From Sphingomonas vulcanisoli (GTDB lineage Bacteria; Pseudomonadota; Alphaproteobacteria; Sphingomonadales; Sphingomonadaceae): 64,000 nucleotides of DNA. The stretch lies in contig NZ_JAAOZC010000005.1 in NCBI RefSeq assembly GCF_011761305.1, positions 1 through 64,000 on the forward strand, in the 5' to 3' direction. Position numbers and translations under genes: made by a program. The notes beneath the pieces are model-generated. The model searched no databases. It was not told the origin of the DNA and saw only the letters and a list, made by a program, of their open reading frames with translations. Positions 1-64,000 of this stretch are shown piece after piece. Position 1 is the stretch's first letter. Every line of letters starts with the position of its first letter.

Positions 1-84
1 CGCTTTGCCACCCGCTACGAGCGCCGAACAATCCACTTCACCGGATTCGTTCACCTCGCCGCCGCCATGATCTGGCTACGCTGA
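1..84 (+). mobile_element. 3' end of an IS5-type transposase (partial)
   Basis: The window opens inside a reading frame that encodes 27 residues and then stops with TGA. The tail RFATRYERR, followed by HLAAAMIWLR, matches the usual C-terminus of IS5-group (IS427/IS1031-like) DDE transposases, where an Arg/Tyr-rich helix precedes a hydrophobic LA..IWL end. The rest lies outside the window, so it cannot be decided whether the element is intact. No terminal inverted repeat or target duplication could be defined between the stop and the next gene. Confidence 0.7.
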
Positions 85-112
85 ATGTCGATCCGCCTAG
101 ATTGCTCCGCTG

Positions 113-1192
113 CTAATTCACCTGCTCGCGCCAGAGCGACAGTTTCTGCTGGGTCGCGCGGTCGGAGTAGCTGAACAGGACGAGGTCGCTGTCGGCAGAG
201 AAGCGGCGTTCGGCCCAGGACGGCACCACCACGATCTCGCCCGGAGCGAGGGCAAAGGCCTTATCGTCGATCAGCAGCGTCCCGGTGCCCTCGACCACGA
301 CATGGATCATGCCGTCGCTCGATCGCGCCGCGCGGGTCTCGAACCCCGCCGGGACCAGCCGCGCGAAGGCGGACATGGTCGCCATCACCGGGCCGCCATC
401 GACCGGATTGGTGAACTCCATGAGATAAGCATCGTGGACATGCGGCGCCTCGCTGCGGCGGAGCACCTCCAGCGTCTCGCGCCATTCCACGAAGGGATAG
501 ATGAAGAGCGGGTTGCCCTGCCCTGCCACCCGATCGGCATGGACCGGGCGCATGTTGCGGCCCCAGCGCATCCCGGCATCGCCCGCCGGGCGCGTCGTCG
601 GCCACGCGCCGCGATCCTCGCGGTGCTCGGCGAAGCTCGCGTCGAGCATCTGGACCAATGGGATGTCGAGGCCGTCGAGCCAGATCATCGGCTGATCGGT
701 CTCGTTGCCATGATCGTGCCATAGCCAGGCGGGGGTCAGGATCAGATCATGCTTGTGCATATAGGCGCGCTCCCCATCGAGCGCGGTGAAGGCGCCCTCA
801 CCCTGCATGATGAACCGCAATGCATTCTGCGCATGACGGTGCGCGGGCGCGACCTCGCCCGGCAGAATCAATTGCAACCCGGCATACAGCGTGTTGGTGA
901 TCCGCGACTGACCCGGCAGCGCGGGATTTTCGAGGATCAGCACGCGCCGTTCGGCCTCGGCGGCGGTGATCAGCTCGCCGGCCTCCATCAGCAGCGGCTG
1001 GATGCGCTCGAACGACCAGGCGGCGGCTGCGGCGGGGGTGCGCGGGGTGGGGGTCACCAGCGCCGACAATACTTTCCACAGCGGTGTCAGCCGCTCCGGC
1101 GTCAGCCGATCATAGAAATCGTCGCGGGCGGTTTCGAGGTTCGAGGGGCGGACGAGCGTGGCCACGGCAGGACTCCTGTTTTCGGTTGCCAT
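113..1192 (-). CDS. Gentisate 1,2-dioxygenase (bicupin)
   Basis: Fe(II) bicupin enzyme that cleaves the ring of gentisate to maleylpyruvate in the cytoplasm. At 359 aa it fits the family. The first cupin carries HRHAQNALRFIMQGEG and a downstream HDHG; the second carries APHVHDAYLMEF and a C-terminal barrel ending in PGEIVVVPSW. The N-terminal helix with LTPLWKVL is also typical of gentisate dioxygenases. It is divergent from the IclR regulator, and its two pathway partners lie just beyond, so the assignment is supported by context. The ATG at 1192 has AAAGG upstream; a GTG at 1165 preceded by AGGAG with 7-nt spacing is an alternative start. Confidence 0.9.
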   Translation of the reverse strand: MATENRSPAVATLVRPSNLETARDDFYDRLTPERLTPLWKVLSALVTPTPRTPAAAAAWSFERIQPLLMEAGELITAAEAERRVLILENPALPGQSRITNTLYAGLQLILPGEVAPAHRHAQNALRFIMQGEGAFTALDGERAYMHKHDLILTPAWLWHDHGNETDQPMIWLDGLDIPLVQMLDASFAEHREDRGAWPTTRPAGDAGMRWGRNMRPVHADRVAGQGNPLFIYPFVEWRETLEVLRRSEAPHVHDAYLMEFTNPVDGGPVMATMSAFARLVPAGFETRAARSSDGMIHVVVEGTGTLLIDDKAFALAPGEIVVVPSWAERRFSADSDLVLFSYSDRATQQKLSLWREQVN

Positions 1193-1256
1193 CCTGCGCC
1201 TTTGCCCTAGTTACCGCAATAGCCAACGCATCATCCATCGGCAAACGGGAGTGTCA

Positions 1257-2027
1257 GTGTCGGAGTGTGACGGCCAGGGAAGCGACCGCCGCGGCATTCA
1301 GTCGATCGAGATCGGGCTGCGCGTGATCGATGCGTTGCGCACGAGCCCGGGGCCGCTGTCCCTCAAGGCGCTGGCTGCGGCCGCCGATCTGCCCATCAGT
1401 AACTGCCATCGCTACTGCGTCAGCTTCGTGCGATCGGGCTATATGCAGCAGCATACCCCATCGGGCCGCTATGACCTCGGTCCGCGGTTGCTCCAGGCCG
1501 GGCTGGCGGCACTGGCCCGGATCGATGCGGTGGCGATCGCGACGGAGGCGCTGGAGGCGCTGGTCGACGAAACCGGCAGCACTGGCCAGCTCGCCGTTTG
1601 GGGCGATCGCGGGCCCACCGTCATCCGCTGGATCGCCGGTCGCGCGGCGGTGCGCGCCTCGATCACGGTCGGCGCGGTGCTGCCACTGCTGACCTCGGCG
1701 ACCGGCCGCGTCTTCCTGGGCTTCCTGCCCCGCCGACAGACGGCGGCGCTGGCTGCGCACGAGGCGATGGCCGGTGGCGGCGACCCCGATGCGCTGGCCG
1801 CGCAGGTCTCGGCGCTGGGCACGGGGCATGTCTCCAACGATCATATCCCGGGCCTGAGCGCGGTCGCGGCGCCGATCCTCGATGCTTTCGGCGAGGCGGC
1901 CGCCGTGGTCACCTTGGTCGGGGCGCGCGAAGGCATCGCACAGCACGCCGTGGAACGCCTGCGCGTGGCGGCGGCCACGGCTTCCGCCCGGCTCGGCTGG
2001 CAGCCTCCCGAAGCGATCGCCTCCTAA
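1257..2027 (+). CDS. IclR-family regulator of the gentisate genes
   Basis: IclR-type transcription factor of about 256 aa. The N-terminal winged helix-turn-helix includes SIEIGLRVIDAL and LPISNCHRYCVSFVRSG. The C-terminal effector domain includes LEALVDETGSTGQLAVWG, PLLTSATGRVFLGFLP and an ending with GLSAVAAPILDAFG. The frame is open upstream to 1158, inside the divergent dioxygenase gene, so I place the start at GTG 1257, which has GGGAG five bases upstream; GTG 1251 is an alternative. It sits between the dioxygenase and the two downstream enzymes, so it most likely controls gentisate (or precursor) degradation locally. The ligand is inferred only. Confidence 0.85.
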   Translation: MSECDGQGSDRRGIQSIEIGLRVIDALRTSPGPLSLKALAAAADLPISNCHRYCVSFVRSGYMQQHTPSGRYDLGPRLLQAGLAALARIDAVAIATEALEALVDETGSTGQLAVWGDRGPTVIRWIAGRAAVRASITVGAVLPLLTSATGRVFLGFLPRRQTAALAAHEAMAGGGDPDALAAQVSALGTGHVSNDHIPGLSAVAAPILDAFGEAAAVVTLVGAREGIAQHAVERLRVAAATASARLGWQPPEAIAS

Positions 2028-2062
2028 CTTTTCACGTCCCCTTCCAATCGAAAGGATTTTCC

Positions 2063-2770
2063 ATGGCTCATATTTTTGCGCTTCCCGATCGCCCTTCAGC
2101 CGCCATCGTCGGCACCGAGGACAGGTTCCCGGTCGGCCGCATCTTCTGCATCGGTCGCAATTATGAGGCGCACGCGCGCGAGATGGGCAAGGATCCCAAC
2201 CGCGAGAAGCCGTTCTTCTTCGCCAAATGGGCCGATACATTGGTCGCCAACGGCGCGACCATTCCCTATCCCCCGGAGACCGCCAACTACCATTTCGAAG
2301 CCGAACTGGTGATCGCGATCGGCAAGGCAGGCGCGAAGGTCAGCGAGGCGGACGCGCTCGATCTCGTCTACGGTTATGCGGTCGGGCTCGACATGACGCG
2401 GCGCGACATCCAGCTCGAAGCGCGCGACAAGGGGCGCCCCTGGGAGGTCGGCAAGAATTTCGCTTTCTCCGCTCCGTTGGCAGCGATCCGCCCGGTGGCG
2501 GACGGCGGCCATATCCCGAACGCGCCGATCCGCCTGACCGTCAACGGCGATATCAAGCAGGATGCCGACGTCGCCGATCTGATCTGGGATTGCGCCGAAA
2601 CCATCGCCTATCTCAGCCGGTTCGAGCGGCTGCTGCCCGGCGATCTGATCTACACCGGCACGCCCGCAGGTGTTGGCCCGGTGGTGCCCGGCGATGTGAT
2701 CGACGTCACGATCGAGGGACTGGAGCCGCTCCAGGTCACGATCAGCGAAAAGGAAGCGGATTTCGCATGA
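2063..2770 (+). CDS. Fumarylpyruvate hydrolase (FAA hydrolase family)
   Basis: Splits fumarylpyruvate to fumarate and pyruvate, the last step of the glutathione-dependent gentisate pathway. The 235-aa protein has the FAH fold signatures: FCIGRNYEAHAREMG near the N-terminus, YHFEAELVIAIG (acidic metal ligands), GLDMTRRDIQ, GKNFAFSAP, and the C-terminal LLPGDLIYTGTPAGVGPV. The frame is open far upstream, but ATG 2063 follows GAAAGG and matches the N-terminus of related short FAA hydrolases. Its stop overlaps the next start as ATGA, which implies coupled translation with the isomerase. Confidence 0.9.
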   Translation: MAHIFALPDRPSAAIVGTEDRFPVGRIFCIGRNYEAHAREMGKDPNREKPFFFAKWADTLVANGATIPYPPETANYHFEAELVIAIGKAGAKVSEADALDLVYGYAVGLDMTRRDIQLEARDKGRPWEVGKNFAFSAPLAAIRPVADGGHIPNAPIRLTVNGDIKQDADVADLIWDCAETIAYLSRFERLLPGDLIYTGTPAGVGPVVPGDVIDVTIEGLEPLQVTISEKEADFA

Positions 2771-3378
2771 TCCTCCACGATTTCGCGCTGTCTTCGGCCA
2801 GCTACCGCGTCAGGATCGTCCTCAATCTCAAGGGCTTGGCCTACGAAAAGCGCAATTACGTCCTGCGGGCGGGCGAGCAGCGCGCGCCCGATTATCTTGC
2901 GATCAATCCCGCCGGGCTGGTCCCGACCTTGGAGGTAGACGGGCTGCACATCGGACAGAGCATCGCGATCATCGAATATCTCGATGCGGTCCACCCCGCG
3001 CCGCGGATGATCCCGCTCGACCCGGTCGCGCGCGCGCGCGCCATGGAAATGGCGCTGACCATCGCGTGCGACATCCACCCGATCAACAATCTGCGCGTGC
3101 TCAAATATCTCGAACAGGAGATGGGCCAGGACAAGGCGGCGGTCGACGCCTGGTATCGCCACTGGGTAGAGCAGGGCTTCGCCACGCTGGAGCGATTGCT
3201 GCCCGACGCGCCGTTCGCGGGCGGGGATCAACCGAATATCGTTGATGCCTGCCTCGTGCCGCAGATGTACAACGCCAGACGGTTCAGCGCGGATCTGACT
3301 CCGTTTCCGCGCCTGACCGCGATCGCCGATCGGGCCGCAGAGCTGCCGGCCTTTCAGGAGGCCTCTCCAAAAGTCTAA
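2767..3378 (+). CDS. Maleylpyruvate isomerase (zeta-class GST)
   Basis: Glutathione-dependent cis-trans isomerase that converts maleylpyruvate to fumarylpyruvate. The 203-aa protein has the zeta-class start SSASYRVRI (family consensus SSCSWRVRI), the thioredoxin-fold NPAGLVPTLEVDG and GQSIAIIEYLDAVHP, and the helical domain with ACDIHPINNLRVLKYL. The second position of the catalytic SSxS motif is kept but the usual Cys is Ala (SSAS). It overlaps the upstream hydrolase by ATGA. Maleylacetoacetate isomerase is the close alternative; the gentisate dioxygenase next door favours maleylpyruvate. Confidence 0.88.
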   Translation: MILHDFALSSASYRVRIVLNLKGLAYEKRNYVLRAGEQRAPDYLAINPAGLVPTLEVDGLHIGQSIAIIEYLDAVHPAPRMIPLDPVARARAMEMALTIACDIHPINNLRVLKYLEQEMGQDKAAVDAWYRHWVEQGFATLERLLPDAPFAGGDQPNIVDACLVPQMYNARRFSADLTPFPRLTAIADRAAELPAFQEASPKV

Positions 3379-3452
3379 ACTCGCGGCCGAACGATCAGAC
3401 GATTACGCCGAGCGGACCCGTTCGTGCCGGCCGTCTCATGTTCGGCTGCGAA

Positions 3453-3545
3453 TCAGGGATCGCGTCGTTTGCTCAGTTTGAATGCGCACCACGTCAGCAA
3501 GATCAAATTGAAGACGGCAATCGCGTGTGACAGCTCACCCTTCAT
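3453..3545 (-). CDS. 30-aa putative membrane micropeptide
   Basis: Short ORF (30 aa) whose ATG lies inside the last codons of the preceding 61-aa ORF, overlapping it by 11 nt. The sequence is MKGELSHAIAVFNLILL followed by TWCAFKLSKRRDP: one hydrophobic segment (about residues 8-23) and a basic KRR tail, as expected for a small inner-membrane protein with its C-terminus inside. There is no convincing ribosome site, so expression would depend on coupling to the upstream frame. It is the last member of the four-gene set after kdpE. Function unknown; it may be spurious. Confidence 0.4.
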   Translation of the reverse strand: MKGELSHAIAVFNLILLTWCAFKLSKRRDP

Positions 3546-3720
3546 CGATGTGCGGCTTGAGGGATGCGGGCGCTCTACCATTGGCGCGATCGATGCCGTC
3601 TCGGTCCCGCCGACGGTCGTCGTCAGGTGGCACCGGAGGGCGGCGGTCCTTCGGCAAGCACAGGCTTGCGGCCAACACCAAGGTGGCGACGAAGAGCATC
3701 ACGATCCACGCGCCACTCAT
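3535..3720 (-). CDS. 61-aa single-pass membrane protein, unknown
   Basis: Small protein with one N-terminal membrane segment (WIVMLFVATLVLAASLCL, residues 5-22) followed by a very charged and proline-rich cytoplasmic tail (PPVPPDDDRRRDRDG). The ATG overlaps the stop of the upstream 141-aa gene as ATGA, which fixes this start within a longer open frame. It is the third gene of a tightly overlapping set behind kdpE. No family recognised. The tail composition suggests a flexible, disordered region rather than an enzyme. Confidence 0.5.
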   Translation of the reverse strand: MSGAWIVMLFVATLVLAASLCLPKDRRPPVPPDDDRRRDRDGIDRANGRAPASLKPHIDEG

Positions 3721-4142
3721 GCGGAACCGCCTTTGTCCTGCATCGGCGATGGCCGACGGGCGGCCCCGCGCTCCTGGGCGCGGACGATCAGGAAACTCGT
3801 CAGGGCGAGCCGGCCGCCCGCAAATCCGTTGAGGACCAACCAGGGGTCGATCGCGTCCGAGGGTGGCCGTCTGCGGGGTGGATGCCTTGTCGCCGTCTCC
3901 GCCAATTGGCGAGCGCGCCAGCGCTGACGAAGCTCTGCGCCGTGCACGGCCAGCAGCACGCCTGTCATGGCCAACGCGAATCCTGTCAGGCCGACAGCCC
4001 ACGCGAGGATCGGGCTGTACAACCACGCCACGGAACCGCCGATGCGGTGCGCTTGGGACAAAGCCCCCGCGCCTGACGCCAGCAGGAGGATTCCGAAGGC
4101 GCGCCATGCCGATTGCCGCCGATGTCCGCTCATCACGCTCAT
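3717..4142 (-). CDS. 141-aa two-helix membrane protein, unknown
   Basis: After a basic N-terminus (MSVMSGHRRQSAW), this protein has two or three hydrophobic stretches: FGILLLASGAGAL, then SPILAWAVGLTGFALAMTG running into VLLAVHG. A basic region (LRQRWRARQL, PPRRRPP) and a weaker C-terminal hydrophobic part (LALTSFLIV) follow. The start is fixed by an ATGA overlap with the upstream 124-aa gene; a second ATG lies three codons further. No known family was recognised. It is clearly co-transcribed with its neighbours, and its position right after kdpE is the only functional hint. Confidence 0.55.
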   Translation of the reverse strand: MSVMSGHRRQSAWRAFGILLLASGAGALSQAHRIGGSVAWLYSPILAWAVGLTGFALAMTGVLLAVHGAELRQRWRARQLAETATRHPPRRRPPSDAIDPWLVLNGFAGGRLALTSFLIVRAQERGAARRPSPMQDKGGSA

Positions 4143-4513
4143 GACATATGGCCGAAGGAAGCGACAAACGCGGTCTGCGCCGCCCGAATGGGGGACTCCT
4201 CCCGCATTTCGACGGCGGATGATTCTGTTTCGGCTATCCCGATTGCGGAAAGAGGGTCTCGTTCCGCCCATCTGGGCGAGATCGTCACCTGTTCGTTAAT
4301 GCGCCTGCCAAGGACCACGAGCGCGGAACCGAGGCAGATCCCCAGATAGGCCAAGGCCGCAAGCAGCAGTTCCCCCACGGCCGCGTCATGTTTGGGCGCG
4401 GCATTGACGAGGTGGTAAAGGCGCGCACTCGCCGAAGCGCCCGCAAGCACGCCGGCGGCCCCGGAGGTCCGTAGCGCGAGATCATATGTCCGTGTCTTCG
4501 TCGGGCGAGACAT
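4139..4513 (-). CDS. 124-aa putative membrane protein, unknown
   Basis: First gene of the overlapping set behind kdpE. It has a GGGAG ribosome site upstream of ATG 4513. Two hydrophobic stretches are visible (LRTSGAAGVLAGASASARLY, partly polar, and LLLAALAYLGICLGSALVVLG), followed by a soluble tail with acidic and basic residues. The stop overlaps the next gene as ATGA. No characterised family was recognised. Because it starts only 138 bp after kdpE on the same strand, with no clear terminator between, it may be read through from the kdp operon. Confidence 0.6.
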   Translation of the reverse strand: MSRPTKTRTYDLALRTSGAAGVLAGASASARLYHLVNAAPKHDAAVGELLLAALAYLGICLGSALVVLGRRINEQVTISPRWAERDPLSAIGIAETESSAVEMREESPIRAAQTAFVASFGHMS

Positions 4514-4651
4514 GCCGCACTCCCATCATGCGGCATCCCATCTATCGCCGTTCCCGTATGTCTTCGAGATCGAGGACGGACCATTCCCGTATAGAAAGCG
4601 TAGGGTTGCGGACTTTTGCTTTGCCCTGAAGGCTCGGCGAGCCTGTAAGGC

Positions 4652-5341
4652 TCAGGCGTCCGCCATCAGGCGATAGCCGATCCCCAGTTCGTTCACGATC
4701 AGCTTGGGAGACGCCGGATCGGATTCGAGCTTCTGCCGCAGATTGCGCACCACGATGCGAAGATATTCGATGCGGCGATCGGTCTCCAGCGGCCAGGCTT
4801 GCGCGAGGATGCGGGTGTGCGTCACCACCCGCCCGGGCGCCATCGCCAATTGTCCGAGCACGTCGAATTCCTTGCGCGTCAGGTGAAGCTCCGTGCCTCC
4901 CTTGGTCACGATGCGGTTGGTTAGATCGATGCGCAGGTCTCCCGCGCTGACGATGGGCTCGCTGCCATGGGCGCTGACCTTACTGCGCAGCGCCGCCCTC
5001 AGCCGCGCGAGCAGCTCCTCCCCGTCGAAAGGCTTGGTGACATAATCGTCCGCGCCCAGATCCAGCGCCGCCACCTTGTCGTCGGTGGCTTCGCGTGCAG
5101 AGATGACCAGCAGTGGCACCTTCGCCTGACGGAGCAGGATCGGCACCAGCTCAAGCCCGTCCCGATCGGGCAGCCCGAGATCGAGCAATATGGCATCGGG
5201 ATGCGCGCTCGCGGCCAGCGCCAGCGCCTCGCGGCCGGTCTTCGCCTCGATCACCTCATAGGCCGCGCGGGTGAGCGTGCCGTGCAGAAGCCGGCGGATA
5301 TGCAATTCGTCATCGACGACCAAGATGCGCTGGCCGGTCAC
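4652..5341 (-). CDS. kdpE: KdpE, OmpR-type response regulator
   Basis: DNA-binding partner of KdpD that switches on kdp transcription during K+ limitation or ionic stress. The 229-aa protein has a receiver domain (ILVVDDE at residues 6-12, phosphoacceptor Asp54 in ILLDLGLPDRDG, Lys103 in VTKPFDGEEL) and an OmpR winged helix (LTRKEFDVLGQLA, RIEYLRIVVRNLRQKLE, GIGYRL). The start is a GTG that overlaps the kdpD stop as GTGA; longer upstream readings of this frame only run through kdpD. It lies last in the kdp operon. Confidence 0.96.
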   Translation of the reverse strand: MTGQRILVVDDELHIRRLLHGTLTRAAYEVIEAKTGREALALAASAHPDAILLDLGLPDRDGLELVPILLRQAKVPLLVISAREATDDKVAALDLGADDYVTKPFDGEELLARLRAALRSKVSAHGSEPIVSAGDLRIDLTNRIVTKGGTELHLTRKEFDVLGQLAMAPGRVVTHTRILAQAWPLETDRRIEYLRIVVRNLRQKLESDPASPKLIVNELGIGYRLMADA

Positions 5342-8004
5342 TCGCCCACCTCTCCCGATTCCTTCACCAGCAATTGCTCCGGGAACCGCAACGCAAACGT
5401 GGCCCCTTTCCGGTCGCTTCTGGCAGACGCCGATACGGACATCCCCATCGCTTCCGCGAAACCCTTGACGATGGCGAGGCCGAGCCCCGTGCCGCCGACC
5501 GCGCGATCCGATCCTTCCAGCCGGCGGAAGGTCTCGAAAACCTCTTTCTCGCGGCCCGGCGGCAAGCCCGGCCCCTGATCGATGACGGACAGGATCAGCT
5601 CGCCATAGCGACGTTCGGCACGGATCGAGATCGGCGTGCCTGCATCCGCGTAACGGCCGGCATTGTCGAGCAGGTTCAACAGGCAATGGTGGAACAGCTG
5701 CGGGTCGACGCGGACCAGCGGCAAATCTGGGGGCACTTCGAGGTTGATGGAATGGCCCTCCAGCGAGCGGCGCGTATCGGCGACCGCGGCGGCGACGGCA
5801 TCGGTAAGATCGGTCGGCTCGACCTTCAGCTTTAGCGCGCCGGCTTCCACCCGCGTCATGTCGAGCAGATTGGAAACGAACCGGTTGAGCCGGAGCGCCT
5901 CGCCTTCGATCATCGTCAGCAGCGGGTGATCGATTTCGCGGTGCAGCTCCGCGGCGCCGGCCAGGATCGATGTCAGCGGGGTGCGCAGATCATGGCCGAC
6001 CGACGAGAGCAGCGCCGCCCGTAGCCGATCGCGCTCCCGCACCGAATCGACATCGCGCATCTCTGCTTCGAGCCGCAGCCGCTCCAGCGCCAGCGCCGCC
6101 TGATCGAGCAGGCCCGACAGGAGCGGCAGCTGATCGGAACGGATCGGATCGCTGCCATCGTCCTGGGCGATCCCGAGCACCGCCAGAACGCGCCCGCCCG
6201 CCTTGAGCGGCTGGAAAAGCCAGTCCGACGCCGTCAACGTGCCGGAGCCGCGCCCCGCCGCCTGGCCAGTATCCTGCACCCATTGCGCGGCTGCCAGTTC
6301 CATCGTTTCCATGCGCGTATCGGCGGCGCTGGCCGCCTGCACCACCAACCCGGTCTCTTCGCTCTCGAGGATGACGGCGCGAAGCCCGAACAGAAGGCTT
6401 ATTTCGGTGCAGATCGCGCGGCATACCTCTGTCCGATCGCCCAGCGACGTCAGCTGGCGGAGGAAGCCGGCCAGCGCGGCGTTCGATCGCGCGCTCGTCG
6501 CCGCAAGGTCCGCTTGTGCACGAACGCGCGAGGTGAGCTGGCTTGTGACGATCGCGACGCCGAGCAGCACGACGATCGAAACGATGTTCTCGGGATTGTT
6601 GACCGTGAGCGTATGCACGGGCGGCAGGAAGAAGAAATTATAGGCCAGCGAGGACGCGAGCCCGGCGTAGAGGCCGGTGCGCAAGCCGAACAGACTGGCC
6701 GCCGCCATCACCGGAAGCAGGTAGAGCAGCGCGACGTTTCCGAGCGTGAGGATATGGGACAGGCCCGTGCCCGCGCTCGTCACCCCGGCGACCATCGCCG
6801 TCGTCCAGAGATACCCCGATCGCGTGCCCCACGCCCCGCGCGCGCGATTGCGCCGGGGTCGCGGGGCTGTTGCGCCTTCCAGCGGCATGACGTGAACCGC
6901 GACACCCGGCGTGTCGCGGACCAGCCGATCGACCACCGAGCCGTGACGCAATTCGAACAAGCGGGAACGTGGCGATTTGCCGACCACGAGCTGCGTCGCC
7001 CGCGCCTCCGTGACGTAGGTCTTCAGACCTTCGACCACGGTCGCGGCCGGCACGCTGATCACCGCCGCGCCGAGCTGGGTGGCCAGATTCAGGACCGTCG
7101 CAATACGGCGATGCTCCTCCGGCCCGAGTTGGCGGGTGCGCGGGGTTTCGACGTGCACCGCGGTCCACGGCGCGTGCAAGGCATCGGCGATGCGCTTGGC
7201 GGCGCGGACCAATCCCTCCGCCCCCGGCAGCTCGTTGACCGCCACCACGATCCGATCGGTGCCCGCCCACGTTCCGCCGAGCGCATTGGCCCGAACATGG
7301 TCCAGCATCTGCGCATCGACGGCCTGTGCCGCGCGGCGCAGCGCCAGCTCGCGCAGCGCCGACAGATTCGATTTCGAGAAGAAATGGTTCAGCGCCCGGC
7401 TCGCCTCGGCGGGCATATAGACCTTGCCCTCCTTCAGCCGCTCGATGAGCTCGTCGGGAGGAATGTCGACGACTTCGAGTTCGGCCATCTCCAGCACGCT
7501 GTCGGGGACGGTTTCGCGGACACGAACCCGCGTGAACGATGCGACGACGTCGTTCAGGCTTTCGATGTGCTGGATGTTGACGGTCGAGAAGACATCGATG
7601 CCGGCGTCGAGCAATTCCTCGACATCCTGCCACCGCTTCGGGTGGCGGCTGCCCGGCACGTTGGTGTGCGCAAGCTCATCGACGAGCGCGAGCTGCGGGT
7701 GCCGTTCCAGCAGCGCGTCGAGATCCATTTCCTGAAGCGTGCGGCCTTCGTACGGCATATCCCGACGCGGGACGATCTCCTGGCCGCGCGTCAGGGCTTC
7801 GGTCTCCCGTCGCCCATGCGTTTCGACGACGCCGACGACGACGTCGATGCCTGCCGCCTTGCGGGCCGCGCCCTCCGAAAGCATCTCGAAGGTCTTGCCG
7901 ACGCCCGGCGCCGCCCCGAGGAAAATCTTCAGTTTTCCGCGGCCTTCCTGCGCCGCCTGGCGCAGGAAGTCTTCGGGGCTTGGGCGATCGGGCGGGGCGC
8001 TCAA
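5338..8004 (-). CDS. kdpD: KdpD, osmosensitive K+ sensor histidine kinase
   Basis: Full-length (888 aa) inner-membrane histidine kinase. In order: KdpD N-terminal domain with Walker A GAAPGVGKT (residues 30-38) and LVDELAHTNVPGSRHPKRW; a USP-like domain (about 250-370); four closely spaced membrane helices (about 400-500); a GAF-like linker; the H-box VGHDLRTPLTS near residue 671; and the ATPase part with NLLDNAGRY, DQGPGLP and GGTGLGLAIVKGF. Both ends overlap neighbours (kdpC by ATGA, kdpE by GTGA), so the six genes are translated as a chain. Confidence 0.97.
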   Translation of the reverse strand: MSAPPDRPSPEDFLRQAAQEGRGKLKIFLGAAPGVGKTFEMLSEGAARKAAGIDVVVGVVETHGRRETEALTRGQEIVPRRDMPYEGRTLQEMDLDALLERHPQLALVDELAHTNVPGSRHPKRWQDVEELLDAGIDVFSTVNIQHIESLNDVVASFTRVRVRETVPDSVLEMAELEVVDIPPDELIERLKEGKVYMPAEASRALNHFFSKSNLSALRELALRRAAQAVDAQMLDHVRANALGGTWAGTDRIVVAVNELPGAEGLVRAAKRIADALHAPWTAVHVETPRTRQLGPEEHRRIATVLNLATQLGAAVISVPAATVVEGLKTYVTEARATQLVVGKSPRSRLFELRHGSVVDRLVRDTPGVAVHVMPLEGATAPRPRRNRARGAWGTRSGYLWTTAMVAGVTSAGTGLSHILTLGNVALLYLLPVMAAASLFGLRTGLYAGLASSLAYNFFFLPPVHTLTVNNPENIVSIVVLLGVAIVTSQLTSRVRAQADLAATSARSNAALAGFLRQLTSLGDRTEVCRAICTEISLLFGLRAVILESEETGLVVQAASAADTRMETMELAAAQWVQDTGQAAGRGSGTLTASDWLFQPLKAGGRVLAVLGIAQDDGSDPIRSDQLPLLSGLLDQAALALERLRLEAEMRDVDSVRERDRLRAALLSSVGHDLRTPLTSILAGAAELHREIDHPLLTMIEGEALRLNRFVSNLLDMTRVEAGALKLKVEPTDLTDAVAAAVADTRRSLEGHSINLEVPPDLPLVRVDPQLFHHCLLNLLDNAGRYADAGTPISIRAERRYGELILSVIDQGPGLPPGREKEVFETFRRLEGSDRAVGGTGLGLAIVKGFAEAMGMSVSASARSDRKGATFALRFPEQLLVKESGEVGE

Positions 8005-8597
8005 TGCCCGTTCAGGGTTCCGGCCAAAATGTCGAGCTGCCGATTCAGTTCAAGCACGTTGACGCGATCCTCGCCGATGAATCCCAATAGGGGATGCTGG
8101 GAATGTTGTTCAACCAGAGTCCTCAGCGAATCTTCCGGCACATGGCGCGCCCGCGCGATCCGCGGAACCTGGACCAGCGCTGCGGCCGGCGACAGATCCG
8201 GATCGAGGCCCGATCCCGATGCGGTGACCAGATCGGCCGGGATCGGCCCGGTGACGCCCTGGGCGCGGCGCGTCTTGATATCCCCGGCGATACGGTCGGC
8301 GAGCGCCTTGGAGGTCGGCCCGAGGTTCGATCCGCTGGACGCGGTGCCATCATAACCCTTGCCGGCTGCCGACGGACGCGAGTTGAAATAGCCATCGCTG
8401 GTGAAGGATTGGCCGATCAGCGACGATCCGATCACGACACCCTTGGTATCGGTGATCAGGCTGCCTTCGGCTTGCCGTGCGAAGGCCAGCTTGCCGATGC
8501 CCATCACCGCGAGGGGATAGGCGCCGCAGGTGAGAATCCCGAACAGCAGGGTCATCACCAAGGCGGGCCGTAGGCCTGAGATAAAATTCGAACCCAT
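8001..8597 (-). CDS. kdpC: KdpC, K+-ATPase C subunit
   Basis: Single-pass subunit of the KdpFABC K+ pump that binds between KdpA and KdpB. At 198 aa it has the usual length. The N-terminal membrane helix is ALVMTLLFGILTCGAYPLAV, and the periplasmic part has the family motifs SLIGQSF, YFNSRPSAAGKGYD, SGSNLGPTS and PADLVTASGSGLDPDLSP. A clear AAGGAG lies six bases before ATG 8597. The stop overlaps the kdpD start. Confidence 0.97.
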   Translation of the reverse strand: MGSNFISGLRPALVMTLLFGILTCGAYPLAVMGIGKLAFARQAEGSLITDTKGVVIGSSLIGQSFTSDGYFNSRPSAAGKGYDGTASSGSNLGPTSKALADRIAGDIKTRRAQGVTGPIPADLVTASGSGLDPDLSPAAALVQVPRIARARHVPEDSLRTLVEQHSQHPLLGFIGEDRVNVLELNRQLDILAGTLNGH

Positions 8598-8607
8598 GAT
8601 CCGCTCC

Positions 8608-10638
<2,031 letters not shown>

Positions 10639-10651
10639 GAAAAATCGCCCC

Positions 10652-12355
10652 TTAGAACTGCTGGCCGTGGATCATCGCGATATGTTCGGCGATGGGTCCA
10701 AGCGCGAGCGATGGCAGGAAGGTGAGCCCGCCCAGGATGAGGATGACGCCGATCAGCAGCGCGACCCAGAGCGGCCCGGTGGTCGGGAATGAGCCCGCGG
10801 ATTCCGGCACGATCCGTTTCGCCCCGAGGCTCCCGGCAATCGCCAGCATCGGCACGATGACGAAGAAGCGACCGAGCCACATCGCGACACCGAGCAGGCC
10901 GTCATAGAACGGCGTGCTCGCGGTCAGGCCGGCGAAGGCCGAGCCATTGTTACCGACCGCCGAGGTGAAGGCGTAGAGCATCTCGCTAAAGCCGTGCGGG
11001 CCCTGATTGGCGAGACCCGCCAGGCCGTCCTTCGAAATCGCCGCCAATCCGGTGAAGCCCAGGATGATGAGCGGCAGCACCGCGATGGCGAGAACGGCGA
11101 GCTTGACCTCACGGCCATCGATCTTCTTGCCGACATATTCCGGCGTCCGTCCGACCATCAGGCCCGCCACGAACACGCCGAGTATGACGAACAGCAGCAT
11201 GCCGTAAAGGCCGGAGCCGACGCCGCCGAAGATGATCTCACCGAGCTGGATGTTGAACAGCGGGATCATGCCGCCGATCGCGGTGAAACTATCGTGCATC
11301 GCGTTGACCGCGCCGCAGGACGCATCCGTGGTGACGACGGCGAACAGGCTGGACGCGGCGATGCCGAAGCGGACCTCCTTGCCCTCCATATTGCCGCCAG
11401 GAACACCCAGAGCGTGATGGATGGGGTTGCCCGCGCTTTCCGCGGAATAGGCTACCGCCGTGCCGACCAGGAACAGCGCCAGCATCGCGCTGAAGATCGC
11501 CCAGCCCTGCTTGGTGTTGCCCACCGCCTTGCCGAACGCCCAGGTCAGCCCGGCGCCGAACGAGAAGATCGAAACCATCTGCAGCAGGTTGATGAGCGCG
11601 CTGGGGTTCTCATACGGGTGCGCGGAGTTGCCGTTGTAAATGCCGCCGCCATTGGTGCCGACCATCTTGATGGCTTCCTGGCTGGCGACTGGCCCGAGGA
11701 CGAGCGTCTGTTTTGCACCCTCTAATGTGGTGGCGACGACCGAGCCGTTGAAGGTCTGCGGAACGCCGGCCGCCAACAGGATGACGGCATAGACCAGGCA
11801 GACCGGAAGCAGCAGATAGAGCGTCACGCGCGTCACATCGGCCCAGAAGTTGCCGAGGACCGCGGTCTCCCGGCGCGCAAAGCCGCGAATGAACGCGAAA
11901 GCGAGCGCGATGCCGGTCGCCGCCGAGATGAAATTGTGGATCGTCAGGCCCACCATCTGGCTGAACTGCGACATCGTCGATTCACCACTGTAGCTCTGCC
12001 AGTTGGTGTTGGTGGTGAAGCTGACCGCCGTGTTCCAGGCGAGATGCGGCGCCAGCCCCGCGAAACCCAGCGGATTGAGCGGCAGATAATATTGCAGCCG
12101 CAGGATCGCGTAGGTCAGGAACAACCCGGCGACGTTGAACAGCAGCATATGGATGCCGAACCGGATCCAGCTCTGCTCCTTATCGGGATCGATGCCCGAG
12201 AGCGCATAGAAGGCGCGCTCGACTGGCCCCAATACGGGGTGAAGCCATGTCCGGCGTCCCTCCATGACCGCGTAGAGACCGAGCCCGAACGGCTTGGTGA
12301 TCGCAATCACCAAGCCCGTGAAAACCGCTATCAGCAGCCAACCTTGAATGGTCAT
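10652..12355 (-). CDS. kdpA: KdpA, K+-translocating subunit
   Basis: Channel-like subunit that selects and carries K+. The 567-aa polytopic protein shows the four selectivity-filter regions: [49 protein letters not shown] and [14 protein letters not shown]. The frame is open further upstream, but ATG 12355 ([11 protein letters not shown]) follows GCGGAG eight bases away and lies just after kdpF, so the shorter form is chosen. Confidence 0.97.
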
Positions 12356-12368
12356 GTGTTTTCTCCGC

Positions 12369-12458
12369 TCAATACCGCTCGGGGTGGATGAGCACGGCCA
12401 CGAGGTAGCCAAGCAGGGCGATGGCGGTGATGCCGCCGAGCCAAAGGTCGATCGTCAT
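12369..12458 (-). CDS. kdpF: KdpF, stabilising micropeptide of the Kdp pump
   Basis: A 29-aa ORF in the short gap before kdpA. It encodes one hydrophobic helix (LWLGGITAIALLGYLVAVLI) followed by HPERY, the recognisable KdpF pattern with a conserved HPE-type tail. AGGAG lies seven bases before the ATG at 12458. KdpF is known to stabilise the KdpABC complex in the membrane. Its position, 13 nt before kdpA, is the standard one. Confidence 0.93.
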   Translation of the reverse strand: MTIDLWLGGITAIALLGYLVAVLIHPERY

Positions 12459-12469
12459 GGCGTTGCTCC

Positions 12470-12553
12470 TCAGGCTTTTTCGCAGAGGCGGAAGTAAGCG
12501 AGCGTCAGAGCCAGAAGCCCGATCGTGATCGCGATCCACAATAGATCCTGCAT
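12470..12553 (-). CDS. 27-aa membrane micropeptide ahead of kdpF
   Basis: Twenty-seven codons, ATG at 12553, stop 11 nt before kdpF. The product is MQDLLWIAITIGLLALTLAY followed by FRLCEKA: one membrane helix with a short Cys-containing basic/acidic tail. AAGGA lies 7-8 bases before the start. Position, size and topology suggest a second small Kdp subunit or accessory peptide. Similar tiny ORFs occur in front of kdp genes in other bacteria as I recall, usually unannotated or named loosely; this recollection is not verified. It is distinct from KdpF in sequence. Confidence 0.7.
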   Translation of the reverse strand: MQDLLWIAITIGLLALTLAYFRLCEKA

Positions 12554-12569
12554 GGCGCTATTCCTTCTG

Positions 12570-13424
12570 TCAGAAGCTTGCGGTGACGGAGCCGACGGCC
12601 ACGCGCTTGGCGGCGCGGTGGAAATCGTTGGTGCCGAAGGCCAGATCGGCGGCGCGGGTATCGGCGCGCGAGAGATTGGTCCCGACCAGCGAGACGTCGA
12701 AGGTCAGCGCCTTCCATTTGTATCCGGCGCCAACCGTGTAATCGATATAGTCGTGGGCGGCATAATCCAGCCCGCCGCCGGTATGGCCGATATGGCTGTG
12801 CAGCGTGATCGGCAGCTGCGCGAAAGCGTAGCTCAGCTCGCCATATTCATAGACGTTGTAGCGTGTCGGGGTTGCGAACGCCTTGAAGTACCTCTGATCG
12901 GGTGCCCAGTTCGCACCGACCTTGAGCGTAACCGGGCCAAACGCCTTGGCCAGCGATCCGTAAACCTCGTAATAATCCTCGTTGATCCCGACGGCCTTCG
13001 CGCTGCCCGGATAGATGTAGCCGTAAAGTCCGGCATCGATGGTCAGCCCGCTCTTGCCGAGCGCGTGGGTATAGCCGCCATAGACGTCGATCTCGGTGCT
13101 GCCGATGTTCACCGCATTGTCGCCGGACGCGCTCGATCCCCAGGCCGAAAGATAGAAGCCGGACGCATGGGCGATCGTGAAGGCGCCTTGGACGGCGGGC
13201 TTGTTGTCCGACTGCGAAATTCCGCGGAAGCGATATTGGGATACGATCGCGCCGCTGTCGGTGATGGTCCAGGTCGGCGTCGCCGCCGGCGCAGCGGGCG
13301 CCGCCGCAGGCGCGCCCTTGTCGCTTTGCGCTTCGGCGGGCACCGTCTGCGCCTGCGCCGTTCCGCCACCAATAAGAATTGCCACCAAAGAGGTGGCCAA
13401 AATCCGCTTCATCATTGTCCCCAT
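12570..13424 (-). CDS. TorF-type putative porin, outer-membrane protein
   Basis: Secreted 284-aa protein with a signal peptide (MKRILATSLVAILIGGGTAQAQ), an Ala/Pro linker, and then the family opening SQYRFRGISQSDNKPAVQGAFTI-like stretch, FYLSAWGSSA, STEIDVYGGY and repeated amphipathic strands (YGYIYPG, DYYEVYGSLA, YIDYTVGAGYKW) ending in an aromatic Phe, as in beta-barrel proteins. This is the Gcw_chp/TorF group, whose transported substrate is unknown. It lies 16 nt ahead of the Kdp micropeptide on the same strand, so it probably leads the kdp transcript and may give K+ a route through the outer membrane. The start among three nearby ATGs is uncertain; I use 13424 with GGAG upstream. Confidence 0.8.
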   Translation of the reverse strand: MGTMMKRILATSLVAILIGGGTAQAQTVPAEAQSDKGAPAAAPAAPAATPTWTITDSGAIVSQYRFRGISQSDNKPAVQGAFTIAHASGFYLSAWGSSASGDNAVNIGSTEIDVYGGYTHALGKSGLTIDAGLYGYIYPGSAKAVGINEDYYEVYGSLAKAFGPVTLKVGANWAPDQRYFKAFATPTRYNVYEYGELSYAFAQLPITLHSHIGHTGGGLDYAAHDYIDYTVGAGYKWKALTFDVSLVGTNLSRADTRAADLAFGTNDFHRAAKRVAVGSVTASF

Positions 13425-13569
13425 CGTGCTCCGCTCGGGAAATGTGAGCGGAGGAGGACGGGTCATTAGGGCGATGCCGCGTTAAGTAGCGAGACCGGGA
13501 AACGCCTTTCTCCATATGTTTGGCATAGTATTTACCGGATTTGCGGGCGCCCGCGTCTCAACGCGGCGA

Positions 13570-14808
13570 TCAATTTGCGCAGCGCGAGGCGTGAAGCGGG
13601 GGCAGGCGCGGCGGCAGCGCGAGCAGGCGCTCGATCGACCAGGCGGCAGCGATCAGCTTGCCCTCGTCGCCCGCGCGGCCGATCAGCTGGATCCCGATCG
13701 GCAAGCCCAAACGGTCGAACCCGCAGGGCAAGGCTATCGCGCAAAGGTCCAGGTAGTTCGCCATCCGCGTGTAATATGCGAGCGTGAAGTCGCCCTCGTC
13801 GACGTCCGCGATCGGCGGCGCGGTCCACGCAGTGGCCGGGGTCAGCAAAAAGTCGGCACCCTCGAACCAATCAGCGAATTGCCGGCGATCGGCGTCACGG
13901 GTGGCTTGGGCCGCGCGATAGCTGGCTTCGTCGATCCCTGACACCGCCTGGAAACGGCGCAGCACGCCCGGATCGGCGGTTGCGGCGCCTGCGGTGATGC
14001 GCGCGCCATGCTCTGCCCACGCCTCATAGCCCATCACCTGGCCGGTCGGCGCCACATAGTCGCGCGGCGCCGCCGGCAGCGGCGGCGAGCGCAGCGTCGC
14101 GCCGTTGTGGCCGAGGCGCGAGGCGACGGCGCGATAGGCGTGAGCAACCTCCTCATCGGCCACCAGCGCGTCGTCGCTCAGGATGCGCAGCGACAGCGAG
14201 GCGACGGGCGCCGGTCCCTCGACCATCGGCTCGCCCGCGAGAACCGCAAAGGCCGCCGCTACGTCCGCGACCGTGCGCGCCATCGGCCCGGCGGAATCGA
14301 GCGACGGCGCCAGCGGCATCACGCCATCGAGGCTGATCCGTCCCTGCGAAGGCCGAAGGCCGACGATGCCGCACAGCGAGGCGGGAATGCGGATCGATCC
14401 GCCGGTATCGCTGCCGAGCGCGAGATCCGCGAAACCCGCCGCAACCGCCACCGCCGATCCCGAGCTGGAGCCGCCGGCAACCCGAAACACGTCGGCATCC
14501 CAGGGATTGCGCGGCGCGCCCACGCAGGCGTTGGTTCCCCAGCCGCCGAACGCCAGCTGCACCATCTGCGCCTTGCCGATATAGACGGCGCCGGCATCGA
14601 TCAGCCGCTGCACCGCCGGCGCGGTGCCGATGGCGAGCGGTTCGATCGGACTGTCGCCACCCCCGAAGGTCGGCTCACCGGCGACATGGAACAGATCTTT
14701 GACGATCAGCCTCTGCCCGGCGAGTGGGCCTTTCCCCGCACCGGGCCGCTCATGGATCGGGCCGACCGCGAAATGCAGCGCCTCCGCCAGTGCGGCGCGG
14801 TCGGTCAT
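13570..14808 (-). CDS. Amidase-signature hydrolase
   Basis: 412-aa member of the amidase signature family, with the Ser-cisSer-Lys triad in place: Lys37 in LIVKDLFH, the Gly/Ser loop AGGSSSGSAVAVAAG around Ser114/115, and nucleophile Ser138 in SDTGGSIRIPASLCG. Such enzymes hydrolyse carboxylic amides; the substrate is not readable. It overlaps the upstream GPH transporter by ATGA, so transporter and amidase form a two-gene operon. A cytoplasmic scavenging amidase working on the imported compound is the simplest reading. Confidence 0.88.
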   Translation of the reverse strand: MTDRAALAEALHFAVGPIHERPGAGKGPLAGQRLIVKDLFHVAGEPTFGGGDSPIEPLAIGTAPAVQRLIDAGAVYIGKAQMVQLAFGGWGTNACVGAPRNPWDADVFRVAGGSSSGSAVAVAAGFADLALGSDTGGSIRIPASLCGIVGLRPSQGRISLDGVMPLAPSLDSAGPMARTVADVAAAFAVLAGEPMVEGPAPVASLSLRILSDDALVADEEVAHAYRAVASRLGHNGATLRSPPLPAAPRDYVAPTGQVMGYEAWAEHGARITAGAATADPGVLRRFQAVSGIDEASYRAAQATRDADRRQFADWFEGADFLLTPATAWTAPPIADVDEGDFTLAYYTRMANYLDLCAIALPCGFDRLGLPIGIQLIGRAGDEGKLIAAAWSIERLLALPPRLPPLHASRCAN

Positions 14809-16139
14809 TCCGGGGATCGGTAATAAGCCGCCAGCGAGCGGCGCATCCCCAGGAGCGGCAATATGCTGAGCAGATACAGGCCCGGCGAGAGCAACCCCAC
14901 CGCCGCATAGACCGCGCGCGGATCACCCCCCGCGACGCCATGCGTGGCAAAGCCCATGATCTGAAAAATGAAGCCCACGGCCATCGGGCCCAGCGCGAAG
15001 GAGGCCTTCTCGACGAAGCTGTAAGCGCCCGCGAACACGCCCTCGCGGCGCATACCGCTGCGGACAAAATCGACCGCCATCGTATCCGGCAGCAGCGACT
15101 GGCCCATCAGCGACAGCCCGCCCGCGAACACGCCGCCGCCGACCGCGCGGATCAGCACGCCCAACGTGCTTTCGCCCGGCCCGGCGAGCAGCCAGCTGAA
15201 ACCGAACACCGAATAGAGCAGGACGGCGGCGGCATAGACCGCGACCTTGCCGTAGCGCTTGCTGAAATAGGGCCAGACGAGCATCGATGCGATCGATGCG
15301 GCATTGCCAAACAGGCTCCACAGCGCCAGCATCGATTCACCGCCGCCGATCACCTGCTTGAAGAAGAACAATATCGAGGCGGACATCGCCGCGAGCCCGA
15401 TGAGCTGGCACAGCTTGGCAGCGAGCAGGAAAGCGAACGGGCCGTTGGAGGTGATCGCGCCGATCATCGCCGTGAACGAGAAGCGCTCGCCCGAGGACGA
15501 CGTCGCCCGTGCCCGGCCGGTCACCGCGAAGGTTATCAGCATGGCGATCAGAGTCAGAACCGCGGCCACTACGCCGACCGTGCCATAAGCGGCCTTGCCG
15601 CCGCCGCCCGCCTTGGCCACCAAGGGCAGCAGCGTGGTGGCGAGCGCCGTGCCGACGCCGACGAATGCGATCCGCCATGACATGATCGAGGTGCGCTCGA
15701 TTGGGGAATCGGTCATTTCCGCCGGCATCGCCATGTAGGGGATGTTGAAGAAGGAATAGCCGAGCGAGATCAGCATCAGCGATGCCAGCAGCACCAGCGG
15801 ATTGGCGGTGGGGGTATTGAAGACACAGAACAGACCCGCCGCGCACAGGATGCCGCCGGCGAGCAGAAAAGGACGCCGCCGCCCCCAGCGACTGTTGGTC
15901 CGATCCGACCAGGTGCCGACGATCGGCGCGAGCACCGCATCGAACAATTTCGCGCCGAACAGAATCGTCCCGGCCAGCGCCGGCTCCATCTTGAGCACAG
16001 TGACGAAGAAAAACAGCAGCAGCAGCGATTGACCGTTGAGCACAATCTGGGTGCCGACCGAGCCGAACCCCCAGCCGATCTTGAGCGGCGTCGGCAGCCG
16101 GTCGGTTGGGATCGGGCTCATGGATTCGACGGTCGCCAT
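14805..16139 (-). CDS. GPH-type (MFS) sugar/cation symporter
   Basis: 444-aa membrane transporter with about 12 hydrophobic segments. Family signs are the start KIGWGFGSVGTQIVLNGQ, the loop DRTNSRWGRRRPFLLAGG after helix 2 (the DxxxxxxGRRRP pattern of GPH transporters), IPYMAMPAEMT and the C-terminal GVFAGAYSFVEKASFALGP. The frame extends upstream, but ATG 16139 follows an AGGGGGC site by eight bases and gives the normal N-terminus. It is translationally coupled to the amidase. The substrate could be a glycoside, a uronate or an amide; the sequence does not tell. Confidence 0.85.
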   Translation of the reverse strand: MATVESMSPIPTDRLPTPLKIGWGFGSVGTQIVLNGQSLLLLFFFVTVLKMEPALAGTILFGAKLFDAVLAPIVGTWSDRTNSRWGRRRPFLLAGGILCAAGLFCVFNTPTANPLVLLASLMLISLGYSFFNIPYMAMPAEMTDSPIERTSIMSWRIAFVGVGTALATTLLPLVAKAGGGGKAAYGTVGVVAAVLTLIAMLITFAVTGRARATSSSGERFSFTAMIGAITSNGPFAFLLAAKLCQLIGLAAMSASILFFFKQVIGGGESMLALWSLFGNAASIASMLVWPYFSKRYGKVAVYAAAVLLYSVFGFSWLLAGPGESTLGVLIRAVGGGVFAGGLSLMGQSLLPDTMAVDFVRSGMRREGVFAGAYSFVEKASFALGPMAVGFIFQIMGFATHGVAGGDPRAVYAAVGLLSPGLYLLSILPLLGMRRSLAAYYRSPE

Positions 16140-16380
16140 CGGCTGTGCCCCCTGAATGGTCTTACGGACATGCCATCCGCGCAGAGTGATGACTATAGCG
16201 TGGCGGATCATCGCTGTGCCCGCGGCACGGATTGCCCGATAGGCGAACAATCCGCCGCGATTGGCCATTCTTGCCGCAGGGCGATCGAACTGATTGCTGT
16301 TCGGATAGTCGGCAACACGCCGCTATCGCCCGCCGTCGCCGGTTTACGCTGCCGCCAGATATTTCGATCTGGGAGGCATC

Positions 16381-18054
16381 ATGGTCGCTAAGCAGCTGCT
16401 GGGAATAGCGGCGTCGGTCCTGCTGGGCAGCGGCGCGCTCGCCGCACCTGTCGCCGCGCAGCCCACACCCGCCCCGCTCACCACGCCGCCGACCATTAGC
16501 GCCGGCCAGTGCAGCGCGCTAGCCGCTTACGCCACCAGCCGAGGCACCGAGAACGCGCTCAAAAAGGCGCTCGCCCAGCTGCCCGAGGCGCCGACCTCGA
16601 TCATGCAGGCGCAGATCGTCGCCGCGCATGACGACGTGCCCGAGGTCTGCCAGGTCAACGGCATCGTCGCGCCCTCCATCAATTTCGAGCTGCGGATGCC
16701 GACCACGAAGTGGAACGGCCGCTTCATGCATTATGGCTGCGGCGGCGCCTGCGGGATCATCTATCGCCCGCAGCTCGAAGAGCCGCTGGCGCGCGGCTAT
16801 GCGGTCGTCGCCAGCGACATGGGCCATACCGGCGCGCCCAATAACTGGACCTTCGATTACGGCAATGTCCAGGCGCTGATCGACTTCAGCTACCGCGCGA
16901 CGCATGTCGTGACCCTGGCCGCAAAGGAGGTGGTAAAGGCCGCCTACGGCCTCCCCGCCAAATTCTCCTACATGTATGGCTGCTCGACCGGCGGACTGCA
17001 GGGTCAGATCGAGGCGCAGCGTTATCCGCACGATTTCGACGGCATCGTTTCGGGGTCGCCGGTCTATCTAACGGGGCCTAACTACAGCGAATATCTGGTC
17101 CGCGCGAACCTCGACGCCAACGGCAACGGCATCTTCGATCCTGACAAGTTGCCGATGCTGCGCAAGGCGGTGCTCGCCGAATGCGACGCCAAGGACGGGT
17201 TGAAGGACGGCGTCCTCCAGGATCCGCGTAAATGCGGCTTCGATCCCGCGACGCTGCTGTGCAAGGGCCGCGAGGCCAAGACCTGCCTCACCTCCGCCGA
17301 GGTTGCGGTGGTGCGCAAGATGTATGCGGGCCCGGTGACGGCGGACGGCAAGCCGGTCTTCTATGGCTGGGGCGGGATGCTGCCGGGGTCCGAATATGAA
17401 TGGTATCCCTCTTTCATCGGCGACAAGGGCAAGCCGCACCCGCGCGCGATGGGCGCCGCCTATGATTATGGCAGCGGGATCTATCCGCTGACCGCGGCGA
17501 CGCTCGCCACGCCCTATGGTCATGACGACGATTATACGGCGGCGCGCGGCACGATGGGCATCTATCCCGGCGGCACGCTCAACTGGCTGCGCTGGGCGGG
17601 CGATCCCGATCTGCGCCGTTTCCGTGATGCCGGTGGCAAGATCATCACCTGGCACGGCTGGGACGACAGCGAGGCCGCGCCCGGCGTGTCGACCGACTAT
17701 CACGAGACGATGGCGCGCACCATGGGCGGCGAGGCCGAGGCGCAGAAATTCTCCCGGCTGTTCATGCTGCCGGGCGTCGCACACTGTCGGCGCGGCCCCG
17801 GCGGCGACTCCGTCGATTGGATCAGTGCGATCGAGGCCTGGGTGGAGCAGGGCAAGGCGCCCGATCAGGTGATCGCCCACCATCTCGTCAAGGAACAGAA
17901 TTATCTCGGCCTGCCGCGGCCGCGCTATCCGCTCCCCGCGGGCAGCTATGATCGGACGCGACCGGTTTATCCTTATCCGCTAATCGCCCGCTACAAGGGC
18001 ACGGGCGATGCCAACGACGCGGCCAACTGGCGGCCAGGCAGCATGACGGAATAA
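16381..18054 (+). CDS. Tannase/feruloyl esterase family, intact CS-D-HC motif
   Basis: 557-aa secreted serine esterase with a signal peptide (LLGIAASVLLGSGALAAPVAAQ). The nucleophile is Ser202 in YGCSTGGLQGQ, the acidic residue lies in WHGWDDSEAAPG, and the catalytic His in LPGVAHCRRGPGG. The Cys just before the Ser and the Cys just after the His reproduce the CS-D-HC disulfide motif known for this family. Members cut gallate, ferulate, phthalate-type or other aromatic esters in the periplasm or outside. It stands alone on the + strand and converges with a second family member. Confidence 0.88.
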   Translation: MVAKQLLGIAASVLLGSGALAAPVAAQPTPAPLTTPPTISAGQCSALAAYATSRGTENALKKALAQLPEAPTSIMQAQIVAAHDDVPEVCQVNGIVAPSINFELRMPTTKWNGRFMHYGCGGACGIIYRPQLEEPLARGYAVVASDMGHTGAPNNWTFDYGNVQALIDFSYRATHVVTLAAKEVVKAAYGLPAKFSYMYGCSTGGLQGQIEAQRYPHDFDGIVSGSPVYLTGPNYSEYLVRANLDANGNGIFDPDKLPMLRKAVLAECDAKDGLKDGVLQDPRKCGFDPATLLCKGREAKTCLTSAEVAVVRKMYAGPVTADGKPVFYGWGGMLPGSEYEWYPSFIGDKGKPHPRAMGAAYDYGSGIYPLTAATLATPYGHDDDYTAARGTMGIYPGGTLNWLRWAGDPDLRRFRDAGGKIITWHGWDDSEAAPGVSTDYHETMARTMGGEAEAQKFSRLFMLPGVAHCRRGPGGDSVDWISAIEAWVEQGKAPDQVIAHHLVKEQNYLGLPRPRYPLPAGSYDRTRPVYPYPLIARYKGTGDANDAANWRPGSMTE

Positions 18055-18067
18055 CAGGCGATCAATA

Positions 18068-18214
18068 ATCCTCCCCCACCAGGGGGAGGGGGACCGCCGC
18101 AGGCGGTGGAGGGGAGGACGGCGGGCGTTCACGGGATTTCGGAGGTGGCCGCCGACCTCGCCTCCGTCAGCCACGGCCTTGCCGACGCTGCCACCTCCCC
18201 TGGCGGGGGAGGAT
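18068..18214. repeat. Palindromic intergenic repeat (REP/MITE-like)
   Basis: A 147-bp element between two convergent genes. Its ends are inverted copies: ATCCTCCCCCACCAGGGG at the left and, on the other strand at the right, ATCCTCCCCCGCCAGGGG. Internal short palindromes (ACCGCCGCAGGCGGT) are also present. Such C/G-rich palindromes are common intergenic repeats in alphaproteobacteria. Being between convergent stops, it may also work as a two-way transcription stop. Confidence 0.7.
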
Positions 18215-18225
18215 CGTTCTAAATC

Positions 18226-19863
18226 CTATTTCGCCGGTTCGGTCGCGCGGAAACTGGACGCGGCATTAACATCCCCGCCTTTGTAGCGAGCCACCTGCGG
18301 ATAGGGGTAGAGGGGCCGGCTGAACGCGACATTGGCGGGATCCGGCGGCGCGGTCTGCGGCCAGAATGAGCTGACGCCCTCATATTTCTTGAGGCGGTAG
18401 GCGGTCAGGCTGGCCGGCGCCTTGCCCTGTTCGCGCCACGCCTCCATCACTTGGAGATCGTCCACCCCGTCGAGTACGTCGGCGCCGGTCAGACCGCCAT
18501 GATCGCAATGCCCGACGCCGGGCAGCATGAACAACCGGAAGAAGTCCTGCGTCGGCTTGGGGCCGCCCATGGTGCGCGTCGCCATGGTGTAATAATCGAC
18601 CGTGCCGTCCGGGATCACCGACGTATCGCCCCAGCCCTGCAGCATCAGGATCTTGCCGCCATGATCGCGGAAGCGGCGCAGATCGGGATTGGTCGCGCTG
18701 TGCATCGCCTGCTGCCAGTCGAGCCGCGCAACGTCGCGGTCGTAATCGAGCTGCGAAGGCTCGAAATCCGGCTCGGGATCGTGGAAGGCGGTGTAGCGCC
18801 AGAAATCGCGCATGAAGGCGTAATAGAAGCTCTCGCTGCCGTCGACGGTCAGATAGCGGCCGATCCAGTCCGCCTCCGATCCCGGCTGCAAGCCGCCGGC
18901 AATGATCTGACCCTTGCCATTCTGTGGCCCGCGATAGACCGCTTGCACTGCCGTCACTTCGCCGGGGGTGAGGCAGTTCCCGCCCGATTGTCCGGCGGCG
19001 CATTGCAGCGGCGCGAGATCGACATGGCAGGCCAGCGGATTCTGGATGACGCCATCCTTCAGTCCATCAAGGCCGTCGCACTGCTTCATTACCGCGCCCG
19101 CGAGCAACTTAATCTTGCTCGCATTGTTGGCATAGTCTGTGAACGCCTTGGACAGCGTCACCGAATAAAAGGTCAGCTGAACCGAATCGATCGGATTGCT
19201 GGCGGGGCAGAGCGCGACGACGCCATCATAATCGGTCGGATATTTCTGGACCTCCATCATCGCCTGACGGCCGCCGGTGGAATCGCCCCAGAAGTAAGCG
19301 TAGCGGATCGGCTTCTTGTAAAAATGCTCGGTGATCGCCCGCGCCGCGATGGTGGTGACGTGGGTCGCGCGGAAGAAGAAATCGACCTGTGCCGAAAGGT
19401 TGTTCGCCGCCCACAGCCCATCCTGGGAGTCGGCGCCGCGATGCCCCAGGTCGGTGCCGAACGTGACGTAGCCGCGCTCGAGCGGTGCTTTCCAACGCGG
19501 CAGCACGTCGTAGAAAAGCTCGGTATTGCCGCAAAGACCGCCGCAGCCGATGCCGAGGATGCGCTCGTTCCAGCCGGTCATCGGCAGCTTGAGATCGAAC
19601 CCGACCTGCGGCGCGACATAGCCGGTGACGTGGCAATAGGCCTCGGTCTTGCCGTTCGCGGGCACCACCTTCGCCGTATAGAGCCGGGTCGGCGCCTCCT
19701 GGACATGGGTGAAGTCCGTCTTGACCAGCGCGGCGCATTCGCCGGGCTCGATCGGCACCGCGGTGAGCGGCGCTGCGGTGGCGGGCGCGGTCAGGACGGA
19801 GGTGGCGGCAAGCGTCAGGGCGCTCAGAGAGACCGCAGACAGCATCGGTAGCACCCTTGTCAT
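18226..19863 (-). CDS. Tannase/feruloyl esterase family, variant motif
   Basis: 545-aa secreted esterase (signal LSAVSLSALTLAATSVLTAPATA). The nucleophile motif is YFWGDSTGGRQAMMEVQKYP, the acid region is LMLQGWGDTSVIPDG, and the His is in LPGVGHCDHGG. In contrast to the paralogue 170 bp away, the residue before the Ser is Asp instead of Cys, so the family disulfide next to the active site cannot form even though the HC cysteine remains. It overlaps the DUF1838-like gene as ATGA and is the last gene of a four-gene operon starting with a methyltransferase. Probably a periplasmic aromatic-ester hydrolase with altered specificity. Confidence 0.87.
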   Translation of the reverse strand: MTRVLPMLSAVSLSALTLAATSVLTAPATAAPLTAVPIEPGECAALVKTDFTHVQEAPTRLYTAKVVPANGKTEAYCHVTGYVAPQVGFDLKLPMTGWNERILGIGCGGLCGNTELFYDVLPRWKAPLERGYVTFGTDLGHRGADSQDGLWAANNLSAQVDFFFRATHVTTIAARAITEHFYKKPIRYAYFWGDSTGGRQAMMEVQKYPTDYDGVVALCPASNPIDSVQLTFYSVTLSKAFTDYANNASKIKLLAGAVMKQCDGLDGLKDGVIQNPLACHVDLAPLQCAAGQSGGNCLTPGEVTAVQAVYRGPQNGKGQIIAGGLQPGSEADWIGRYLTVDGSESFYYAFMRDFWRYTAFHDPEPDFEPSQLDYDRDVARLDWQQAMHSATNPDLRRFRDHGGKILMLQGWGDTSVIPDGTVDYYTMATRTMGGPKPTQDFFRLFMLPGVGHCDHGGLTGADVLDGVDDLQVMEAWREQGKAPASLTAYRLKKYEGVSSFWPQTAPPDPANVAFSRPLYPYPQVARYKGGDVNAASSFRATEPAK

Positions 19864-20678
19864 GGCAGGTAAGTCGGGAAGAAGCGCCGCACCAGATCGA
19901 GCGCATCCTGATTGACGACCTCATTCTTACGGCTCTTCCGGCCGATGCCGCGCACGATCAGCCAATGGTCTGCCGGAGGTTGGGTCGCCAGCCAGGGCGG
20001 CGTCGCCTTGATCGCGACGCTGTAGATCATATCGGCGGGCACGAAGCCGGGCCGCGCGAGATCGGCGCGCTTGGCATAGACGGTGCGCGTCGATTCGAGC
20101 CCCTTCCACGCATTGCCGGCATCGCCCGGCGCCAGCGCAAAGGCGTTGGGGCCGGGTTCGGTCTCTATCAGCAAAAGGTTCGCCGAGGTTTCGGTCCAGC
20201 GCAGGTTGAGCGTCGAGGTGCGGCCGTGCTGGGTCTTGACGATGTTGCCGTCGTCCTGGACCGTCCAGTCGATCTCCTCGGGCTTCTCATCGACCAGCGG
20301 CGGCTGCGCAACGGGCGCTTGAGTGATGGGATTGCGGCGCAGCGGCTCGCCGGTGGCAAGATCGACGATCACCCCCGCCTCGCGGAAGCGGTAGCGGAAG
20401 GTGCGCGGGCCGGAGGTCTCGGCGGTATAGCCGCCGATGGTCAGCGACCGTGCTACCGGCACGACCGATGCACCCGGCGTCTGAAGGTAGATATCGCCGA
20501 TGAACCACCACAGCACCTCTTCGCCCTCGGCACCGCATAGCATCCGACGATAGGAATCCAGGCCGCGTTCCGGCGTAAGCGGCGCCGCTTCGGCGGAACT
20601 CCAGGCGGGCAGCAGCAGCGATGCCGCCGCTCCGGAAGCGCCGACAAGCAACCGCCGGCGGTCCAGCGTCATCTCCAT
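19860..20678 (-). CDS. Tat-exported DUF1838-like protein
   Basis: 272-aa protein with a twin-arginine signal (TLDRRRLLVGASGAAASLLL then SSAEA). The mature part has YRRMLCGAEGEEVLWWFIG, then DLATGEPLRRNPITQ and a C-terminal WLATQPPADHWLIVRG. This is the layout of DUF1838 proteins (a WW..G start, then a TGE.L.NP.T block), weaker than in the two copies near 38-41 kb. Function unknown. ATG 20678 has GGGGAGAG upstream and keeps the Tat motif near the N-terminus; an ATG at 20696 overlapping the upstream stop as ATGA is the alternative. It lies between the small partner protein and the esterase. Confidence 0.65.
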   Translation of the reverse strand: MEMTLDRRRLLVGASGAAASLLLPAWSSAEAAPLTPERGLDSYRRMLCGAEGEEVLWWFIGDIYLQTPGASVVPVARSLTIGGYTAETSGPRTFRYRFREAGVIVDLATGEPLRRNPITQAPVAQPPLVDEKPEEIDWTVQDDGNIVKTQHGRTSTLNLRWTETSANLLLIETEPGPNAFALAPGDAGNAWKGLESTRTVYAKRADLARPGFVPADMIYSVAIKATPPWLATQPPADHWLIVRGIGRKSRKNEVVNQDALDLVRRFFPTYLP

Positions 20679-20692
20679 CAGTCTCTCCCCAA

Positions 20693-21070
20693 TCATCCCG
20701 CGCCGGAGGGCGATGCATCCTCGTCCTCCTGCACCCGTCGTTGTCCCTCGGCCCCGGCGCGGCGTGCCGCCTCGACCTCGATCGTGATCGCGCGTAGCGT
20801 TCGCTCGACCAGCGCCTGTCGTTCGGCCGCGCGCGCCGCCGCCTCGTCTTCGGTGGCCTCGAACGTATCGACATCGGCGGCGGTGAAAAGGCCGTGCCGC
20901 GCCGCCAGCCGCTCGTGCGCGTCGAGCCGGTCGCGCAGCGTGGTCACCTCGCCGAGCAGCGCCAGCGTCACCCACCACAGCCGATCGATCGAGGGATCGT
21001 CGAAAAAGGTCGGCCGCTCGCCCTTGGGCACCCGCGCGCGCATCGGGTCATAGGTCTTGGGGTCGCTCAC
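20693..21070 (-). CDS. Small helical partner of the methyltransferase (copy 1)
   Basis: 125-aa, mostly helical, highly charged protein. The central block IDRLWWVTLALLGEVTTLRD, followed by RLDAHERLAARHGLF, then VDTFEATEDEAA and AERQALVERTLRAI, aligns well with the 87-aa protein at 30023-30286 (IDKL, GELWTARDR, VDSHRPDAALAEA, AERETFVARIL). Both are encoded directly after, and overlap by ATGA, a methyltransferase of the same subfamily. No characterised family was recognised. A subunit or stabilising partner of the methyltransferase is inferred from context. Confidence 0.7.
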   Translation of the reverse strand: MSDPKTYDPMRARVPKGERPTFFDDPSIDRLWWVTLALLGEVTTLRDRLDAHERLAARHGLFTAADVDTFEATEDEAAARAAERQALVERTLRAITIEVEAARRAGAEGQRRVQEDEDASPSGAG

Positions 21071-22227
21071 GGCTTCACGGCGGAGAGGACGAACCAGTTG
21101 GAAAGATCGGACTTGCCCTTCTCTAGCGGCACGAAGCCCGGTGCGGCATCGACGCCGTTGCCGACCGTCGTCTGGAACCCCATCCGCGCATCGACGAACC
21201 CCGCGTCGGCGGCGATCCCGGCGAGATCGGCGCCGGTCAGGCCGATCCAGAACGGTTCCTGATTATAGCGTCCCTCGCGCGCGCTCAGCACCTTCATCCA
21301 CGGCGACATCAGCTCCTGCCGGAACGGCACTTCGAGATGCGCCATCACCCCGCCCGGCCGCAGCAGCCGATGGCATTCACGGAAGATCGCGCGCAACGCG
21401 CTGTGCGTCGTCTCGTGCAGCATGACGTGAGAGACGATGAGATCGAAATGGCCATCGGGGAAATCGGTGTGCTCGGCGTTCTGCTGGCCATAATGCACCC
21501 GCGCGCCGAGAGACTCGGTGCGCGCATGGGCGTAGCGGAGGCAGGGGGCGGCGGTGTCGATCGCGTGGACCTCGGCTTGCGGATAGGTCCGCGCCCACGG
21601 CACCGTCGACGCGCCGTTCTGGCAGCCGATGTCGAGGATGCGCTCCAGCTTCAGGTCCGGGAAGCGCTCGCGGATATGCGCGATCAGTGTATGGCCGCGC
21701 CGGTCGTGGATCTCGCCGCCCAGCGCATTGCCCATGTAGGTATGCGCGGCGCGATCCAGCACCGCGCCCTGCCGCACATCGTCGTCGCGCGTCTCGGTAT
21801 GATAGCTGCCGGGAAAGCGGTGGTTGTCGGCCGCGCTCTGATAACGCGGCAGCGGCAGATCGGGATCGAGGGTCAGGCTGCCCTGCGCGCTCGCCGAAAT
21901 GTCGCGGAAGCGATCGACCAGTTCGGGCAGCTGGCGATCGACGCTGTCCATGCAATAATGCCAGATCAGATCCTGCCAGGTCTGGCTGAAGACCTGCCAC
22001 AGCCGATGCTCGTCGCGCGCCTCCATGCCCTTCACCACCGCGCGATCGGCCTCGCGCCCGGTCAGCCCTTTCGCCGCGACCGCGGGCGCGACGACCTGAT
22101 CGCAGATCACCCGGTTGGCGTCGGACAGAAAGCCCATCGTGTAGCCGCGCAGCGTCGCGGCATAAGCCTGGCGTGAGGCCTCGTCGTGCGAGAGATCGGC
22201 GAGCATGGCGTGCGGCTTTGCGGACAA
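21067..22227 (-). CDS. SAM-dependent methyltransferase with a long N-terminal domain (copy 1)
   Basis: 386-aa class I methyltransferase. The Rossmann domain starts near residue 190: ILDIGCQNGASTVPWA (motif I), AEVHAIDTAAPCLRYA, then FDLIVSHVMLHE and CHRLLRPGGVMAHLEVP. About 190 residues in front form a separate helical domain containing LTLDPDLPLPRYQ, also found in the paralogue at 30283-31332. The start is a TTG preceded by AAGGAG with seven-base spacing; ATG 22206 lacks a good site. First gene of the operon methyltransferase, small partner, DUF1838-like, esterase. Substrate unknown, perhaps a phenolic or carboxylic group. Confidence 0.8.
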   Translation of the reverse strand: MSAKPHAMLADLSHDEASRQAYAATLRGYTMGFLSDANRVICDQVVAPAVAAKGLTGREADRAVVKGMEARDEHRLWQVFSQTWQDLIWHYCMDSVDRQLPELVDRFRDISASAQGSLTLDPDLPLPRYQSAADNHRFPGSYHTETRDDDVRQGAVLDRAAHTYMGNALGGEIHDRRGHTLIAHIRERFPDLKLERILDIGCQNGASTVPWARTYPQAEVHAIDTAAPCLRYAHARTESLGARVHYGQQNAEHTDFPDGHFDLIVSHVMLHETTHSALRAIFRECHRLLRPGGVMAHLEVPFRQELMSPWMKVLSAREGRYNQEPFWIGLTGADLAGIAADAGFVDARMGFQTTVGNGVDAAPGFVPLEKGKSDLSNWFVLSAVKP

Positions 22228-22348
22228 TCGCTGTCTCCTTCGCTGCACCGATGCTAACGCCGCGCCGATACCGATCGGCATCTTCGCCCTATTTGGTCGA
22301 TAAGCGGATAGATTGGCGGACGCCAGAGTTGCATCAACATACAAGCCG

Positions 22349-23236
22349 ATGGAGACGACTTTGACCGACCGCTCACTCGAAAACCGCGTCACGATCGTCA
22401 CCGGCGGCAGCCGCGGGCTCGGCAAGGTGATGGCCATGGCGCTGGTGCAGGCGGGCGGGCGCGTGCTGATCGTCGCCCGCTCCGCCGACGAGATTGCCGC
22501 AACCGTCGCCGAGGCCAAGGCGCTCGGGACCGGCGCGTGCGAGGGTTATGTCGGCGACGTGTCGCGCTGGGAGGATTGCGCCGCGGCGGTCGATCATACC
22601 GAAGGGCTGTTCGGCCCGGTGCAGGTGCTGATCAACAATGCGGCGCTCGGCTTCCCGGCCAAGCAGGCGAGCCTGCCGCTAGGGACGCCCTTCCCTTTCT
22701 GGACCTACCAGCCCGAAGACATCACAGCGATGGTTGGGGTGAACCTGCTCGGCCCGTTCGCGATGTTCCATGCCGTCGCGCCCAGAATGATCGCGGCGGG
22801 GTTTGGCCGGGTGATCGGCATCTCGACATCGCGGCCGACGATGCGCCGCCCCAACGCGGGCGCCTATGGCCCGATCAAGGCGGCGCTGGAGGCCAGCACG
22901 GCGATCTGGGCGCAGGAGCTGCAAGGCACCGGCGTCACCGCCAACATCCTGCTTCCCGGTGGCCCGACCGATACCGCGTTCGTACCCGGCGGCAATGTCG
23001 GTGCGCGGGCCAAGCCGTTCGTCGCGGGCAAAGAGCCGGTCGGTCAGGAAGGCACCAATATTGATCTGCTGCCCGCATCGATCATGGCGCCGCCGATCCT
23101 CTGGCTGGCGAGCGACCAATCGAACGGCGTGACAGGCCGTCGTTTCGTCGCACGCGACTGGGACGCCGATCTTGCTCCGAGTGACGCGGCCCGGCGCGCG
23201 ATGCAGCCGCCTTCGGACATGCCAGTCATCATGTAG
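22349..23236 (+). CDS. Short-chain dehydrogenase/reductase
   Basis: Classical SDR of about 295 aa, NAD(P)-dependent oxidoreductase. TGGSRGLG (residues 18-25) is the cofactor loop, VLINNAALG the NNAG-type motif, SRPTMRRPNAGAYGPIK carries the active Tyr and Lys. The catalytic Ser falls in GISTSRPT. ATG 22349 has no good ribosome site; a TTG four codons later is preceded by GGAG and may be the real start. It is divergent from the methyltransferase operon and precedes the acyl-CoA dehydrogenase by about 100 bp. Possibly a 3-hydroxyacyl dehydrogenase or alcohol dehydrogenase of the local pathway. Confidence 0.85.
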   Translation: METTLTDRSLENRVTIVTGGSRGLGKVMAMALVQAGGRVLIVARSADEIAATVAEAKALGTGACEGYVGDVSRWEDCAAAVDHTEGLFGPVQVLINNAALGFPAKQASLPLGTPFPFWTYQPEDITAMVGVNLLGPFAMFHAVAPRMIAAGFGRVIGISTSRPTMRRPNAGAYGPIKAALEASTAIWAQELQGTGVTANILLPGGPTDTAFVPGGNVGARAKPFVAGKEPVGQEGTNIDLLPASIMAPPILWLASDQSNGVTGRRFVARDWDADLAPSDAARRAMQPPSDMPVIM

Positions 23237-23339
23237 TCAGTCCGCGTGCGCATTTGACCGTCATGCGGATAATGCAGGCCGCGATGCTCGCCCGGACACC
23301 GTCGACTGCCGATAGGCCGCATCATCAAGCGAGGTATAG

Positions 23340-24527
23340 ATGAGCCAGCACACCAGCCCGATCGATTGGGCGGATCCGTTCGCCCTGTCCGACCAACTCA
23401 CCCAGGAGGAGACCCTGGTCCGGGAGACGGCCTATGCTTATGCGCAGGAGCAGCTCCTGCCGCGCGTGACCTCGGCCTATCTGGAAGAACGGTTCGACCG
23501 CGAGATCATGAGCGAGCTCGGCGAGCTGGGCATGCTCGGCGCGACCGTGCCTGAGGAATATGGCGGGGCGGGGCTCGGCTATGTCGCCTACGGCCTGATC
23601 GCCCGCGAGGTCGAGCGGGTCGATTCCGGCTACCGCTCGGCAATGTCGGTGCAGTCCAGCCTCGTGATGTATCCGATCCACGCTTATGGATCGGAGGAGC
23701 AGCGCAAGAAATATCTGCCCGGCCTGGCGCGCGGCGAGCTGATCGGCTGTTTCGGCCTGACCGAGCCCGGCGCCGGGTCCGATCCCGGCGGGATGATCAC
23801 CCGCGCCCGCAAGATCGACGGCGGCTATCTGCTCGACGGTGCCAAGATGTGGATCACCAATTCCCCGATCGCCGATCTGGCGGTGGTCTGGGCGAAATCG
23901 GAAGCCCATGGTGGCGCGATCCGCGGCTTCATCGTCGAGCGCGGCGCGAAGGGTTTCTCGACCCCCAAGATCGAGGGTAAGCTGTCCCTGCGCGCCTCGG
24001 TCACCGGCGAGATCGTGCTCGACGGCGTTGAAATCGGCGAGGACGCGCTGCTGCCCAACGTCGAAGGGTTGAAGGGTCCGTTCGGCTGTCTCAACCGCGC
24101 GCGCTACGGCATCGGCTGGGGATCGATCGGCGCGGCGGAAGCCTGTTACGCGGCGGCGCGCAGCTATACGCTGGACCGCAAGCAATTCGGCCAGCCGCTC
24201 GCCTCGAAGCAAATCGTGCAATTGAAGCTTGCCGACATGATGACCGAGATCGGCCTCGGCCTGCAGGCGGCGCTCCGCGTCGGCCGGCAGATGGACGAGG
24301 GCGTGATCCAGCCGGATCTGATCTCGCTCATCAAGCGCAACAATTGCGGCAAGGCGCTGGCGATCGCCCGCGTCGCGCGCGACATGCACGGCGGCAACGG
24401 CATCTCGGCGGAATTCCACGTCATCCGCCACGCCGCCAATCTGGAAACGGTCAACACTTACGAGGGCACGCACGACATCCACGGCCTGATCCTGGGCCGC
24501 GCGATCACGGGTATTCCAGCCTTTTAA
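23340..24527 (+). CDS. Acyl-CoA dehydrogenase, glutaryl-CoA dehydrogenase type
   Basis: 395-aa FAD enzyme. The motifs are close to Gcd[74 protein letters not shown], and the C-terminal [20 protein letters not shown] with the catalytic Glu. Glutaryl-CoA dehydrogenase makes crotonyl-CoA by oxidative decarboxylation. With the ligase, hydratase and hydrolase around it, the enzyme may work on a glutaryl-like intermediate from ring degradation, or serve lysine/aromatic catabolism generally. It ends in a 4-nt overlap with the convergent hydrolase gene. Confidence 0.9.
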
Positions 24528-25366
24528 AGCGCCGGCCGATCATCGAGGAAGGCCACGAACCGCGCCAAGGTCTCGTCGCGGCCCGGGCCGCTCAGGCCGG
24601 GCGAGATATAGCGTTCGGCATGCGGCATCAGCGCGGCCAGTTCGTCGAAATAGGCCAGCAGCATGTCCTGGCGCGCGCAGGTAAACAGCGTCGGGACGGT
24701 GATCGCGCCGAACCGTTCCGGCATGTCATAGGCGATGGCGGCGTTGTAGCTGAGGTGGAAGGTGCGCGCCGCCTTGATCACCTCGACGAACTTGTCGTGC
24801 AGCGCGTCGGTGGTCGGCACGTCTGATCCACGCAGATGCTCGGCATCGCGCTTGTACCATGGCCAGAACAGGTAAGCGTCGCGCACGAAATTCCACGCCC
24901 AGAGCAGATGGCTCGCATCGGGCGCGATCGTCAGCGGCGGCGCGTGATGCGCAAGCATCTCGGCGCGCTGTTCGGGCGTGAAATTGGAGACGCCGTCGAG
25001 GATCAGATGGCGCACTCGCTCGGGCCAGGCCAGCGCAACCTCGGCGGCGATCGTCGCGCCGGTGTGGGTTCCGTAGAGATCGAACTTCTCAAGGCCGAGC
25101 GCGTCGATCGCCGCCATGTGCGCGCCGGCGAAATGCGCGATGTCGGGGTGCGCCTCCAGCGGCGGCGATGAGTCACCGTTGCCCAGCGTATCGAGCGCGA
25201 AGACCGCTCGGGTTCCGCCGAACGCGGCGATCAGCGGCTCCATCATCTTCGATGAACCGGGCGACGGGTGGAGGATGACGAGCGGCCGCGCCCCACCCGA
25301 CCCGGCGGTGCGGTAATGAACCTGAACGCCGGGGGCGATGTCGGCGAAGCCGCGGCGGATCGTCAT
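24524..25366 (-). CDS. Alpha/beta-hydrolase fold protein with His at the nucleophile position
   Basis: 280-aa alpha/beta-hydrolase fold protein: [17 protein letters not shown] (oxyanion region), [14 protein letters not shown], the elbow [14 protein letters not shown], and [16 protein letters not shown] for the late acidic residue. The usual G-x-S-x-G is G-T-H-T-G, so the nucleophilic Ser is replaced by His. The C-terminal part [15 protein letters not shown] has no obvious catalytic His. Either this is a lyase/C-C hydrolase subgroup with a different chemistry or it is non-hydrolytic. It follows the MFS gene by two bases in a four-gene operon. Confidence 0.8.
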
Positions 25367-25368
25367 CG

Positions 25369-26658
25369 TTACGCGATTGCTGCCTGCGCCCGGCGATACG
25401 GCGCGAGGCAGAGGGTAAGCACCAGCACCGAGGCGATTGCCGCGCTGCCGCCAACGGTCGCGAGCGCCGCGCTGAGCCCGTGATCGCCGCCATAGACATG
25501 CTGGGTTACCAACGCGACCAGCGTCGCGCCGACGCCGATGCCGGCGAGGTTGAGCCAGAACAGATACACCGCCGAGACCTGGCCGCGCATCCGGTTGGGA
25601 GTGATCTCCTGAAACGCCGCCGCCGCACCGCCATAGGGCATCGCGCCCAGGAACAGGAACATGCCGTACAGCGCCAGCGATGCCTGGCCACTCAGCATCA
25701 ACGGCGCCGCGATCGCGAACGGGCAAGCCGTCGCCGCCGCGATCACCCCGATCACCACATTCGAATCGGACCGCCCTTTGTCGCGCAGCCAGCCCGCGAT
25801 CCAGCCACCGGTCAGCCCGCCGAGCGTGCCGCAGATCGCGATCACCGGGCCGTAGCCCCACGCGACATCGCTCGACGACCAGCCATAGGCGCGCTTCAGA
25901 TGCTCGGGGATCCAGAAGGTGGTGCCGTTCCACATGACGCTTTGGAGACATAGGCCAAGGATCAGCAGGCCATAGGCGCTGAACTGCCCGCGCATGTGCG
26001 CCAGCACCGCGCCGAACGAGGGGATGCCGACCGTCGCACCCGCGCCCCGCCGCGCGGGCTCGCGCAGCGTTAGAACGACCAGCGCGATCAGCAGGCCGGG
26101 CAGACCGACGGCGACGAACACCTGTTGCCACGGCTCGAAATGCCCGAACGCGCCGTCCACCGGCGCCAGTTTGCCGAGCAGCACGCCGCCGAACAATGTG
26201 GCGATCGCCGGACCGAGATAGATCGCGCTCTGATAGACGGCGAGCGCGCGGACCAGCTTCTTCCCGCTGAACTTGTCGGCCAGCATCGAATAAGCGGCAG
26301 GCGACAGCGTCGATTCGCCGACGCCGACCGCGATCCGCGCCGCGAACATCGCCACAAACGTCGCCGCAAAGCCGCACAAGGCCGTCGCCAGGCTCCAGAT
26401 CGCGATGCCGATCGCGACGATGACGGTGCGGCGGTAGCGATCGACCAGCCGACCGATCGGAATGCCCATGAAGGTATAGAAGATCGCAAAAGCCAGGCCG
26501 TGGAGCAGGCTGAGCTGGACATCGCTGATCTGGAGGCTGTCGCGGATCGGCTTGACCATCAGCGTCAGGATGGTGCGATCGATGTACGAAAAGGTATAGG
26601 CGAGGATGAGGATCGCCACGAACCAGATCGCGTAACGCCGGCTCTCGGTTTCGCCCAT
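25369..26658 (-). CDS. MFS transporter (aromatic acid/hexuronate-type)
   Basis: 429-aa, 12-helix major facilitator. Helix 1 is YAIWFVAILILAYTFSYIDR, the loop 2-3 motif is GIPIGRLVDRYRR, and motif 5-like GVGESTLSPAAYSMLADKF (a GE..LSPA pattern typical of the sphingomonad Spns/aromatic-acid MFS group) is clear. ATG 26658 follows AAGGA; an ATG at 26673 overlaps the ligase stop by ATGA and is the alternative. It is placed between an acyl-CoA ligase and a hydrolase, so it probably imports the substrate of this operon. Confidence 0.88.
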   Translation of the reverse strand: MGETESRRYAIWFVAILILAYTFSYIDRTILTLMVKPIRDSLQISDVQLSLLHGLAFAIFYTFMGIPIGRLVDRYRRTVIVAIGIAIWSLATALCGFAATFVAMFAARIAVGVGESTLSPAAYSMLADKFSGKKLVRALAVYQSAIYLGPAIATLFGGVLLGKLAPVDGAFGHFEPWQQVFVAVGLPGLLIALVVLTLREPARRGAGATVGIPSFGAVLAHMRGQFSAYGLLILGLCLQSVMWNGTTFWIPEHLKRAYGWSSSDVAWGYGPVIAICGTLGGLTGGWIAGWLRDKGRSDSNVVIGVIAAATACPFAIAAPLMLSGQASLALYGMFLFLGAMPYGGAAAAFQEITPNRMRGQVSAVYLFWLNLAGIGVGATLVALVTQHVYGGDHGLSAALATVGGSAAIASVLVLTLCLAPYRRAQAAIA

Positions 26659-26669
26659 CCGTTGTTCCT

Positions 26670-28196
26670 TCATTCGAGCGCGCGCAATTCGGTCTTGAGC
26701 ACCTTGCCGTTGGCGTTGCGCGGCAGCGCGTCAACCAGCGTCAATTCCTTCGGTATCTTGTACGCCGCGATCTTGTCGCGGCAGAAATCGGCGATATCGG
26801 CCTGCGTCAGAACCGCGCCCGCCCGCGCGACCGCGACGGTTCGCAGCCGCTCGCCCCAGGTCTCGTCGGGCACGCCGATCACCGCGACATCAGCGATGCC
26901 GGGATGCGCGAATAGCACCTCCTCGATCTCGCGCGGGTAGATGTTGACCCCGCCCGAGATGACCATGTCCTTCTTGCGGTCGACGATATAGAGAAACCCC
27001 TCCGCGTCGCGCCGCGCCATGTCGCCGACCGAGACCCAGCCGTCCTTGACCGCCTTCGCCGTCTCCTCGGGCCGGTTCCAGTAGCCGTTGAACAGCACCG
27101 GGCCGCGCGTCCACAATTCGCCTACCTCGTCCGGATCGCAGAGACTGCCGTCGTCGCGTCGCACTTCGGCCTCGCAATGCGGGAAGGTGGTGCCGACGCA
27201 CTGCTGCTTGCGCAGCTGATCCTGGGGGCGGAGATTGCAGACGAGGCCCGTCTCGGTCGCGCCATAGAGTTCGTTGAGCACCGTCTCGCCGAAATATTCC
27301 ATGATCCGGGGCTTAAGCGCCTGCGGCAGCGGTGCGGCATTGGCGAGGATGCTGCGCAGCGGTGGCCGTTCGTATTTCGCCAGCGTCTCCGGCGGCAGCG
27401 CGAAGATCATCTGGAAATGCGTCGGCACCATGAACAGCCCGGTGATGCCGCCGAACTTGAGGCGTTCGAGCACGGTCTCGGCATCGAACTTGTCGAGGAT
27501 CTCGATCGATCCGCCCGCCGCCAGTACGCCGACCGGAAAGCCGAGCCCGCCGCCATGATTGAGCGGCGTCATCGCCAGGAAGCGATCGTCGGGGCCGAAG
27601 CAGCCGAACTCGGCGCCGCAGATCAGCCCGACCAGCATCCGCGAGCGGTGCGATAGCACGACGCCCTTGGGCTTGCCGGTCGTGCCCGAGGTGTAGGGGA
27701 TCGTCCAGGCGTCGCACTCGTCGATGACGGGGACAACGGCGGGAGCTGGGGCTTCGGCGAGGAGCCGTTCATAAGCGTCGCCGAAGGATATGATCGTCAA
27801 TCCCTCGATGCCGGTCTTCTCCACCAATTCGCGCGAAGGCGGATCGACTAACACCAGCCGCGCCCCGCAATCCTCCAGCACCTGCCGGGCCTCGACCGGC
27901 GCCAGCCGCGGGTTGATCGTCGCTACCGCCGCGCCGGCATCGGGCACGCCCGCGACCACTTCGATGAACTCGGGCCGATTGCGCGCCACGATCGCGACGA
28001 CGTCGCCCTTCGTCACGCCCAGCGCAATCGCCGCGTCGCGCAGCCGCCCGGCCCGCTCGGCCAGCACGCCGAAGCTGGTCTCGCGACCGTCCATGACGAC
28101 CGCCGCCTTGCTCGGATTCCGCCCCGCCGCCGCGCGGATCGCACCGCCGAAGGTCATCGAATGAAAGGTCGTCGGCGCGGTCACCGCATGGCTCAT
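26670..28196 (-). CDS. Acyl-CoA synthetase (ANL superfamily)
   Basis: 508-aa AMP-forming acid-CoA ligase. P-loop YTSGTTGKPKGVVLSHRSRM, aromatic-binding region FLAMTPLNHGGGLGFP, adenine motif LNELYGATETG, hinge YIVDRKKDMVISGGVNIYP and the C-terminal Lys in RNANGKVLKTEL are all present. It activates a carboxylic acid with ATP and CoA. Start ATG 28196 overlaps the amidohydrolase stop by ATGA, and the stop overlaps a possible MFS start, so all four genes are one operon. Substrate (aryl, alicyclic or fatty acid) not determined. Confidence 0.92.
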   Translation of the reverse strand: MSHAVTAPTTFHSMTFGGAIRAAAGRNPSKAAVVMDGRETSFGVLAERAGRLRDAAIALGVTKGDVVAIVARNRPEFIEVVAGVPDAGAAVATINPRLAPVEARQVLEDCGARLVLVDPPSRELVEKTGIEGLTIISFGDAYERLLAEAPAPAVVPVIDECDAWTIPYTSGTTGKPKGVVLSHRSRMLVGLICGAEFGCFGPDDRFLAMTPLNHGGGLGFPVGVLAAGGSIEILDKFDAETVLERLKFGGITGLFMVPTHFQMIFALPPETLAKYERPPLRSILANAAPLPQALKPRIMEYFGETVLNELYGATETGLVCNLRPQDQLRKQQCVGTTFPHCEAEVRRDDGSLCDPDEVGELWTRGPVLFNGYWNRPEETAKAVKDGWVSVGDMARRDAEGFLYIVDRKKDMVISGGVNIYPREIEEVLFAHPGIADVAVIGVPDETWGERLRTVAVARAGAVLTQADIADFCRDKIAAYKIPKELTLVDALPRNANGKVLKTELRALE

Positions 28197-29056
28197 CGCG
28201 GGATCTTCTTGAAGATCTTCAGCGCATTGTCGCGCATCAGCTTCGCGTGGTTTTCGGGCTTCATCCCGAAGGCCGCGACTTCCTTCACCGCGCGTTCGGG
28301 ATCGATCACCGGCCAGTCGGTGCCGAACAGCACCTTGTGGCTGCCATAGCTGTCGGCATAGCGGATATATTGCGGCGGCCAGTGCTTGGGGGCGTAAGCG
28401 TCCCCCGCGGTGTAGATATTGTCGTGCTTCCAGCACATCGAGATCATCTCGTCGGTCCACGGCACCCCGATATGAATGCCGATGATCGTCAGCTCGGGAA
28501 AATCGATCGCGACCTGATCGAGCAGGATCGGCCGCGCGACCGACGGCAGGCGACGCTCCTTGGAATAAACGAGATTGTGCCCGACCTGCATCATGATCGG
28601 AATGTCGAGCTCGCAGCACTTCGCATAATAAGGATAGATCTGCGCGGCGTCGGGCGCGGTGCCGAACCAGTGCGGATACCAGTGCGCGCCGACGAAGCCG
28701 AGTTCGTTCACGGCGAATTCCAGATCGCGCAGCCCCTGCATCCCGCGCGTCTGATCGACACCCGCGAGCGCCGAAAAACGATCGGGATGCTGCGCTACGA
28801 TATCGGCGATGACCTGATACGGTATTTCCCATGATCCGCGCACACGCAGATCGCCCGCGCGCACCGCGATCAGCAGCGAACGCTCGATCCCGGCGCGGTC
28901 CATCTTCTTGAGATACTCGTCGATCGAGACACCGTCGAACATGTCGGCGGGCATCCGCACCTGGCGCTTGAAGTCATCGTCGAGGCCCGTCCAGCCATTC
29001 TGCACCGCCTCGGGCGTATAAATGTTGCAAACGATGTCGATAAAGCCGGCGGTCAT
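28193..29056 (-). CDS. Amidohydrolase-2 family metal hydrolase/decarboxylase
   Basis: 287-aa TIM-barrel protein of the amidohydrolase 2 (ACMSD-like) family. Recognisable parts: FIDIVCNIYTPEAV near the N-terminus where HxH is usual, HPDRFSALAGVDQTRG, GFVGAHWYPHWFG, IIGIHIGVPWTDEMI and the end VLFGTDWPVIDPERAV. The usual N-terminal metal-binding HxH seems to be replaced by VCN, so metal use is doubtful, while the GTDWP Asp is kept. Family members decarboxylate or hydrolyse aromatic and lactone acids. First gene of the operon; AGGA lies before ATG 29056. Confidence 0.82.
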   Translation of the reverse strand: MTAGFIDIVCNIYTPEAVQNGWTGLDDDFKRQVRMPADMFDGVSIDEYLKKMDRAGIERSLLIAVRAGDLRVRGSWEIPYQVIADIVAQHPDRFSALAGVDQTRGMQGLRDLEFAVNELGFVGAHWYPHWFGTAPDAAQIYPYYAKCCELDIPIMMQVGHNLVYSKERRLPSVARPILLDQVAIDFPELTIIGIHIGVPWTDEMISMCWKHDNIYTAGDAYAPKHWPPQYIRYADSYGSHKVLFGTDWPVIDPERAVKEVAAFGMKPENHAKLMRDNALKIFKKIPR

Positions 29057-29085
29057 TGTGCGTCCTGTTTTCGGTATGCTGCAGA

Positions 29086-29104
29086 ATAAGAAAATTCTTC
29101 TTAT
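29086..29104. promoter_or_regulatory. Perfect palindrome in divergent promoter (operator candidate)
   Basis: ATAAGAA, five bases, TTCTTAT: perfect 7-bp inverted arms in an AT-rich stretch that contrasts with its GC-rich surroundings. It sits 30 bp before the amidohydrolase operon (minus) and about 110 bp before the enoyl-CoA hydratase gene (plus), the right place to control both. It looks like a site for a dimeric MarR-, GntR- or TetR-type regulator; no such gene is next to it in this window. Confidence 0.5.
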
Positions 29105-29213
29105 CCGAACGCGCATCGGCGCGCCTGCTCGCACAACGGACAAAGGCACGGCAAGATGGCTCTGGCTGCGCCGGCAGCGGCATGAGGGCGGTCACGAATG
29201 ACGAGCGGAGCAC

Positions 29214-30005
29214 ATGATGAGCTATTCGACCCTGACCTATGAGGTTTCCGACCGGATCGGCGTGATAACCTTCACGCAGCCGGAACGGCTCAACGCGATC
29301 AGCGAAGCGCGGTTGGCCGAATTGGAAGCGGTGCTCGATCGCGTCGAGGCGGACGAGGACATCGGCGCGCTCATCCTGACCGGCACCGGCAAGGCGTTCT
29401 GCGTCGGGCTCGATCTCGATCTGCTCGAACGCGCCTTCGGCGATATCACCTATTTCGAAGCGACCGTGCGCCGTCTGTCGATCATTATCGAGCGCATCGA
29501 GGCGCTGGAAATCCCCACCATCACGGCCGTCAACGGCTATGCCCGCGCGGGCGGGTTCGAAATCACCTTGGGCTGCGACTTCCTGATCATCGCCAATGAA
29601 GCGAAGATCGGTGACGCACATACCGATGCCGGCGTGCTCCCCGCCTGCGTCACGCTCCGTCTCAAGCGGCGCGTCGGCGATCAGCGCGCCAAGGAACTGA
29701 TGCTGACCGCGCGCTGGTATTCCGGCGCCGAAGCGGTGGCGATCGGCCTCGCGCTGAAATCGGTGCCGCTGGCCAATCTGCTCGACGAGGCGCGTGCCTT
29801 TGCGGCCAGCATTGCAGACAAGCCCCGCGCGACGATCGCGGCGGTCAAGAAAGTCTTCATCGACGGCGCCGATCTGGGCGTGAAGGAAGGCACCGAACTC
29901 GAGCTCAAATCCTTCGTCCGCTACATGAGCACGGAGCCCTACGGCCGCGAGGGCTATCGGGCGTTCCGCGAGAAGCGCGCGCCGAGTTGGAAGCAGGCGG
30001 GCTGA
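29214..30005 (+). CDS. Enoyl-CoA hydratase/isomerase family protein
   Basis: 263-aa crotonase-fold protein. It opens with YEVSDRIGVITFTQPERLNAI. The oxyanion loops are KAFCVGLDLD and GYARAGGFEITLGCDFLI, which keeps the first active Glu. The second position, normally Glu in G.PE..LG, reads DAHTDAGVLP here, so water addition may be lost and another crotonase reaction (isomerase, lyase, thioesterase) is possible. It is divergent from the ligase operon with a palindromic operator candidate between, so the two units probably share control. Confidence 0.88.
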   Translation: MMSYSTLTYEVSDRIGVITFTQPERLNAISEARLAELEAVLDRVEADEDIGALILTGTGKAFCVGLDLDLLERAFGDITYFEATVRRLSIIIERIEALEIPTITAVNGYARAGGFEITLGCDFLIIANEAKIGDAHTDAGVLPACVTLRLKRRVGDQRAKELMLTARWYSGAEAVAIGLALKSVPLANLLDEARAFAASIADKPRATIAAVKKVFIDGADLGVKEGTELELKSFVRYMSTEPYGREGYRAFREKRAPSWKQAG

Positions 30006-30022
30006 GGACGCCGCACTCCCCC

Positions 30023-30286
30023 TCAGTTATCGGGGGCGAGATAGTCCAGAATGCGGGCGACAAACGTCTCGCGCTCCGCTGTCAATGCCTCGGCCAGCGC
30101 CGCGTCGGGGCGATGGCTATCGACCGATCCGGGCGCGATCGTCTGGCCTTCTATCAGGATCCGCTCCAGCACGGCCTGACGATCCCGCGCCGTCCATAAT
30201 TCGCCCGCGACGTACATCAGCGCCTGGGTCAGCTTGTCGATCCGCGCGTCGAGCAGGCGTTCACGGTCGGAGGCGTCGACCGTCAT
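30023..30286 (-). CDS. Small helical partner of the methyltransferase (copy 2)
   Basis: 87-aa charged helical protein. Start ATG 30286 overlaps the methyltransferase stop by ATGA. The block ARIDKLTQALMYVAGELWTA, followed by RDRQAVLERIL and a late AERETFVARILDYL, matches the 125-aa protein at 20693-21070 in spacing and key residues, despite low overall identity. The conserved elements (ID+L, GE..T.RDR, ER, AER...V.R.L) suggest a coiled-coil or helical-bundle partner. No known family. Confidence 0.7.
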   Translation of the reverse strand: MTVDASDRERLLDARIDKLTQALMYVAGELWTARDRQAVLERILIEGQTIAPGSVDSHRPDAALAEALTAERETFVARILDYLAPDN

Positions 30287-31332
30287 GCCTTGCTCGCCTC
30301 GACCAGCCACGGGAAATTCTTCGGCGCGATGCCGCGTCCGGTGGCGTCGGCAAAGCCTTCCTCACGCGCGATCGCGGCCCAATCGAGCATCGCCGACTCC
30401 CGCCACCATGGCTCGCCACCATGCGTTGCCGAGCGATCGGCGCGCCACATCGTCATCTTGTCCTGCACCGCATAGGGGGTGATGTCGGCGATCAGCAGCG
30501 ATCCACCCGGCCGCAGCACGCGGAGCGCCTCGCGATAGATGGCGCGGATCGCACTCTCGGGCATTTCGTGCAAAAAGCTGTACGCCGTGACGAGGTCGAA
30601 GCTGTCGTCGGCGAAGGCTAGCTTCTCGGCCGCCATCTGCTTGAGGGTCCATGCCCAGCCAGCCTCGTTCGCGACGCGCAGAGCCTGACGCAGCATCGGC
30701 GCGGCGAGATCGATGCCGGTGATATGCGCGTCGGGGAAGGTCTGCTGGAGCGCGACAGTGAAATGGCCCGAGCTGGTGCCGAGCTCCAGGATATCGCGAT
30801 AATCCTGGCGGGGCAGCTCCTTGAGCACCGCGCGGCGCTGCGCAAACATGTCGCCGAGCGGGAAGACCTTTGCGACCATCAGCCGGTGGACGATCTCGCC
30901 ATGGATATAGCCCTGCTGCTCGTGCCTGTCCCAGCCGCCGAGCGTCGAATGGAAATCCACGCCGTCGAAATAATCGGGCATGACGAGATCGGGATCGACG
31001 GTCAGCGTCGCGGGCCCCTTCGCCTCCAGCGCCTCCAGTTCGGGCAGCACGGCGGGTGCAATCTCGTTAAAGGCGTCGCGGGCGACACGGCCATGCTCTT
31101 TGCCGAGATATCCCTGCAACGCATCGGCGGCATGGAAGGCATCGGAGCCTGCGAGCTGGTCACAGAGAAAGGCGTCCCGCGCGTCGAGATCGTCGGGCAG
31201 ATCGTCCGGGGCAATGCCCAGCGCATCGACCTGTTGGCGGACGGCGCCATGCAGTCGCCCAAGCCCGCGCGATGCCGAGACCATGAAATCGAGCCGCGAT
31301 CGGCCGGACTGAAGAAGGGGTGCTTCGTTCAT
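30283..31332 (-). CDS. SAM-dependent methyltransferase with a long N-terminal domain (copy 2)
   Basis: 349-aa class I methyltransferase. Motif I is ILELGTSSGHFTVALQ (about residue 175), then ITGIDLAAPMLRQA, FDLVTAYSFLHEMPESAIRA and LRVLRPGGSLLIADITPY. The 170-residue N-terminal part, with LTVDPDLVMPDYFDG and GGWDRHEQQGYIHGEI, corresponds to that of the copy at 21067-22227. Together with the overlapping small protein it forms a paralogous two-gene unit. It converges with the enoyl-CoA hydratase. Acceptor substrate unknown. Confidence 0.8.
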   Translation of the reverse strand: MNEAPLLQSGRSRLDFMVSASRGLGRLHGAVRQQVDALGIAPDDLPDDLDARDAFLCDQLAGSDAFHAADALQGYLGKEHGRVARDAFNEIAPAVLPELEALEAKGPATLTVDPDLVMPDYFDGVDFHSTLGGWDRHEQQGYIHGEIVHRLMVAKVFPLGDMFAQRRAVLKELPRQDYRDILELGTSSGHFTVALQQTFPDAHITGIDLAAPMLRQALRVANEAGWAWTLKQMAAEKLAFADDSFDLVTAYSFLHEMPESAIRAIYREALRVLRPGGSLLIADITPYAVQDKMTMWRADRSATHGGEPWWRESAMLDWAAIAREEGFADATGRGIAPKNFPWLVEASKA

Positions 31333-31380
31333 GCGATGGTTCCTTGCGATGGCATGGGCGCCAGACGATCTAATATGGGA

Positions 31381-31692
31381 TCAGTTGTTGGGTTTGGGAG
31401 TGCCCGCGCCGCTGGTGGCCACGGTGGTCGATGCGGAGTCAGGCCCGCGAAGATAGCCGCCGCCCCAGTCGGTCATCGGCACATTTGCCGGCGCCTGCGG
31501 CACAATGGTCGGGGCGGGCTTGGCCGATCCGGCGCCACTCGTCGCAACGGTGGTTGAGGCGGAGTCAGGGCCGCGGACATAACCACCGCCCCAATCCGTC
31601 CAGGCGCCTGCGCTGGTTTGCGCGTTCCCGGGCACGGCCGCACCGGCCAGAACGAGCGCCGCCAATGTTGTGCATCGAATGACGTGCATCAT
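31381..31692 (-). CDS. Secreted 103-aa protein with two near-identical repeats
   Basis: Signal peptide (IRCTTLAALVLAGAAVPGNAQ), then the unit TDWGGGYVRGPDSASTTVAT plus SGAG, a Pro/Ala linker (KPAPTIVPQAPANVP), and a second unit that differs by a single Val-to-Leu change in that block. The mature protein is Gly/Ser/Thr-rich and carries no Cys. GGAGA lies before ATG 31692. No family recognised. The two units differ more in DNA than in protein, which suggests selection for the peptide. It may be a small surface or periplasmic structural protein. Confidence 0.65.
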   Translation of the reverse strand: MMHVIRCTTLAALVLAGAAVPGNAQTSAGAWTDWGGGYVRGPDSASTTVATSGAGSAKPAPTIVPQAPANVPMTDWGGGYLRGPDSASTTVATSGAGTPKPNN

Positions 31693-32101
31693 CTTCGTCT
31701 CCGCTGCCGCCGTTATGTCATGGTCTAGAGCGATACTTCATTGGCTAGGGCGAAGCGTCATCCCCCGCCGCGTCTTATCCGACTGCCGATCACAGGTGTC
31801 ACCCGAAAGCCGCTATCGAATACGGTTTTGCGACCGGCCCTGTCCGCGTGTCGGATACACCGATCGATTCGCATTGAGGTGCCGCGGCCCTACAAGAATA
31901 CCTTCTAATACTAATAAGCAGGCTTTCTCCCAACCGGGTGGTATGAAATTACAACACGGCGAATTGGTGACCTATTAAAAACAAGCGTCAGAAAATGACG
32001 AATATAATGATAAGTTCAGGGATGCGTCACAGTAATATTGGCGCATGTTTTAGATAAATAATCTGCAATCATGCATCTTGATTATTAAAGGGGTATCTAA
32101 A
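31693..32101. other. 409-bp AT-rich intergenic region before the TonB receptor
   Basis: No supported gene. Base composition drops from GC-rich to AT-rich after about 31,890, unlike the rest of the window. It holds a short inverted repeat CGTCA-GAAAA-TGACG (31986-32000) and an AAGGGG ribosome site right before the receptor start. It most likely carries the promoter and regulatory region of the receptor gene and the divergent promoter of the small secreted protein. No confident -35/-10 pair was chosen. Confidence 0.55.
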
Positions 32102-34606
32102 ATGAGACAAATGATAGCAGCTTCCTTGTCGTCGAGCGCGCTCACGGCGATCGTGCTTGCTTCGGCTCTTGGCGCCATAGCGGCGCCCGCCCATGCGCAA
32201 GCCGCCAACTCCAGCGATGGCACGAAGCTCGACGAGATCGTAGTCACGGCGCGCAAGCGGACGGAGTCGATCGATACCGTCCCGCTGGCGATCACCGCGA
32301 TGACCTCGGCGAAGATCGAAGAGCGCAACCTCAAGTCGATCGAGGATGTCGCGTCGTTCAGCCCCGGCTTCTTTACGCAGCAATCGACCGGATCGGGCTT
32401 CGGACGCAATGATCGCTCGTTCCGCCAACTGACGTTCCGCGGCGTGGGCGCGATCAGCACCAACATCGGCATACGCGCCGGCGGTGTTGCATTCGTCGAC
32501 GGCGCGCCGGTGCTAAATTCCTCTCTCGCCAACTTGCAGGATCTCGACCGTGTCGAGGTCCTGAAGGGGCCGCAGGCTGCCTATTTCGGCCGCTCGACAT
32601 TCATCGGCGCAGTCAACTACATCACCAAGGATCCCACCGATCATTGGACCGGGCGTGCATCGGCCGAATATGGCGAGGGCAATCTGGTCGATACTTCGGG
32701 TGCGGTTTCCGGACCGCTGACCGATTGGGCGTCGTTCCGCGTCAGCGGACGCTATTATTCGAAGGATGGCCAATATCGGACCGCCAACGAACAGCGCCAG
32801 GTAGGCGGTCAATCGACCAAGTCCATCAGCGGCACGCTGCTGATGAAGCCTACCGACAACCTCAAGATACGGACGGCCGCCACCTACTTCGTCGATGCGG
32901 ACCAGCCGCCGGCGCAGTACATCATCGGGGGCAGGAACTATAACCCGACGGCTGCCAACCCAAATCCGACGCCCGTGCTCGGAGGATCGAATTGCAACTT
33001 CGGCGGATCTCTCGGTGCGTATTACTGCGGTGTCGTTCCGCAGAAACCGGATCCCCGGCTGATTTCTGCGAACCTGACCGTGCCACCGGCACTTTACAAT
33101 GGCGCGATTGCCAACGCCTCCAACATTCCTGAGCCTTTGAACGCCGCAAACTATATCAGCGACTATGGCCTGAAGCGCCATGCGCTCCAGCTGAGCAATC
33201 GCATCGATTACACATTTGATGCCGGCATGACTTTGACGGCGGTGACCGCCTATCACAAAGAAACCATCGTCACGCTGACCGACTTCAACAATCGGGGCGG
33301 CGTCGATCCGGTCACCGGGGCGACGATCAGCACGGTCGCCACTGTCTTCGGCTATACGGATCACGACTTCAGCCAAGAACTTCGGCTGGTGTCGAGCCAG
33401 AGCAGCCGGTTCCGCTGGGTCGTCGGCGGCAATTATCTCAGCATGTTCCAGCCCTCTAGCTACCTGATTGGATATAGCCCCCTGTTCGGCGGCGCTATCA
33501 ATTTCGGAAACGCGCAGGTTGGATATGACAAGGCCAAAACGCCGTCGGCATTCGGCGGCCTGTATTTCGATATCATCCCGAAGCGGCTGACACTTTCGGT
33601 GGAAGGGCGCTATCAGTGGGATAAGGTCAGCGGTCATTATTTCCCGACCGGCGGCACCGCATATGTCGATCCCTCCAAGACGTTCAAGAGTTTCTCGCCA
33701 CGCGTCTCATTGGACTACAAGCTGACTCCGACATCGACGATCTATGCGCTCTATTCTCGCGGGACTAAGCCTGGTGGGTTCAACGGGACCAGCATCCTCA
33801 CTGCAAGCGCGTTCCAGCTTGCGCAGTTGATTGCGGCCGTGCCCACGGCAAGCGGCTCGATCGCGCAGGAAACGATCGACAACTACGAGGCGGGGATCAA
33901 GGGCAGCTTCCTGAACGGTCGCCTCCGCCTTGCGCTCGACGGCTATATCGGACGGTATAAGGGCGCTCAGGTGCCTGTAACCGTAACGATCCAGAAGAAT
34001 CCGTCCCCCGATCTGACCCCGCTTACACTCTCTCCCGTCATCAATATCGGCAATGTCGATCTGAAGGGCGTGGAATTCGAAGCGGAAGCGATCGTACTGC
34101 CGGGGCTCCGGCTCGGCGGCACGTTCGCCTACACAGATACCAAGATCACACAATATGCCTGTGCCGAATGCTCCAACATCTATGCTCAGCCGGCTCCCAT
34201 TCCGCAGGGGGCTTCGATTTTGCCGGGCAGCGTCAATTATACGGTGCCTATCGGCAAGCGGCTGCCGGGCGCTCCGAAGTTTACCTACACGTTGTCAGCG
34301 AACTATGAACATAGAATTAATAGCGGTGTGACTGGCTACATCGGCGGCGATTACATCTATCGCGGTAACTATTTCGCCGATGCAGCCAATGTTGCCAGCT
34401 CTGGCGCCTCCAAGATTTTCAACGCGCGGCTTGGTATCCGCAAGGGGGATTACAGTCTGGAACTGTTCGCGAGAAACTTGTTCAACAATCAATCGCCGAA
34501 CATCACTTATAGCAGCTCGGGACCGAGCCTTGCGTCGGGCAACTATCTGGTAGTTGCGTTGCCGGATTTGCGGCGCATCGGAGTTCGCGTGTCGGCTGCC
34601 TTCTAG
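32102..34606 (+). CDS. TonB-dependent outer-membrane receptor
   Basis: 834-aa TonB-dependent transporter. Signal peptide (IVLASALGAIAAPAHAQ), TonB box DEIVVTARKR, plug domain with SIEDVASFSPG, RQLTFRGVGAISTN, LDRVEVLKGPQAAYFGR and GAVNYITKDP, and a beta-barrel with the standard end LRRIGVRVSAAF. ATG 32102 follows AAGGGG. It most likely takes up the substrate of the surrounding catabolic genes across the outer membrane; siderophores are less likely given the context. The gene seems less GC-rich than its neighbours, with an AT-rich upstream region, which may point to a different origin. Confidence 0.92.
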   Translation: MRQMIAASLSSSALTAIVLASALGAIAAPAHAQAANSSDGTKLDEIVVTARKRTESIDTVPLAITAMTSAKIEERNLKSIEDVASFSPGFFTQQSTGSGFGRNDRSFRQLTFRGVGAISTNIGIRAGGVAFVDGAPVLNSSLANLQDLDRVEVLKGPQAAYFGRSTFIGAVNYITKDPTDHWTGRASAEYGEGNLVDTSGAVSGPLTDWASFRVSGRYYSKDGQYRTANEQRQVGGQSTKSISGTLLMKPTDNLKIRTAATYFVDADQPPAQYIIGGRNYNPTAANPNPTPVLGGSNCNFGGSLGAYYCGVVPQKPDPRLISANLTVPPALYNGAIANASNIPEPLNAANYISDYGLKRHALQLSNRIDYTFDAGMTLTAVTAYHKETIVTLTDFNNRGGVDPVTGATISTVATVFGYTDHDFSQELRLVSSQSSRFRWVVGGNYLSMFQPSSYLIGYSPLFGGAINFGNAQVGYDKAKTPSAFGGLYFDIIPKRLTLSVEGRYQWDKVSGHYFPTGGTAYVDPSKTFKSFSPRVSLDYKLTPTSTIYALYSRGTKPGGFNGTSILTASAFQLAQLIAAVPTASGSIAQETIDNYEAGIKGSFLNGRLRLALDGYIGRYKGAQVPVTVTIQKNPSPDLTPLTLSPVINIGNVDLKGVEFEAEAIVLPGLRLGGTFAYTDTKITQYACAECSNIYAQPAPIPQGASILPGSVNYTVPIGKRLPGAPKFTYTLSANYEHRINSGVTGYIGGDYIYRGNYFADAANVASSGASKIFNARLGIRKGDYSLELFARNLFNNQSPNITYSSSGPSLASGNYLVVALPDLRRIGVRVSAAF

Positions 34607-34654
34607 GCCGATCGCGGCACCGTCCCGCGAGGGCTTGGAGCCGATAACAGAAAG

Positions 34655-34688
34655 AAAAGGGCCGGTCAGCGGTGACCGGCCCTTTTTT
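34655..34688. terminator. Strong two-way rho-independent terminator
   Basis: AAAAGGGCCGGTCA, loop GCGG, TGACCGGCCCTTTT and further T residues: a perfect 14-bp stem with U-tracts in both directions. It lies 50 bp after the TonB receptor stop and 55 bp after the convergent thiolase stop, so it serves both. Confidence 0.93.
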
Positions 34689-34743
34689 GTTGTACAATCC
34701 GTGACGACCGTTGGTCATGGGTGAAGAGCAACGGCGCCAGGCG

Positions 34744-35919
34744 TTATCCCGTCACCCGCAGCAGCAGTGCGTCGCCTTGGCCGAAGCCGCCGCAGATCGC
34801 CGCCGCGCCCTCCCCGCCACCGCGCCGCCGCAGGCTCTGGACGAGGCTCATCGTGACGCGGCCGCCGCTGGCGCCGAGCGGGTGGCCGATCGCGACCGCG
34901 CCGCCGCGCTGGTTGGTGCGCGCCTCCAGCGCCTGCGCGCGGGCGCGGTCCTTGCCGGTCAGGCGGTAGAGGCTGACCAGCGGCGTCGCCGCGAACGCCT
35001 CGTTGATTTCGATCGCGTCGAGGTCTTCGGGCGCCAGCGCGTTGCGGCCGAGCAGCTTCGCCAGCCCGATCGCCGGGGTGTAGCTGCCCGATGTCGGCCC
35101 CGAGGCGACCTGGACGTAATCGACGATCTCGGCGAGCGGCGTCAGCCCCAGCGCCGCGCACGCCGCGCCCGAGGCGAGCGCCAGGAACGCCGCGCCGTCG
35201 CTGAGGCCGGGCGCGTTGCCGGCGGTGATCGTCGGCGTGCCGTACACCGTCTTGAGCCGTTCGAGCGCGGCGAGGCTGGCGTCGCGGCGCGGCGCCTCGT
35301 CGGCCTCCAGGCCGGCGACGGCGATGCGCTCCTCGTCGAAGCCGCCGCGATCCGCTTCCGCGAAATAGAGCTGGTGGCTGCGCAGCGCCCAGGCGTCCTG
35401 CGCCGCGCGGGTCACGCCGTGCTCGATCGCCTCGTCGCTGGTATATTGCGAGATGCTGCGGTCGAGCAGCGGTGTCCGCAGCAAGAGCGGATCGTCGAGC
35501 TGGCGGTTGCCCGGCCGGGTGCCGGCGCGGCGGGGCATCAGATAGGGGGTGTTGCTCAGCCCCTCGAACCCCCCGGCGATGATCAGCTCCGCCTCGCCCA
35601 GCCGGATATCCTTGAAGGCGAGGCCGAGCGCGGTCATCCCGGAGCAGCAGGCGCGATCGACCGCAAGCGATGGTGTCGTCACCGGTAGCACCGTCGTCAT
35701 CAGCATCTGCCGCGTATAGGTCAGCGCCGCGCCGCCCATCATGCCGATGCCGGCGTAGAGCGCATCGACCGTCGCCTCGGGCCGCCCGACGCGGCGCACA
35801 ACCTCATCCACGACCAAAGTGCCGAGGTCGCGCGGCTCGATCGCGGCGAGCGCGCCCTGGTACTTGCCGAACGGGGTCCGCGCGAAGGCGACGATATGGC
35901 AGGAGCGGTCAGCGGGCAT
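34744..35919 (-). CDS. Thiolase (acetyl-CoA C-acyltransferase)
   Basis: 391-aa thiolase. Nucleophile Cys in VDRACCSGMTALGLAFKDI (about residue 90), NEAFAATPL, GHPLGASGGRVTMSL with the active His, and the second Cys in AAICGGFGQGDALLL. It cleaves 3-ketoacyl-CoA to acetyl-CoA and a shortened acyl-CoA at the end of beta-oxidation-type routes. Its first 11 bases overlap the upstream acyl-CoA ligase gene, so both are cotranslated. No separate ribosome site is seen. Confidence 0.92.
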   Translation of the reverse strand: MPADRSCHIVAFARTPFGKYQGALAAIEPRDLGTLVVDEVVRRVGRPEATVDALYAGIGMMGGAALTYTRQMLMTTVLPVTTPSLAVDRACCSGMTALGLAFKDIRLGEAELIIAGGFEGLSNTPYLMPRRAGTRPGNRQLDDPLLLRTPLLDRSISQYTSDEAIEHGVTRAAQDAWALRSHQLYFAEADRGGFDEERIAVAGLEADEAPRRDASLAALERLKTVYGTPTITAGNAPGLSDGAAFLALASGAACAALGLTPLAEIVDYVQVASGPTSGSYTPAIGLAKLLGRNALAPEDLDAIEINEAFAATPLVSLYRLTGKDRARAQALEARTNQRGGAVAIGHPLGASGGRVTMSLVQSLRRRGGGEGAAAICGGFGQGDALLLRVTG

Positions 35920-37378
35920 CGGCGAGCATATCGTGCTTGAGGGCGTTTTTGTCGACCTTGCCGTTGGCGGTGCGCGGCAGGGCGGGCCGCAGTTCGATCG
36001 TCTTTGGGGTCTTGTAGCCCAGCTCGGCCTTGGCGCGCGCGCGTAATGCCTCGACCGTGACGCCGTCGCCCGCCACCACCGCGATCAATTTCTCCCCCCA
36101 ATCGGCGTCGGGCAGTCCGAACACCGCCGCCTCGCTGACGCCCGGCACCGAGCAGAACCAAGCCTCGACCTCGGCCGGGTAGATGTTGAAGCCGCCGCTG
36201 ATCACCAGATCTTTGGCACGACCGACCAGCCGGATCCGCCCGTCCGGATCGCGCACGGCGAGATCGCCCGAATAGAGCCAGCCTTCGCGCAGCACCGCTG
36301 CCGTCGCCTCCGGCATCTCCCAATAGCCGAGCATCACCTGCCCCGCGCGGATGGTCAGCTCGCCGGTTTCGCCATCCGGCACCGGCCGCCCGGCCTCGTC
36401 GCGCATCACCACCTCGACAAAGCTGTACGGCCGGCCGATCGTGTTCGCGCCGGCGTTGGTGTGGTCGGCCTCGGACTGGAAGCAGACCGTCATCATCGCC
36501 TCGGTCAGCCCGTAATTCTGCACCAGGATCGGGCCGAAATACTCGAGCGCGGCGCCGAGCGTGTTGGGCGGGATCGCCTCCGCGCCGTAGATCACGCGGC
36601 GCAGGCTGGAGAGATCGCGGCCGTGGCGGCCCTCGTCCGCGACGATGCGGGTCAGCACGGTCGGCACGCAGGAAAACACCGTTGCGCGGGTGCGCTCGAT
36701 CGCGTCGAACAGGTCGGCGGGGGTGCGCATATCGACCAGGATGTTCTCCGCCCCCCGGATCAGATTGGGCGTGATATAGGCCCCGCTGGCGTGGGTCAGC
36801 GGGCCGATATGGATGAACTTGTCGTCGCCGCGCATGTCGCGGTCGACCAGCATGTTGGTGGTGACCGCCGCCCAATTGGCGTGACTCATCATCACGCCCT
36901 TGGGCGCGCCGGTGGTGCCCGAGGTGAAGTTGAGCGAGCACAAAGCTTCGGGCGCAACCTCGGGCAGATCGATATCGGGGGCTGCAGCAAGCAGCGCCGG
37001 CCAGTCTTCGCCATCGACCGCGCAGAGCCACGGGCCGTGCAGCTCGGACACCCGCGCCGCCGTCTCGCTGTCGTAGAAGAGCGCGGCGGGGCGCGCCGCG
37101 GCGACGATCCGCGCCACCTCGCCGCCGGTGTAGAGCCGGTTGACCGGCACCCGCACCAGCCCCGCGCGCTCGCAGGCGAGCTGCAGCACGACGAACTGGG
37201 TGCAATTGCGCATGAAGAACAGGATGCGCTCCCCCGGCGGATAGCTGGCGGCCAGCGCGCGCGCGAGGCGATCGGCCTGGGCGTCGAGCTCGGCGGCGCT
37301 GTACGAACCGCCCGCGTCGGTCAGCACAATCCGCTCGCCATGCCGGCGCAGCGCCTGCGCGATGATCCGTCCCAGCAC
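35909..37378 (-). CDS. Acyl-CoA synthetase (ANL superfamily)
   Basis: 489-aa AMP-forming ligase. P-loop LNFTSGTTGAPKGVMMSHAN, NYGLTEAMMTVCF, GRAKDLVISGGFNIYPAEVE and the C-terminal RTANGKVDKNALKHD with the catalytic Lys. The start is a GTG preceded by AAGGAG with six-base spacing. It heads a two-gene operon with a thiolase, so it probably starts the CoA-dependent degradation of a carboxylic acid. Confidence 0.92.
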   Translation of the reverse strand: MLGRIIAQALRRHGERIVLTDAGGSYSAAELDAQADRLARALAASYPPGERILFFMRNCTQFVVLQLACERAGLVRVPVNRLYTGGEVARIVAAARPAALFYDSETAARVSELHGPWLCAVDGEDWPALLAAAPDIDLPEVAPEALCSLNFTSGTTGAPKGVMMSHANWAAVTTNMLVDRDMRGDDKFIHIGPLTHASGAYITPNLIRGAENILVDMRTPADLFDAIERTRATVFSCVPTVLTRIVADEGRHGRDLSSLRRVIYGAEAIPPNTLGAALEYFGPILVQNYGLTEAMMTVCFQSEADHTNAGANTIGRPYSFVEVVMRDEAGRPVPDGETGELTIRAGQVMLGYWEMPEATAAVLREGWLYSGDLAVRDPDGRIRLVGRAKDLVISGGFNIYPAEVEAWFCSVPGVSEAAVFGLPDADWGEKLIAVVAGDGVTVEALRARAKAELGYKTPKTIELRPALPRTANGKVDKNALKHDMLADAR

Positions 37379-37535
37379 CCAACACTCCTTTCAGCCGGTT
37401 TTCCGTGCCGCCGCGCAGGACGACGGAAACAGCGGCGCCCGCCGGTTATCCGCCAGCCGGGTAATTGCATGCTGCCCCGGTTTCCCGTTAGCAAATCCCC
37501 GCATCACGGCATCAAATCCGGTTCGGGAAAACGCA

Positions 37536-38294
37536 ATGACAGGGCAATCCTCGGCGGAAGAGATGGGGTTCGCCTCGCCCACCGAAGAGCTGCACGCTTT
37601 CATGCGGCTCAAGGGATCGATCCGCAACGAGGCATGGCCGCTGCGCTATTTCGGCGTCATTCAGGCCCAGTTTCCGGACGGCACGGTGCGCCCGTTCATC
37701 GGCTTCGAAGGCCTCGAACACACCCGCTTCGTTCCGCAGGCGGACGGATCGTTCAACATGATCGAGTCGATGGTGACCTATTTCACCGATATCGACAGCG
37801 GCGAATATCTCTCCTCCTTCGACAACCCGATTACCGGCAAGACCAACCGGCCGGTCTCCAATTACGCTGCCGGTGAATCCTATAATTTCAGCGCCACCGC
37901 GATCACGCCCCTGTTCGGCCCATACACCGATCCCGGCACCGGCATGGGGTTGCGCTGGTTCCGCTCGGCGGACCGCGTCTGGGTGCAATATGATCGCACC
38001 TATCCCGATCAGTGGTTCACGCCTTCCGCAGAGCTCGTCACCTTCGAGGGGCCGGCGGAAGCAGTTCTCCGGACGGATGTCGGCGGCGTCGAGGCGGCCT
38101 TTTGCTCGACGACCATCCTGCCCTGGTTCAAATGGCTGGAGATGGACGACGTACCGGGCTGGACCTTGTGGCATGCCAACGGCGACAAGGTGCGCTCGCT
38201 CGACCGGCTGCCGCAACGGCTGCTCGATCAGCTCGAAAAACATCACCCGCAGGCGTTGCTGACGCCCGGCGAGGGCAATTGGAAGGGATTATAA
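37536..38294 (+). CDS. DUF1838 family protein (cytoplasmic form)
   Basis: 252-aa protein of the DUF1838 family: FMRLKGSIRNEAWPLRYFGV, TYFTDIDSGEYLSSFDNPIT (the TD..TGE.L..W.NP.TG pattern), SATAITPLFGPYTDPGTGMG, and WVQYDRTYPDQWFTPSAELV. Unlike its neighbour at 40075 it shows no signal peptide. Biochemical function is unknown for the family. Its TAA stop shares a base with the ATG of the double-hydrolase gene (TAATG), so the three genes 37536-40956 form one coupled unit. The start ATG has only a weak GGGA site. Confidence 0.8.
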   Translation: MTGQSSAEEMGFASPTEELHAFMRLKGSIRNEAWPLRYFGVIQAQFPDGTVRPFIGFEGLEHTRFVPQADGSFNMIESMVTYFTDIDSGEYLSSFDNPITGKTNRPVSNYAAGESYNFSATAITPLFGPYTDPGTGMGLRWFRSADRVWVQYDRTYPDQWFTPSAELVTFEGPAEAVLRTDVGGVEAAFCSTTILPWFKWLEMDDVPGWTLWHANGDKVRSLDRLPQRLLDQLEKHHPQALLTPGEGNWKGL

Positions 38295-40078
38295 TGCGGG
38301 GCAATTCTTGGCTGAGCGTGATCCTGTCGATCGCAGCGCTGGTCTGCTTCGCTCCCGGCGCCCTTGCCGCCCCCACGCAGCAGATCATCCAGTTGAAAGC
38401 AGCTGACGGGCGCGCGGTTCCTGCGCTGGTTACCTATCCGGAGGGCGGGCCAGATACGCAGGCGCCGGTTGCGATCATCCACCACGGTGGCCCGGGCGGC
38501 CATCCGCTACGCTCGCTTAGCGCGGCGCGCTGGGCGGCGGACTATTTTGCCGGACGCGGTTATATCACCATCAGCATCATGTCCCGCATCGGACGCGACG
38601 TGATAGACCAGCCGTTCGGCGCGCAGGCCGCCGACATCAAGGGCGCGGTCGATTGGGCAAGCCAATTGTCGCACGGCCCGATCGTGCTGGTCGGCCACAG
38701 CTCCGGTTCGGTGTCGGTAACCTATTATGAAGCGACCACGCAGGATCCGCGCGTCAAGGCGATCGTCCACTTCGCGCCGACCTTTCCGGGCAGCCTGTGG
38801 ATGCCGACCAGCATGGGCAGGCCGCGCTACGATGCGGTCGTCGCGCGGCTGAAGAAGCTCGTTGCTGACGGCAAGGGCGACCAGCCGATCTACGAGGACC
38901 ATCACCTCGCCCCGCCGGCGCCGCAAGACATCACCTACGGCTATCTCATGAGCGCGAAAGTGTGGTTGAGCTGGTGGGGGCCTGACTCGAAGCAGAACAA
39001 TCTCGCGCTCTTCCCCAACATCCGCGTCCCGATGCTGATGATCTCGGGCGATAAAGATATCTTCGCGAGCCGCGCCTACCAGGAGGAATTGAAGAAGGCC
39101 GCCGTCAACAGCCCGCGCGTCGACGCGATCATCCTCGATGGCGGCATCCCGCACGAATTCGTCGGTGCCGAGGTGAAGGCGCCGGCGCTGGCCTATGATT
39201 GGCTCGCTGAGGTCGGCATCCGCCCGTCGCCGCGCATCGCGACGCATGTCGTCGACATGAAGCTGAGCGCCTACGATATCCGCCCCGGCGTGATCTACGA
39301 GCCGGCCGACGCGGGCTTCCGCAAGCCGCTGGCGGTGATGCTGATGCCCGATTTCGCCGACGACGTGATGCTGACCCCGTTCGACGAGATCGGGCCACGG
39401 CTGGCGAAGGCAGGCTATACCGTGCTGATCCCGCAGGACAGCGGCAGCGGCTGGCCGCTCTATCGCTCGGTGGCTGGGACCGTCTCCACCAACCAGCGCG
39501 CGTGGCTCAAATATCTCGCCGACCAGGGCCATGCCCAGGTGGCGATCGTCGCGCACGGGCAGGAAGGGGTGATGGTCCCCGCGCTGCTGCCGCCGATCGC
39601 TCAAGGGCCGTCGATCGCGGGCGTCGCGCTGATCCAGCCGCCTGGCGCCCCGGCTGCGTTCGCTCAGGACGTGCTTGGCGCGCAGCCCTATGCCAAGGCG
39701 CTTGCCGATGCCGACGCGGCGGTCAAGCGCGGCGCGGGGGGCACGACGATGATCATCGTCCCCTATCGGAGCAACGGCCGTGATCCCGCGACGCACAAAT
39801 GGCTCAATTATATGGCGTCGAGCTTCCTGTCCTATTGGGGGCCCTCGGCGCCCGTCGCCCCCGTCCCTGCGCTAACGGCAGCGGGCGAGCCGGTGCTGTT
39901 GATCGATGCGGACAAGGGGCGGTTCCTCAGTCGTGATGCGCAGACATCGCTTGCGAAGGGCGGCGTCTCGTCGCTTTGGTACGATAAGGTCGCCAGCCCG
40001 TTCGACGATCCCGACCGGCTCGCCGCCGATCTCGCGAAATGGCTCGACGCCTTGCCGAAGCAGCCCGAGTTCAAATGA
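38294..40078 (+). CDS. Secreted tandem alpha/beta-hydrolase (active plus degenerate domain)
   Basis: 594-aa exported protein (signal WLSVILSIAALVCFAPGALA). The first half (about 30-305) is a complete hydrolase: VAIIHHGGPGGHPL, nucleophile LVGHSSGSVSVTYYE, acid region MLMISGDKDIFASRAY, His in ILDGGIPHEFVGA. The second half (about 310-590) repeats the fold with AVMLMPDFADD, AIVAHGQEGVMVPALL and VLLIDADKGRFLS, but the elbow reads GQEG where Ser should be, so it is probably inactive. A fusion of active and dead copies flanked by two DUF1838 genes is unusual. Likely a periplasmic ester or lactone hydrolase. Confidence 0.82.
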   Translation: MRGNSWLSVILSIAALVCFAPGALAAPTQQIIQLKAADGRAVPALVTYPEGGPDTQAPVAIIHHGGPGGHPLRSLSAARWAADYFAGRGYITISIMSRIGRDVIDQPFGAQAADIKGAVDWASQLSHGPIVLVGHSSGSVSVTYYEATTQDPRVKAIVHFAPTFPGSLWMPTSMGRPRYDAVVARLKKLVADGKGDQPIYEDHHLAPPAPQDITYGYLMSAKVWLSWWGPDSKQNNLALFPNIRVPMLMISGDKDIFASRAYQEELKKAAVNSPRVDAIILDGGIPHEFVGAEVKAPALAYDWLAEVGIRPSPRIATHVVDMKLSAYDIRPGVIYEPADAGFRKPLAVMLMPDFADDVMLTPFDEIGPRLAKAGYTVLIPQDSGSGWPLYRSVAGTVSTNQRAWLKYLADQGHAQVAIVAHGQEGVMVPALLPPIAQGPSIAGVALIQPPGAPAAFAQDVLGAQPYAKALADADAAVKRGAGGTTMIIVPYRSNGRDPATHKWLNYMASSFLSYWGPSAPVAPVPALTAAGEPVLLIDADKGRFLSRDAQTSLAKGGVSSLWYDKVASPFDDPDRLAADLAKWLDALPKQPEFK

Positions 40079-40956
40079 TGCGGGACATCGATGTCGCGCG
40101 CCGCGATCTGTTGGCGCTGGGCGTCATGAGCGCCGGTTCGCTCGCCGTATCGGCCGCCGCATCGCCCCGAGGCGTACCGGTCAAGCCGACGGCCCAGGCG
40201 GTCGAGTTGTTCGCGCGGCTGGTCGGCGATCTCTCGGGCAAGGTCACGCTCAGCTATATGGCCGGCACCGTCTGGGGCTTCCGCCCGCAGGCCGACGACC
40301 TGAAACTCGCCGACTTCGCGCGCCGCATCTATGGCTATAAGAGCCTGGTCGCGCGCAAGGTCCGTCGCCTCGCCAACGGCGACTTTGCGATCAAGCAGCA
40401 GGGCTGGACCTTCTACGCAGACCCCGAAACGGACGTCATCACCGATACGCTGCGCAATCCCTATACCGGCCTTGACGTAAAGCCCTATTCGCCGCCCTCA
40501 GCGCCGGCCGAGATGGCCTATCGGCCCGACGGCAGCATTTATCTCCCCGGCAAGGAGGGCGTGAACCCGCTCGGCAACGGCGAATCGGCTACCTTCGCCA
40601 ACCCCTTCGACATGCGCGTGAAGACGATCGGCGCGCATAGCTTCGTCGACACGGCGCAATTCATCCGCTTCAAGCCGGGCAATATCGACTGGTTCAAGCT
40701 GGAAGCGACGCTGATCGGCTATGTCTGCCGCACCGCCGATCTGGCCAACCCGCGACTGACCCACGTCCCTTCGACCGCGACGATGAACCTCGTCGCCGAA
40801 TGGCAGACCTGGATGAACATGCACGGCGCGCCGGGCCATATCCTGTTCAAAGGCGAAGGCGGCGACATCGCTTCGATCGCCGATACGCCCGCAGACTATC
40901 GCGCGGCGCTGGCCAGCAAATTTCCCGGCCAGCTGGAAAAGGCGCTGGCCTGGTAG
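40075..40956 (+). CDS. DUF1838 family protein with Tat-like signal
   Basis: 293-aa protein. The N-terminus RRDLLALGVMSAGSLAVSAA is a twin-arginine-type signal. The mature part has GDLSGKVTLSYMAGTVWGF, ADPETDVITDTLRNPYTGLD, ATFANPFDMRVKTIG and FVDTAQFIRFKPGNIDW, the family pattern. It overlaps the double hydrolase (ATGA at 40075-40078) and is the third gene of the unit. Together with the copy at 37536 it gives one exported and one cytoplasmic form around one exported hydrolase. Function unknown. Confidence 0.8.
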   Translation: MMRDIDVARRDLLALGVMSAGSLAVSAAASPRGVPVKPTAQAVELFARLVGDLSGKVTLSYMAGTVWGFRPQADDLKLADFARRIYGYKSLVARKVRRLANGDFAIKQQGWTFYADPETDVITDTLRNPYTGLDVKPYSPPSAPAEMAYRPDGSIYLPGKEGVNPLGNGESATFANPFDMRVKTIGAHSFVDTAQFIRFKPGNIDWFKLEATLIGYVCRTADLANPRLTHVPSTATMNLVAEWQTWMNMHGAPGHILFKGEGGDIASIADTPADYRAALASKFPGQLEKALAW

Positions 40957-41027
40957 CTTGATGCGGGCAATCGCGACTTCGCGTTCGACGCGAACCTGCT
41001 TCATCGGTCGAAGCGTTTATGAGCTTC

Positions 41028-41039
41028 GGGGGGGGGGGG
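41028..41039. repeat. Run of 12 G in an intergenic gap
   Basis: Twelve consecutive G between two convergent genes (DUF1838 stop at 40956, aldehyde dehydrogenase stop at 41087). It lies outside any gene I support. Long G runs are prone to slippage, in the cell or during sequencing. Confidence 0.9.
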
Positions 41040-41086
41040 TCGTTATCGTCAGCGCAGCATCCGCAGGGTGACGCGCAGACGAGGAT

Positions 41087-42517
41087 TTACACCCCGAGGC
41101 AGACGTACTTGATCTCGAGATAATCCTCGATGCCATGCCGCGAACCCTCGCGGCCGAGGCCGGACATCTTGACCCCGCCGAACGGCGCGACCTCGGTAGA
41201 GATCAGCCCGGTATTGACTCCGACGATCCCCGCCTCGATCGCCTCGGCCACCCGCCACACCCGCGATAGGTCGCGCGCATAGAAATAGGCGGCTAGCCCG
41301 AACGGCGTGGCATTGGCCTGGGCGATCGCGTCGTCATCAGTCTCGAAGCGGATCAGCGGCGCAACCGGGCCGAAGGTTTCCTCGCGGGTGATGAGCATTT
41401 CCTGCGTCACCCCGGCGAGCACGGTCGGCGCGAAAAAGCGGTCGCCAATGTCGCTGCGCTTGCCGCCGGTCAGAACCGTCGCGCCATGCGCGGTGGCGTC
41501 GGCGACATGTTCTTCGGCCTTGGCGACCGCAGCCGCATCGATCAGCGGGCCGATGGTGGTACCCTCGGCCATGCCGTCGCCGACCTTGAGCGCCTCGACC
41601 GCCTTCACCAGCTTGGCGGCGAAAGCGTCATACACCCCGGCCTGGACGTATAGCCGGTTGGCGCAGACGCAGGTCTGGCCAGCATTGCGATATTTGGAGG
41701 CGATCGCGCCGGTCACGGCGGCATCGAGATCGGCATCGTCGAACACGATGAACGGCGCGTTGCCGCCGAGTTCGAGACTGAGTTTCTTGATCGTCGCCGC
41801 CGATTGCTCGTAGAGCATCGCGCCGACCTCGGTCGAGCCGGTGAAGCTCAGCTTGCGGACAACGGGGCTGGCCGTAAGCACCCCGCCGATCGCGGCCGCG
41901 CTGCCCGTGATGATGTTGAGCAGGCCCTTGGGCAACCCGGCCTCTTCGGCCAGCACGCCCAATGCCAGTGCCGAGAAAGGCGTCTGGCTGGCGGGCTTCA
42001 AGACCACAGCGCAGCCGGCGGCGAGCGCCGGGCCGATCTTGCGCGTGATCATCGCCGCCGGAAAATTCCACGGCGTAATCGCGGCGACGACGCCGATCGG
42101 CTGCTTCAGCACGACGATGCGCTTGTCCGCGGCGTGCCCCGGGATGGTCTCGCCATAGACGCGCTTGGCCTCTTCGCCGAACCATTCGAGGAAACCGGCG
42201 GCATAAGCGATCTCGCCCTTCGCCTCGGCCAGCGGCTTGCCCTGCTCACGGGTCAGCAGCTCGGCGAGCGCGTCCTGATGCTGCATCATCAGATCGAAGA
42301 AGCGGCGGAGCACGGTCGCGCGCTCCTTGGCGGTAGCCGCAGCCCACGCCGGCATCGCCGCTTCCGCCGCCGCGATCGCGCGCTCGGTCTCGGCGGCGCC
42401 GAGCTTGGGAACACGGCCGATCGTTTCGCCGGTCGCGGGATTATCGACAGTGATCCAGGCGTCGCCGGTCACCCAGGCGCCGTCGATCAAACAGGCTTCA
42501 CGCAACAGATCGGTCAA
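41087..42517 (-). CDS. Succinate-semialdehyde dehydrogenase-like aldehyde dehydrogenase
   Basis: 476-aa NAD(P)-dependent aldehyde dehydrogenase close to GabD: ITPWNFPAAMITRKIGPALA, FTGSTEVGAMLYEQSA, KKLSLELGGNAPFIVFDDAD (catalytic Glu) and NAGQTCVCANRLYV (catalytic Cys), then ETFGPVAPLIRF and GGVKMSGLGREGSRHGIEDY. I place the start at a TTG at 42517, four bases after the VOC stop, because this gives the normal GabD N-terminus; an ATG at 42556 would overlap the VOC gene. Last gene of a four-gene operon. It may oxidise succinic semialdehyde or a similar short semialdehyde from ring cleavage. Confidence 0.85.
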   Translation of the reverse strand: MTDLLREACLIDGAWVTGDAWITVDNPATGETIGRVPKLGAAETERAIAAAEAAMPAWAAATAKERATVLRRFFDLMMQHQDALAELLTREQGKPLAEAKGEIAYAAGFLEWFGEEAKRVYGETIPGHAADKRIVVLKQPIGVVAAITPWNFPAAMITRKIGPALAAGCAVVLKPASQTPFSALALGVLAEEAGLPKGLLNIITGSAAAIGGVLTASPVVRKLSFTGSTEVGAMLYEQSAATIKKLSLELGGNAPFIVFDDADLDAAVTGAIASKYRNAGQTCVCANRLYVQAGVYDAFAAKLVKAVEALKVGDGMAEGTTIGPLIDAAAVAKAEEHVADATAHGATVLTGGKRSDIGDRFFAPTVLAGVTQEMLITREETFGPVAPLIRFETDDDAIAQANATPFGLAAYFYARDLSRVWRVAEAIEAGIVGVNTGLISTEVAPFGGVKMSGLGREGSRHGIEDYLEIKYVCLGV

Positions 42518-42521
42518 GGCA

Positions 42522-43484
42522 TCATCCCAATTGGAAGAATTCGAGGATCGCGCCATCGGGCGTCCGCACCGAAAACAGGGTGGCCGGGCCATAAGGCGCG
42601 ATATCGAGCCGCATCGGCGGCGTGTAGAGCGGCCAGCCGCGCTCTACGATCTGGGCGGCCAATGCGGCTGCGTCCTCAACGGGAAAGCGCAGCGCCAGCA
42701 GGCCGATGTTCGGCGCCACGGCCAGCTCCGAGAAATCGCGCGCACGGATGCCGGCGCACTGGATTAGTTCGACGGACCCGTCATTGCTCCCCTCGGGATG
42801 CCAGATGCCGACACGGCGCTCGACCGGGGCGGCGTGCGGCAGCGGCAGGCCGAGGATCTGGCTGGGTTCACCTTCGCCGTCCGCGACGACTTCGAACAAT
42901 GGGCTCCAGCCGAGGATGTCGCGGTAGAAAGCCGCGGAGGCGTCATAGTCGCGCACCACTTGCGAGGAATTGAACTGGCGGGTCATCGCGCCCAGCCCCT
43001 CGGGCCAGTCGAGCGGCGGCGCGCGACGTTCGATCAGGCCGATGACGAAGCCGTCCGGCCCGATGATGATGACTTCGCGGACCTGCAGCTCGCCGAAGCC
43101 ATAATCGGCGCTGTCGTGGAAGGCGGTCCAGCCGTGACGCTGGAGCTTGGCGTAGGTCGCGTCGGCATCGTCGCTGTAAATATCGACATCGAAATGGCCG
43201 CCGCTGTCCCACAGATGCTGGCTTGAGCGCATCACGCGCTGCTCGGCGCCGTGGAAGACGACGATGCGCAACGGGCCGCGTTCATCGTTCGGAGCATGGA
43301 GCAGGCATTGCTCGATCCGGGTACAGCCCTCCGGCACATGCCACGCGGTGAATTGCTTGGGCGGCGCATCCGGCAGTTCGGTGCGGGTCCAGCCGCCGAC
43401 CGCGCACAGCGGCCCGGCAAGGCGCTCAATATCGAAGGCGCTGTGGACGACCTCCTGGAAGCCCGGCCTCACCAACAAGGTCAC
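42522..43484 (-). CDS. Tandem VOC (glyoxalase/dioxygenase fold) protein
   Basis: 320-aa protein with two vicinal-oxygen-chelate modules. The first (about 25-150) includes TAWHVPEGC, SGGHFDVDIYSDDADATYAK and IIIGPDGFVIGLIER; the second (about 165-318) has SSQVVRDYDASAAFYRDILG, LLALRFPVEDAAALAAQ and LFSVRTPDGAILEFFQLG. Families with this layout include extradiol dioxygenases, isomerases and lyases; metal ligands are not complete enough to name a reaction. ATGA overlap with the upstream FAD oxidase ties its function to that enzyme. Confidence 0.75.
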   Translation of the reverse strand: MTLLVRPGFQEVVHSAFDIERLAGPLCAVGGWTRTELPDAPPKQFTAWHVPEGCTRIEQCLLHAPNDERGPLRIVVFHGAEQRVMRSSQHLWDSGGHFDVDIYSDDADATYAKLQRHGWTAFHDSADYGFGELQVREVIIIGPDGFVIGLIERRAPPLDWPEGLGAMTRQFNSSQVVRDYDASAAFYRDILGWSPLFEVVADGEGEPSQILGLPLPHAAPVERRVGIWHPEGSNDGSVELIQCAGIRARDFSELAVAPNIGLLALRFPVEDAAALAAQIVERGWPLYTPPMRLDIAPYGPATLFSVRTPDGAILEFFQLG

Positions 43485-45058
43485 AGGCCCAGCACGCCCG
43501 GATTCATCAGCCCTTGCGGATCGAGCTGCGCCTTGACCGCGCGCAGCAGCGCCAGCGCAGCGGGATTGAGCCGATCGCGATAGGGATAGGCGCGGCCGAT
43601 CTGGAAATGCGCGGCATCGTGCGCCGCATAGAGCGCGATGGCGTCACGCTTCAGCTGATCGGTGAAGGCGGCGGCCTCCGGCGCGGCGGGATAGGCGGGA
43701 ATCTTCGCGAGATGCGCGGGATCGAGGATCGTATCGTGAAAGGTGGTGCGCGCGTCGGGCCAGTAGAAGGCGAGCTCGTAGAGGAAGCCGGTCGAGCCTA
43801 CGGGCGAGAACATCGTGCCGACCCACACCCCGAGCCGGTTCATCTCGGCCTTGCGTTCAGCGAACAGCTTGGTCAGTGCGGCATGGAAGGGCAGCACCTG
43901 GGTCTGCGGCAAGACGCCGTGGATCGGCACCCAACGCTCGCCCTTGGGGCCGAGGATGTTGAACAGCGCCGCGAAGGGCACGGCGCGCACGTAGCTCGGC
44001 ACGCTGTTCGTGATCTCGCGCCCAAAACGGCTAAGGATCGCTCGCAGCCGCTTCGCTTTGGCCCCGGCTTCGGTGGCATCGACCCCATCGATCATGAAAT
44101 GCCACATATAGGCATCGGATGCCGCGACGTTCGCGCCCGCGATCCCCATCCGCGCGAGCTGCACGAGGCCCGCAAGCTTATTGGGCGCGGCGCGCAAAAT
44201 CTGGCCGGCGGCGCGCAACTTGGCGCCCGCCCCCTCCTGTCGCGCGATCTGACCTTGCGACAGCGCGATATCGAGCCCGAAATGCTCGTCATCGAGCCCC
44301 TCGAGCTGCACCAGCCGGCCGGCCTCGGCGAAGGCAGCGAAATCGGCGAAGGCGAAGGAGATATCGGCCGATGCGGACTGCACCGCGATCAGGGGCAGCG
44401 TGACCGCCGCCTTGATACCGAGCGCACCGCAATCGCCGCAAAAGAGCCCGGTCAAATCGGGGCCGTAGTTGCGGATGACCTCCGATGCGCCGGTGCGCAT
44501 CAGGTCGCCCGATGCCAGCACCACATCGATCGACAGCACCGACTGGGCAGAGATGCCGTGCGCACCGCTGCCATGGCTCAGCGCATTCTGGCTGACGCTG
44601 CCGCCGACGGTGGCGACCAGGCCGGAGAATGGGCCCCAGAACGGCGTCCGCAGGCCGTGGGGCGTGAGGGCCTCGCGCATCGCCGCCCAAGTGACGCCCG
44701 CGCCGACGGTGACGGTGGCGTTGGTCTTGTCGATGTGGATGCTGTCCAGCGCGCCGGTATCGATCAGCACATGGCCGCCGCCCGCCAGCAGATAGCCGTC
44801 GGTATAGGAAGCGCCGCCGCCGCGCGGCACCATCGCCACGCCCGCTTCGGCGCAGATGCGCACCGCCGCTTGCAGAGCCGCGACATCCGCCGGCCGTACG
44901 ACGATCGCGGGCGAGCCGCCGCCGCGATAGACGTCAGTGCCCATCAAAGCGCGATGCTCGATCGCATCGCTGACGCCGGCACCGCCGACCGCATCGCGCA
45001 ATCGGTCGATCAGGCTAGTCGTCGTGGTACGGGTCAGCATGGTGGCATCCTTGGTCAT
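43481..45058 (-). CDS. FAD-linked oxidase, VAO/4-cresol dehydrogenase type
   Basis: About 525-aa flavoprotein of the vanillyl-alcohol-oxidase superfamily. FAD-binding part: AIVVRPADVAALQAAVRICA, MVPRGGGASYTDGYLLAGGG, VTVGAGVTWAAMREAL, WGPFSGLVATVGGSVSQNAL. The C-terminal cap has TMFSPVGSTGFLYELAFYWP and ends with LDPQGLMNPGVLGL. Relatives oxidise p-hydroxylated alkyl-phenols, vanillyl alcohol, eugenol or lactate-like acids. An ATG at 45040 has AAGGA upstream and may be the real start; 45058 overlaps the aldehyde dehydrogenase stop. An aldehyde dehydrogenase before and a VOC protein after it fit alcohol-to-acid oxidation of an aromatic side chain. Confidence 0.8.
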   Translation of the reverse strand: MTKDATMLTRTTTTSLIDRLRDAVGGAGVSDAIEHRALMGTDVYRGGGSPAIVVRPADVAALQAAVRICAEAGVAMVPRGGGASYTDGYLLAGGGHVLIDTGALDSIHIDKTNATVTVGAGVTWAAMREALTPHGLRTPFWGPFSGLVATVGGSVSQNALSHGSGAHGISAQSVLSIDVVLASGDLMRTGASEVIRNYGPDLTGLFCGDCGALGIKAAVTLPLIAVQSASADISFAFADFAAFAEAGRLVQLEGLDDEHFGLDIALSQGQIARQEGAGAKLRAAGQILRAAPNKLAGLVQLARMGIAGANVAASDAYMWHFMIDGVDATEAGAKAKRLRAILSRFGREITNSVPSYVRAVPFAALFNILGPKGERWVPIHGVLPQTQVLPFHAALTKLFAERKAEMNRLGVWVGTMFSPVGSTGFLYELAFYWPDARTTFHDTILDPAHLAKIPAYPAAPEAAAFTDQLKRDAIALYAAHDAAHFQIGRAYPYRDRLNPAALALLRAVKAQLDPQGLMNPGVLGL

Positions 45059-46545
45059 ATCACCGCGCAAACGGTCTTCCATTCGAGATACGAGTCAAGC
45101 GCCTGCTGCCCTGAATCGCGGCCCCAACCCGATTGCTTGAGCCCGCCAATCGGCAGCGAAGCATCATACATCGCATGACAATTGATCCACACGGTGCCGG
45201 CCTGGAGTGCGCCGCTGAGGCGGTGGGCGCTGGATAGCGATTCGGTCCAGATGCTCGCGGCGAGGCCGTAATCGCTGTCGTTGGCGGCGGCGGTCACTTC
45301 CTCGAGATCGTCATAGGGCTGCGCGACCAGTACCGGGCCGAAAACCTCCTCGCGAACGATCGGCATCTCGGGCTTCACGTCGGTAACGATGGCGGGAGAT
45401 ACAAAGGCATGGCCACTGCGCTCGCCGCCGATCACCGTCGCGCCCGCCGCCTTGGCATCGGCGACGAAGCCCGCGACGCGCTCGGCCTGCTTGGCCGAGA
45501 CGAGCGGCCCCATCTGCGTCGCCTGGTCGAGGCCGTGACCGGAAATCAGACCCTTGGCATAAGCCGCGACGCCTTCGATCACCTGATCGTGGATCGAGCG
45601 ATGCACGTAGAGCCGCGATCCGGCGATGCACACCTGCCCGGCGTTGAAGAAGATCGCGTTGGCGACGCCGGGGATGGCGAGGCTAAGATCGGCGTCGGGC
45701 AGCACGATCGCGGGCGATTTGCCGCCCAGCTCGAGACTGACGCGCTTGAGATTGCCCTTGGCCGCGTCGAGGATCGCGCGGCCGGTGGCGGTCGATCCGG
45801 TGAAGGCGACCTTGTCGACATGGCGGTGCGCGGCGAGCGCGGCGCCGGTCTCATGACCATAGCCGGTGACGATGTTGAGCACACCCGCCGGCACCCCGGC
45901 CTCGATCATCAGCTCGCCGAGCCTGAGGGCCGACAGCGAGGTGTCCTCGGCGGGCTTGAGCACGATCGTGCAGCCCGCCGCGAGCGCCGGAGCCAGCTTC
46001 ATCGCGGTCAGCACCAATGGCGAGTTCCACGGTACGATCGCGGCGACGACGCCGACGGGCTCGCGCAGGGTCCAGGTCGCCATCTGCTTGCCCGCCGGCT
46101 GATAATCGATCGAACTCTGGATCGTATCGCCGGTGATCGCCTGCGCCTGACCCGCGAAGAAGCGGAATTGGCCGGCCGCGCCCGGAATTTCCGCCCAGCG
46201 CCCAACGAACAGCGGCTTGCCTTGGTCGAGCGTCTCAAGCTCAGCGAGCTCGTCGATATGGGCTTCGATCAGGTCGGCGATCGCCCAGAGGATACGCGCG
46301 CGTTTGGCGGGCGTCGTCGCGCGCCAGGCCGGAAAGGCGGCGCGCGCGGCGGCGACGGCGGCATCGACGTCGCTGGCAGCGGCGCGCGGCACGACGCCAT
46401 TCTCATGGCCGGTCGCGGGATCGAGCGTCGCCAGTGTCGCCGCAGCGGCCGACCAGGTGCCATGGATCAGCAGGCCTTCACCCCGCGCCCGACGATCGAG
46501 AAACGCCTCTGCGGCGGCGGATAGAGCGGGGCGGGCGATCGGCAT
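45055..46545 (-). CDS. Aldehyde dehydrogenase
   Basis: 496-aa NAD(P)-dependent aldehyde dehydrogenase: IVPWNSPLVLTAMKLAPALA, FTGSTATGRAILDAA, LELGGKSPAIVLPDADL with the Glu and NAGQVCIAGSRLYVHRSI with the Cys, then EEVFGPVLVAQPYDD. ATG 46545 follows AAGGAG by six bases; earlier ATGs at 46560 and 46638 lack a site. First gene of the operon that also encodes the FAD oxidase, the VOC protein and the GabD-like enzyme, and divergent from the hydantoinase operon. Confidence 0.9.
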   Translation of the reverse strand: MPIARPALSAAAEAFLDRRARGEGLLIHGTWSAAAATLATLDPATGHENGVVPRAAASDVDAAVAAARAAFPAWRATTPAKRARILWAIADLIEAHIDELAELETLDQGKPLFVGRWAEIPGAAGQFRFFAGQAQAITGDTIQSSIDYQPAGKQMATWTLREPVGVVAAIVPWNSPLVLTAMKLAPALAAGCTIVLKPAEDTSLSALRLGELMIEAGVPAGVLNIVTGYGHETGAALAAHRHVDKVAFTGSTATGRAILDAAKGNLKRVSLELGGKSPAIVLPDADLSLAIPGVANAIFFNAGQVCIAGSRLYVHRSIHDQVIEGVAAYAKGLISGHGLDQATQMGPLVSAKQAERVAGFVADAKAAGATVIGGERSGHAFVSPAIVTDVKPEMPIVREEVFGPVLVAQPYDDLEEVTAAANDSDYGLAASIWTESLSSAHRLSGALQAGTVWINCHAMYDASLPIGGLKQSGWGRDSGQQALDSYLEWKTVCAVI

Positions 46546-46715
46546 AAGCGGCTCCTTCATGGCGCGTGTCTGGCCTTCCGCGGGCCGCGCGGCCATCCGC
46601 CACAGGGCAACATTCGCACAGCGGATAGAGACCGCCATGGCGAAGCGGCAGCGGCCGGGCTGGCTTATGGACGCCGCGACCGGGGCTGCGCGCCCCAGGC
46701 AAGCATGGGGACGGC

Positions 46716-48764
46716 ATGGCGTATCGGCTTGGTGTGGATGTCGGTGGAACGTTCACCGATTTGCTGTTGTTCGACAAGGACAACGGCTCGTTCTGGCGGC
46801 ACAAGACGCCATCGACTCCGCACGACAGCTCGGTCGGCATCCTGACCGGGGTCGAGGCGATCTGCGCCGATGCCGGGATCACCCCCAGCGAGGTGGAGTT
46901 TTTCCTCCACGGCACCACCGTCGCGACCAATGCGGTGCTGGAGGGCAAGGGCGCGCGGGTCGGCCTGGTGACGACTGAGGGCTATCGCCAGATCCTCCAG
47001 ATCGCGCGCAGTTTCGTGCCCGGCGGCCTGGCCGGCTGGATCGTCTGGCCCAAGCCCGAGCCGCTGGCGAAGCTGGAAGACACGGTCGAGATCAAGGGCC
47101 GGATCGACGCGCGGGGCAACGAACTCCGCCCGATCGACGATGCCGACATCCGCGCGCAGCTCGAAGTGCTGAAGGCACAGGGCATCGAGGCGCTGACCGT
47201 CAGCCTGATCAACGCCTATCTCAACGGCGCCCATGAGGCGCGCGTCGCTGAGCTGGCCGCCGAGATCCTGCCCGGCGTGCCGGTGTCGCTCAGCCACATC
47301 GTGCTGCCCGAGATGCAGGAATATGAGCGCACGTTGACCACCGTCGCCAATGCGGCGGTGCGGCCGATCGTCGGCAAATATGTGCGCGCTCTGCGCGGCA
47401 AGCTGCGCGAGTCCGGCATGGCGGGATCGCTATCGCTGCTGCGTTCGGACGGCGGGCTGATGTCGTCGGAGAAATCCGAGGAGCATCCGGTGTCGCTGCT
47501 GATGTCGGGCCCGGCGGGCGGTGTCACCGGCGCTTTGTGGGTCGGCAAGAATGCGGGCATCCGCAATATCCTGACGCTCGACGTCGGCGGCACCTCGACC
47601 GACGTCGCCCTGATCGAAAATCTCGATCCGCGCCGCGTGCGCACCACCGAGGTCGGGCATCTCGCGGTGCGCGCCTCCTCGCTCGACGTGAAAACTGTGG
47701 GCGCGGGCGGCGGGTCGATCGCTTATGTTCCCGAGCTGACCGGCGCGCTGCGCGTCGGCCCGCAAAGCGCGGGCGCGGTGCCGGGTCCGGTCGCCTATGG
47801 CAAGGGCGGCAAGGAGCCGACCGTGACCGACGCCAATGTCGTGCTCGGATATCTCCCTGAATCCCTGCTCGGTGGCACGTTCAAGCTCGACCGCGAAGGC
47901 GCCAAGGCCGCCGTCCAGACGATCGCCGACAAGCTCGGCATCGGCCTTATGGAAGCGGCGCGCGGCATCATCGATATCGTCAACGAGAATATGTTCGGCG
48001 CGCTGCGCATGATCTCGGTGCAGCAGGGTTATGACCCGCGCCACTTCGCGCTGATGGGGTTTGGCGGCGCTGGCCCGCTCCACGTCAATGCGGTCGCGCG
48101 GCTGATGGGAAGCTGGCCGGCCGTTTCTCCGGTTTCGCCCGGCGTGCTGTGCGCGCTCGGCGACGCGACGACGCGGATGCGGACCGAAACCGCGCGCAGC
48201 TTCTCCACCCGCTTCCGCGATACCGACGAGGCGGAGGTCCGCACGATCCTTGAAGAGATGGCCGCGCAGACCCGCGCCGAACTCGCCGCCGAAGGCATTG
48301 CCGACGCCGACATCACATCGCTGTTCGAGGTCGACGTGCGGTATGAAGGTCAGGCGTTCGAAGTGCCGCTGGCGATCGATGCCGAAACGCTGGCCAAGGA
48401 TGGGCTCGCCGGGATTACCGCGCGCTTCGACGAGGAGCATCTGCGGCTTTTCACCTTCAACATGGATTCGCCACACGAGTTGGTGAACCTGCGCGCGGTC
48501 GCGCTGGGCCCAACGCTCGATCTGCCCGCGCCGGCGCTACCCGAAGGCGACGGCGATCCCAAGGCCGCGAAGCTGCGCGATCATGAGCTCTGGGCCGATG
48601 GCGCGATGCGCCCCGCGGTTATCTATGATCGCTCCAAGCTGCGTGCCAAGGACGTGCTCGCGGGGCCGGCGATCGTCATCGAAATGGATTCGACGACGTT
48701 GATCGAAGCCGGCTGCACCGGCACCGTCGATGCGGTCGGCAACATTCTCATCAATCCGGCCTGA
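46716..48764 (+). CDS. Hydantoinase/oxoprolinase subunit A family
   Basis: 682-aa ATP-dependent subunit of the HyuA/acetone-carboxylase-beta family. ASKHA signature LGVDVGGTFTDLLLFD at the start, FLHGTTVATNAVLEGKGARV, then LMSGPAGGVTGALWVG, LTLDVGGTSTDVALIENL and FGGAGPLHVNAVARL. Relatives open hydantoins, 5-oxoproline or cyclic amides, or carboxylate ketones, with ATP and the B subunit. It heads an operon of six genes and is divergent from the aldehyde dehydrogenase operon. GGGGA lies before ATG 46716. Confidence 0.9.
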   Translation: MAYRLGVDVGGTFTDLLLFDKDNGSFWRHKTPSTPHDSSVGILTGVEAICADAGITPSEVEFFLHGTTVATNAVLEGKGARVGLVTTEGYRQILQIARSFVPGGLAGWIVWPKPEPLAKLEDTVEIKGRIDARGNELRPIDDADIRAQLEVLKAQGIEALTVSLINAYLNGAHEARVAELAAEILPGVPVSLSHIVLPEMQEYERTLTTVANAAVRPIVGKYVRALRGKLRESGMAGSLSLLRSDGGLMSSEKSEEHPVSLLMSGPAGGVTGALWVGKNAGIRNILTLDVGGTSTDVALIENLDPRRVRTTEVGHLAVRASSLDVKTVGAGGGSIAYVPELTGALRVGPQSAGAVPGPVAYGKGGKEPTVTDANVVLGYLPESLLGGTFKLDREGAKAAVQTIADKLGIGLMEAARGIIDIVNENMFGALRMISVQQGYDPRHFALMGFGGAGPLHVNAVARLMGSWPAVSPVSPGVLCALGDATTRMRTETARSFSTRFRDTDEAEVRTILEEMAAQTRAELAAEGIADADITSLFEVDVRYEGQAFEVPLAIDAETLAKDGLAGITARFDEEHLRLFTFNMDSPHELVNLRAVALGPTLDLPAPALPEGDGDPKAAKLRDHELWADGAMRPAVIYDRSKLRAKDVLAGPAIVIEMDSTTLIEAGCTGTVDAVGNILINPA

Positions 48765-48776
48765 GGACCACGACCC

Positions 48777-50654
48777 ATGCCCGCTACGATCATCCAGGCC
48801 AACGACACGCCGTTCAAGACGGTGCCGATCGATCCCGTCACGCTTGAAGTCATCGAGAATGCGCTGCGCAATGCGCGGATCGAGATGGACGCGACGCTGG
48901 TCCGCACCGCCATGTCCCCTGGCATCCGCGAACAGGGCGACGCATTTCCGCTGATCGCCGATGCCCAGGGCCGGATGATCGTCGGCCAGTTCGGCAGCTA
49001 TATCGGCCCGTTCCTCGAAGGGTTCGACGGTACGGTCGAGGACGGCGACATGATCTTCCTGTCCGATCCCTATTCGGTCGGCGGCGCCATCTCGCACTGC
49101 AATGACTGGCTGGTGCTGCTGCCAGTGTATAAGGACGGCCGGTTGGTCGCCTACACGTCGATGTTCGGCCACCAGAGCGACATTGGCGGCAAGGTGCCCG
49201 GATCGATGCCGATCGATGCCACCAACATCTTCCAGGAAGGCGTGCGCATTCCCCCCGTCAAGATCTGGAAGAAAGGCGAATATAACGAGGATCTGATCAA
49301 GCTGGTGATGCACCAGACGCGCACACCGGCGTGGTGCAAGGCCGATCTCAACGCGCTGATCGCCTCGTGCCGTGTCGCCGCGCGGCGCGTGATCGAAATG
49401 TGCGAGCGTTTCGGAGACGACGTCTACGCATCGGCCACCGATCTGCTGCTCGAACGCAACTATCGCGCGATGAAGCAGCTGATCGAGACCGCCGTCAGCG
49501 AGGAGAAGGTCAGCTTCGAGGATTATATCTGCGACGACGGCATGGGCTACGGCCCCTATAAGATCAAATGCACGATGTGGCGCGAAAACGGCCGCGTCGT
49601 CCTCGATTTTGACGGCACCGATCCGCAGAGCCAGGCATCGATCAACTTCCTGCTCAACGAAAACATGATGAAGATGTTCTTCGGCATCTACATGATCATG
49701 GTGTTCGATCCGCAGATCCTGTTCAACGACGGTTATTATCCGCTGGTCGACGTTCGCATCCCCGAAGGCTCGCTGCTCAAGCCGCGCTTCCCGGCGGCCC
49801 TATCGGGTCGCACCCATGCGCTCGGGCGGCTGTTCGATGTGCTCGGCGGCCTGCTCGGCCAGAAGACGCCGGAATTCCTGTGCGCTGCTGGCTTCTCGTC
49901 GTCGCCGCACCTGTTCTATTCAGGCACCGACGAACGGGGCGAGTGGTTCCAGCTGTTCCAGATCGGCTTCGGCGGCATTCCGGGTCGCCCGTTCGGCGAC
50001 GGCCCCGACGGGCATTCGCTGTGGCCCAACTTCACCAACGTCCCCAACGAGTTCCTCGAACGCTATTTCCCGTTGGTGATCGAACGCTACGAGACCGTGG
50101 CGGATTCGGGCGGCGCGGGTTTCTTCCGCGGCGGTAACGGCATCGATATGGTCTACCGCTTCGAACGGCCGGGCATGATCGCGATCCATGACGACCGCTG
50201 GTTCGTGCCGCCCTGGGGTGTCAACGGGGGTGAGCCGGGCGCGCGGGCACGCAAGGTGCTCGTCAAGGCCGACGGCACCGAGAAGGTGGTCGGTAACAAG
50301 CTTGAAGATTTCCCGGTGGAAGCCGGCGATCGGCTGCACTTTATCACCTGGGGCGGCGGCGGCTGGGGCGATCCCCTAACGCGCGATCCCGCGCTTTTGG
50401 CCAAGGAGCTGAAGCAAGGCCTGGTCACGGTCGCCGGCGCGCGCCGCTACGGCGTGGTACTGGTCGATGGCGCAGTCGACGAAGCGGCGACCGAGGCGCT
50501 GCGCGGCGAACTGCGCGCGAAGCGCGGCAATGACATCCCGACCTTCAATTATGGCCCGGATATCGCGACGCTCCGCGCAAATTGCATGGCGGAAACCGGC
50601 CTGCCCGCACCCCGCCAACCGCAATGGGAGCCGACCCTGATCACGGCGGAATGA
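48777..50654 (+). CDS. Hydantoinase/oxoprolinase subunit B family
   Basis: 625-aa partner of the A subunit, 12 bp downstream. Family signs: DPVTLEVIENALRNARIEMD, RTAMSPGIREQGDAFPLIAD, GDMIFLSDPYSVGGAISHCN, MFGHQSDIGGKVPGSMPIDA, FQEGVRIPPVKIWKKGE, DFDGTDPQSQASINF, and the C-terminal WGGGGWGDPLTRDPA. It should form the catalytic complex with subunit A. Slightly longer than many family members. Hydrolysis of a cyclic amide or carboxylation of an aromatic ketone are the two main possibilities. Confidence 0.9.
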   Translation: MPATIIQANDTPFKTVPIDPVTLEVIENALRNARIEMDATLVRTAMSPGIREQGDAFPLIADAQGRMIVGQFGSYIGPFLEGFDGTVEDGDMIFLSDPYSVGGAISHCNDWLVLLPVYKDGRLVAYTSMFGHQSDIGGKVPGSMPIDATNIFQEGVRIPPVKIWKKGEYNEDLIKLVMHQTRTPAWCKADLNALIASCRVAARRVIEMCERFGDDVYASATDLLLERNYRAMKQLIETAVSEEKVSFEDYICDDGMGYGPYKIKCTMWRENGRVVLDFDGTDPQSQASINFLLNENMMKMFFGIYMIMVFDPQILFNDGYYPLVDVRIPEGSLLKPRFPAALSGRTHALGRLFDVLGGLLGQKTPEFLCAAGFSSSPHLFYSGTDERGEWFQLFQIGFGGIPGRPFGDGPDGHSLWPNFTNVPNEFLERYFPLVIERYETVADSGGAGFFRGGNGIDMVYRFERPGMIAIHDDRWFVPPWGVNGGEPGARARKVLVKADGTEKVVGNKLEDFPVEAGDRLHFITWGGGGWGDPLTRDPALLAKELKQGLVTVAGARRYGVVLVDGAVDEAATEALRGELRAKRGNDIPTFNYGPDIATLRANCMAETGLPAPRQPQWEPTLITAE

Positions 50655-50678
50655 CGGCGGCGAAGCGGATGCAGCATC

Positions 50679-51575
50679 ATGGTTGAGATCGTAGAGGTCG
50701 CGCCACGCGACGGGCTGCAGAATGAGAGCGTCTTGTTCTCGGTCGCCCAGAAGGCGGCGCTGATCGATCATGCAGTGGCGGCGGGCGCGCGGCGGATCGA
50801 AGTGGCCAGCTTCGTCCGCGCCGACCGGGTGCCGCAGATGGCCGACACGGAAGCAGTGATCGCGGTGCTCGATTTGCCGGCCAACGTCGTCACGATCGGG
50901 CTGGTGCTGAACAAGAAGGGCGCGTTTCGGGCCTTGGCGACGACGGTCCAGGAAGTCGGCACGGTGGCGGTGGCATCGGACACGTTCGCCCAGCGTAACC
51001 AAGGGCAAACATCGCAGGAATCGGCCGACATGGCGGCCGAGGTCATCCAGTTCGTCCGCAGCGAGGGACGGCGCGCGCAGGCGACGATTGGCGCGGCTTT
51101 CGGCTGCCCGTTCGAAGGCGCGGTCCCGCACGATCGGGTTGTCGCGCTCGCCGAACGGATCGCCGCCGCCGGGCCAACCGAAATCGCTCTTGCCGATACC
51201 ATCGGCGTCGCCGTGCCCGAAGACGTCGGCACCTTGATCGAGCGCGTTCGCGCAGCGACCGGGTTGCCGGTGCGTATCCACCTGCACAATACGCGCGGGA
51301 CGGGCATCGCAAATGCGTGGGCGGCTGTACAGGCGGGAGTCTCTACGATCGATGCCTCGCTCGGCGGCATCGGCGGATGTCCGTTCGCCCCGGCCGCGAC
51401 GGGCAATATCGCGACCGAGGATCTTATCTATCTGCTCGACCGCTCGGGGATCGAGCATGGCTATGACCTGGGCAAAACCATCGATGCGGCACGCTGGCTG
51501 ACACATGAGATGGGGCGCCCCCTACCCGGCGCGGTCAGCCGCGCCGGTGGTTTCCCAACAGGCACAGCAGCATGA
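50679..51575 (+). CDS. HMG-CoA lyase family protein
   Basis: 298-aa DRE-TIM metallolyase. APRDGLQNE near the N-terminus is the family hallmark; IEVASFVRADRVPQMAD, GAAFGCPFEGAVP, ALADTIGVAVP, RIHLHNTRGTG and GGIGGCPFAPAATGNIATED with the active Cys follow. HMG-CoA lyase makes acetyl-CoA and acetoacetate. Its gene overlaps the CaiB-type CoA-transferase by ATGA. This pair can work as transferase (makes a 3-hydroxyacyl-CoA) and lyase (splits it), as in glutarate/HMG or citramalate-type routes; the actual acid is unknown. Confidence 0.88.
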   Translation: MVEIVEVAPRDGLQNESVLFSVAQKAALIDHAVAAGARRIEVASFVRADRVPQMADTEAVIAVLDLPANVVTIGLVLNKKGAFRALATTVQEVGTVAVASDTFAQRNQGQTSQESADMAAEVIQFVRSEGRRAQATIGAAFGCPFEGAVPHDRVVALAERIAAAGPTEIALADTIGVAVPEDVGTLIERVRAATGLPVRIHLHNTRGTGIANAWAAVQAGVSTIDASLGGIGGCPFAPAATGNIATEDLIYLLDRSGIEHGYDLGKTIDAARWLTHEMGRPLPGAVSRAGGFPTGTAA

Positions 51576-52765
51576 ACGAAAATCCAGGCGCCTTATCCGA
51601 CATTCGCGTGATCGAGCTGGGCCAGCTCATCGCCGGGCCTTTTTGCGGACAGTTGCTCGGCGACATGGGCGCCGACGTCATCAAGGTGGAGCCGCCCGGC
51701 AAGGGCGATCCGATGCGCGACTGGGGCCATGGCGACGCGAAGCTCTGGTGGGAAGTGGTGGCGCGCAACAAGCGTTCGGTTTCGGCCAATTTGCGGGTAG
51801 CGGAGGGGCAGGAGATCGTCCGCAAGCTTATCACGCACGCCGACATCCTGATCGAGAATTTCAAGCCCGGCACGATGGAGAAATGGGGCTTGGGCCCCGA
51901 CGCGCTTCACGCCATCAACCCGCGCCTCATCATCGTCCGGGTGTCCGGCTATGGCCAGACAGGCCCCTATGCTTCGCGCGCCGGATTTGGCGGCATCGGA
52001 GAAGCGATGGGCGGGTGGCGCGCGATCGTCGGCGATCCGGATCGGGCGCCGTCGCGCATGGGAGTCTCGATCGGAGACTCGCTTGCCGCCACCTATGGCT
52101 GCCTTGGCGCGCTTGCGGCGCTTCACGCGCGAGAACGCACCGGCAAGGGCCAGGTCGTCGACTCGGCGCTGTATGAAGCCGTGTTGCAGGTCATGGAAAG
52201 CCTGGTGCCCGAGTTCATGATCGGTGGGCATGTGCGCAAGCGCACCGGATCGGTGCTCGAAGGTGTCGCCCCATCGAATGTCTATCCGTGCAGTGACGGC
52301 GAATATCTGATCGGCGCCAATCAGGATGCGGTGTTCGCCCGGCTCGCGCAGGCGATGGGCCGGCCCGAGCTCGCGACCGACGAACGATATGCCACCCATC
52401 TGGCGCGCGGACGCCATCAGGCTGAGCTCGACGCCCTGATCGGCGACTGGACGCAGACGCTGACGGTTGAAGCGCTCGAGGCATTGATGATCGAGCACAG
52501 CGTGCCCGCGGGCCGTATCTATGGCGCCGCCGACATGCTCGCCGATCCCCAATTTGCCGCCCGGGAGGCGCTGGTCGAGGTCGACAGCCCGCGCTGGGGC
52601 AAGTTCAAGATGCAGAATGCCGTGCCCAAGCTGTCCGAAACCCCCAGCGCGATCCGTTCACTCGCCCCGGCGAGCGTCGGCCAGGACAATGCCGCCGTTT
52701 ATGGCAGCCTGCTGGGAATGGATGCGGCTGAGCTCGACCGGCTGCGTGCGTCCGGCGCAATCTGA
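51572..52765 (+). CDS. CaiB/BaiF family CoA-transferase
   Basis: 397-aa class III CoA-transferase: DIRVIELGQLIAGPFCGQLL, LGDMGADVIKVEPPGKGDPM, NKRSVSANLRVAEG, then AGFGGIGEAMGG and the catalytic Asp region SRMGVSIGDSLAATYGCLGA, and TGKGQVVDSALYEAV. It moves CoA between carboxylic acids, often from succinyl-CoA. Translation is coupled to the upstream HMG-CoA lyase. Together they would activate and cleave a branched dicarboxylic acid. Confidence 0.9.
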   Translation: MNENPGALSDIRVIELGQLIAGPFCGQLLGDMGADVIKVEPPGKGDPMRDWGHGDAKLWWEVVARNKRSVSANLRVAEGQEIVRKLITHADILIENFKPGTMEKWGLGPDALHAINPRLIIVRVSGYGQTGPYASRAGFGGIGEAMGGWRAIVGDPDRAPSRMGVSIGDSLAATYGCLGALAALHARERTGKGQVVDSALYEAVLQVMESLVPEFMIGGHVRKRTGSVLEGVAPSNVYPCSDGEYLIGANQDAVFARLAQAMGRPELATDERYATHLARGRHQAELDALIGDWTQTLTVEALEALMIEHSVPAGRIYGAADMLADPQFAAREALVEVDSPRWGKFKMQNAVPKLSETPSAIRSLAPASVGQDNAAVYGSLLGMDAAELDRLRASGAI

Positions 52766-52790
52766 CGCCAGATTTGAGGAATAATTATTG

Positions 52791-53657
52791 ATGGCCAATC
52801 CGATCCTTCGCGAGAAGCTCGCCCGCGGCGAATTCATTGCCGCACCCGGCATTCAAGACATGATCACCGCGGTTGTCGCCAACAAGGTCGGCTTCGATAT
52901 CGTCTATGGCTCGGGCTATTGGCTCACCGCTTCAGCCAGCGGATTGCCCGATGCCGGCATTGCGACCTTCACGCAGATGCTCGACCGCATGGCGACGCTG
53001 GTCAAGACCTCCAACGCCGCGGTGATCGCCGATGGCGATACCGGTTATGGCGGCCTGCTCAATGTCCATCATACCGTGCGCGGCTATGAGGAAGCGGGCG
53101 TCACCGCCATCCAGCTCGAGGATCAGGAATTTCCCAAGAAGTGCGGGCACACGCCGTACCGCCGCGTCATTCCGCTTGAGGATATGGTCGATAAGATCAA
53201 GGTTGCGGTGGATGCGCGGCGTGACGATAATTTCCTGATCATCGCCCGCACCGACGCCCGGCAGGGCGAGGGGTTCGAGAGATCGCTGGCGCGCGCCAAA
53301 GCCTATGGCGAGGCCGGCGCGGATATCCTGTTTGTCGAAGCGCTGGAGAGCGAAGAGGAGATGCGCCGCGCCAATGACGCGCTCACCCTGCCGACGATGG
53401 CGAATATGGCGACCGGCGGTCTGACGCCGATCCTCAGCACCGCCAGGCTCGCTGAGCTTGGCTTCTCCGTCGCGATCTTCCCCGCGCTGACCAGTCTGAT
53501 CGCGGCAAAAGCGATGGAGGGCGCGCTGCGCACGCTCAAAGAAACCGGCGACGGCAACCCGGGAGATGTGTTCGACTTCAAGGAATTCTGTGGGCTGATC
53601 GGGTTCCAGGAAGTGTGGGACTTCGAGAAGAAGTGGGGCCAGGACGGGGCGCGATGA
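52791..53657 (+). CDS. Isocitrate lyase/PEP mutase superfamily lyase
   Basis: 288-aa TIM-barrel protein. It has ADGDTGYGGLLNVHHTVRGY, IQLEDQEFPKKCGHTPYRRV and IIARTDARQGEGFERSLARA. The KKCGH segment with its Cys is the catalytic loop of isocitrate-, methylisocitrate- and dimethylmalate-type C-C lyases, so a lyase is more likely than a phosphonate mutase. GAGGA lies 11 bases before ATG 52791; a TTG directly before it is possible. It follows the CoA-transferase by 25 bp and overlaps the alcohol dehydrogenase by ATGA. Confidence 0.88.
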   Translation: MANPILREKLARGEFIAAPGIQDMITAVVANKVGFDIVYGSGYWLTASASGLPDAGIATFTQMLDRMATLVKTSNAAVIADGDTGYGGLLNVHHTVRGYEEAGVTAIQLEDQEFPKKCGHTPYRRVIPLEDMVDKIKVAVDARRDDNFLIIARTDARQGEGFERSLARAKAYGEAGADILFVEALESEEEMRRANDALTLPTMANMATGGLTPILSTARLAELGFSVAIFPALTSLIAAKAMEGALRTLKETGDGNPGDVFDFKEFCGLIGFQEVWDFEKKWGQDGAR

Positions 53658-54763
53658 CCGAGATCACCGCCGCTGTCCTGTCCGCCTCGGGCGAGGCCAG
53701 CGTGCCCTATGCGGACTCGGCGCCACTGGCGCTCAAGACGCTGACGCTCGATCCGCCCCGCCCGGGCGAATTGCTCGTGCGGATCGATGCCGCTGGCATC
53801 TGCCATTCCGATCTTTCGGTGATCAACGGCGATCGGCCCCGCCCGATGCCGATGGCGCTGGGGCACGAGGCCGCGGCGACCGTGCTCGCAACCGGCGATG
53901 CCGATGACGCGCAGTTCGGGGTCGGCGATCAGGTGGTGCTGGTCTTCCTGCCGGCGTGCGGTGAATGTGTCGCCTGTGCGAGCGGGCGGGGCTATCTGTG
54001 CCCCAACGCCGCCGCTGCCAACGGCGAAGGCCGGTTGATGCGCGGCGGACGGCGCCTGCATGACGGATCGTGCGACGTCCACCACCACCTCGGTGTTTCG
54101 GCATTTGCCAACCATGCAGTGGTGGACCGGCGATCGGCGGTGAAGATCGATCGCGATATTCCGGCGGAGACGGCGGCTTTGTTCGGCTGCGCGGTGCTGA
54201 CCGGGGTCGGAGCGGTGATGAACACCGCGGCGGTTCGGCCCGGCGAGAGCGTATTGATCTATGGCCTCGGCGGTGTCGGGTTGGCGGCGTTGCTCGGCGC
54301 GCTGGCGGCGGGCGCTCAGCCGGTGACGGCAGTTGATCCGTCGCCCGAAAAGCGGGCGCTGGCGCTCGAATTGGGTGCCGCGCGCGCGGTCGCGCCCGAA
54401 GAGGCGAGTGACCTGTCCAAGGCCGAAGTGGTGATCGAAACGGTCGGCAAAGCCGCGGTGCTGGCACAAGCCTACGCCGCAGCGGCGCGAGGCGGCCGCA
54501 TCATAACCGTCGGCCTGCCCAACCCCGGCGAGATGCTGAGCATCCCGGCACTGTCGCTCGTCGCGGAAGGCAAGACGCTGGCGGGCAGCTATATGGGCTC
54601 GTCGATCCCCTCGCGGGATATTCCGCGCTATGTCGCCCTGTGGCGTGCGGGGCGGCTTCCTGTCGAGCGGCTGCTCACATCAATCAGCCCGCTCAGCGAG
54701 ATCAACGGGCTGATGGATCGTCTGGCGACTGGCGCGGCAATTCGGCAAGTCGTGGTGCCATAA
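53654..54763 (+). CDS. Zinc-dependent alcohol dehydrogenase (MDR family)
   Basis: 369-aa medium-chain dehydrogenase. Catalytic zinc ligands are visible in AAGICHSDLSVINGDRP and LGHEAAATV; the structural zinc site is CGECVACASGRGYLC with four Cys. The NAD domain has LIYGLGGVGLAALLGALAAG and TAVDPSPEKRALALELGA. It oxidises an alcohol to an aldehyde or ketone, or the reverse. ATG 53654 overlaps the upstream lyase stop; it is the last enzyme gene of this operon. Confidence 0.9.
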   Translation: MTEITAAVLSASGEASVPYADSAPLALKTLTLDPPRPGELLVRIDAAGICHSDLSVINGDRPRPMPMALGHEAAATVLATGDADDAQFGVGDQVVLVFLPACGECVACASGRGYLCPNAAAANGEGRLMRGGRRLHDGSCDVHHHLGVSAFANHAVVDRRSAVKIDRDIPAETAALFGCAVLTGVGAVMNTAAVRPGESVLIYGLGGVGLAALLGALAAGAQPVTAVDPSPEKRALALELGAARAVAPEEASDLSKAEVVIETVGKAAVLAQAYAAAARGGRIITVGLPNPGEMLSIPALSLVAEGKTLAGSYMGSSIPSRDIPRYVALWRAGRLPVERLLTSISPLSEINGLMDRLATGAAIRQVVVP

Positions 54764-54780
54764 AGACGACTGACGCTCGT

Positions 54781-54799
54781 TTATCTGACTGTCGGATAA
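54781..54799. promoter_or_regulatory. Palindrome before an IclR gene (operator candidate)
   Basis: TTATCTGAC-T-GTCGGATAA: two nine-base inverted arms with one mismatch around a single base. It lies 56 bp before the TTG start of the IclR-type regulator, in a short AT-rich gap after the alcohol dehydrogenase. IclR proteins bind such palindromes, often at their own promoter, so it is a good self-regulatory site candidate. Confidence 0.55.
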
Positions 54800-54854
54800 T
54801 TATTGCCGTTTTTGGACAAATTGCTTACCGTCCGGGGAACCGGAGGTTGCAAGG

Positions 54855-55646
54855 TTGGAAAAAGGCGTACCGATCCGCTCCATCACCCGCTCGATCGCGG
54901 CATTGAAGGCGATCAACCGAAGCGGATCACTCTCGATGATGGAAATCTCGAAGGCGGCCGAGGTCCCTTATCCCACGGCCTGTCGGATCGTCCAGACGCT
55001 GCTGTATGAGGGCCTGATCGAGCAGGAGCCGTCGCGCAAGCGCTACCGGCCGACGGCCATGGTCCAGACGCTCAGCCACGGTTTCCAGCATGACGATCGG
55101 CTGGTCAGCGTCGCCAGGCCCCACATTCTGGCGCTGACCACGCGGGTCGGCTGGCCGGTGTCGATCGCGATCCGCGTGGGGCGCAACATGATGCTTCGCG
55201 ACAGCACGCACGCCAACACCTCGCTGACATTCGAACAATATTATCCGGGCTTCACGCTGCCGATCCTCGACAGCGCATCGGGCAAGCTCTCGATGGCGTT
55301 CGCGCCGGACGAGGATCGTCTGATGATCCTGCGCTGGATGCGCGTCAGCCAGGAAATCGATCTCGACTATCTTGCCACGGCCGAGGCCAGTCTCGATGTC
55401 GATAAGATCCGGCAGCAGGGCTATGCGGTACAGGGGCGCAATCACTTCAATCTCACGCCGGGCAAGACGTCCTCGATCGCCGTGCCGATCTTCCTCAACG
55501 GCCTGTTCGAAGCGGCCATGACGATGGTCTTCTTCGTCAGCGCCATGAAGCTGGAAGCCGCGCTGGAGAATTATCTCGGCGACCTGAAAGACACCGCAGC
55601 GCGCATTTCGGATGGATTGAGCGGGACCGCCATCAACGCATCATAG
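54855..55646 (+). CDS. IclR-family regulator (MhpR-like)
   Basis: 263-aa IclR regulator. The helix-turn-helix region is IRSITRSIAALKAINRSGSL, then MMEISKAAEVPYPTACRIVQ, like MhpR-type activators of aromatic catabolism. The effector domain has HILALTTRVGWPVSIAIRVG, DSASGKLSMAFAP and a closing LTPGKTSSIAVPIFL. The start is TTG, with GGAGG eight bases before it. It lies between the hydantoinase operon (same strand) and the convergent monooxygenase operon, overlapping the latter's last gene by six bases. It probably controls one or both. Confidence 0.87.
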   Translation: MEKGVPIRSITRSIAALKAINRSGSLSMMEISKAAEVPYPTACRIVQTLLYEGLIEQEPSRKRYRPTAMVQTLSHGFQHDDRLVSVARPHILALTTRVGWPVSIAIRVGRNMMLRDSTHANTSLTFEQYYPGFTLPILDSASGKLSMAFAPDEDRLMILRWMRVSQEIDLDYLATAEASLDVDKIRQQGYAVQGRNHFNLTPGKTSSIAVPIFLNGLFEAAMTMVFFVSAMKLEAALENYLGDLKDTAARISDGLSGTAINAS

Positions 55647-57140
55647 CCGCGCGGTCACCGCCTTGGTCTCGAGATAGGCGTCGATTCCTTCGCGGCCGAA
55701 TTCGCGGCCCCAGCCCGATTGGCCATAGCCGCCGAATGGAATGTTGGTGCCGACCGCGCCGTGCGTGTTGATCGAGACATGGCCCGAACGAATGCGCGTA
55801 GCGAGTTTGTGCGCGGCCGACAGGCTGGTCGTCCAGACGCTGCCCGACAGACCGAACGGCGAATCGTTGGCAAGCCGGGCAATGGCATCGAGATCGTCGG
55901 TCGTCAGCCGCTGGACGGTCATCACCGGGCCGAAAATCTCTTCACGAACGATGCTCATATCGGGCGTCGCATCGGTGAAGATCGTCGGCGGAATGAAGTT
56001 GCCCGGTCGATCGAGCCGCACGCCGCCGGTTACGAGCGACGCGCCGGCAGCGCGGCCGGCATCGATATAGCCCATCACCTTGGCGGCCTGCGCGTCGGAA
56101 ATGATCGGGCCCTGTGTTGTCGCCGGATCCAGCCCATGCCCGAGCGTCAGCCCTCGCGCGAATGCCGCCAGTCCTTCGACCAGCCTGTCATGGATCGCGT
56201 CGGCGGCGAAGATCCGCGTGCCGGCCATGCAATTCTGGCCCTGCAGGAAGAAGGTCGCCATCGCGACACCCGGGATGGCGCGATCGAGATCGGCATCAGC
56301 CAGCACGACCACCGCCGACTTGCCGCCGAGCTCGAGGCTGACCTTCTTGAGGTTGCCCGTCGCCGCCTGGACGATGCGCCGGCCTGTCGCGGTCGATCCG
56401 GTGAAGCTGATCTTGTCCACGTCCGGATGCTCGGCCAGCCGGGCGCCGGCGGCGGCACCATAGCCGTTGACGATGTTGACGACCCCGGGCGGAAAACCGC
56501 TGTCGAGCAGCAATTGCCCCATCAGCAGCGCGGACAGCGGCGTCTCTTCCGAGGGTTTGACCACGATCGTGCAGCCTGCCGCCAGTGCCGGCGCGGCCTT
56601 GAGGAGGAAGGTCGAGAAGGGAACGTTCCACGGCACGATAAGCCCGGCGACACCGACCGGCTCGCGCAGCGTATAGGTTAGCGCCTCGCCCTCCGCTGAA
56701 ACATGGCGCGGCGGAGCGGTGGTCGTACCCTCGATGCGGAGGATCGCGCCCGCATAATAATCGACCATCTCGACAGCGTTGGCGACGGTCAATTCGGCGA
56801 TGAAGCGCGGCATGCCGTTGTCGAGAATGTCCAACTCGGCGAGCAGACCGCCATTGGCTTCGATCGCGCGGGCAAAGCGGTGCAGCAGCGCGGTGCGTTC
56901 CGCGGCGGTCAGCCGGGACCATGGCCCATCGAACGCGCGGCGCGCGGCAGCGACCGCGCGATCGATCTCATCCGCGCCGCCGATCGCGACCTCGCAAAGC
57001 GGCAGTCCGGTCGCGGGGTCGCGCGTCGTGAGCACATCCGATCCATCGACCCAGGCGCCGTCGATCAACAGGCGGTGGGACTGGGCCAGAAACGCCCGCG
57101 TCTCGGGCAGGATGTCGTGGCCATCGAACGCCGGGATCAT
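55641..57140 (-). CDS. Aldehyde dehydrogenase
   Basis: 499-aa aldehyde dehydrogenase: GLIVPWNVPFSTFLLKAAPA, FTGSTATGRRIVQAA, KKVSLELGGKSAVVVLADAD (Glu) and FLQGQNCMAGTRIFA (Cys), then EEIFGPVMTVQRL and GTNIPFGGYGQSGWGREFG. It is most similar in pattern to the 45055-46545 copy in this window. It is the last gene of the five-gene minus operon, coupled by ATGA to the flavin monooxygenase. Probably oxidises an aldehyde made downstream of ring hydroxylation. Confidence 0.9.
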   Translation of the reverse strand: MIPAFDGHDILPETRAFLAQSHRLLIDGAWVDGSDVLTTRDPATGLPLCEVAIGGADEIDRAVAAARRAFDGPWSRLTAAERTALLHRFARAIEANGGLLAELDILDNGMPRFIAELTVANAVEMVDYYAGAILRIEGTTTAPPRHVSAEGEALTYTLREPVGVAGLIVPWNVPFSTFLLKAAPALAAGCTIVVKPSEETPLSALLMGQLLLDSGFPPGVVNIVNGYGAAAGARLAEHPDVDKISFTGSTATGRRIVQAATGNLKKVSLELGGKSAVVVLADADLDRAIPGVAMATFFLQGQNCMAGTRIFAADAIHDRLVEGLAAFARGLTLGHGLDPATTQGPIISDAQAAKVMGYIDAGRAAGASLVTGGVRLDRPGNFIPPTIFTDATPDMSIVREEIFGPVMTVQRLTTDDLDAIARLANDSPFGLSGSVWTTSLSAAHKLATRIRSGHVSINTHGAVGTNIPFGGYGQSGWGREFGREGIDAYLETKAVTARL

Positions 57141-58288
57141 ACCGGCACGGTCCTGCCATCATAGTCGAACAGGCCGAGCGATTCCTCGTCGCGCATCTCG
57201 CCCAGCCCGAACAAGGCGGTCTCCGCACGCTGCATCCGATCGGCGTTGGCGTTGGATTCGGCCTGGATGAAGCTCGCCCGCTCCTTGCGCGCGCCGACAT
57301 AGCGCGAGAAGCCTTCCGCTACCGAAGGCGATGCCTCGAGCGCCCGCGCGAGCACCACCGCATCCTCGATCGCGCACGCCGCGCCTTGCCCGAGGAACGG
57401 CGTCATCGCGTGCGCCGCATCGCCCAGCAAGGCGACATTGCCGTCAATCGTCCAATCGGGCAGCGCCTGGCGGGCGTTGATCGCCCATTTGAACAGCGGG
57501 CCCTGCCCTGCGGCCTCGATCATCCGCTGCACCTCGTCGCACCAGCCGGCGAAGGTCTCGCGCAAGTCCTGCACCGTCGCCGGGATCTGCCAACCGTCCT
57601 CGGTCCAGCCATCCTGTCGCGCGAAGAACACCATGTTGAGCAAAGTGCCGCCCCGCACCGGATAGCGCGTTACCATCCGCCCGGGACCGATATGGATGCC
57701 CGGCGGATCGATCAGGTCGGCGAGCGCTGCATCGACCGGCGCCAGCCCCCGCCATGCGACATGGCCGGTAAACTGCGCCGCTACCGCTTCGAAGCGGCGG
57801 CGGACGACCGATTTCAGCCCATCGGCGCCGATGATCGCGTCACCCTCGATCCGGTGTCCGTCATGCAGAATCGCTGCCGTTCCCTCCGTGGCGACGACGG
57901 CGGCGTCGGTCATCAACCGGACGCCGGCGCGCTCCGCCGCATCAACGAGGATCGCATGAAGGTCGGCGCGGTGGATCGTCACATAAGGCGCGCCATATTT
58001 CTCCCGCGCGCTCTTGCGCTCGATCGGCACCAACGTGCGCCCGTCCTGCCAATGCTGGACGCGCTGGCGCGTCGGCTCGACCCCGGCGCGCGCGACGGCC
58101 TCGCACACGCCGATATGGTCCAGGCCCTTCATCGCATTGGGAGACAAAGTGACCCCCGCCCCGATATCGCCGAAGGCCGGAGCCGCCTCCAGCAACGTGG
58201 TCGCGAAGCCTGCCTGCGCCAGCGCGACGGCGGCGGTCATCCCGCCGATGCCGCCGCCGACAACGGTGACTCGCTCGGTGCGGCTCAT
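57137..58288 (-). CDS. FAD-dependent aromatic hydroxylase (salicylate/6-hydroxynicotinate type)
   Basis: 383-aa group A flavin monooxygenase. VTVVGGGIGGMTAAVALAQA binds FAD, AIIGADGLKSVVRRRF is the DG motif, and VALLGDAAHAMTPFLGQGAA the GD motif followed by CAIEDAVVLARAL. Length and pattern agree with salicylate 1-hydroxylase, 3-hydroxybenzoate 6-hydroxylase and 6-hydroxynicotinate 3-monooxygenase, which cannot be told apart by eye. It uses NAD(P)H and O2. Start ATG 58288 overlaps the deacetylase gene by ATGA. If it acts on 3-hydroxybenzoate or salicylate it could supply gentisate to the genes at the left end. Confidence 0.87.
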   Translation of the reverse strand: MSRTERVTVVGGGIGGMTAAVALAQAGFATTLLEAAPAFGDIGAGVTLSPNAMKGLDHIGVCEAVARAGVEPTRQRVQHWQDGRTLVPIERKSAREKYGAPYVTIHRADLHAILVDAAERAGVRLMTDAAVVATEGTAAILHDGHRIEGDAIIGADGLKSVVRRRFEAVAAQFTGHVAWRGLAPVDAALADLIDPPGIHIGPGRMVTRYPVRGGTLLNMVFFARQDGWTEDGWQIPATVQDLRETFAGWCDEVQRMIEAAGQGPLFKWAINARQALPDWTIDGNVALLGDAAHAMTPFLGQGAACAIEDAVVLARALEASPSVAEGFSRYVGARKERASFIQAESNANADRMQRAETALFGLGEMRDEESLGLFDYDGRTVPV

Positions 58289-59199
58289 CCCAGTTGGTTG
58301 GGGATGTGGCTTTCGTGGTTGGCAAGATACCAGTCGGCAATCTCTTCGCGCGTCGCCCACCACACACCCGGCAGCGATTGCGCATGCTGAATGAACTCGC
58401 GGATCGCGCGGATACGGTGCGCGCGGCCCGAGACGTGCGGGTGCATACCGACATTCATGATCCGCCCGGTGGTCGCGCCTTCCTCGTACAGCACGTCCAG
58501 TTCTTCGATCAGCGCCTGCGCGAACTGATCGGTGGTGAAGTTCTTACGGGTAATGAAGGTGAAGTCGTTGATCTCGTTGGAATATGGCACCGATACGATC
58601 GGCCCGTGCGGCGTGCGCAGCAGATAGGGCTGATCGTCGTTCATGATGTCGCAGTAAAAGGTGCAGCCATATTCGGCGAGGATGTCCGCGGTTTGCAGCG
58701 TGCTCCGCAGCGAGGATGACAGCCAGCCCTTCGACTTGCGCCCGGTATATTTCTCGAACTGGTCGAACGTGCGTAGCACGATCTCGCGCTCTTTCGCCGG
58801 ATCGCCGGCGAAATCGGTGAGCAGCTCGCCCTGCTCCCAATTGTGGGTCAGCAACTCCCAGCCGCGCTCCAGCACCACATCGGTCATCGCCTTCCGGCGC
58901 TCGAAGGTGACGGCGTTGGTGGTGCAGCTCGCCTTTGCGCCAAGGCTGTCGAACAGCTCGATCAGCCGCCAGATACCGACCCGCTGGCCATATTCGCGCC
59001 AGCTATAATTGGGGAAATCCGGCACGTTGCCAGGCAGGATATCGGGAAGGATGGCCGGGCCGCCGGCATAATAAGGCTTGGTCGTGTCCTTGGTCAGATC
59101 CCAGGTTTCCAGGTTGAATGTCAGGATCAGCGCGACGCGCGCGCCGTTCGGCCACTTGAGCGGCTGACGGGCAGGAAGCGGAATGTAATCGTAATCCAT
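58285..59199 (-). CDS. Polysaccharide-deacetylase-fold hydrolase (PuuE/allantoinase-like)
   Basis: 304-aa NodB-fold protein. The opening NGARVALILTFNLETWDLTK replaces the classic TFDDG motif, as in the PuuE/PgdA-like subgroup whose members include metal-independent allantoinase. Further family signs: SWREYGQRVGIWRLIELFD, KSKGWLSSSLRSTLQTADIL, then NVGMHPHVSGRAHRIRAIRE. Members of this subgroup hydrolyse cyclic amides/imides or remove acetyl groups. Together with the hydantoinase and racemase-family genes, a cyclic-amide substrate is the best guess. It is coupled to the flavin hydroxylase. Confidence 0.83.
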   Translation of the reverse strand: MDYDYIPLPARQPLKWPNGARVALILTFNLETWDLTKDTTKPYYAGGPAILPDILPGNVPDFPNYSWREYGQRVGIWRLIELFDSLGAKASCTTNAVTFERRKAMTDVVLERGWELLTHNWEQGELLTDFAGDPAKEREIVLRTFDQFEKYTGRKSKGWLSSSLRSTLQTADILAEYGCTFYCDIMNDDQPYLLRTPHGPIVSVPYSNEINDFTFITRKNFTTDQFAQALIEELDVLYEEGATTGRIMNVGMHPHVSGRAHRIRAIREFIQHAQSLPGVWWATREEIADWYLANHESHIPNQLG

Positions 59200-59208
59200 C
59201 AGATGCTC

Positions 59209-59967
59209 TCAATATTTGCTCAGCAGCGTGCCGAAGCCATCCATTTGATCCGTGATGCCCATTGTCCGGAGGGCATGCCAGTAGGTCGCGGTGTTGATCG
59301 CGATCACCGGCTTCTCGAGCCAGAATTCGGCGATCGCCGCGACCTCGGCAAAGGCGAGGTTGGTGCCCGCCTGAATGATCGCGTCGACACCTTCGCTCAC
59401 CGCGATCGCGGCATCCTTGAGCACTTTCTTGGATTCATGCGCGATCAGCATCGGCGATGGTGATTTGAGGCCGACCAGGTTGACCACCTCATACCCCTGG
59501 TCCTCGAAGAACTTCTGCACGTTGCGGTCGCCGACCGGCATATAGGGCGTGATGATGCCGATTTTGCGGATCGGTTTGCCGTGCTGCTCATAGGCTTTGA
59601 TCGCGGCATCGACCGCGGTCGATCCCATGATGACGGGAACGCCGCCGGTGCGCTCCACCATCTTCTTGTGCAGGCGTTCGGCGCCTTCGGCCCCGTCCCA
59701 AAACGTTTCCGCCGACATGCCCATGATCACGCAGCCGGGCTCCATCGACATGGAGACGTCAACCGCGTCAAAAGTCGCGTCGCGGATCGATTGCAGCATC
59801 ACCATGAAGCTGTCGTCGTCCGTCACCTTCGTATCTGGAATGGCGATGCGCGAGAAATGATTGGTCACGCCACGCGGCTGCATCGCTGCATATTCGGGCT
59901 CAACGCTGGTGTTGGTCGAAGGCGCGACCACGGCGAACTTCATGCGAGGCCCAAGCGAATCTACCAT
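59209..59967 (-). CDS. Asp/Glu racemase superfamily protein (maleate isomerase/AMDase-like)
   Basis: 252-aa two-domain Asp/Glu-racemase-fold protein. It has FAVVAPSTNTSVEPEYAAM, MEPGCVIMGMSAETFWDG with the first Cys, VPVIMGSTAVDAAIKAYE, IGIITPYMPVGDRNVQKFFE, and DAIIQAGTNLAFAEVAAIAE. The second catalytic Cys of racemases and maleate isomerase would fall in the QAGTNLA segment but is absent. One-Cys members include decarboxylases, though arylmalonate decarboxylase keeps the other Cys. GAGGAG lies six bases before ATG 59967. It lies between a flavin monooxygenase and the deacetylase in one operon. Confidence 0.8.
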   Translation of the reverse strand: MVDSLGPRMKFAVVAPSTNTSVEPEYAAMQPRGVTNHFSRIAIPDTKVTDDDSFMVMLQSIRDATFDAVDVSMSMEPGCVIMGMSAETFWDGAEGAERLHKKMVERTGGVPVIMGSTAVDAAIKAYEQHGKPIRKIGIITPYMPVGDRNVQKFFEDQGYEVVNLVGLKSPSPMLIAHESKKVLKDAAIAVSEGVDAIIQAGTNLAFAEVAAIAEFWLEKPVIAINTATYWHALRTMGITDQMDGFGTLLSKY

Positions 59968-59977
59968 GTGCTGCTCC

Positions 59978-61177
59978 TCAAGCGATTTCGGCTTCCTGGG
60001 CCATGCTCTCGTACATGGATTGCCGCAGCAGGTATCCGCGGCGGCGCTCGGGATCGTTGGCGATTTCGGCCATGCGCCGCTCGGCATCGCTGGCGCCGTC
60101 GGCATCGCGGGCTTCCATCGCCTTCTTGTTTTCGATGGTCTGCGTCTGGACGAAGCTTTTGGCGATCGTTCGCCGTTGGCGATCATATTGATCCAGCAAC
60201 GTATCCGCCGGGGCACCCTCCTGCAGGATAGACCGCAACTTGGTCGTCAGGTTCCAGACGTCGTGGATACCGGAGTTCATCCCGAACCCGCCGAGTGGAT
60301 TGTTGAGGTGCGCGGCATCGCCCGCCAGCAGCACGCGCCCATGCCGGAAGCGGTCCACGACGCGCTGATGCACCCGGTATAGCGTGCGATGATTGGTCTC
60401 CACCGCGGCGCCGTTGCCGGTCAGCCGATCGAAAACCGCGTCCTTGTTGGCGTCGGAAAGCAAAGTCGCGTCGGAGACCTCATTTTCGGTCGGCACGAGC
60501 ACGCGCCAGAATTCCGGTACGCGGAGCAAAACACACCACTCATCGGCATCGGACACATAGTTGACGCTCGCCAACCCGCTGAAATGCTGCTCGACCGGGT
60601 AGCGGGTTGAGAGAGTCAGGAAGCGCTCTGGATACGTGAAGCCTTCGAATTTCGCTCCCGTCCACTTGCGGATGATGGATCCGGCGCCATCGGCGGCAAT
60701 CAAATAGTCGGCGCGGATGTGCTCGATCGCGGTCGGCGTCTCGACATGCGCGGTCACGCCGTCGGCGTCCTGATCATAACCAACCACCCGATGCTGGAAC
60801 AGCACGCGCCCGGCCGGGAGCGCATCGAGCTTGGCGGTGAGGAGCCGGGTAATCTTGAACTGCTCGCACTGGAGCCGATAGGGATGCGCGGAGATGTCGC
60901 TCAACTCGCCCATGTCGAAGGCAATGACGTCGTCGGTCTGGCGGTTGCGATAGTGATAGGCAGGCGCGCGCAAGCCCACCGATTCCAGTTCATCGAGCAC
61001 GCCGATTTCCTCGAGCATGTCGAGCGTGGGCGGATGCAGCGTCGATGCGCGCATATCCTCGGGCGGGTAGGCAAGCGCTTCGACGAGCACCGTGTCGATC
61101 CCCGCCAGCGCCAGTCGATACGCCGCCACGGCTCCCGCCGGTCCGCCGCCCGCGACTAGGACGCGTGTTTTAATCAT
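59978..61177 (-). CDS. FAD-dependent monooxygenase (PheA/MhpA type)
   Basis: 399-aa group A flavin monooxygenase: VLVAGGGPAGAVAAYRLALA, ADYLIAADGAGSIIRKW and GRVLLAGDAAHLNNPLGGFG, then MNSGIHDVWNLTTKL. It is shorter than most MhpA-type enzymes (about 550 aa), so the C-terminal thioredoxin-like domain is missing. It hydroxylates an aromatic or heteroaromatic ring with NAD(P)H and O2. First gene of the five-gene operon; a hairpin lies in its leader (61198-61220). Its substrate differs from that of the second hydroxylase, as the two sequences are not close. Confidence 0.87.
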   Translation of the reverse strand: MIKTRVLVAGGGPAGAVAAYRLALAGIDTVLVEALAYPPEDMRASTLHPPTLDMLEEIGVLDELESVGLRAPAYHYRNRQTDDVIAFDMGELSDISAHPYRLQCEQFKITRLLTAKLDALPAGRVLFQHRVVGYDQDADGVTAHVETPTAIEHIRADYLIAADGAGSIIRKWTGAKFEGFTYPERFLTLSTRYPVEQHFSGLASVNYVSDADEWCVLLRVPEFWRVLVPTENEVSDATLLSDANKDAVFDRLTGNGAAVETNHRTLYRVHQRVVDRFRHGRVLLAGDAAHLNNPLGGFGMNSGIHDVWNLTTKLRSILQEGAPADTLLDQYDRQRRTIAKSFVQTQTIENKKAMEARDADGASDAERRMAEIANDPERRRGYLLRQSMYESMAQEAEIA

Positions 61178-61635
61178 TACAATGCGTCTTTCCCCGGCCG
61201 GCGGGGGAAATTCCCGCCGGGTTTACAGGCCTGACCGACCCTTGGACGAAAGTTATCAGCCAGGGGCGGCGCCGCCGGATGAGCGAAGAATCTGTTCGTC
61301 AGACGGGCAAATTGCGCATCGCGCCCGGTTCGGTGCCCACAGGAAAAGCGCGCGAACGCGATGCGCTTTCACCGTGCGGAGAAAGGCGCCGATCCGCGCG
61401 GTCGTTCAGGGGCAAGGGCGCGCCGTGACTGCAGAACGGATTGCGGGTCGGCCGCGCAGCAGGCGCGGCATCCCCAAACTCAATCCTAAGATTGCCGATC
61501 ATGCTCAATGCGCTGGCGGCTACAACGCGGTCCGCGCTGCGCCGCATTAGGCCCTCATGCCCAACAGCACATCCACAACACTAGCGAAACGTCTTCAAGG
61601 CTAAAGTGTTGGCGCAGCGTACGTGTCGTTCCTAG
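61178..61635. other. 458-bp intergenic region with a hairpin
   Basis: Divergent promoter region between the monooxygenase operon (minus) and the phosphatase gene (plus). CCGGCGGG, seven bases, CCCGCCGG at 61198-61220 forms a strong hairpin just before the monooxygenase start; it may be an operator or a leader structure. Two short frames (61279-61428 and 61424-61550) overlap as GTGA but have low-complexity Arg-rich products, so I do not call them genes. Nothing else is supported. Confidence 0.5.
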
Positions 61636-62424
61636 ATGTACCAGATGTTTTCCTCGCTCTTCCGCAAAGCTGCCCAGGCCGAGCCCGAGGCGCCACCGGC
61701 GATCCCGCCGGGGGAGCGGGTTTATGCCGTTGGGGATATTCACGGCCGCGCCGATCTTTTCGATGATCTGCTCGCGCGGATCGCCGCCGATGCCGAAACA
61801 CGCGGGACCATGCCCACCACCTTGATTCTGCTCGGCGATCTCATCGATCGCGGACCGGATTCGGCAGGCGTCGTCCAGCGCGCGATCGCGCTATCAGCCG
61901 AGGGAACCCGCTTCCATGTGATTATGGGCAATCACGAGGAAGTCTTTTTGGCAGCTCTCGCCGGCGATGAAGCCGCTCTATCCCTGTTCGAGCGGATCGG
62001 CGGCGTCCAGACGATGCGCAGCTATGGGCTGGAGCGCGAAGTGTTCGAAACGCTGGTCGGAGAGCGTTTGGTCGCGCGCCTCAACCAAGCTGTACCGCCC
62101 GCGCACCTCGAATTCCTCGCGCGGATGGAAGATCGCGTTCAGATCGGCGATTATCTCTTCGTCCATGCCGGCATCCGCCCCGGTGTGCCGATCGATGAGC
62201 AGGATCCCACCGAACTGCGCTGGATCCGCAAGCCATTCCTCGAACATGTCGGCTATCATGGCCTGATGATCGTCCACGGCCACAGCATCAGCTACGAGCC
62301 GGAATTGCGCGCCAATCGGCTCGGCATCGATACCGGCGCCTATCAGACCAATCGGCTGACCGCGCTGGGGCTGGAGGGCACTGAGCACTGGCTGCTCCAC
62401 ACCGACGTCAGCGCATCAGGCTGA
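61636..62424 (+). CDS. Metallophosphatase (PPP family, Ser/Thr phosphatase-like)
   Basis: 262-aa calcineurin-type phosphatase with the full metal set: VYAVGDIHGRADLFDDLL, LLGDLIDRGPDSAGVV, FHVIMGNHEEVFL, FVHAGIRPGVPIDEQ and MIVHGHSISYEP. It probably acts on protein phospho-Ser/Thr or on small molecules such as diadenosine tetraphosphate. ATG 61636 is taken; 61645 is possible. Its end overlaps the convergent sulfatase-fold gene by 17 bp. No link to the catabolic genes is evident. Confidence 0.88.
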   Translation: MYQMFSSLFRKAAQAEPEAPPAIPPGERVYAVGDIHGRADLFDDLLARIAADAETRGTMPTTLILLGDLIDRGPDSAGVVQRAIALSAEGTRFHVIMGNHEEVFLAALAGDEAALSLFERIGGVQTMRSYGLEREVFETLVGERLVARLNQAVPPAHLEFLARMEDRVQIGDYLFVHAGIRPGVPIDEQDPTELRWIRKPFLEHVGYHGLMIVHGHSISYEPELRANRLGIDTGAYQTNRLTALGLEGTEHWLLHTDVSASG

Positions 62425-63913
62425 GCCACCGCTCCGGCAGTTCGTCCGCGGCGATGTCGATCGACTCGCCGGGCGCGCCAGCCAATTGCCATAGCCAGTA
62501 ATCGGTACGGCCATCAGCAGCGCCCGGCGCCAGGAACGGCCCGGAAAGGCTGGGATGGTGATCGCCATAAAAGCCGAGCCAGCCCTGCCCGGCTTGCTCC
62601 AAGCCCGCGCGGAGCACTGCCATCGCCCCGTCCGCCGCCTCGACGTGACGAAGCCAGCGCCCAATCTGGACCGCATCGGGCAGATCGCCCCAGGCAGCAG
62701 GCAGCAACGCCGGCGGCCGGCCGTCGTGCATCGCATCCCAAGGCCCGTGATTCTCAATCGAGATGACGAAGACGAAAAGGTCCGGTCCATCCTTCGCAAC
62801 CAGATCAGCGACGAAGCGCGCCAGCGTCATATCGGTGACATAGCCGCCGTCTGTTTCGGCATCGCGAAACGCCTCCAGCCCGATGAAACGATCGAAACCG
62901 AGGCCCGGCATCACCTTGTCACGCGCGTAGAAATTGAGGTCGTAGGGATGGACGCAAACGGTGTGATAGCCCGCTGCGCGCGCCTGTGCGGCAATCGACG
63001 GCAGCGGCGCCCGCGCAAAGGCGTCATAAGGATTGAAGCGGTCGAGCCCCAGATCCTCAGGCCCAATTCCCGCCAGTGCGGCGAGTTCGGTGCGGATCGT
63101 GTTGGCGCCGTAGGCGGGCACCTCCAGCAAGCCGCGTTGCCGCGCCTCCGCGCTCAGCCGCGCAATGTTCGGCAGACGATCGGAGAGATCGGGCGAAAGC
63201 CGCCGCACATCGACGAAGCTTTCGGCCTGCCAGAGGATGATCGGCCCCTGGCCGGCACGCAGCGAAGGTAACCCCCGCGCAATCACTGCCGCCCGGCGCG
63301 CGGGGCGCTCGGCCCGCGCGATGGTTGCGTGCATGATGACCGTGGCGAGCAGGCCAAAGCGACCGATATCAACTTCCGGATCGCGACTCGGCGCCCAGCT
63401 TTCGTAGCGGCGCCGGAGCGGCTGCAACAGCGGTGGCCGTGACGGCAGCACGAATGCGAGGCGGCCAAGAATCGCAGCCAGTATGATCCGAATGAGCGTG
63501 CCCCAAGTCGTGACAGCCCATAGCGGTGGCTCCGCCCATGCCAGCGCTAGCACCAGCGCCACGATCAGCCCTGCGCCCACCACCATGAAACCGGTGCCGA
63601 TAAAAGCCAGATAGAAGCGCGGATGGCGGATCACCTCGAACAGTTCGGAGCGATCGGCAAACACCACGGGTTCTCTCAGGATCAGCCGCTTCATCGTATC
63701 CGCCAGTCCCAGCCCGAAGCCGAGCGCGGCGATCCCGATCCCGGCGAGAATCGGCCGCCCTGTGCCGAACAGGAACAGGCCGAACCCCGTTGCTATCGGA
63801 CAAATGTCGAGCAGCAGCACGCCGATCGACGGCGCACGGCCCGCGCTTACCATCCGACGCAGCCCGATCCAGGTCGCGATGGCAAGAAAGAGGCCGAGGC
63901 CGAGACGGAGCAA
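62408..63913 (-). CDS. LTA-synthase-like membrane sulfatase-fold enzyme
   Basis: About 501-aa inner-membrane protein. Five N-terminal helices (to about residue 185) are followed by a periplasmic alkaline-phosphatase-fold domain: ILWQAESFVDVRRL (metal Glu), YGANTIRTELAALAG with the candidate Thr nucleophile, DKVMPGLGFDRFIGLE, FVISIENHGPWDAM and LGFYGDHHPSLSG. In Gram-negatives such enzymes transfer phosphoglycerol or phosphoethanolamine to glucans, glycans or lipids. I suggest a TTG start at 63913 after an AGCGGGG stretch; an in-frame ATG at 63976 would overlap the upstream gene by 55 bp. Confidence 0.78.
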   Translation of the reverse strand: MLRLGLGLFLAIATWIGLRRMVSAGRAPSIGVLLLDICPIATGFGLFLFGTGRPILAGIGIAALGFGLGLADTMKRLILREPVVFADRSELFEVIRHPRFYLAFIGTGFMVVGAGLIVALVLALAWAEPPLWAVTTWGTLIRIILAAILGRLAFVLPSRPPLLQPLRRRYESWAPSRDPEVDIGRFGLLATVIMHATIARAERPARRAAVIARGLPSLRAGQGPIILWQAESFVDVRRLSPDLSDRLPNIARLSAEARQRGLLEVPAYGANTIRTELAALAGIGPEDLGLDRFNPYDAFARAPLPSIAAQARAAGYHTVCVHPYDLNFYARDKVMPGLGFDRFIGLEAFRDAETDGGYVTDMTLARFVADLVAKDGPDLFVFVISIENHGPWDAMHDGRPPALLPAAWGDLPDAVQIGRWLRHVEAADGAMAVLRAGLEQAGQGWLGFYGDHHPSLSGPFLAPGAADGRTDYWLWQLAGAPGESIDIAADELPERWLSLMR

Positions 63914-63921
63914 AGCCCCGC

Positions 63922-63999
63922 TCAGCGCCCGGGCTCGATGTGGAAGTGGAAATTGCGCATGATCTTGTCGCCCCATGCGGCGGGCATCAGATCGGCCGC
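63922..63999 (-). CDS. C-terminal end of an upstream gene (partial)
   Basis: Open frame from the window edge to TGA at 63922, coding for 25 residues that end with GDKIMRNFHFHIEPGR. It lies directly in front of the sulfatase-fold gene on the same strand, in a spacing expected for an operon. Too short to assign. Confidence 0.45.
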   Translation of the reverse strand, partial: AADLMPAAWGDKIMRNFHFHIEPGR

Positions 64000-64000
64000 C

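Follow-up and report, generated by a model that had tools for sequence, protein, structure and literature searches.

An unnamed and widespread two-gene module, present in diverged copies in Sphingomonas vulcanisoli, probably encodes a small-molecule methyltransferase together with a small partner protein

The window, i.e., the whole stretch of 64,000 nucleotides of Sphingomonas vulcanisoli analysed here (contig NZ_JAAOZC010000005.1), carries two copies of a two-gene module composed of a methyltransferase gene and a gene for a small charged protein. The pair represents an unnamed family found in Proteobacteria, Binatia, Myxococcota, cyanobacteria and Acidimicrobiia (cultured carriers include Niveispirillum irakense, locus L102, and Stutzerimonas degradans, locus L089), and its large protein is probably an enzyme that moves methyl groups onto small molecules. 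Our best explanation, to which we assign a probability of about one half, is that each module encodes a two-component class I SAM-dependent small-molecule methyltransferase, whose small protein is co-translated with the large one and binds it, and which in this genome belongs to a catabolic cluster.

Both modules lie on the reverse strand. Module 1 comprises a methyltransferase of 386 residues (21067..22227) with an N-terminal domain of about 190 residues and a class I Rossmann domain, and a small partner of 125 residues with a GTG start (20693..21070), assigned by the family profile. The TTG start of this methyltransferase at position 22227 is preceded by AAGGAG 7 bases upstream, and homologues start at about the same position. 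Module 2 comprises a methyltransferase of 349 residues with an ATG start (30283..31332; Pfam scan and pairwise alignment) and a small partner of 87 residues (30023..30286) that lacks the KGxRPxF N-terminal stretch of the family consensus. A third module is located elsewhere in the genome (G000:C11, locus L007; methyltransferase end at 4040, small gene at 3675-4043), and at thresholds of E 1e-20 for the methyltransferase and 0.01 for the small gene the genome contains three members of each family. The preliminary description had reported an ATGA overlap between the two genes in both copies of the window; this is correct for module 2, whereas module 1, like module 3, shows a GTGA overlap. Its view that the two pairs are paralogous holds, as a pairwise alignment of the two methyltransferases shows 32% identity across 259 residues and the profiles of their partners match.

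A single pairwise comparison of the two small proteins gives 32% identity over 68 residues (E 2e-4). The common pattern first noted by eye in both reflects homology: comparison of their profiles with hhalign yields a probability of 98.2 and E 4e-14 over 73 columns, and since these profiles were built independently of each other, from 20 and 3 sequences, respectively, the failure to match that had been named as speaking against the pair did not occur. Searches of Pfam, NCBIfam and PDB gave the family no strong match. Among 28 members scanned, the best family match is PspB, found in only 5 of the 28 and at best with E 0.0041, and other Pfam families reach 0.012 or worse. CHAD is likewise a weak match, at 0.035. 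Matches to the nitrile hydratase alpha subunit or a fragment of it (PDB, E 0.22; NCBIfam, two matches of a single member each, at 0.029 and 0.088) vanish with a larger alignment. Trm112p is absent from the Pfam matches of these 28 small proteins at E 0.1.

The assignment of the large proteins to the class I methyltransferases rests on Methyltransf_25, which scores 79.4 bits in module 1 and 77.6 bits in module 2 against a Pfam cutoff of 27. The SAM-binding Rossmann core defined by this match spans residues 197-293 in module 1 (21349..21639, reverse strand), with His271 and Glu272 inside and Glu324 beyond, and residues 181-277 in module 2 (30502..30792, reverse strand; Pfam and alignment). For a broader view, 160 distinct full-length methyltransferases were compiled; near-duplicate places of overlapping loci were merged, and dropping four pieces of at most 280 residues reduced the set from 164 to 160. 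As the set was gathered with the same family profiles, it is not a random sample. His136, Asp262, His271, Glu272 and Glu324 are invariant in all 160. The same five residues are unchanged in all 36 copies inspected in two expanded genomes, a set that partly overlaps with the 160. The SAM site, i.e., the glycine-rich motif I and the acidic residue after strand 2, is kept as Gly201 (159 of 160), Gly205 (159 of 160) and Asp224 (155 of 160). This conservation argues against a protein that has the methyltransferase fold and performs another chemistry, e.g., decarboxylation, cyclisation or hydrolysis. Such a change of function would account for as many as three copies next to degradation genes, given that repeated methylation within one breakdown pathway is unusual, and it draws on the three diverged modules of this genome and on several other genomes in which a single 20 kb locus combines type 3 with type 1 or type 2; we consider it unlikely.

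The preliminary description had pointed to an unusual N-terminal domain in both methyltransferases. The motif LT[LV]DPDL..P.Y is indeed common to both, but the rest of the domains does not align: a profile comparison matches them only over 34 columns around DPDL..Y..H (probability 85.6). This domain of about 190 residues has no match of weight in Pfam or PDB. Its end is marked in module 1 by the LTLDPDLPLPRY...H..PG stretch (21808..21876, reverse strand), which includes the invariant His136, and in module 2 by the LTVDPDLVMPDY...H stretch (30937..31005, reverse strand) with the matching His128. Within the Rossmann domain, His271 is aligned to residue 140 of PDB 3bus, as counted by hand on the profile alignment. 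We take 3bus to be RebM and its His140 to be the catalytic base. Another match, PDB 9fce, also has a histidine at this position, which is thus not by itself proof of mechanism.

Conserved coupling of the two genes, first noted in the window, and a widespread co-occurrence are both supported. A small gene lies within 400 bases of the methyltransferase in 65 of 79 GTDB loci and for 114 of the 160 methyltransferases; a few of the remaining 46 are near contig ends or have a small gene 0.5-2 kb away. In 59 relatives, 29 of 35 methyltransferase matches are accompanied by a small gene on the same strand at no more than 3 kb, and one more (L032) was added with a better profile. Co-occurrence also holds at the genome level (Fisher p about 4e-12 in the 59 relatives and 5e-12 in 153 genomes of the class). 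The same 11 relatives have a methyltransferase and a small-gene match at E 1e-6 or better, a cut set after the search, while the searched limit of 0.01 gives weak small-gene matches in six more genomes; among the class genomes, nine contain both families, two only the methyltransferase and one only a small-gene match. Of 69 pairs, 19 show a candidate start codon that overlaps the stop of the methyltransferase. No natural fusion of the two proteins was found in the 79 loci, which counts against a two-component enzyme. One of the sequence sets used covers 12 of 13 in-frame pairs, together with 46 of 56 methyltransferases and 45 of 56 small proteins, which makes 103 of 125 possible rows.

Catabolic operons of sphingomonads often move together, and some module copies are plasmid-borne (four plasmid records were used as DNA only, having no gene annotation). 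Adjacency might thus reflect nothing but joint transfer of such operons between bacteria, with no functional link of the two proteins. This is highly improbable, because the pair is kept in differing surroundings from cyanobacteria to Myxococcota, whereas every other neighbour family is present in at most 20 of the 79 loci.

The small protein is usually inherited together with the methyltransferase. Trees of the two families correlate with r 0.81 in 114 pairs, while the best of 1000 shuffles reached 0.31. In 26 loci that also carry a gene for an FAD oxidase, at a distance of 0.2 to 11.7 kb from the module, the methyltransferase tree corresponds more closely to that of the small protein (r 0.91) than to that of the oxidase (r 0.65). 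The latter comparison and the weakness of the family matches of the small protein, PspB included, speak against a separate helper made from the same operon, i.e., a chaperone, regulator or substrate-delivery protein next to a methyltransferase that works alone. For such a helper one can cite the flexible position of the small gene, which is downstream in 100 and upstream in 14 of the 114 pairs and in locus L148 has an FAD oxidase gene between it and the methyltransferase, as well as the solo methyltransferases frequent in one lineage, whose invariant residues are conserved. We regard it as a possible, if rather doubtful, alternative.

This lineage consists of some alphaproteobacterial genomes with 42-65 methyltransferase copies and only 5-8 small genes. 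The near-complete genomes G192 and G082 each contain 42 methyltransferases and seven small genes; G082 and G213 were counted once because their coordinates are identical and they look like one genome. In G192, only seven of the 42 methyltransferases have a small gene within 400 bases, and 35 have none so near. Methyltransferases mostly without a small gene, named beforehand as evidence against the pair, are therefore seen in this lineage alone and not among the GTDB loci or the relatives. The copy imbalance counts against a strict two-subunit enzyme. Solo copies among the 160 retain the invariant residues and, consequently, catalysis may not need the partner; no alignment columns separate paired from solo methyltransferases at the threshold tried. 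Tentatively, these genomes may reveal a superfamily of small-molecule methyltransferases that has so far escaped description and possesses its own small activator, expanded to 42-65 old paralogues per genome in Alphaproteobacteria that are aquatic judging by isolate names, where a few shared activators could serve dozens of substrate-specific enzymes opening hard-to-degrade organic matter, as a methylation counterpart of the monooxygenase expansion of SAR202.

A catabolic role had been suggested for the modules and is partly supported. In the window they do sit among catabolic genes; in contrast, three cyanobacterial loci examined have the module without a catabolic cluster. Neighbour families were counted on simple ORF calls of more than 120 residues, clustered at thresholds of 33% identity and 60% coverage, and cluster representatives were named afterwards by Pfam scan (two of nine had no Pfam match). 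The commonest neighbour cluster is that of the FAD-linked oxidase at 43481..45082 on the reverse strand (FAD_binding_4, GlcD-like N half), single-copy in this genome at E 1e-20. On the forward strand, two DUF1838 genes flank a hydrolase-like ORF (37362..40956), DUF1838 being a neighbour cluster in 13 of 79 loci. Hydantoinase/oxoprolinase A and B follow on the same strand (46716..50654), A being caprolactamase-alpha-like below the family cutoff, and then a PEP mutase/isocitrate lyase superfamily protein (52788..53657), methylisocitrate-lyase-like below cutoff; all three families recur near the module. Genes for an FAD monooxygenase, a PuuE-allantoinase-like protein (below cutoff, no Pfam match), an arylmalonate-decarboxylase-superfamily protein and a second FAD monooxygenase occupy 57137..61177 on the reverse strand, and Caulobacter locus L134 has a similar set. 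As far as such family assignments allow, the recurring window neighbours would be suited to opening lactam, imide or hydantoin-like rings. A literature search on the annotated plasmid pJE1 of Sphingomonas sp. JE1, pursued for the substrate, found no paper on the plasmid.

The cyanobacterial loci would be in line with a methyltransferase that acts on protein, RNA or lipid, its small protein being an adaptor in the manner of Trm112, for which PMC5372719 describes a small activator shared among several methyltransferases. Outside the cyanobacteria, however, the commonest recurring neighbour families look like small-molecule enzymes, and 42-65 diverged copies per genome would fit varied small substrates better than one macromolecule; a macromolecular target is accordingly very unlikely.

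From the family assignment, SAM motif, invariant residues, gene coupling, co-inheritance and context we infer a physical complex, a role of the small protein, O-methylation and a substrate class along the following lines. The large protein would bind SAM in its standard class I Rossmann domain, and the N-terminal domain probably closes over the substrate, bringing His136 beside His271, Glu272 and Glu324 in the active site. His271 would most likely act as general base, while the methyl group is passed to a hydroxyl, enol or carboxyl oxygen of a metabolic intermediate. The small charged partner, presumably translated from the same mRNA via the stop/start overlap, would bind the large protein and stabilise or gate it; some genomes may use one such partner for several methyltransferases. 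The window modules would act within the large catabolic cluster.

Small-molecule methyltransferases of class I usually count as single-gene enzymes. A small partner that is widely inherited and has no named family would be a new way to shape or control them. For annotators, the unnamed ORF beside many genes labelled 'class I SAM-dependent methyltransferase' belongs with these genes. In some Alphaproteobacteria, the size of the paralogue sets suggests that methylation serves the breakdown of organic matter in a way so far unstudied.

In agreement with the preliminary description, no described system with this layout was found in the family libraries or in the literature searched (titles and abstract starts). 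Trm112 binds zinc through cysteines; cysteine is absent from both small proteins of the window and present in only 17 of 116 family members, and the module further differs in its gene adjacency and in the lack of a Trm112p match among the 28 small proteins scanned. What the two have in common is that class I methyltransferases are joined by a small protein, and that one such protein may serve several enzymes, as PMC5372719 indicates for Trm112. With the SAR202 genomes, for which PMC6946804 gives up to 114 FMNO copies in one genome, the expanded lineage shares the presence of a single enzyme family in tens of copies within each genome; the expansions named in that paper are monooxygenases, enolases and dioxygenases, and the word methyltransferase is absent from its main text. 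The best NCBIfam matches, CpaM (NF043040, corrinoid protein-associated methyltransferase) and BioC (TIGR02072), have the Rossmann core in common with modules 1 and 2, which score 59.2 and 67 bits against the CpaM cutoff of 180, and 61.4 and 50.4 bits against the BioC cutoff of 184.95. Also close are the class I small-molecule methyltransferases of the Methyltransf_25/Methyltransf_11 type (PDB profile matches include 3bus, phosphoethanolamine N-methyltransferases, MitM), which the module resembles in a Rossmann core above the Pfam cutoffs and in the His271 position common to 3bus and 9fce, and to which it adds the N-terminal domain of about 190 residues, the invariant His136, Glu272 and Glu324, and a linked small partner.

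Three methyltransferases and three small genes are found in the S. vulcanisoli genome at the thresholds used. Both gene pairs recognized in the window by the preliminary description are correctly placed, and both are encoded on the minus strand. Module 1 is composed of a methyltransferase of 386 residues (22227 to 21067), whose TTG start is preceded by AAGGAG seven bases upstream, and a small charged protein of 125 residues (21070 to 20693). Module 2 comprises a methyltransferase of 349 residues (31332 to 30283) and a small protein of 87 residues (30286 to 30023). The ATGA overlap originally described for both pairs holds for module 2, whereas the genes of module 1 overlap by GTGA. Module 3, located on another contig of the same genome (G000:C11, locus L007 3675-5266), likewise has a GTGA overlap. 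Between module 2 and the gene of a TonB-dependent receptor, positions 31381-31692 encode a small protein that looks secreted and contains repeated TDWGGGYVRGPDSASTTVA units.

The methyltransferases of modules 1 and 2 share 32% identity across 259 residues. Pairwise comparison of their small proteins yields only E 2e-4; two independent profiles, one built from 20 sequences that exclude the module 2 group and the other from 3 sequences of that group, agree over 73 columns (Prob 98.2, E 4e-14), such that the presumed relationship of the small proteins is confirmed. Their family consensus reads roughly AKGxRPxF...DPxxDxL..M.MALA.E.SVLRDRLDT.ER. A common N-terminal domain, also proposed initially, is retained in part: the two types can be aligned across 34 columns near DPDL..Y..H (Prob 85.6), but not beyond these.

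In a single scan of the GTDB contig collection, we studied the best 79 of at least 368 confirmed relatives. These 79 loci are distributed over Alpha- and Gammaproteobacteria, Burkholderiales, Binatia, Myxococcota, cyanobacteria, and Acidimicrobiia. The expected coupling of the pair and its wide co-occurrence are borne out: 65 of these best 79 loci have a small gene no more than 400 bases from the query methyltransferase, and 29 of 35 methyltransferase matches in 59 relatives are accompanied by one at most 3 kb away on the same strand. In a further locus (L148), the small gene is 1.8 kb away, beyond an FAD oxidase gene, and no small gene was seen in 13 of the 79. Co-occurrence was assessed by Fisher tests (p about 4e-12 and 5e-12). 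Among the 59 relatives, the 11 genomes with the methyltransferase are exactly those with small-gene matches at E 1e-6 or better, and six more genomes show weak small-gene matches at the searched limit of 0.01. Among 153 genomes of the class, the methyltransferase occurs in 11, a small-gene match in 10, and both in 9, the sole small-only match being weak (3e-6) and interrupted by stops. In the six plasmid loci examined, among more places listed, all seven methyltransferases have their partner. Of 114 full-length pairs, 100 have the small gene downstream of the methyltransferase and 14 have it upstream; a possible small-gene start codon overlaps the methyltransferase stop in 19 of 69 pairs.

Tree distance matrices of methyltransferase and small protein correlate with r 0.81 across the 114 pairs, while 1000 shuffles remained at or below 0.31. 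In 26 loci which also encode a relative of the window FAD-linked oxidase, methyltransferase and small protein correlate with r 0.91, and methyltransferase and oxidase with r 0.65. The oxidase is separated from the module by 0.2 to 11.7 kb in these loci, so that the two do not always share an operon. These correlations show methyltransferase and small gene travelling as a single unit, which by itself is no proof of contact.

Eight genomes, chosen as those of query loci without an adjoining small gene, were searched whole. They contain 58, 65, 42, 18, 22, 6, 8, and 6 methyltransferases, with 5, 8, 7, 4, 12, 4, 3, and 6 small genes elsewhere, respectively. In each of G192 and G082, two near-complete genomes of one genus, of which G082 is probably one of the eight, 42 methyltransferases stand against 7 small genes. 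Methyltransferases mostly lack an adjacent small gene in G192, where 7 of 42 have one within 400 bases, but not in the best 79 loci or the 59 relatives, where pairing prevails. Among fifteen G192 copies, pairwise identity has a median of 43% (range 34 to 52%), suggesting an old expansion. In such genomes, either the partner is dispensable for solo copies, or many methyltransferases are served by a few small proteins. The excess of methyltransferases counts against a strict form of the two-subunit enzyme suggested at the outset. G192, G082, G211, G212, and G215 (the last three via loci L131, L132, and L138) each carry 22-65 methyltransferases and only 5-12 small genes; 22 methyltransferases are found in the 1.4 Mb genome AG-426-B21, a single cell by name. 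Judged from the names of the isolates, the expanded genomes probably come from lake and sea water. In L143 (8792-13614), four family methyltransferases stand in tandem on one strand, with no small gene within the 21 kb locus.

The window modules lie within 13-61 kb (13570-61177), a stretch which reads like a single catabolic region. It encodes an amidase, two tannase-family esterases, MFS transporters, short-chain and acyl-CoA dehydrogenases, two CoA ligases, an enoyl-CoA hydratase, a TonB receptor, a thiolase, two DUF1838 proteins, three aldehyde dehydrogenases, an FAD-linked oxidase (one copy in the genome at E 1e-20), hydantoinase A and B, a CoA transferase, a PEP-mutase/isocitrate-lyase family protein, a zinc alcohol dehydrogenase, an IclR regulator, two FAD monooxygenases, a PuuE-allantoinase-like protein (scoring under its cutoff and not backed by Pfam), and an arylmalonate-decarboxylase family protein. 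Module 3 adjoins an aconitase-family pair (LeuC-like/LeuD-like, Aconitase_C) and an isochorismatase-domain hydrolase. The commonest neighbour clusters in the 79 loci, the best of at least 368 relatives, include the FAD-linked oxidase (20/79), DUF1838 (13/79), hydantoinase A (12/79) and B (9/79), and PEP mutase (10/79). The oxidase directly follows the small gene in 8 of 69 pairs, and its relatives were confirmed in those eight loci. This neighbour set would suit a putative pathway of lactam, imide or hydantoin-like ring opening to substituted maleate and malate. Some loci hold two types of module, as assigned by the tree: types 1 and 3 occur together in L073, L108, L109, L113 (Novosphingobium), and L116, while L125 (Thermaurantiacus) and L134 (Caulobacter) combine types 2 and 3. 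By eye, parts of the window gene set (FAD-linked oxidase, PuuE-like and arylmalonate-decarboxylase-like proteins, FAD monooxygenases) recur in L134, L125, Blastomonas L104, and Nitrospirillum L117. The catabolic setting applies to the window modules, but not to the cyanobacterial ones examined: a pyridoxal-phosphate enzyme gene, which we read as trpB-like, precedes the module in four Nostoc-type loci, and two other cyanobacteria show different neighbours. Because of these loci, the module is not tied to the window pathway.

Further neighbours were noted individually. Nitroreductase-like proteins, seen by eye, lie on either side of the module in some Gammaproteobacteria (L085, L095, L103); the flanks in L103 are BluB-like and malonic-semialdehyde-reductase-like, each under the NCBIfam cutoff. 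Plasmid pJE1 (L068 14202-14522) encodes a small protein annotated as REDY-like HapK near the module, and DUF1330 or DUF1330-looking proteins occur near modules in L193 (629-1015) and, by eye, L134 (5352-5639).

The module is real and conserved, and carries no name in the libraries used; literature searches, in a collection that covers few subscription papers, returned no description of it. The small family has no weighty match in family or PDB profile searches (best family match PspB, 0.0041), nor has the N-terminal domain (23 sequences) in PDB or Pfam (best E 1.3 and 0.024, respectively). The C-terminal half of the methyltransferase scores far over Pfam cutoffs as a class I SAM methyltransferase domain; the NCBIfam matches listed are far under theirs. 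Among 160 full-length methyltransferases collected with the module profiles, the SAM-site residues Gly201, Gly205, and Asp224 (module 1 numbering) are kept in 159, 159, and 155. His136, which sits in the N-terminal domain, Asp262, the His271-Glu272 pair, and Glu324 are identical in all 160. The same residues are retained in every one of 36 copies inspected in G192 and G082, a set that partly overlaps with the 160. The reading we favour, at a probability of about one half, is that of a small-molecule methyltransferase assisted by an accessory protein, the contact, substrate, and reaction being inferred. PDB profile matches are confined to the Rossmann core. By a hand count on the printed alignment, His271 aligns with residue 140 of 3bus, which we take to be the sugar O-methyltransferase RebM with His140 as its base.
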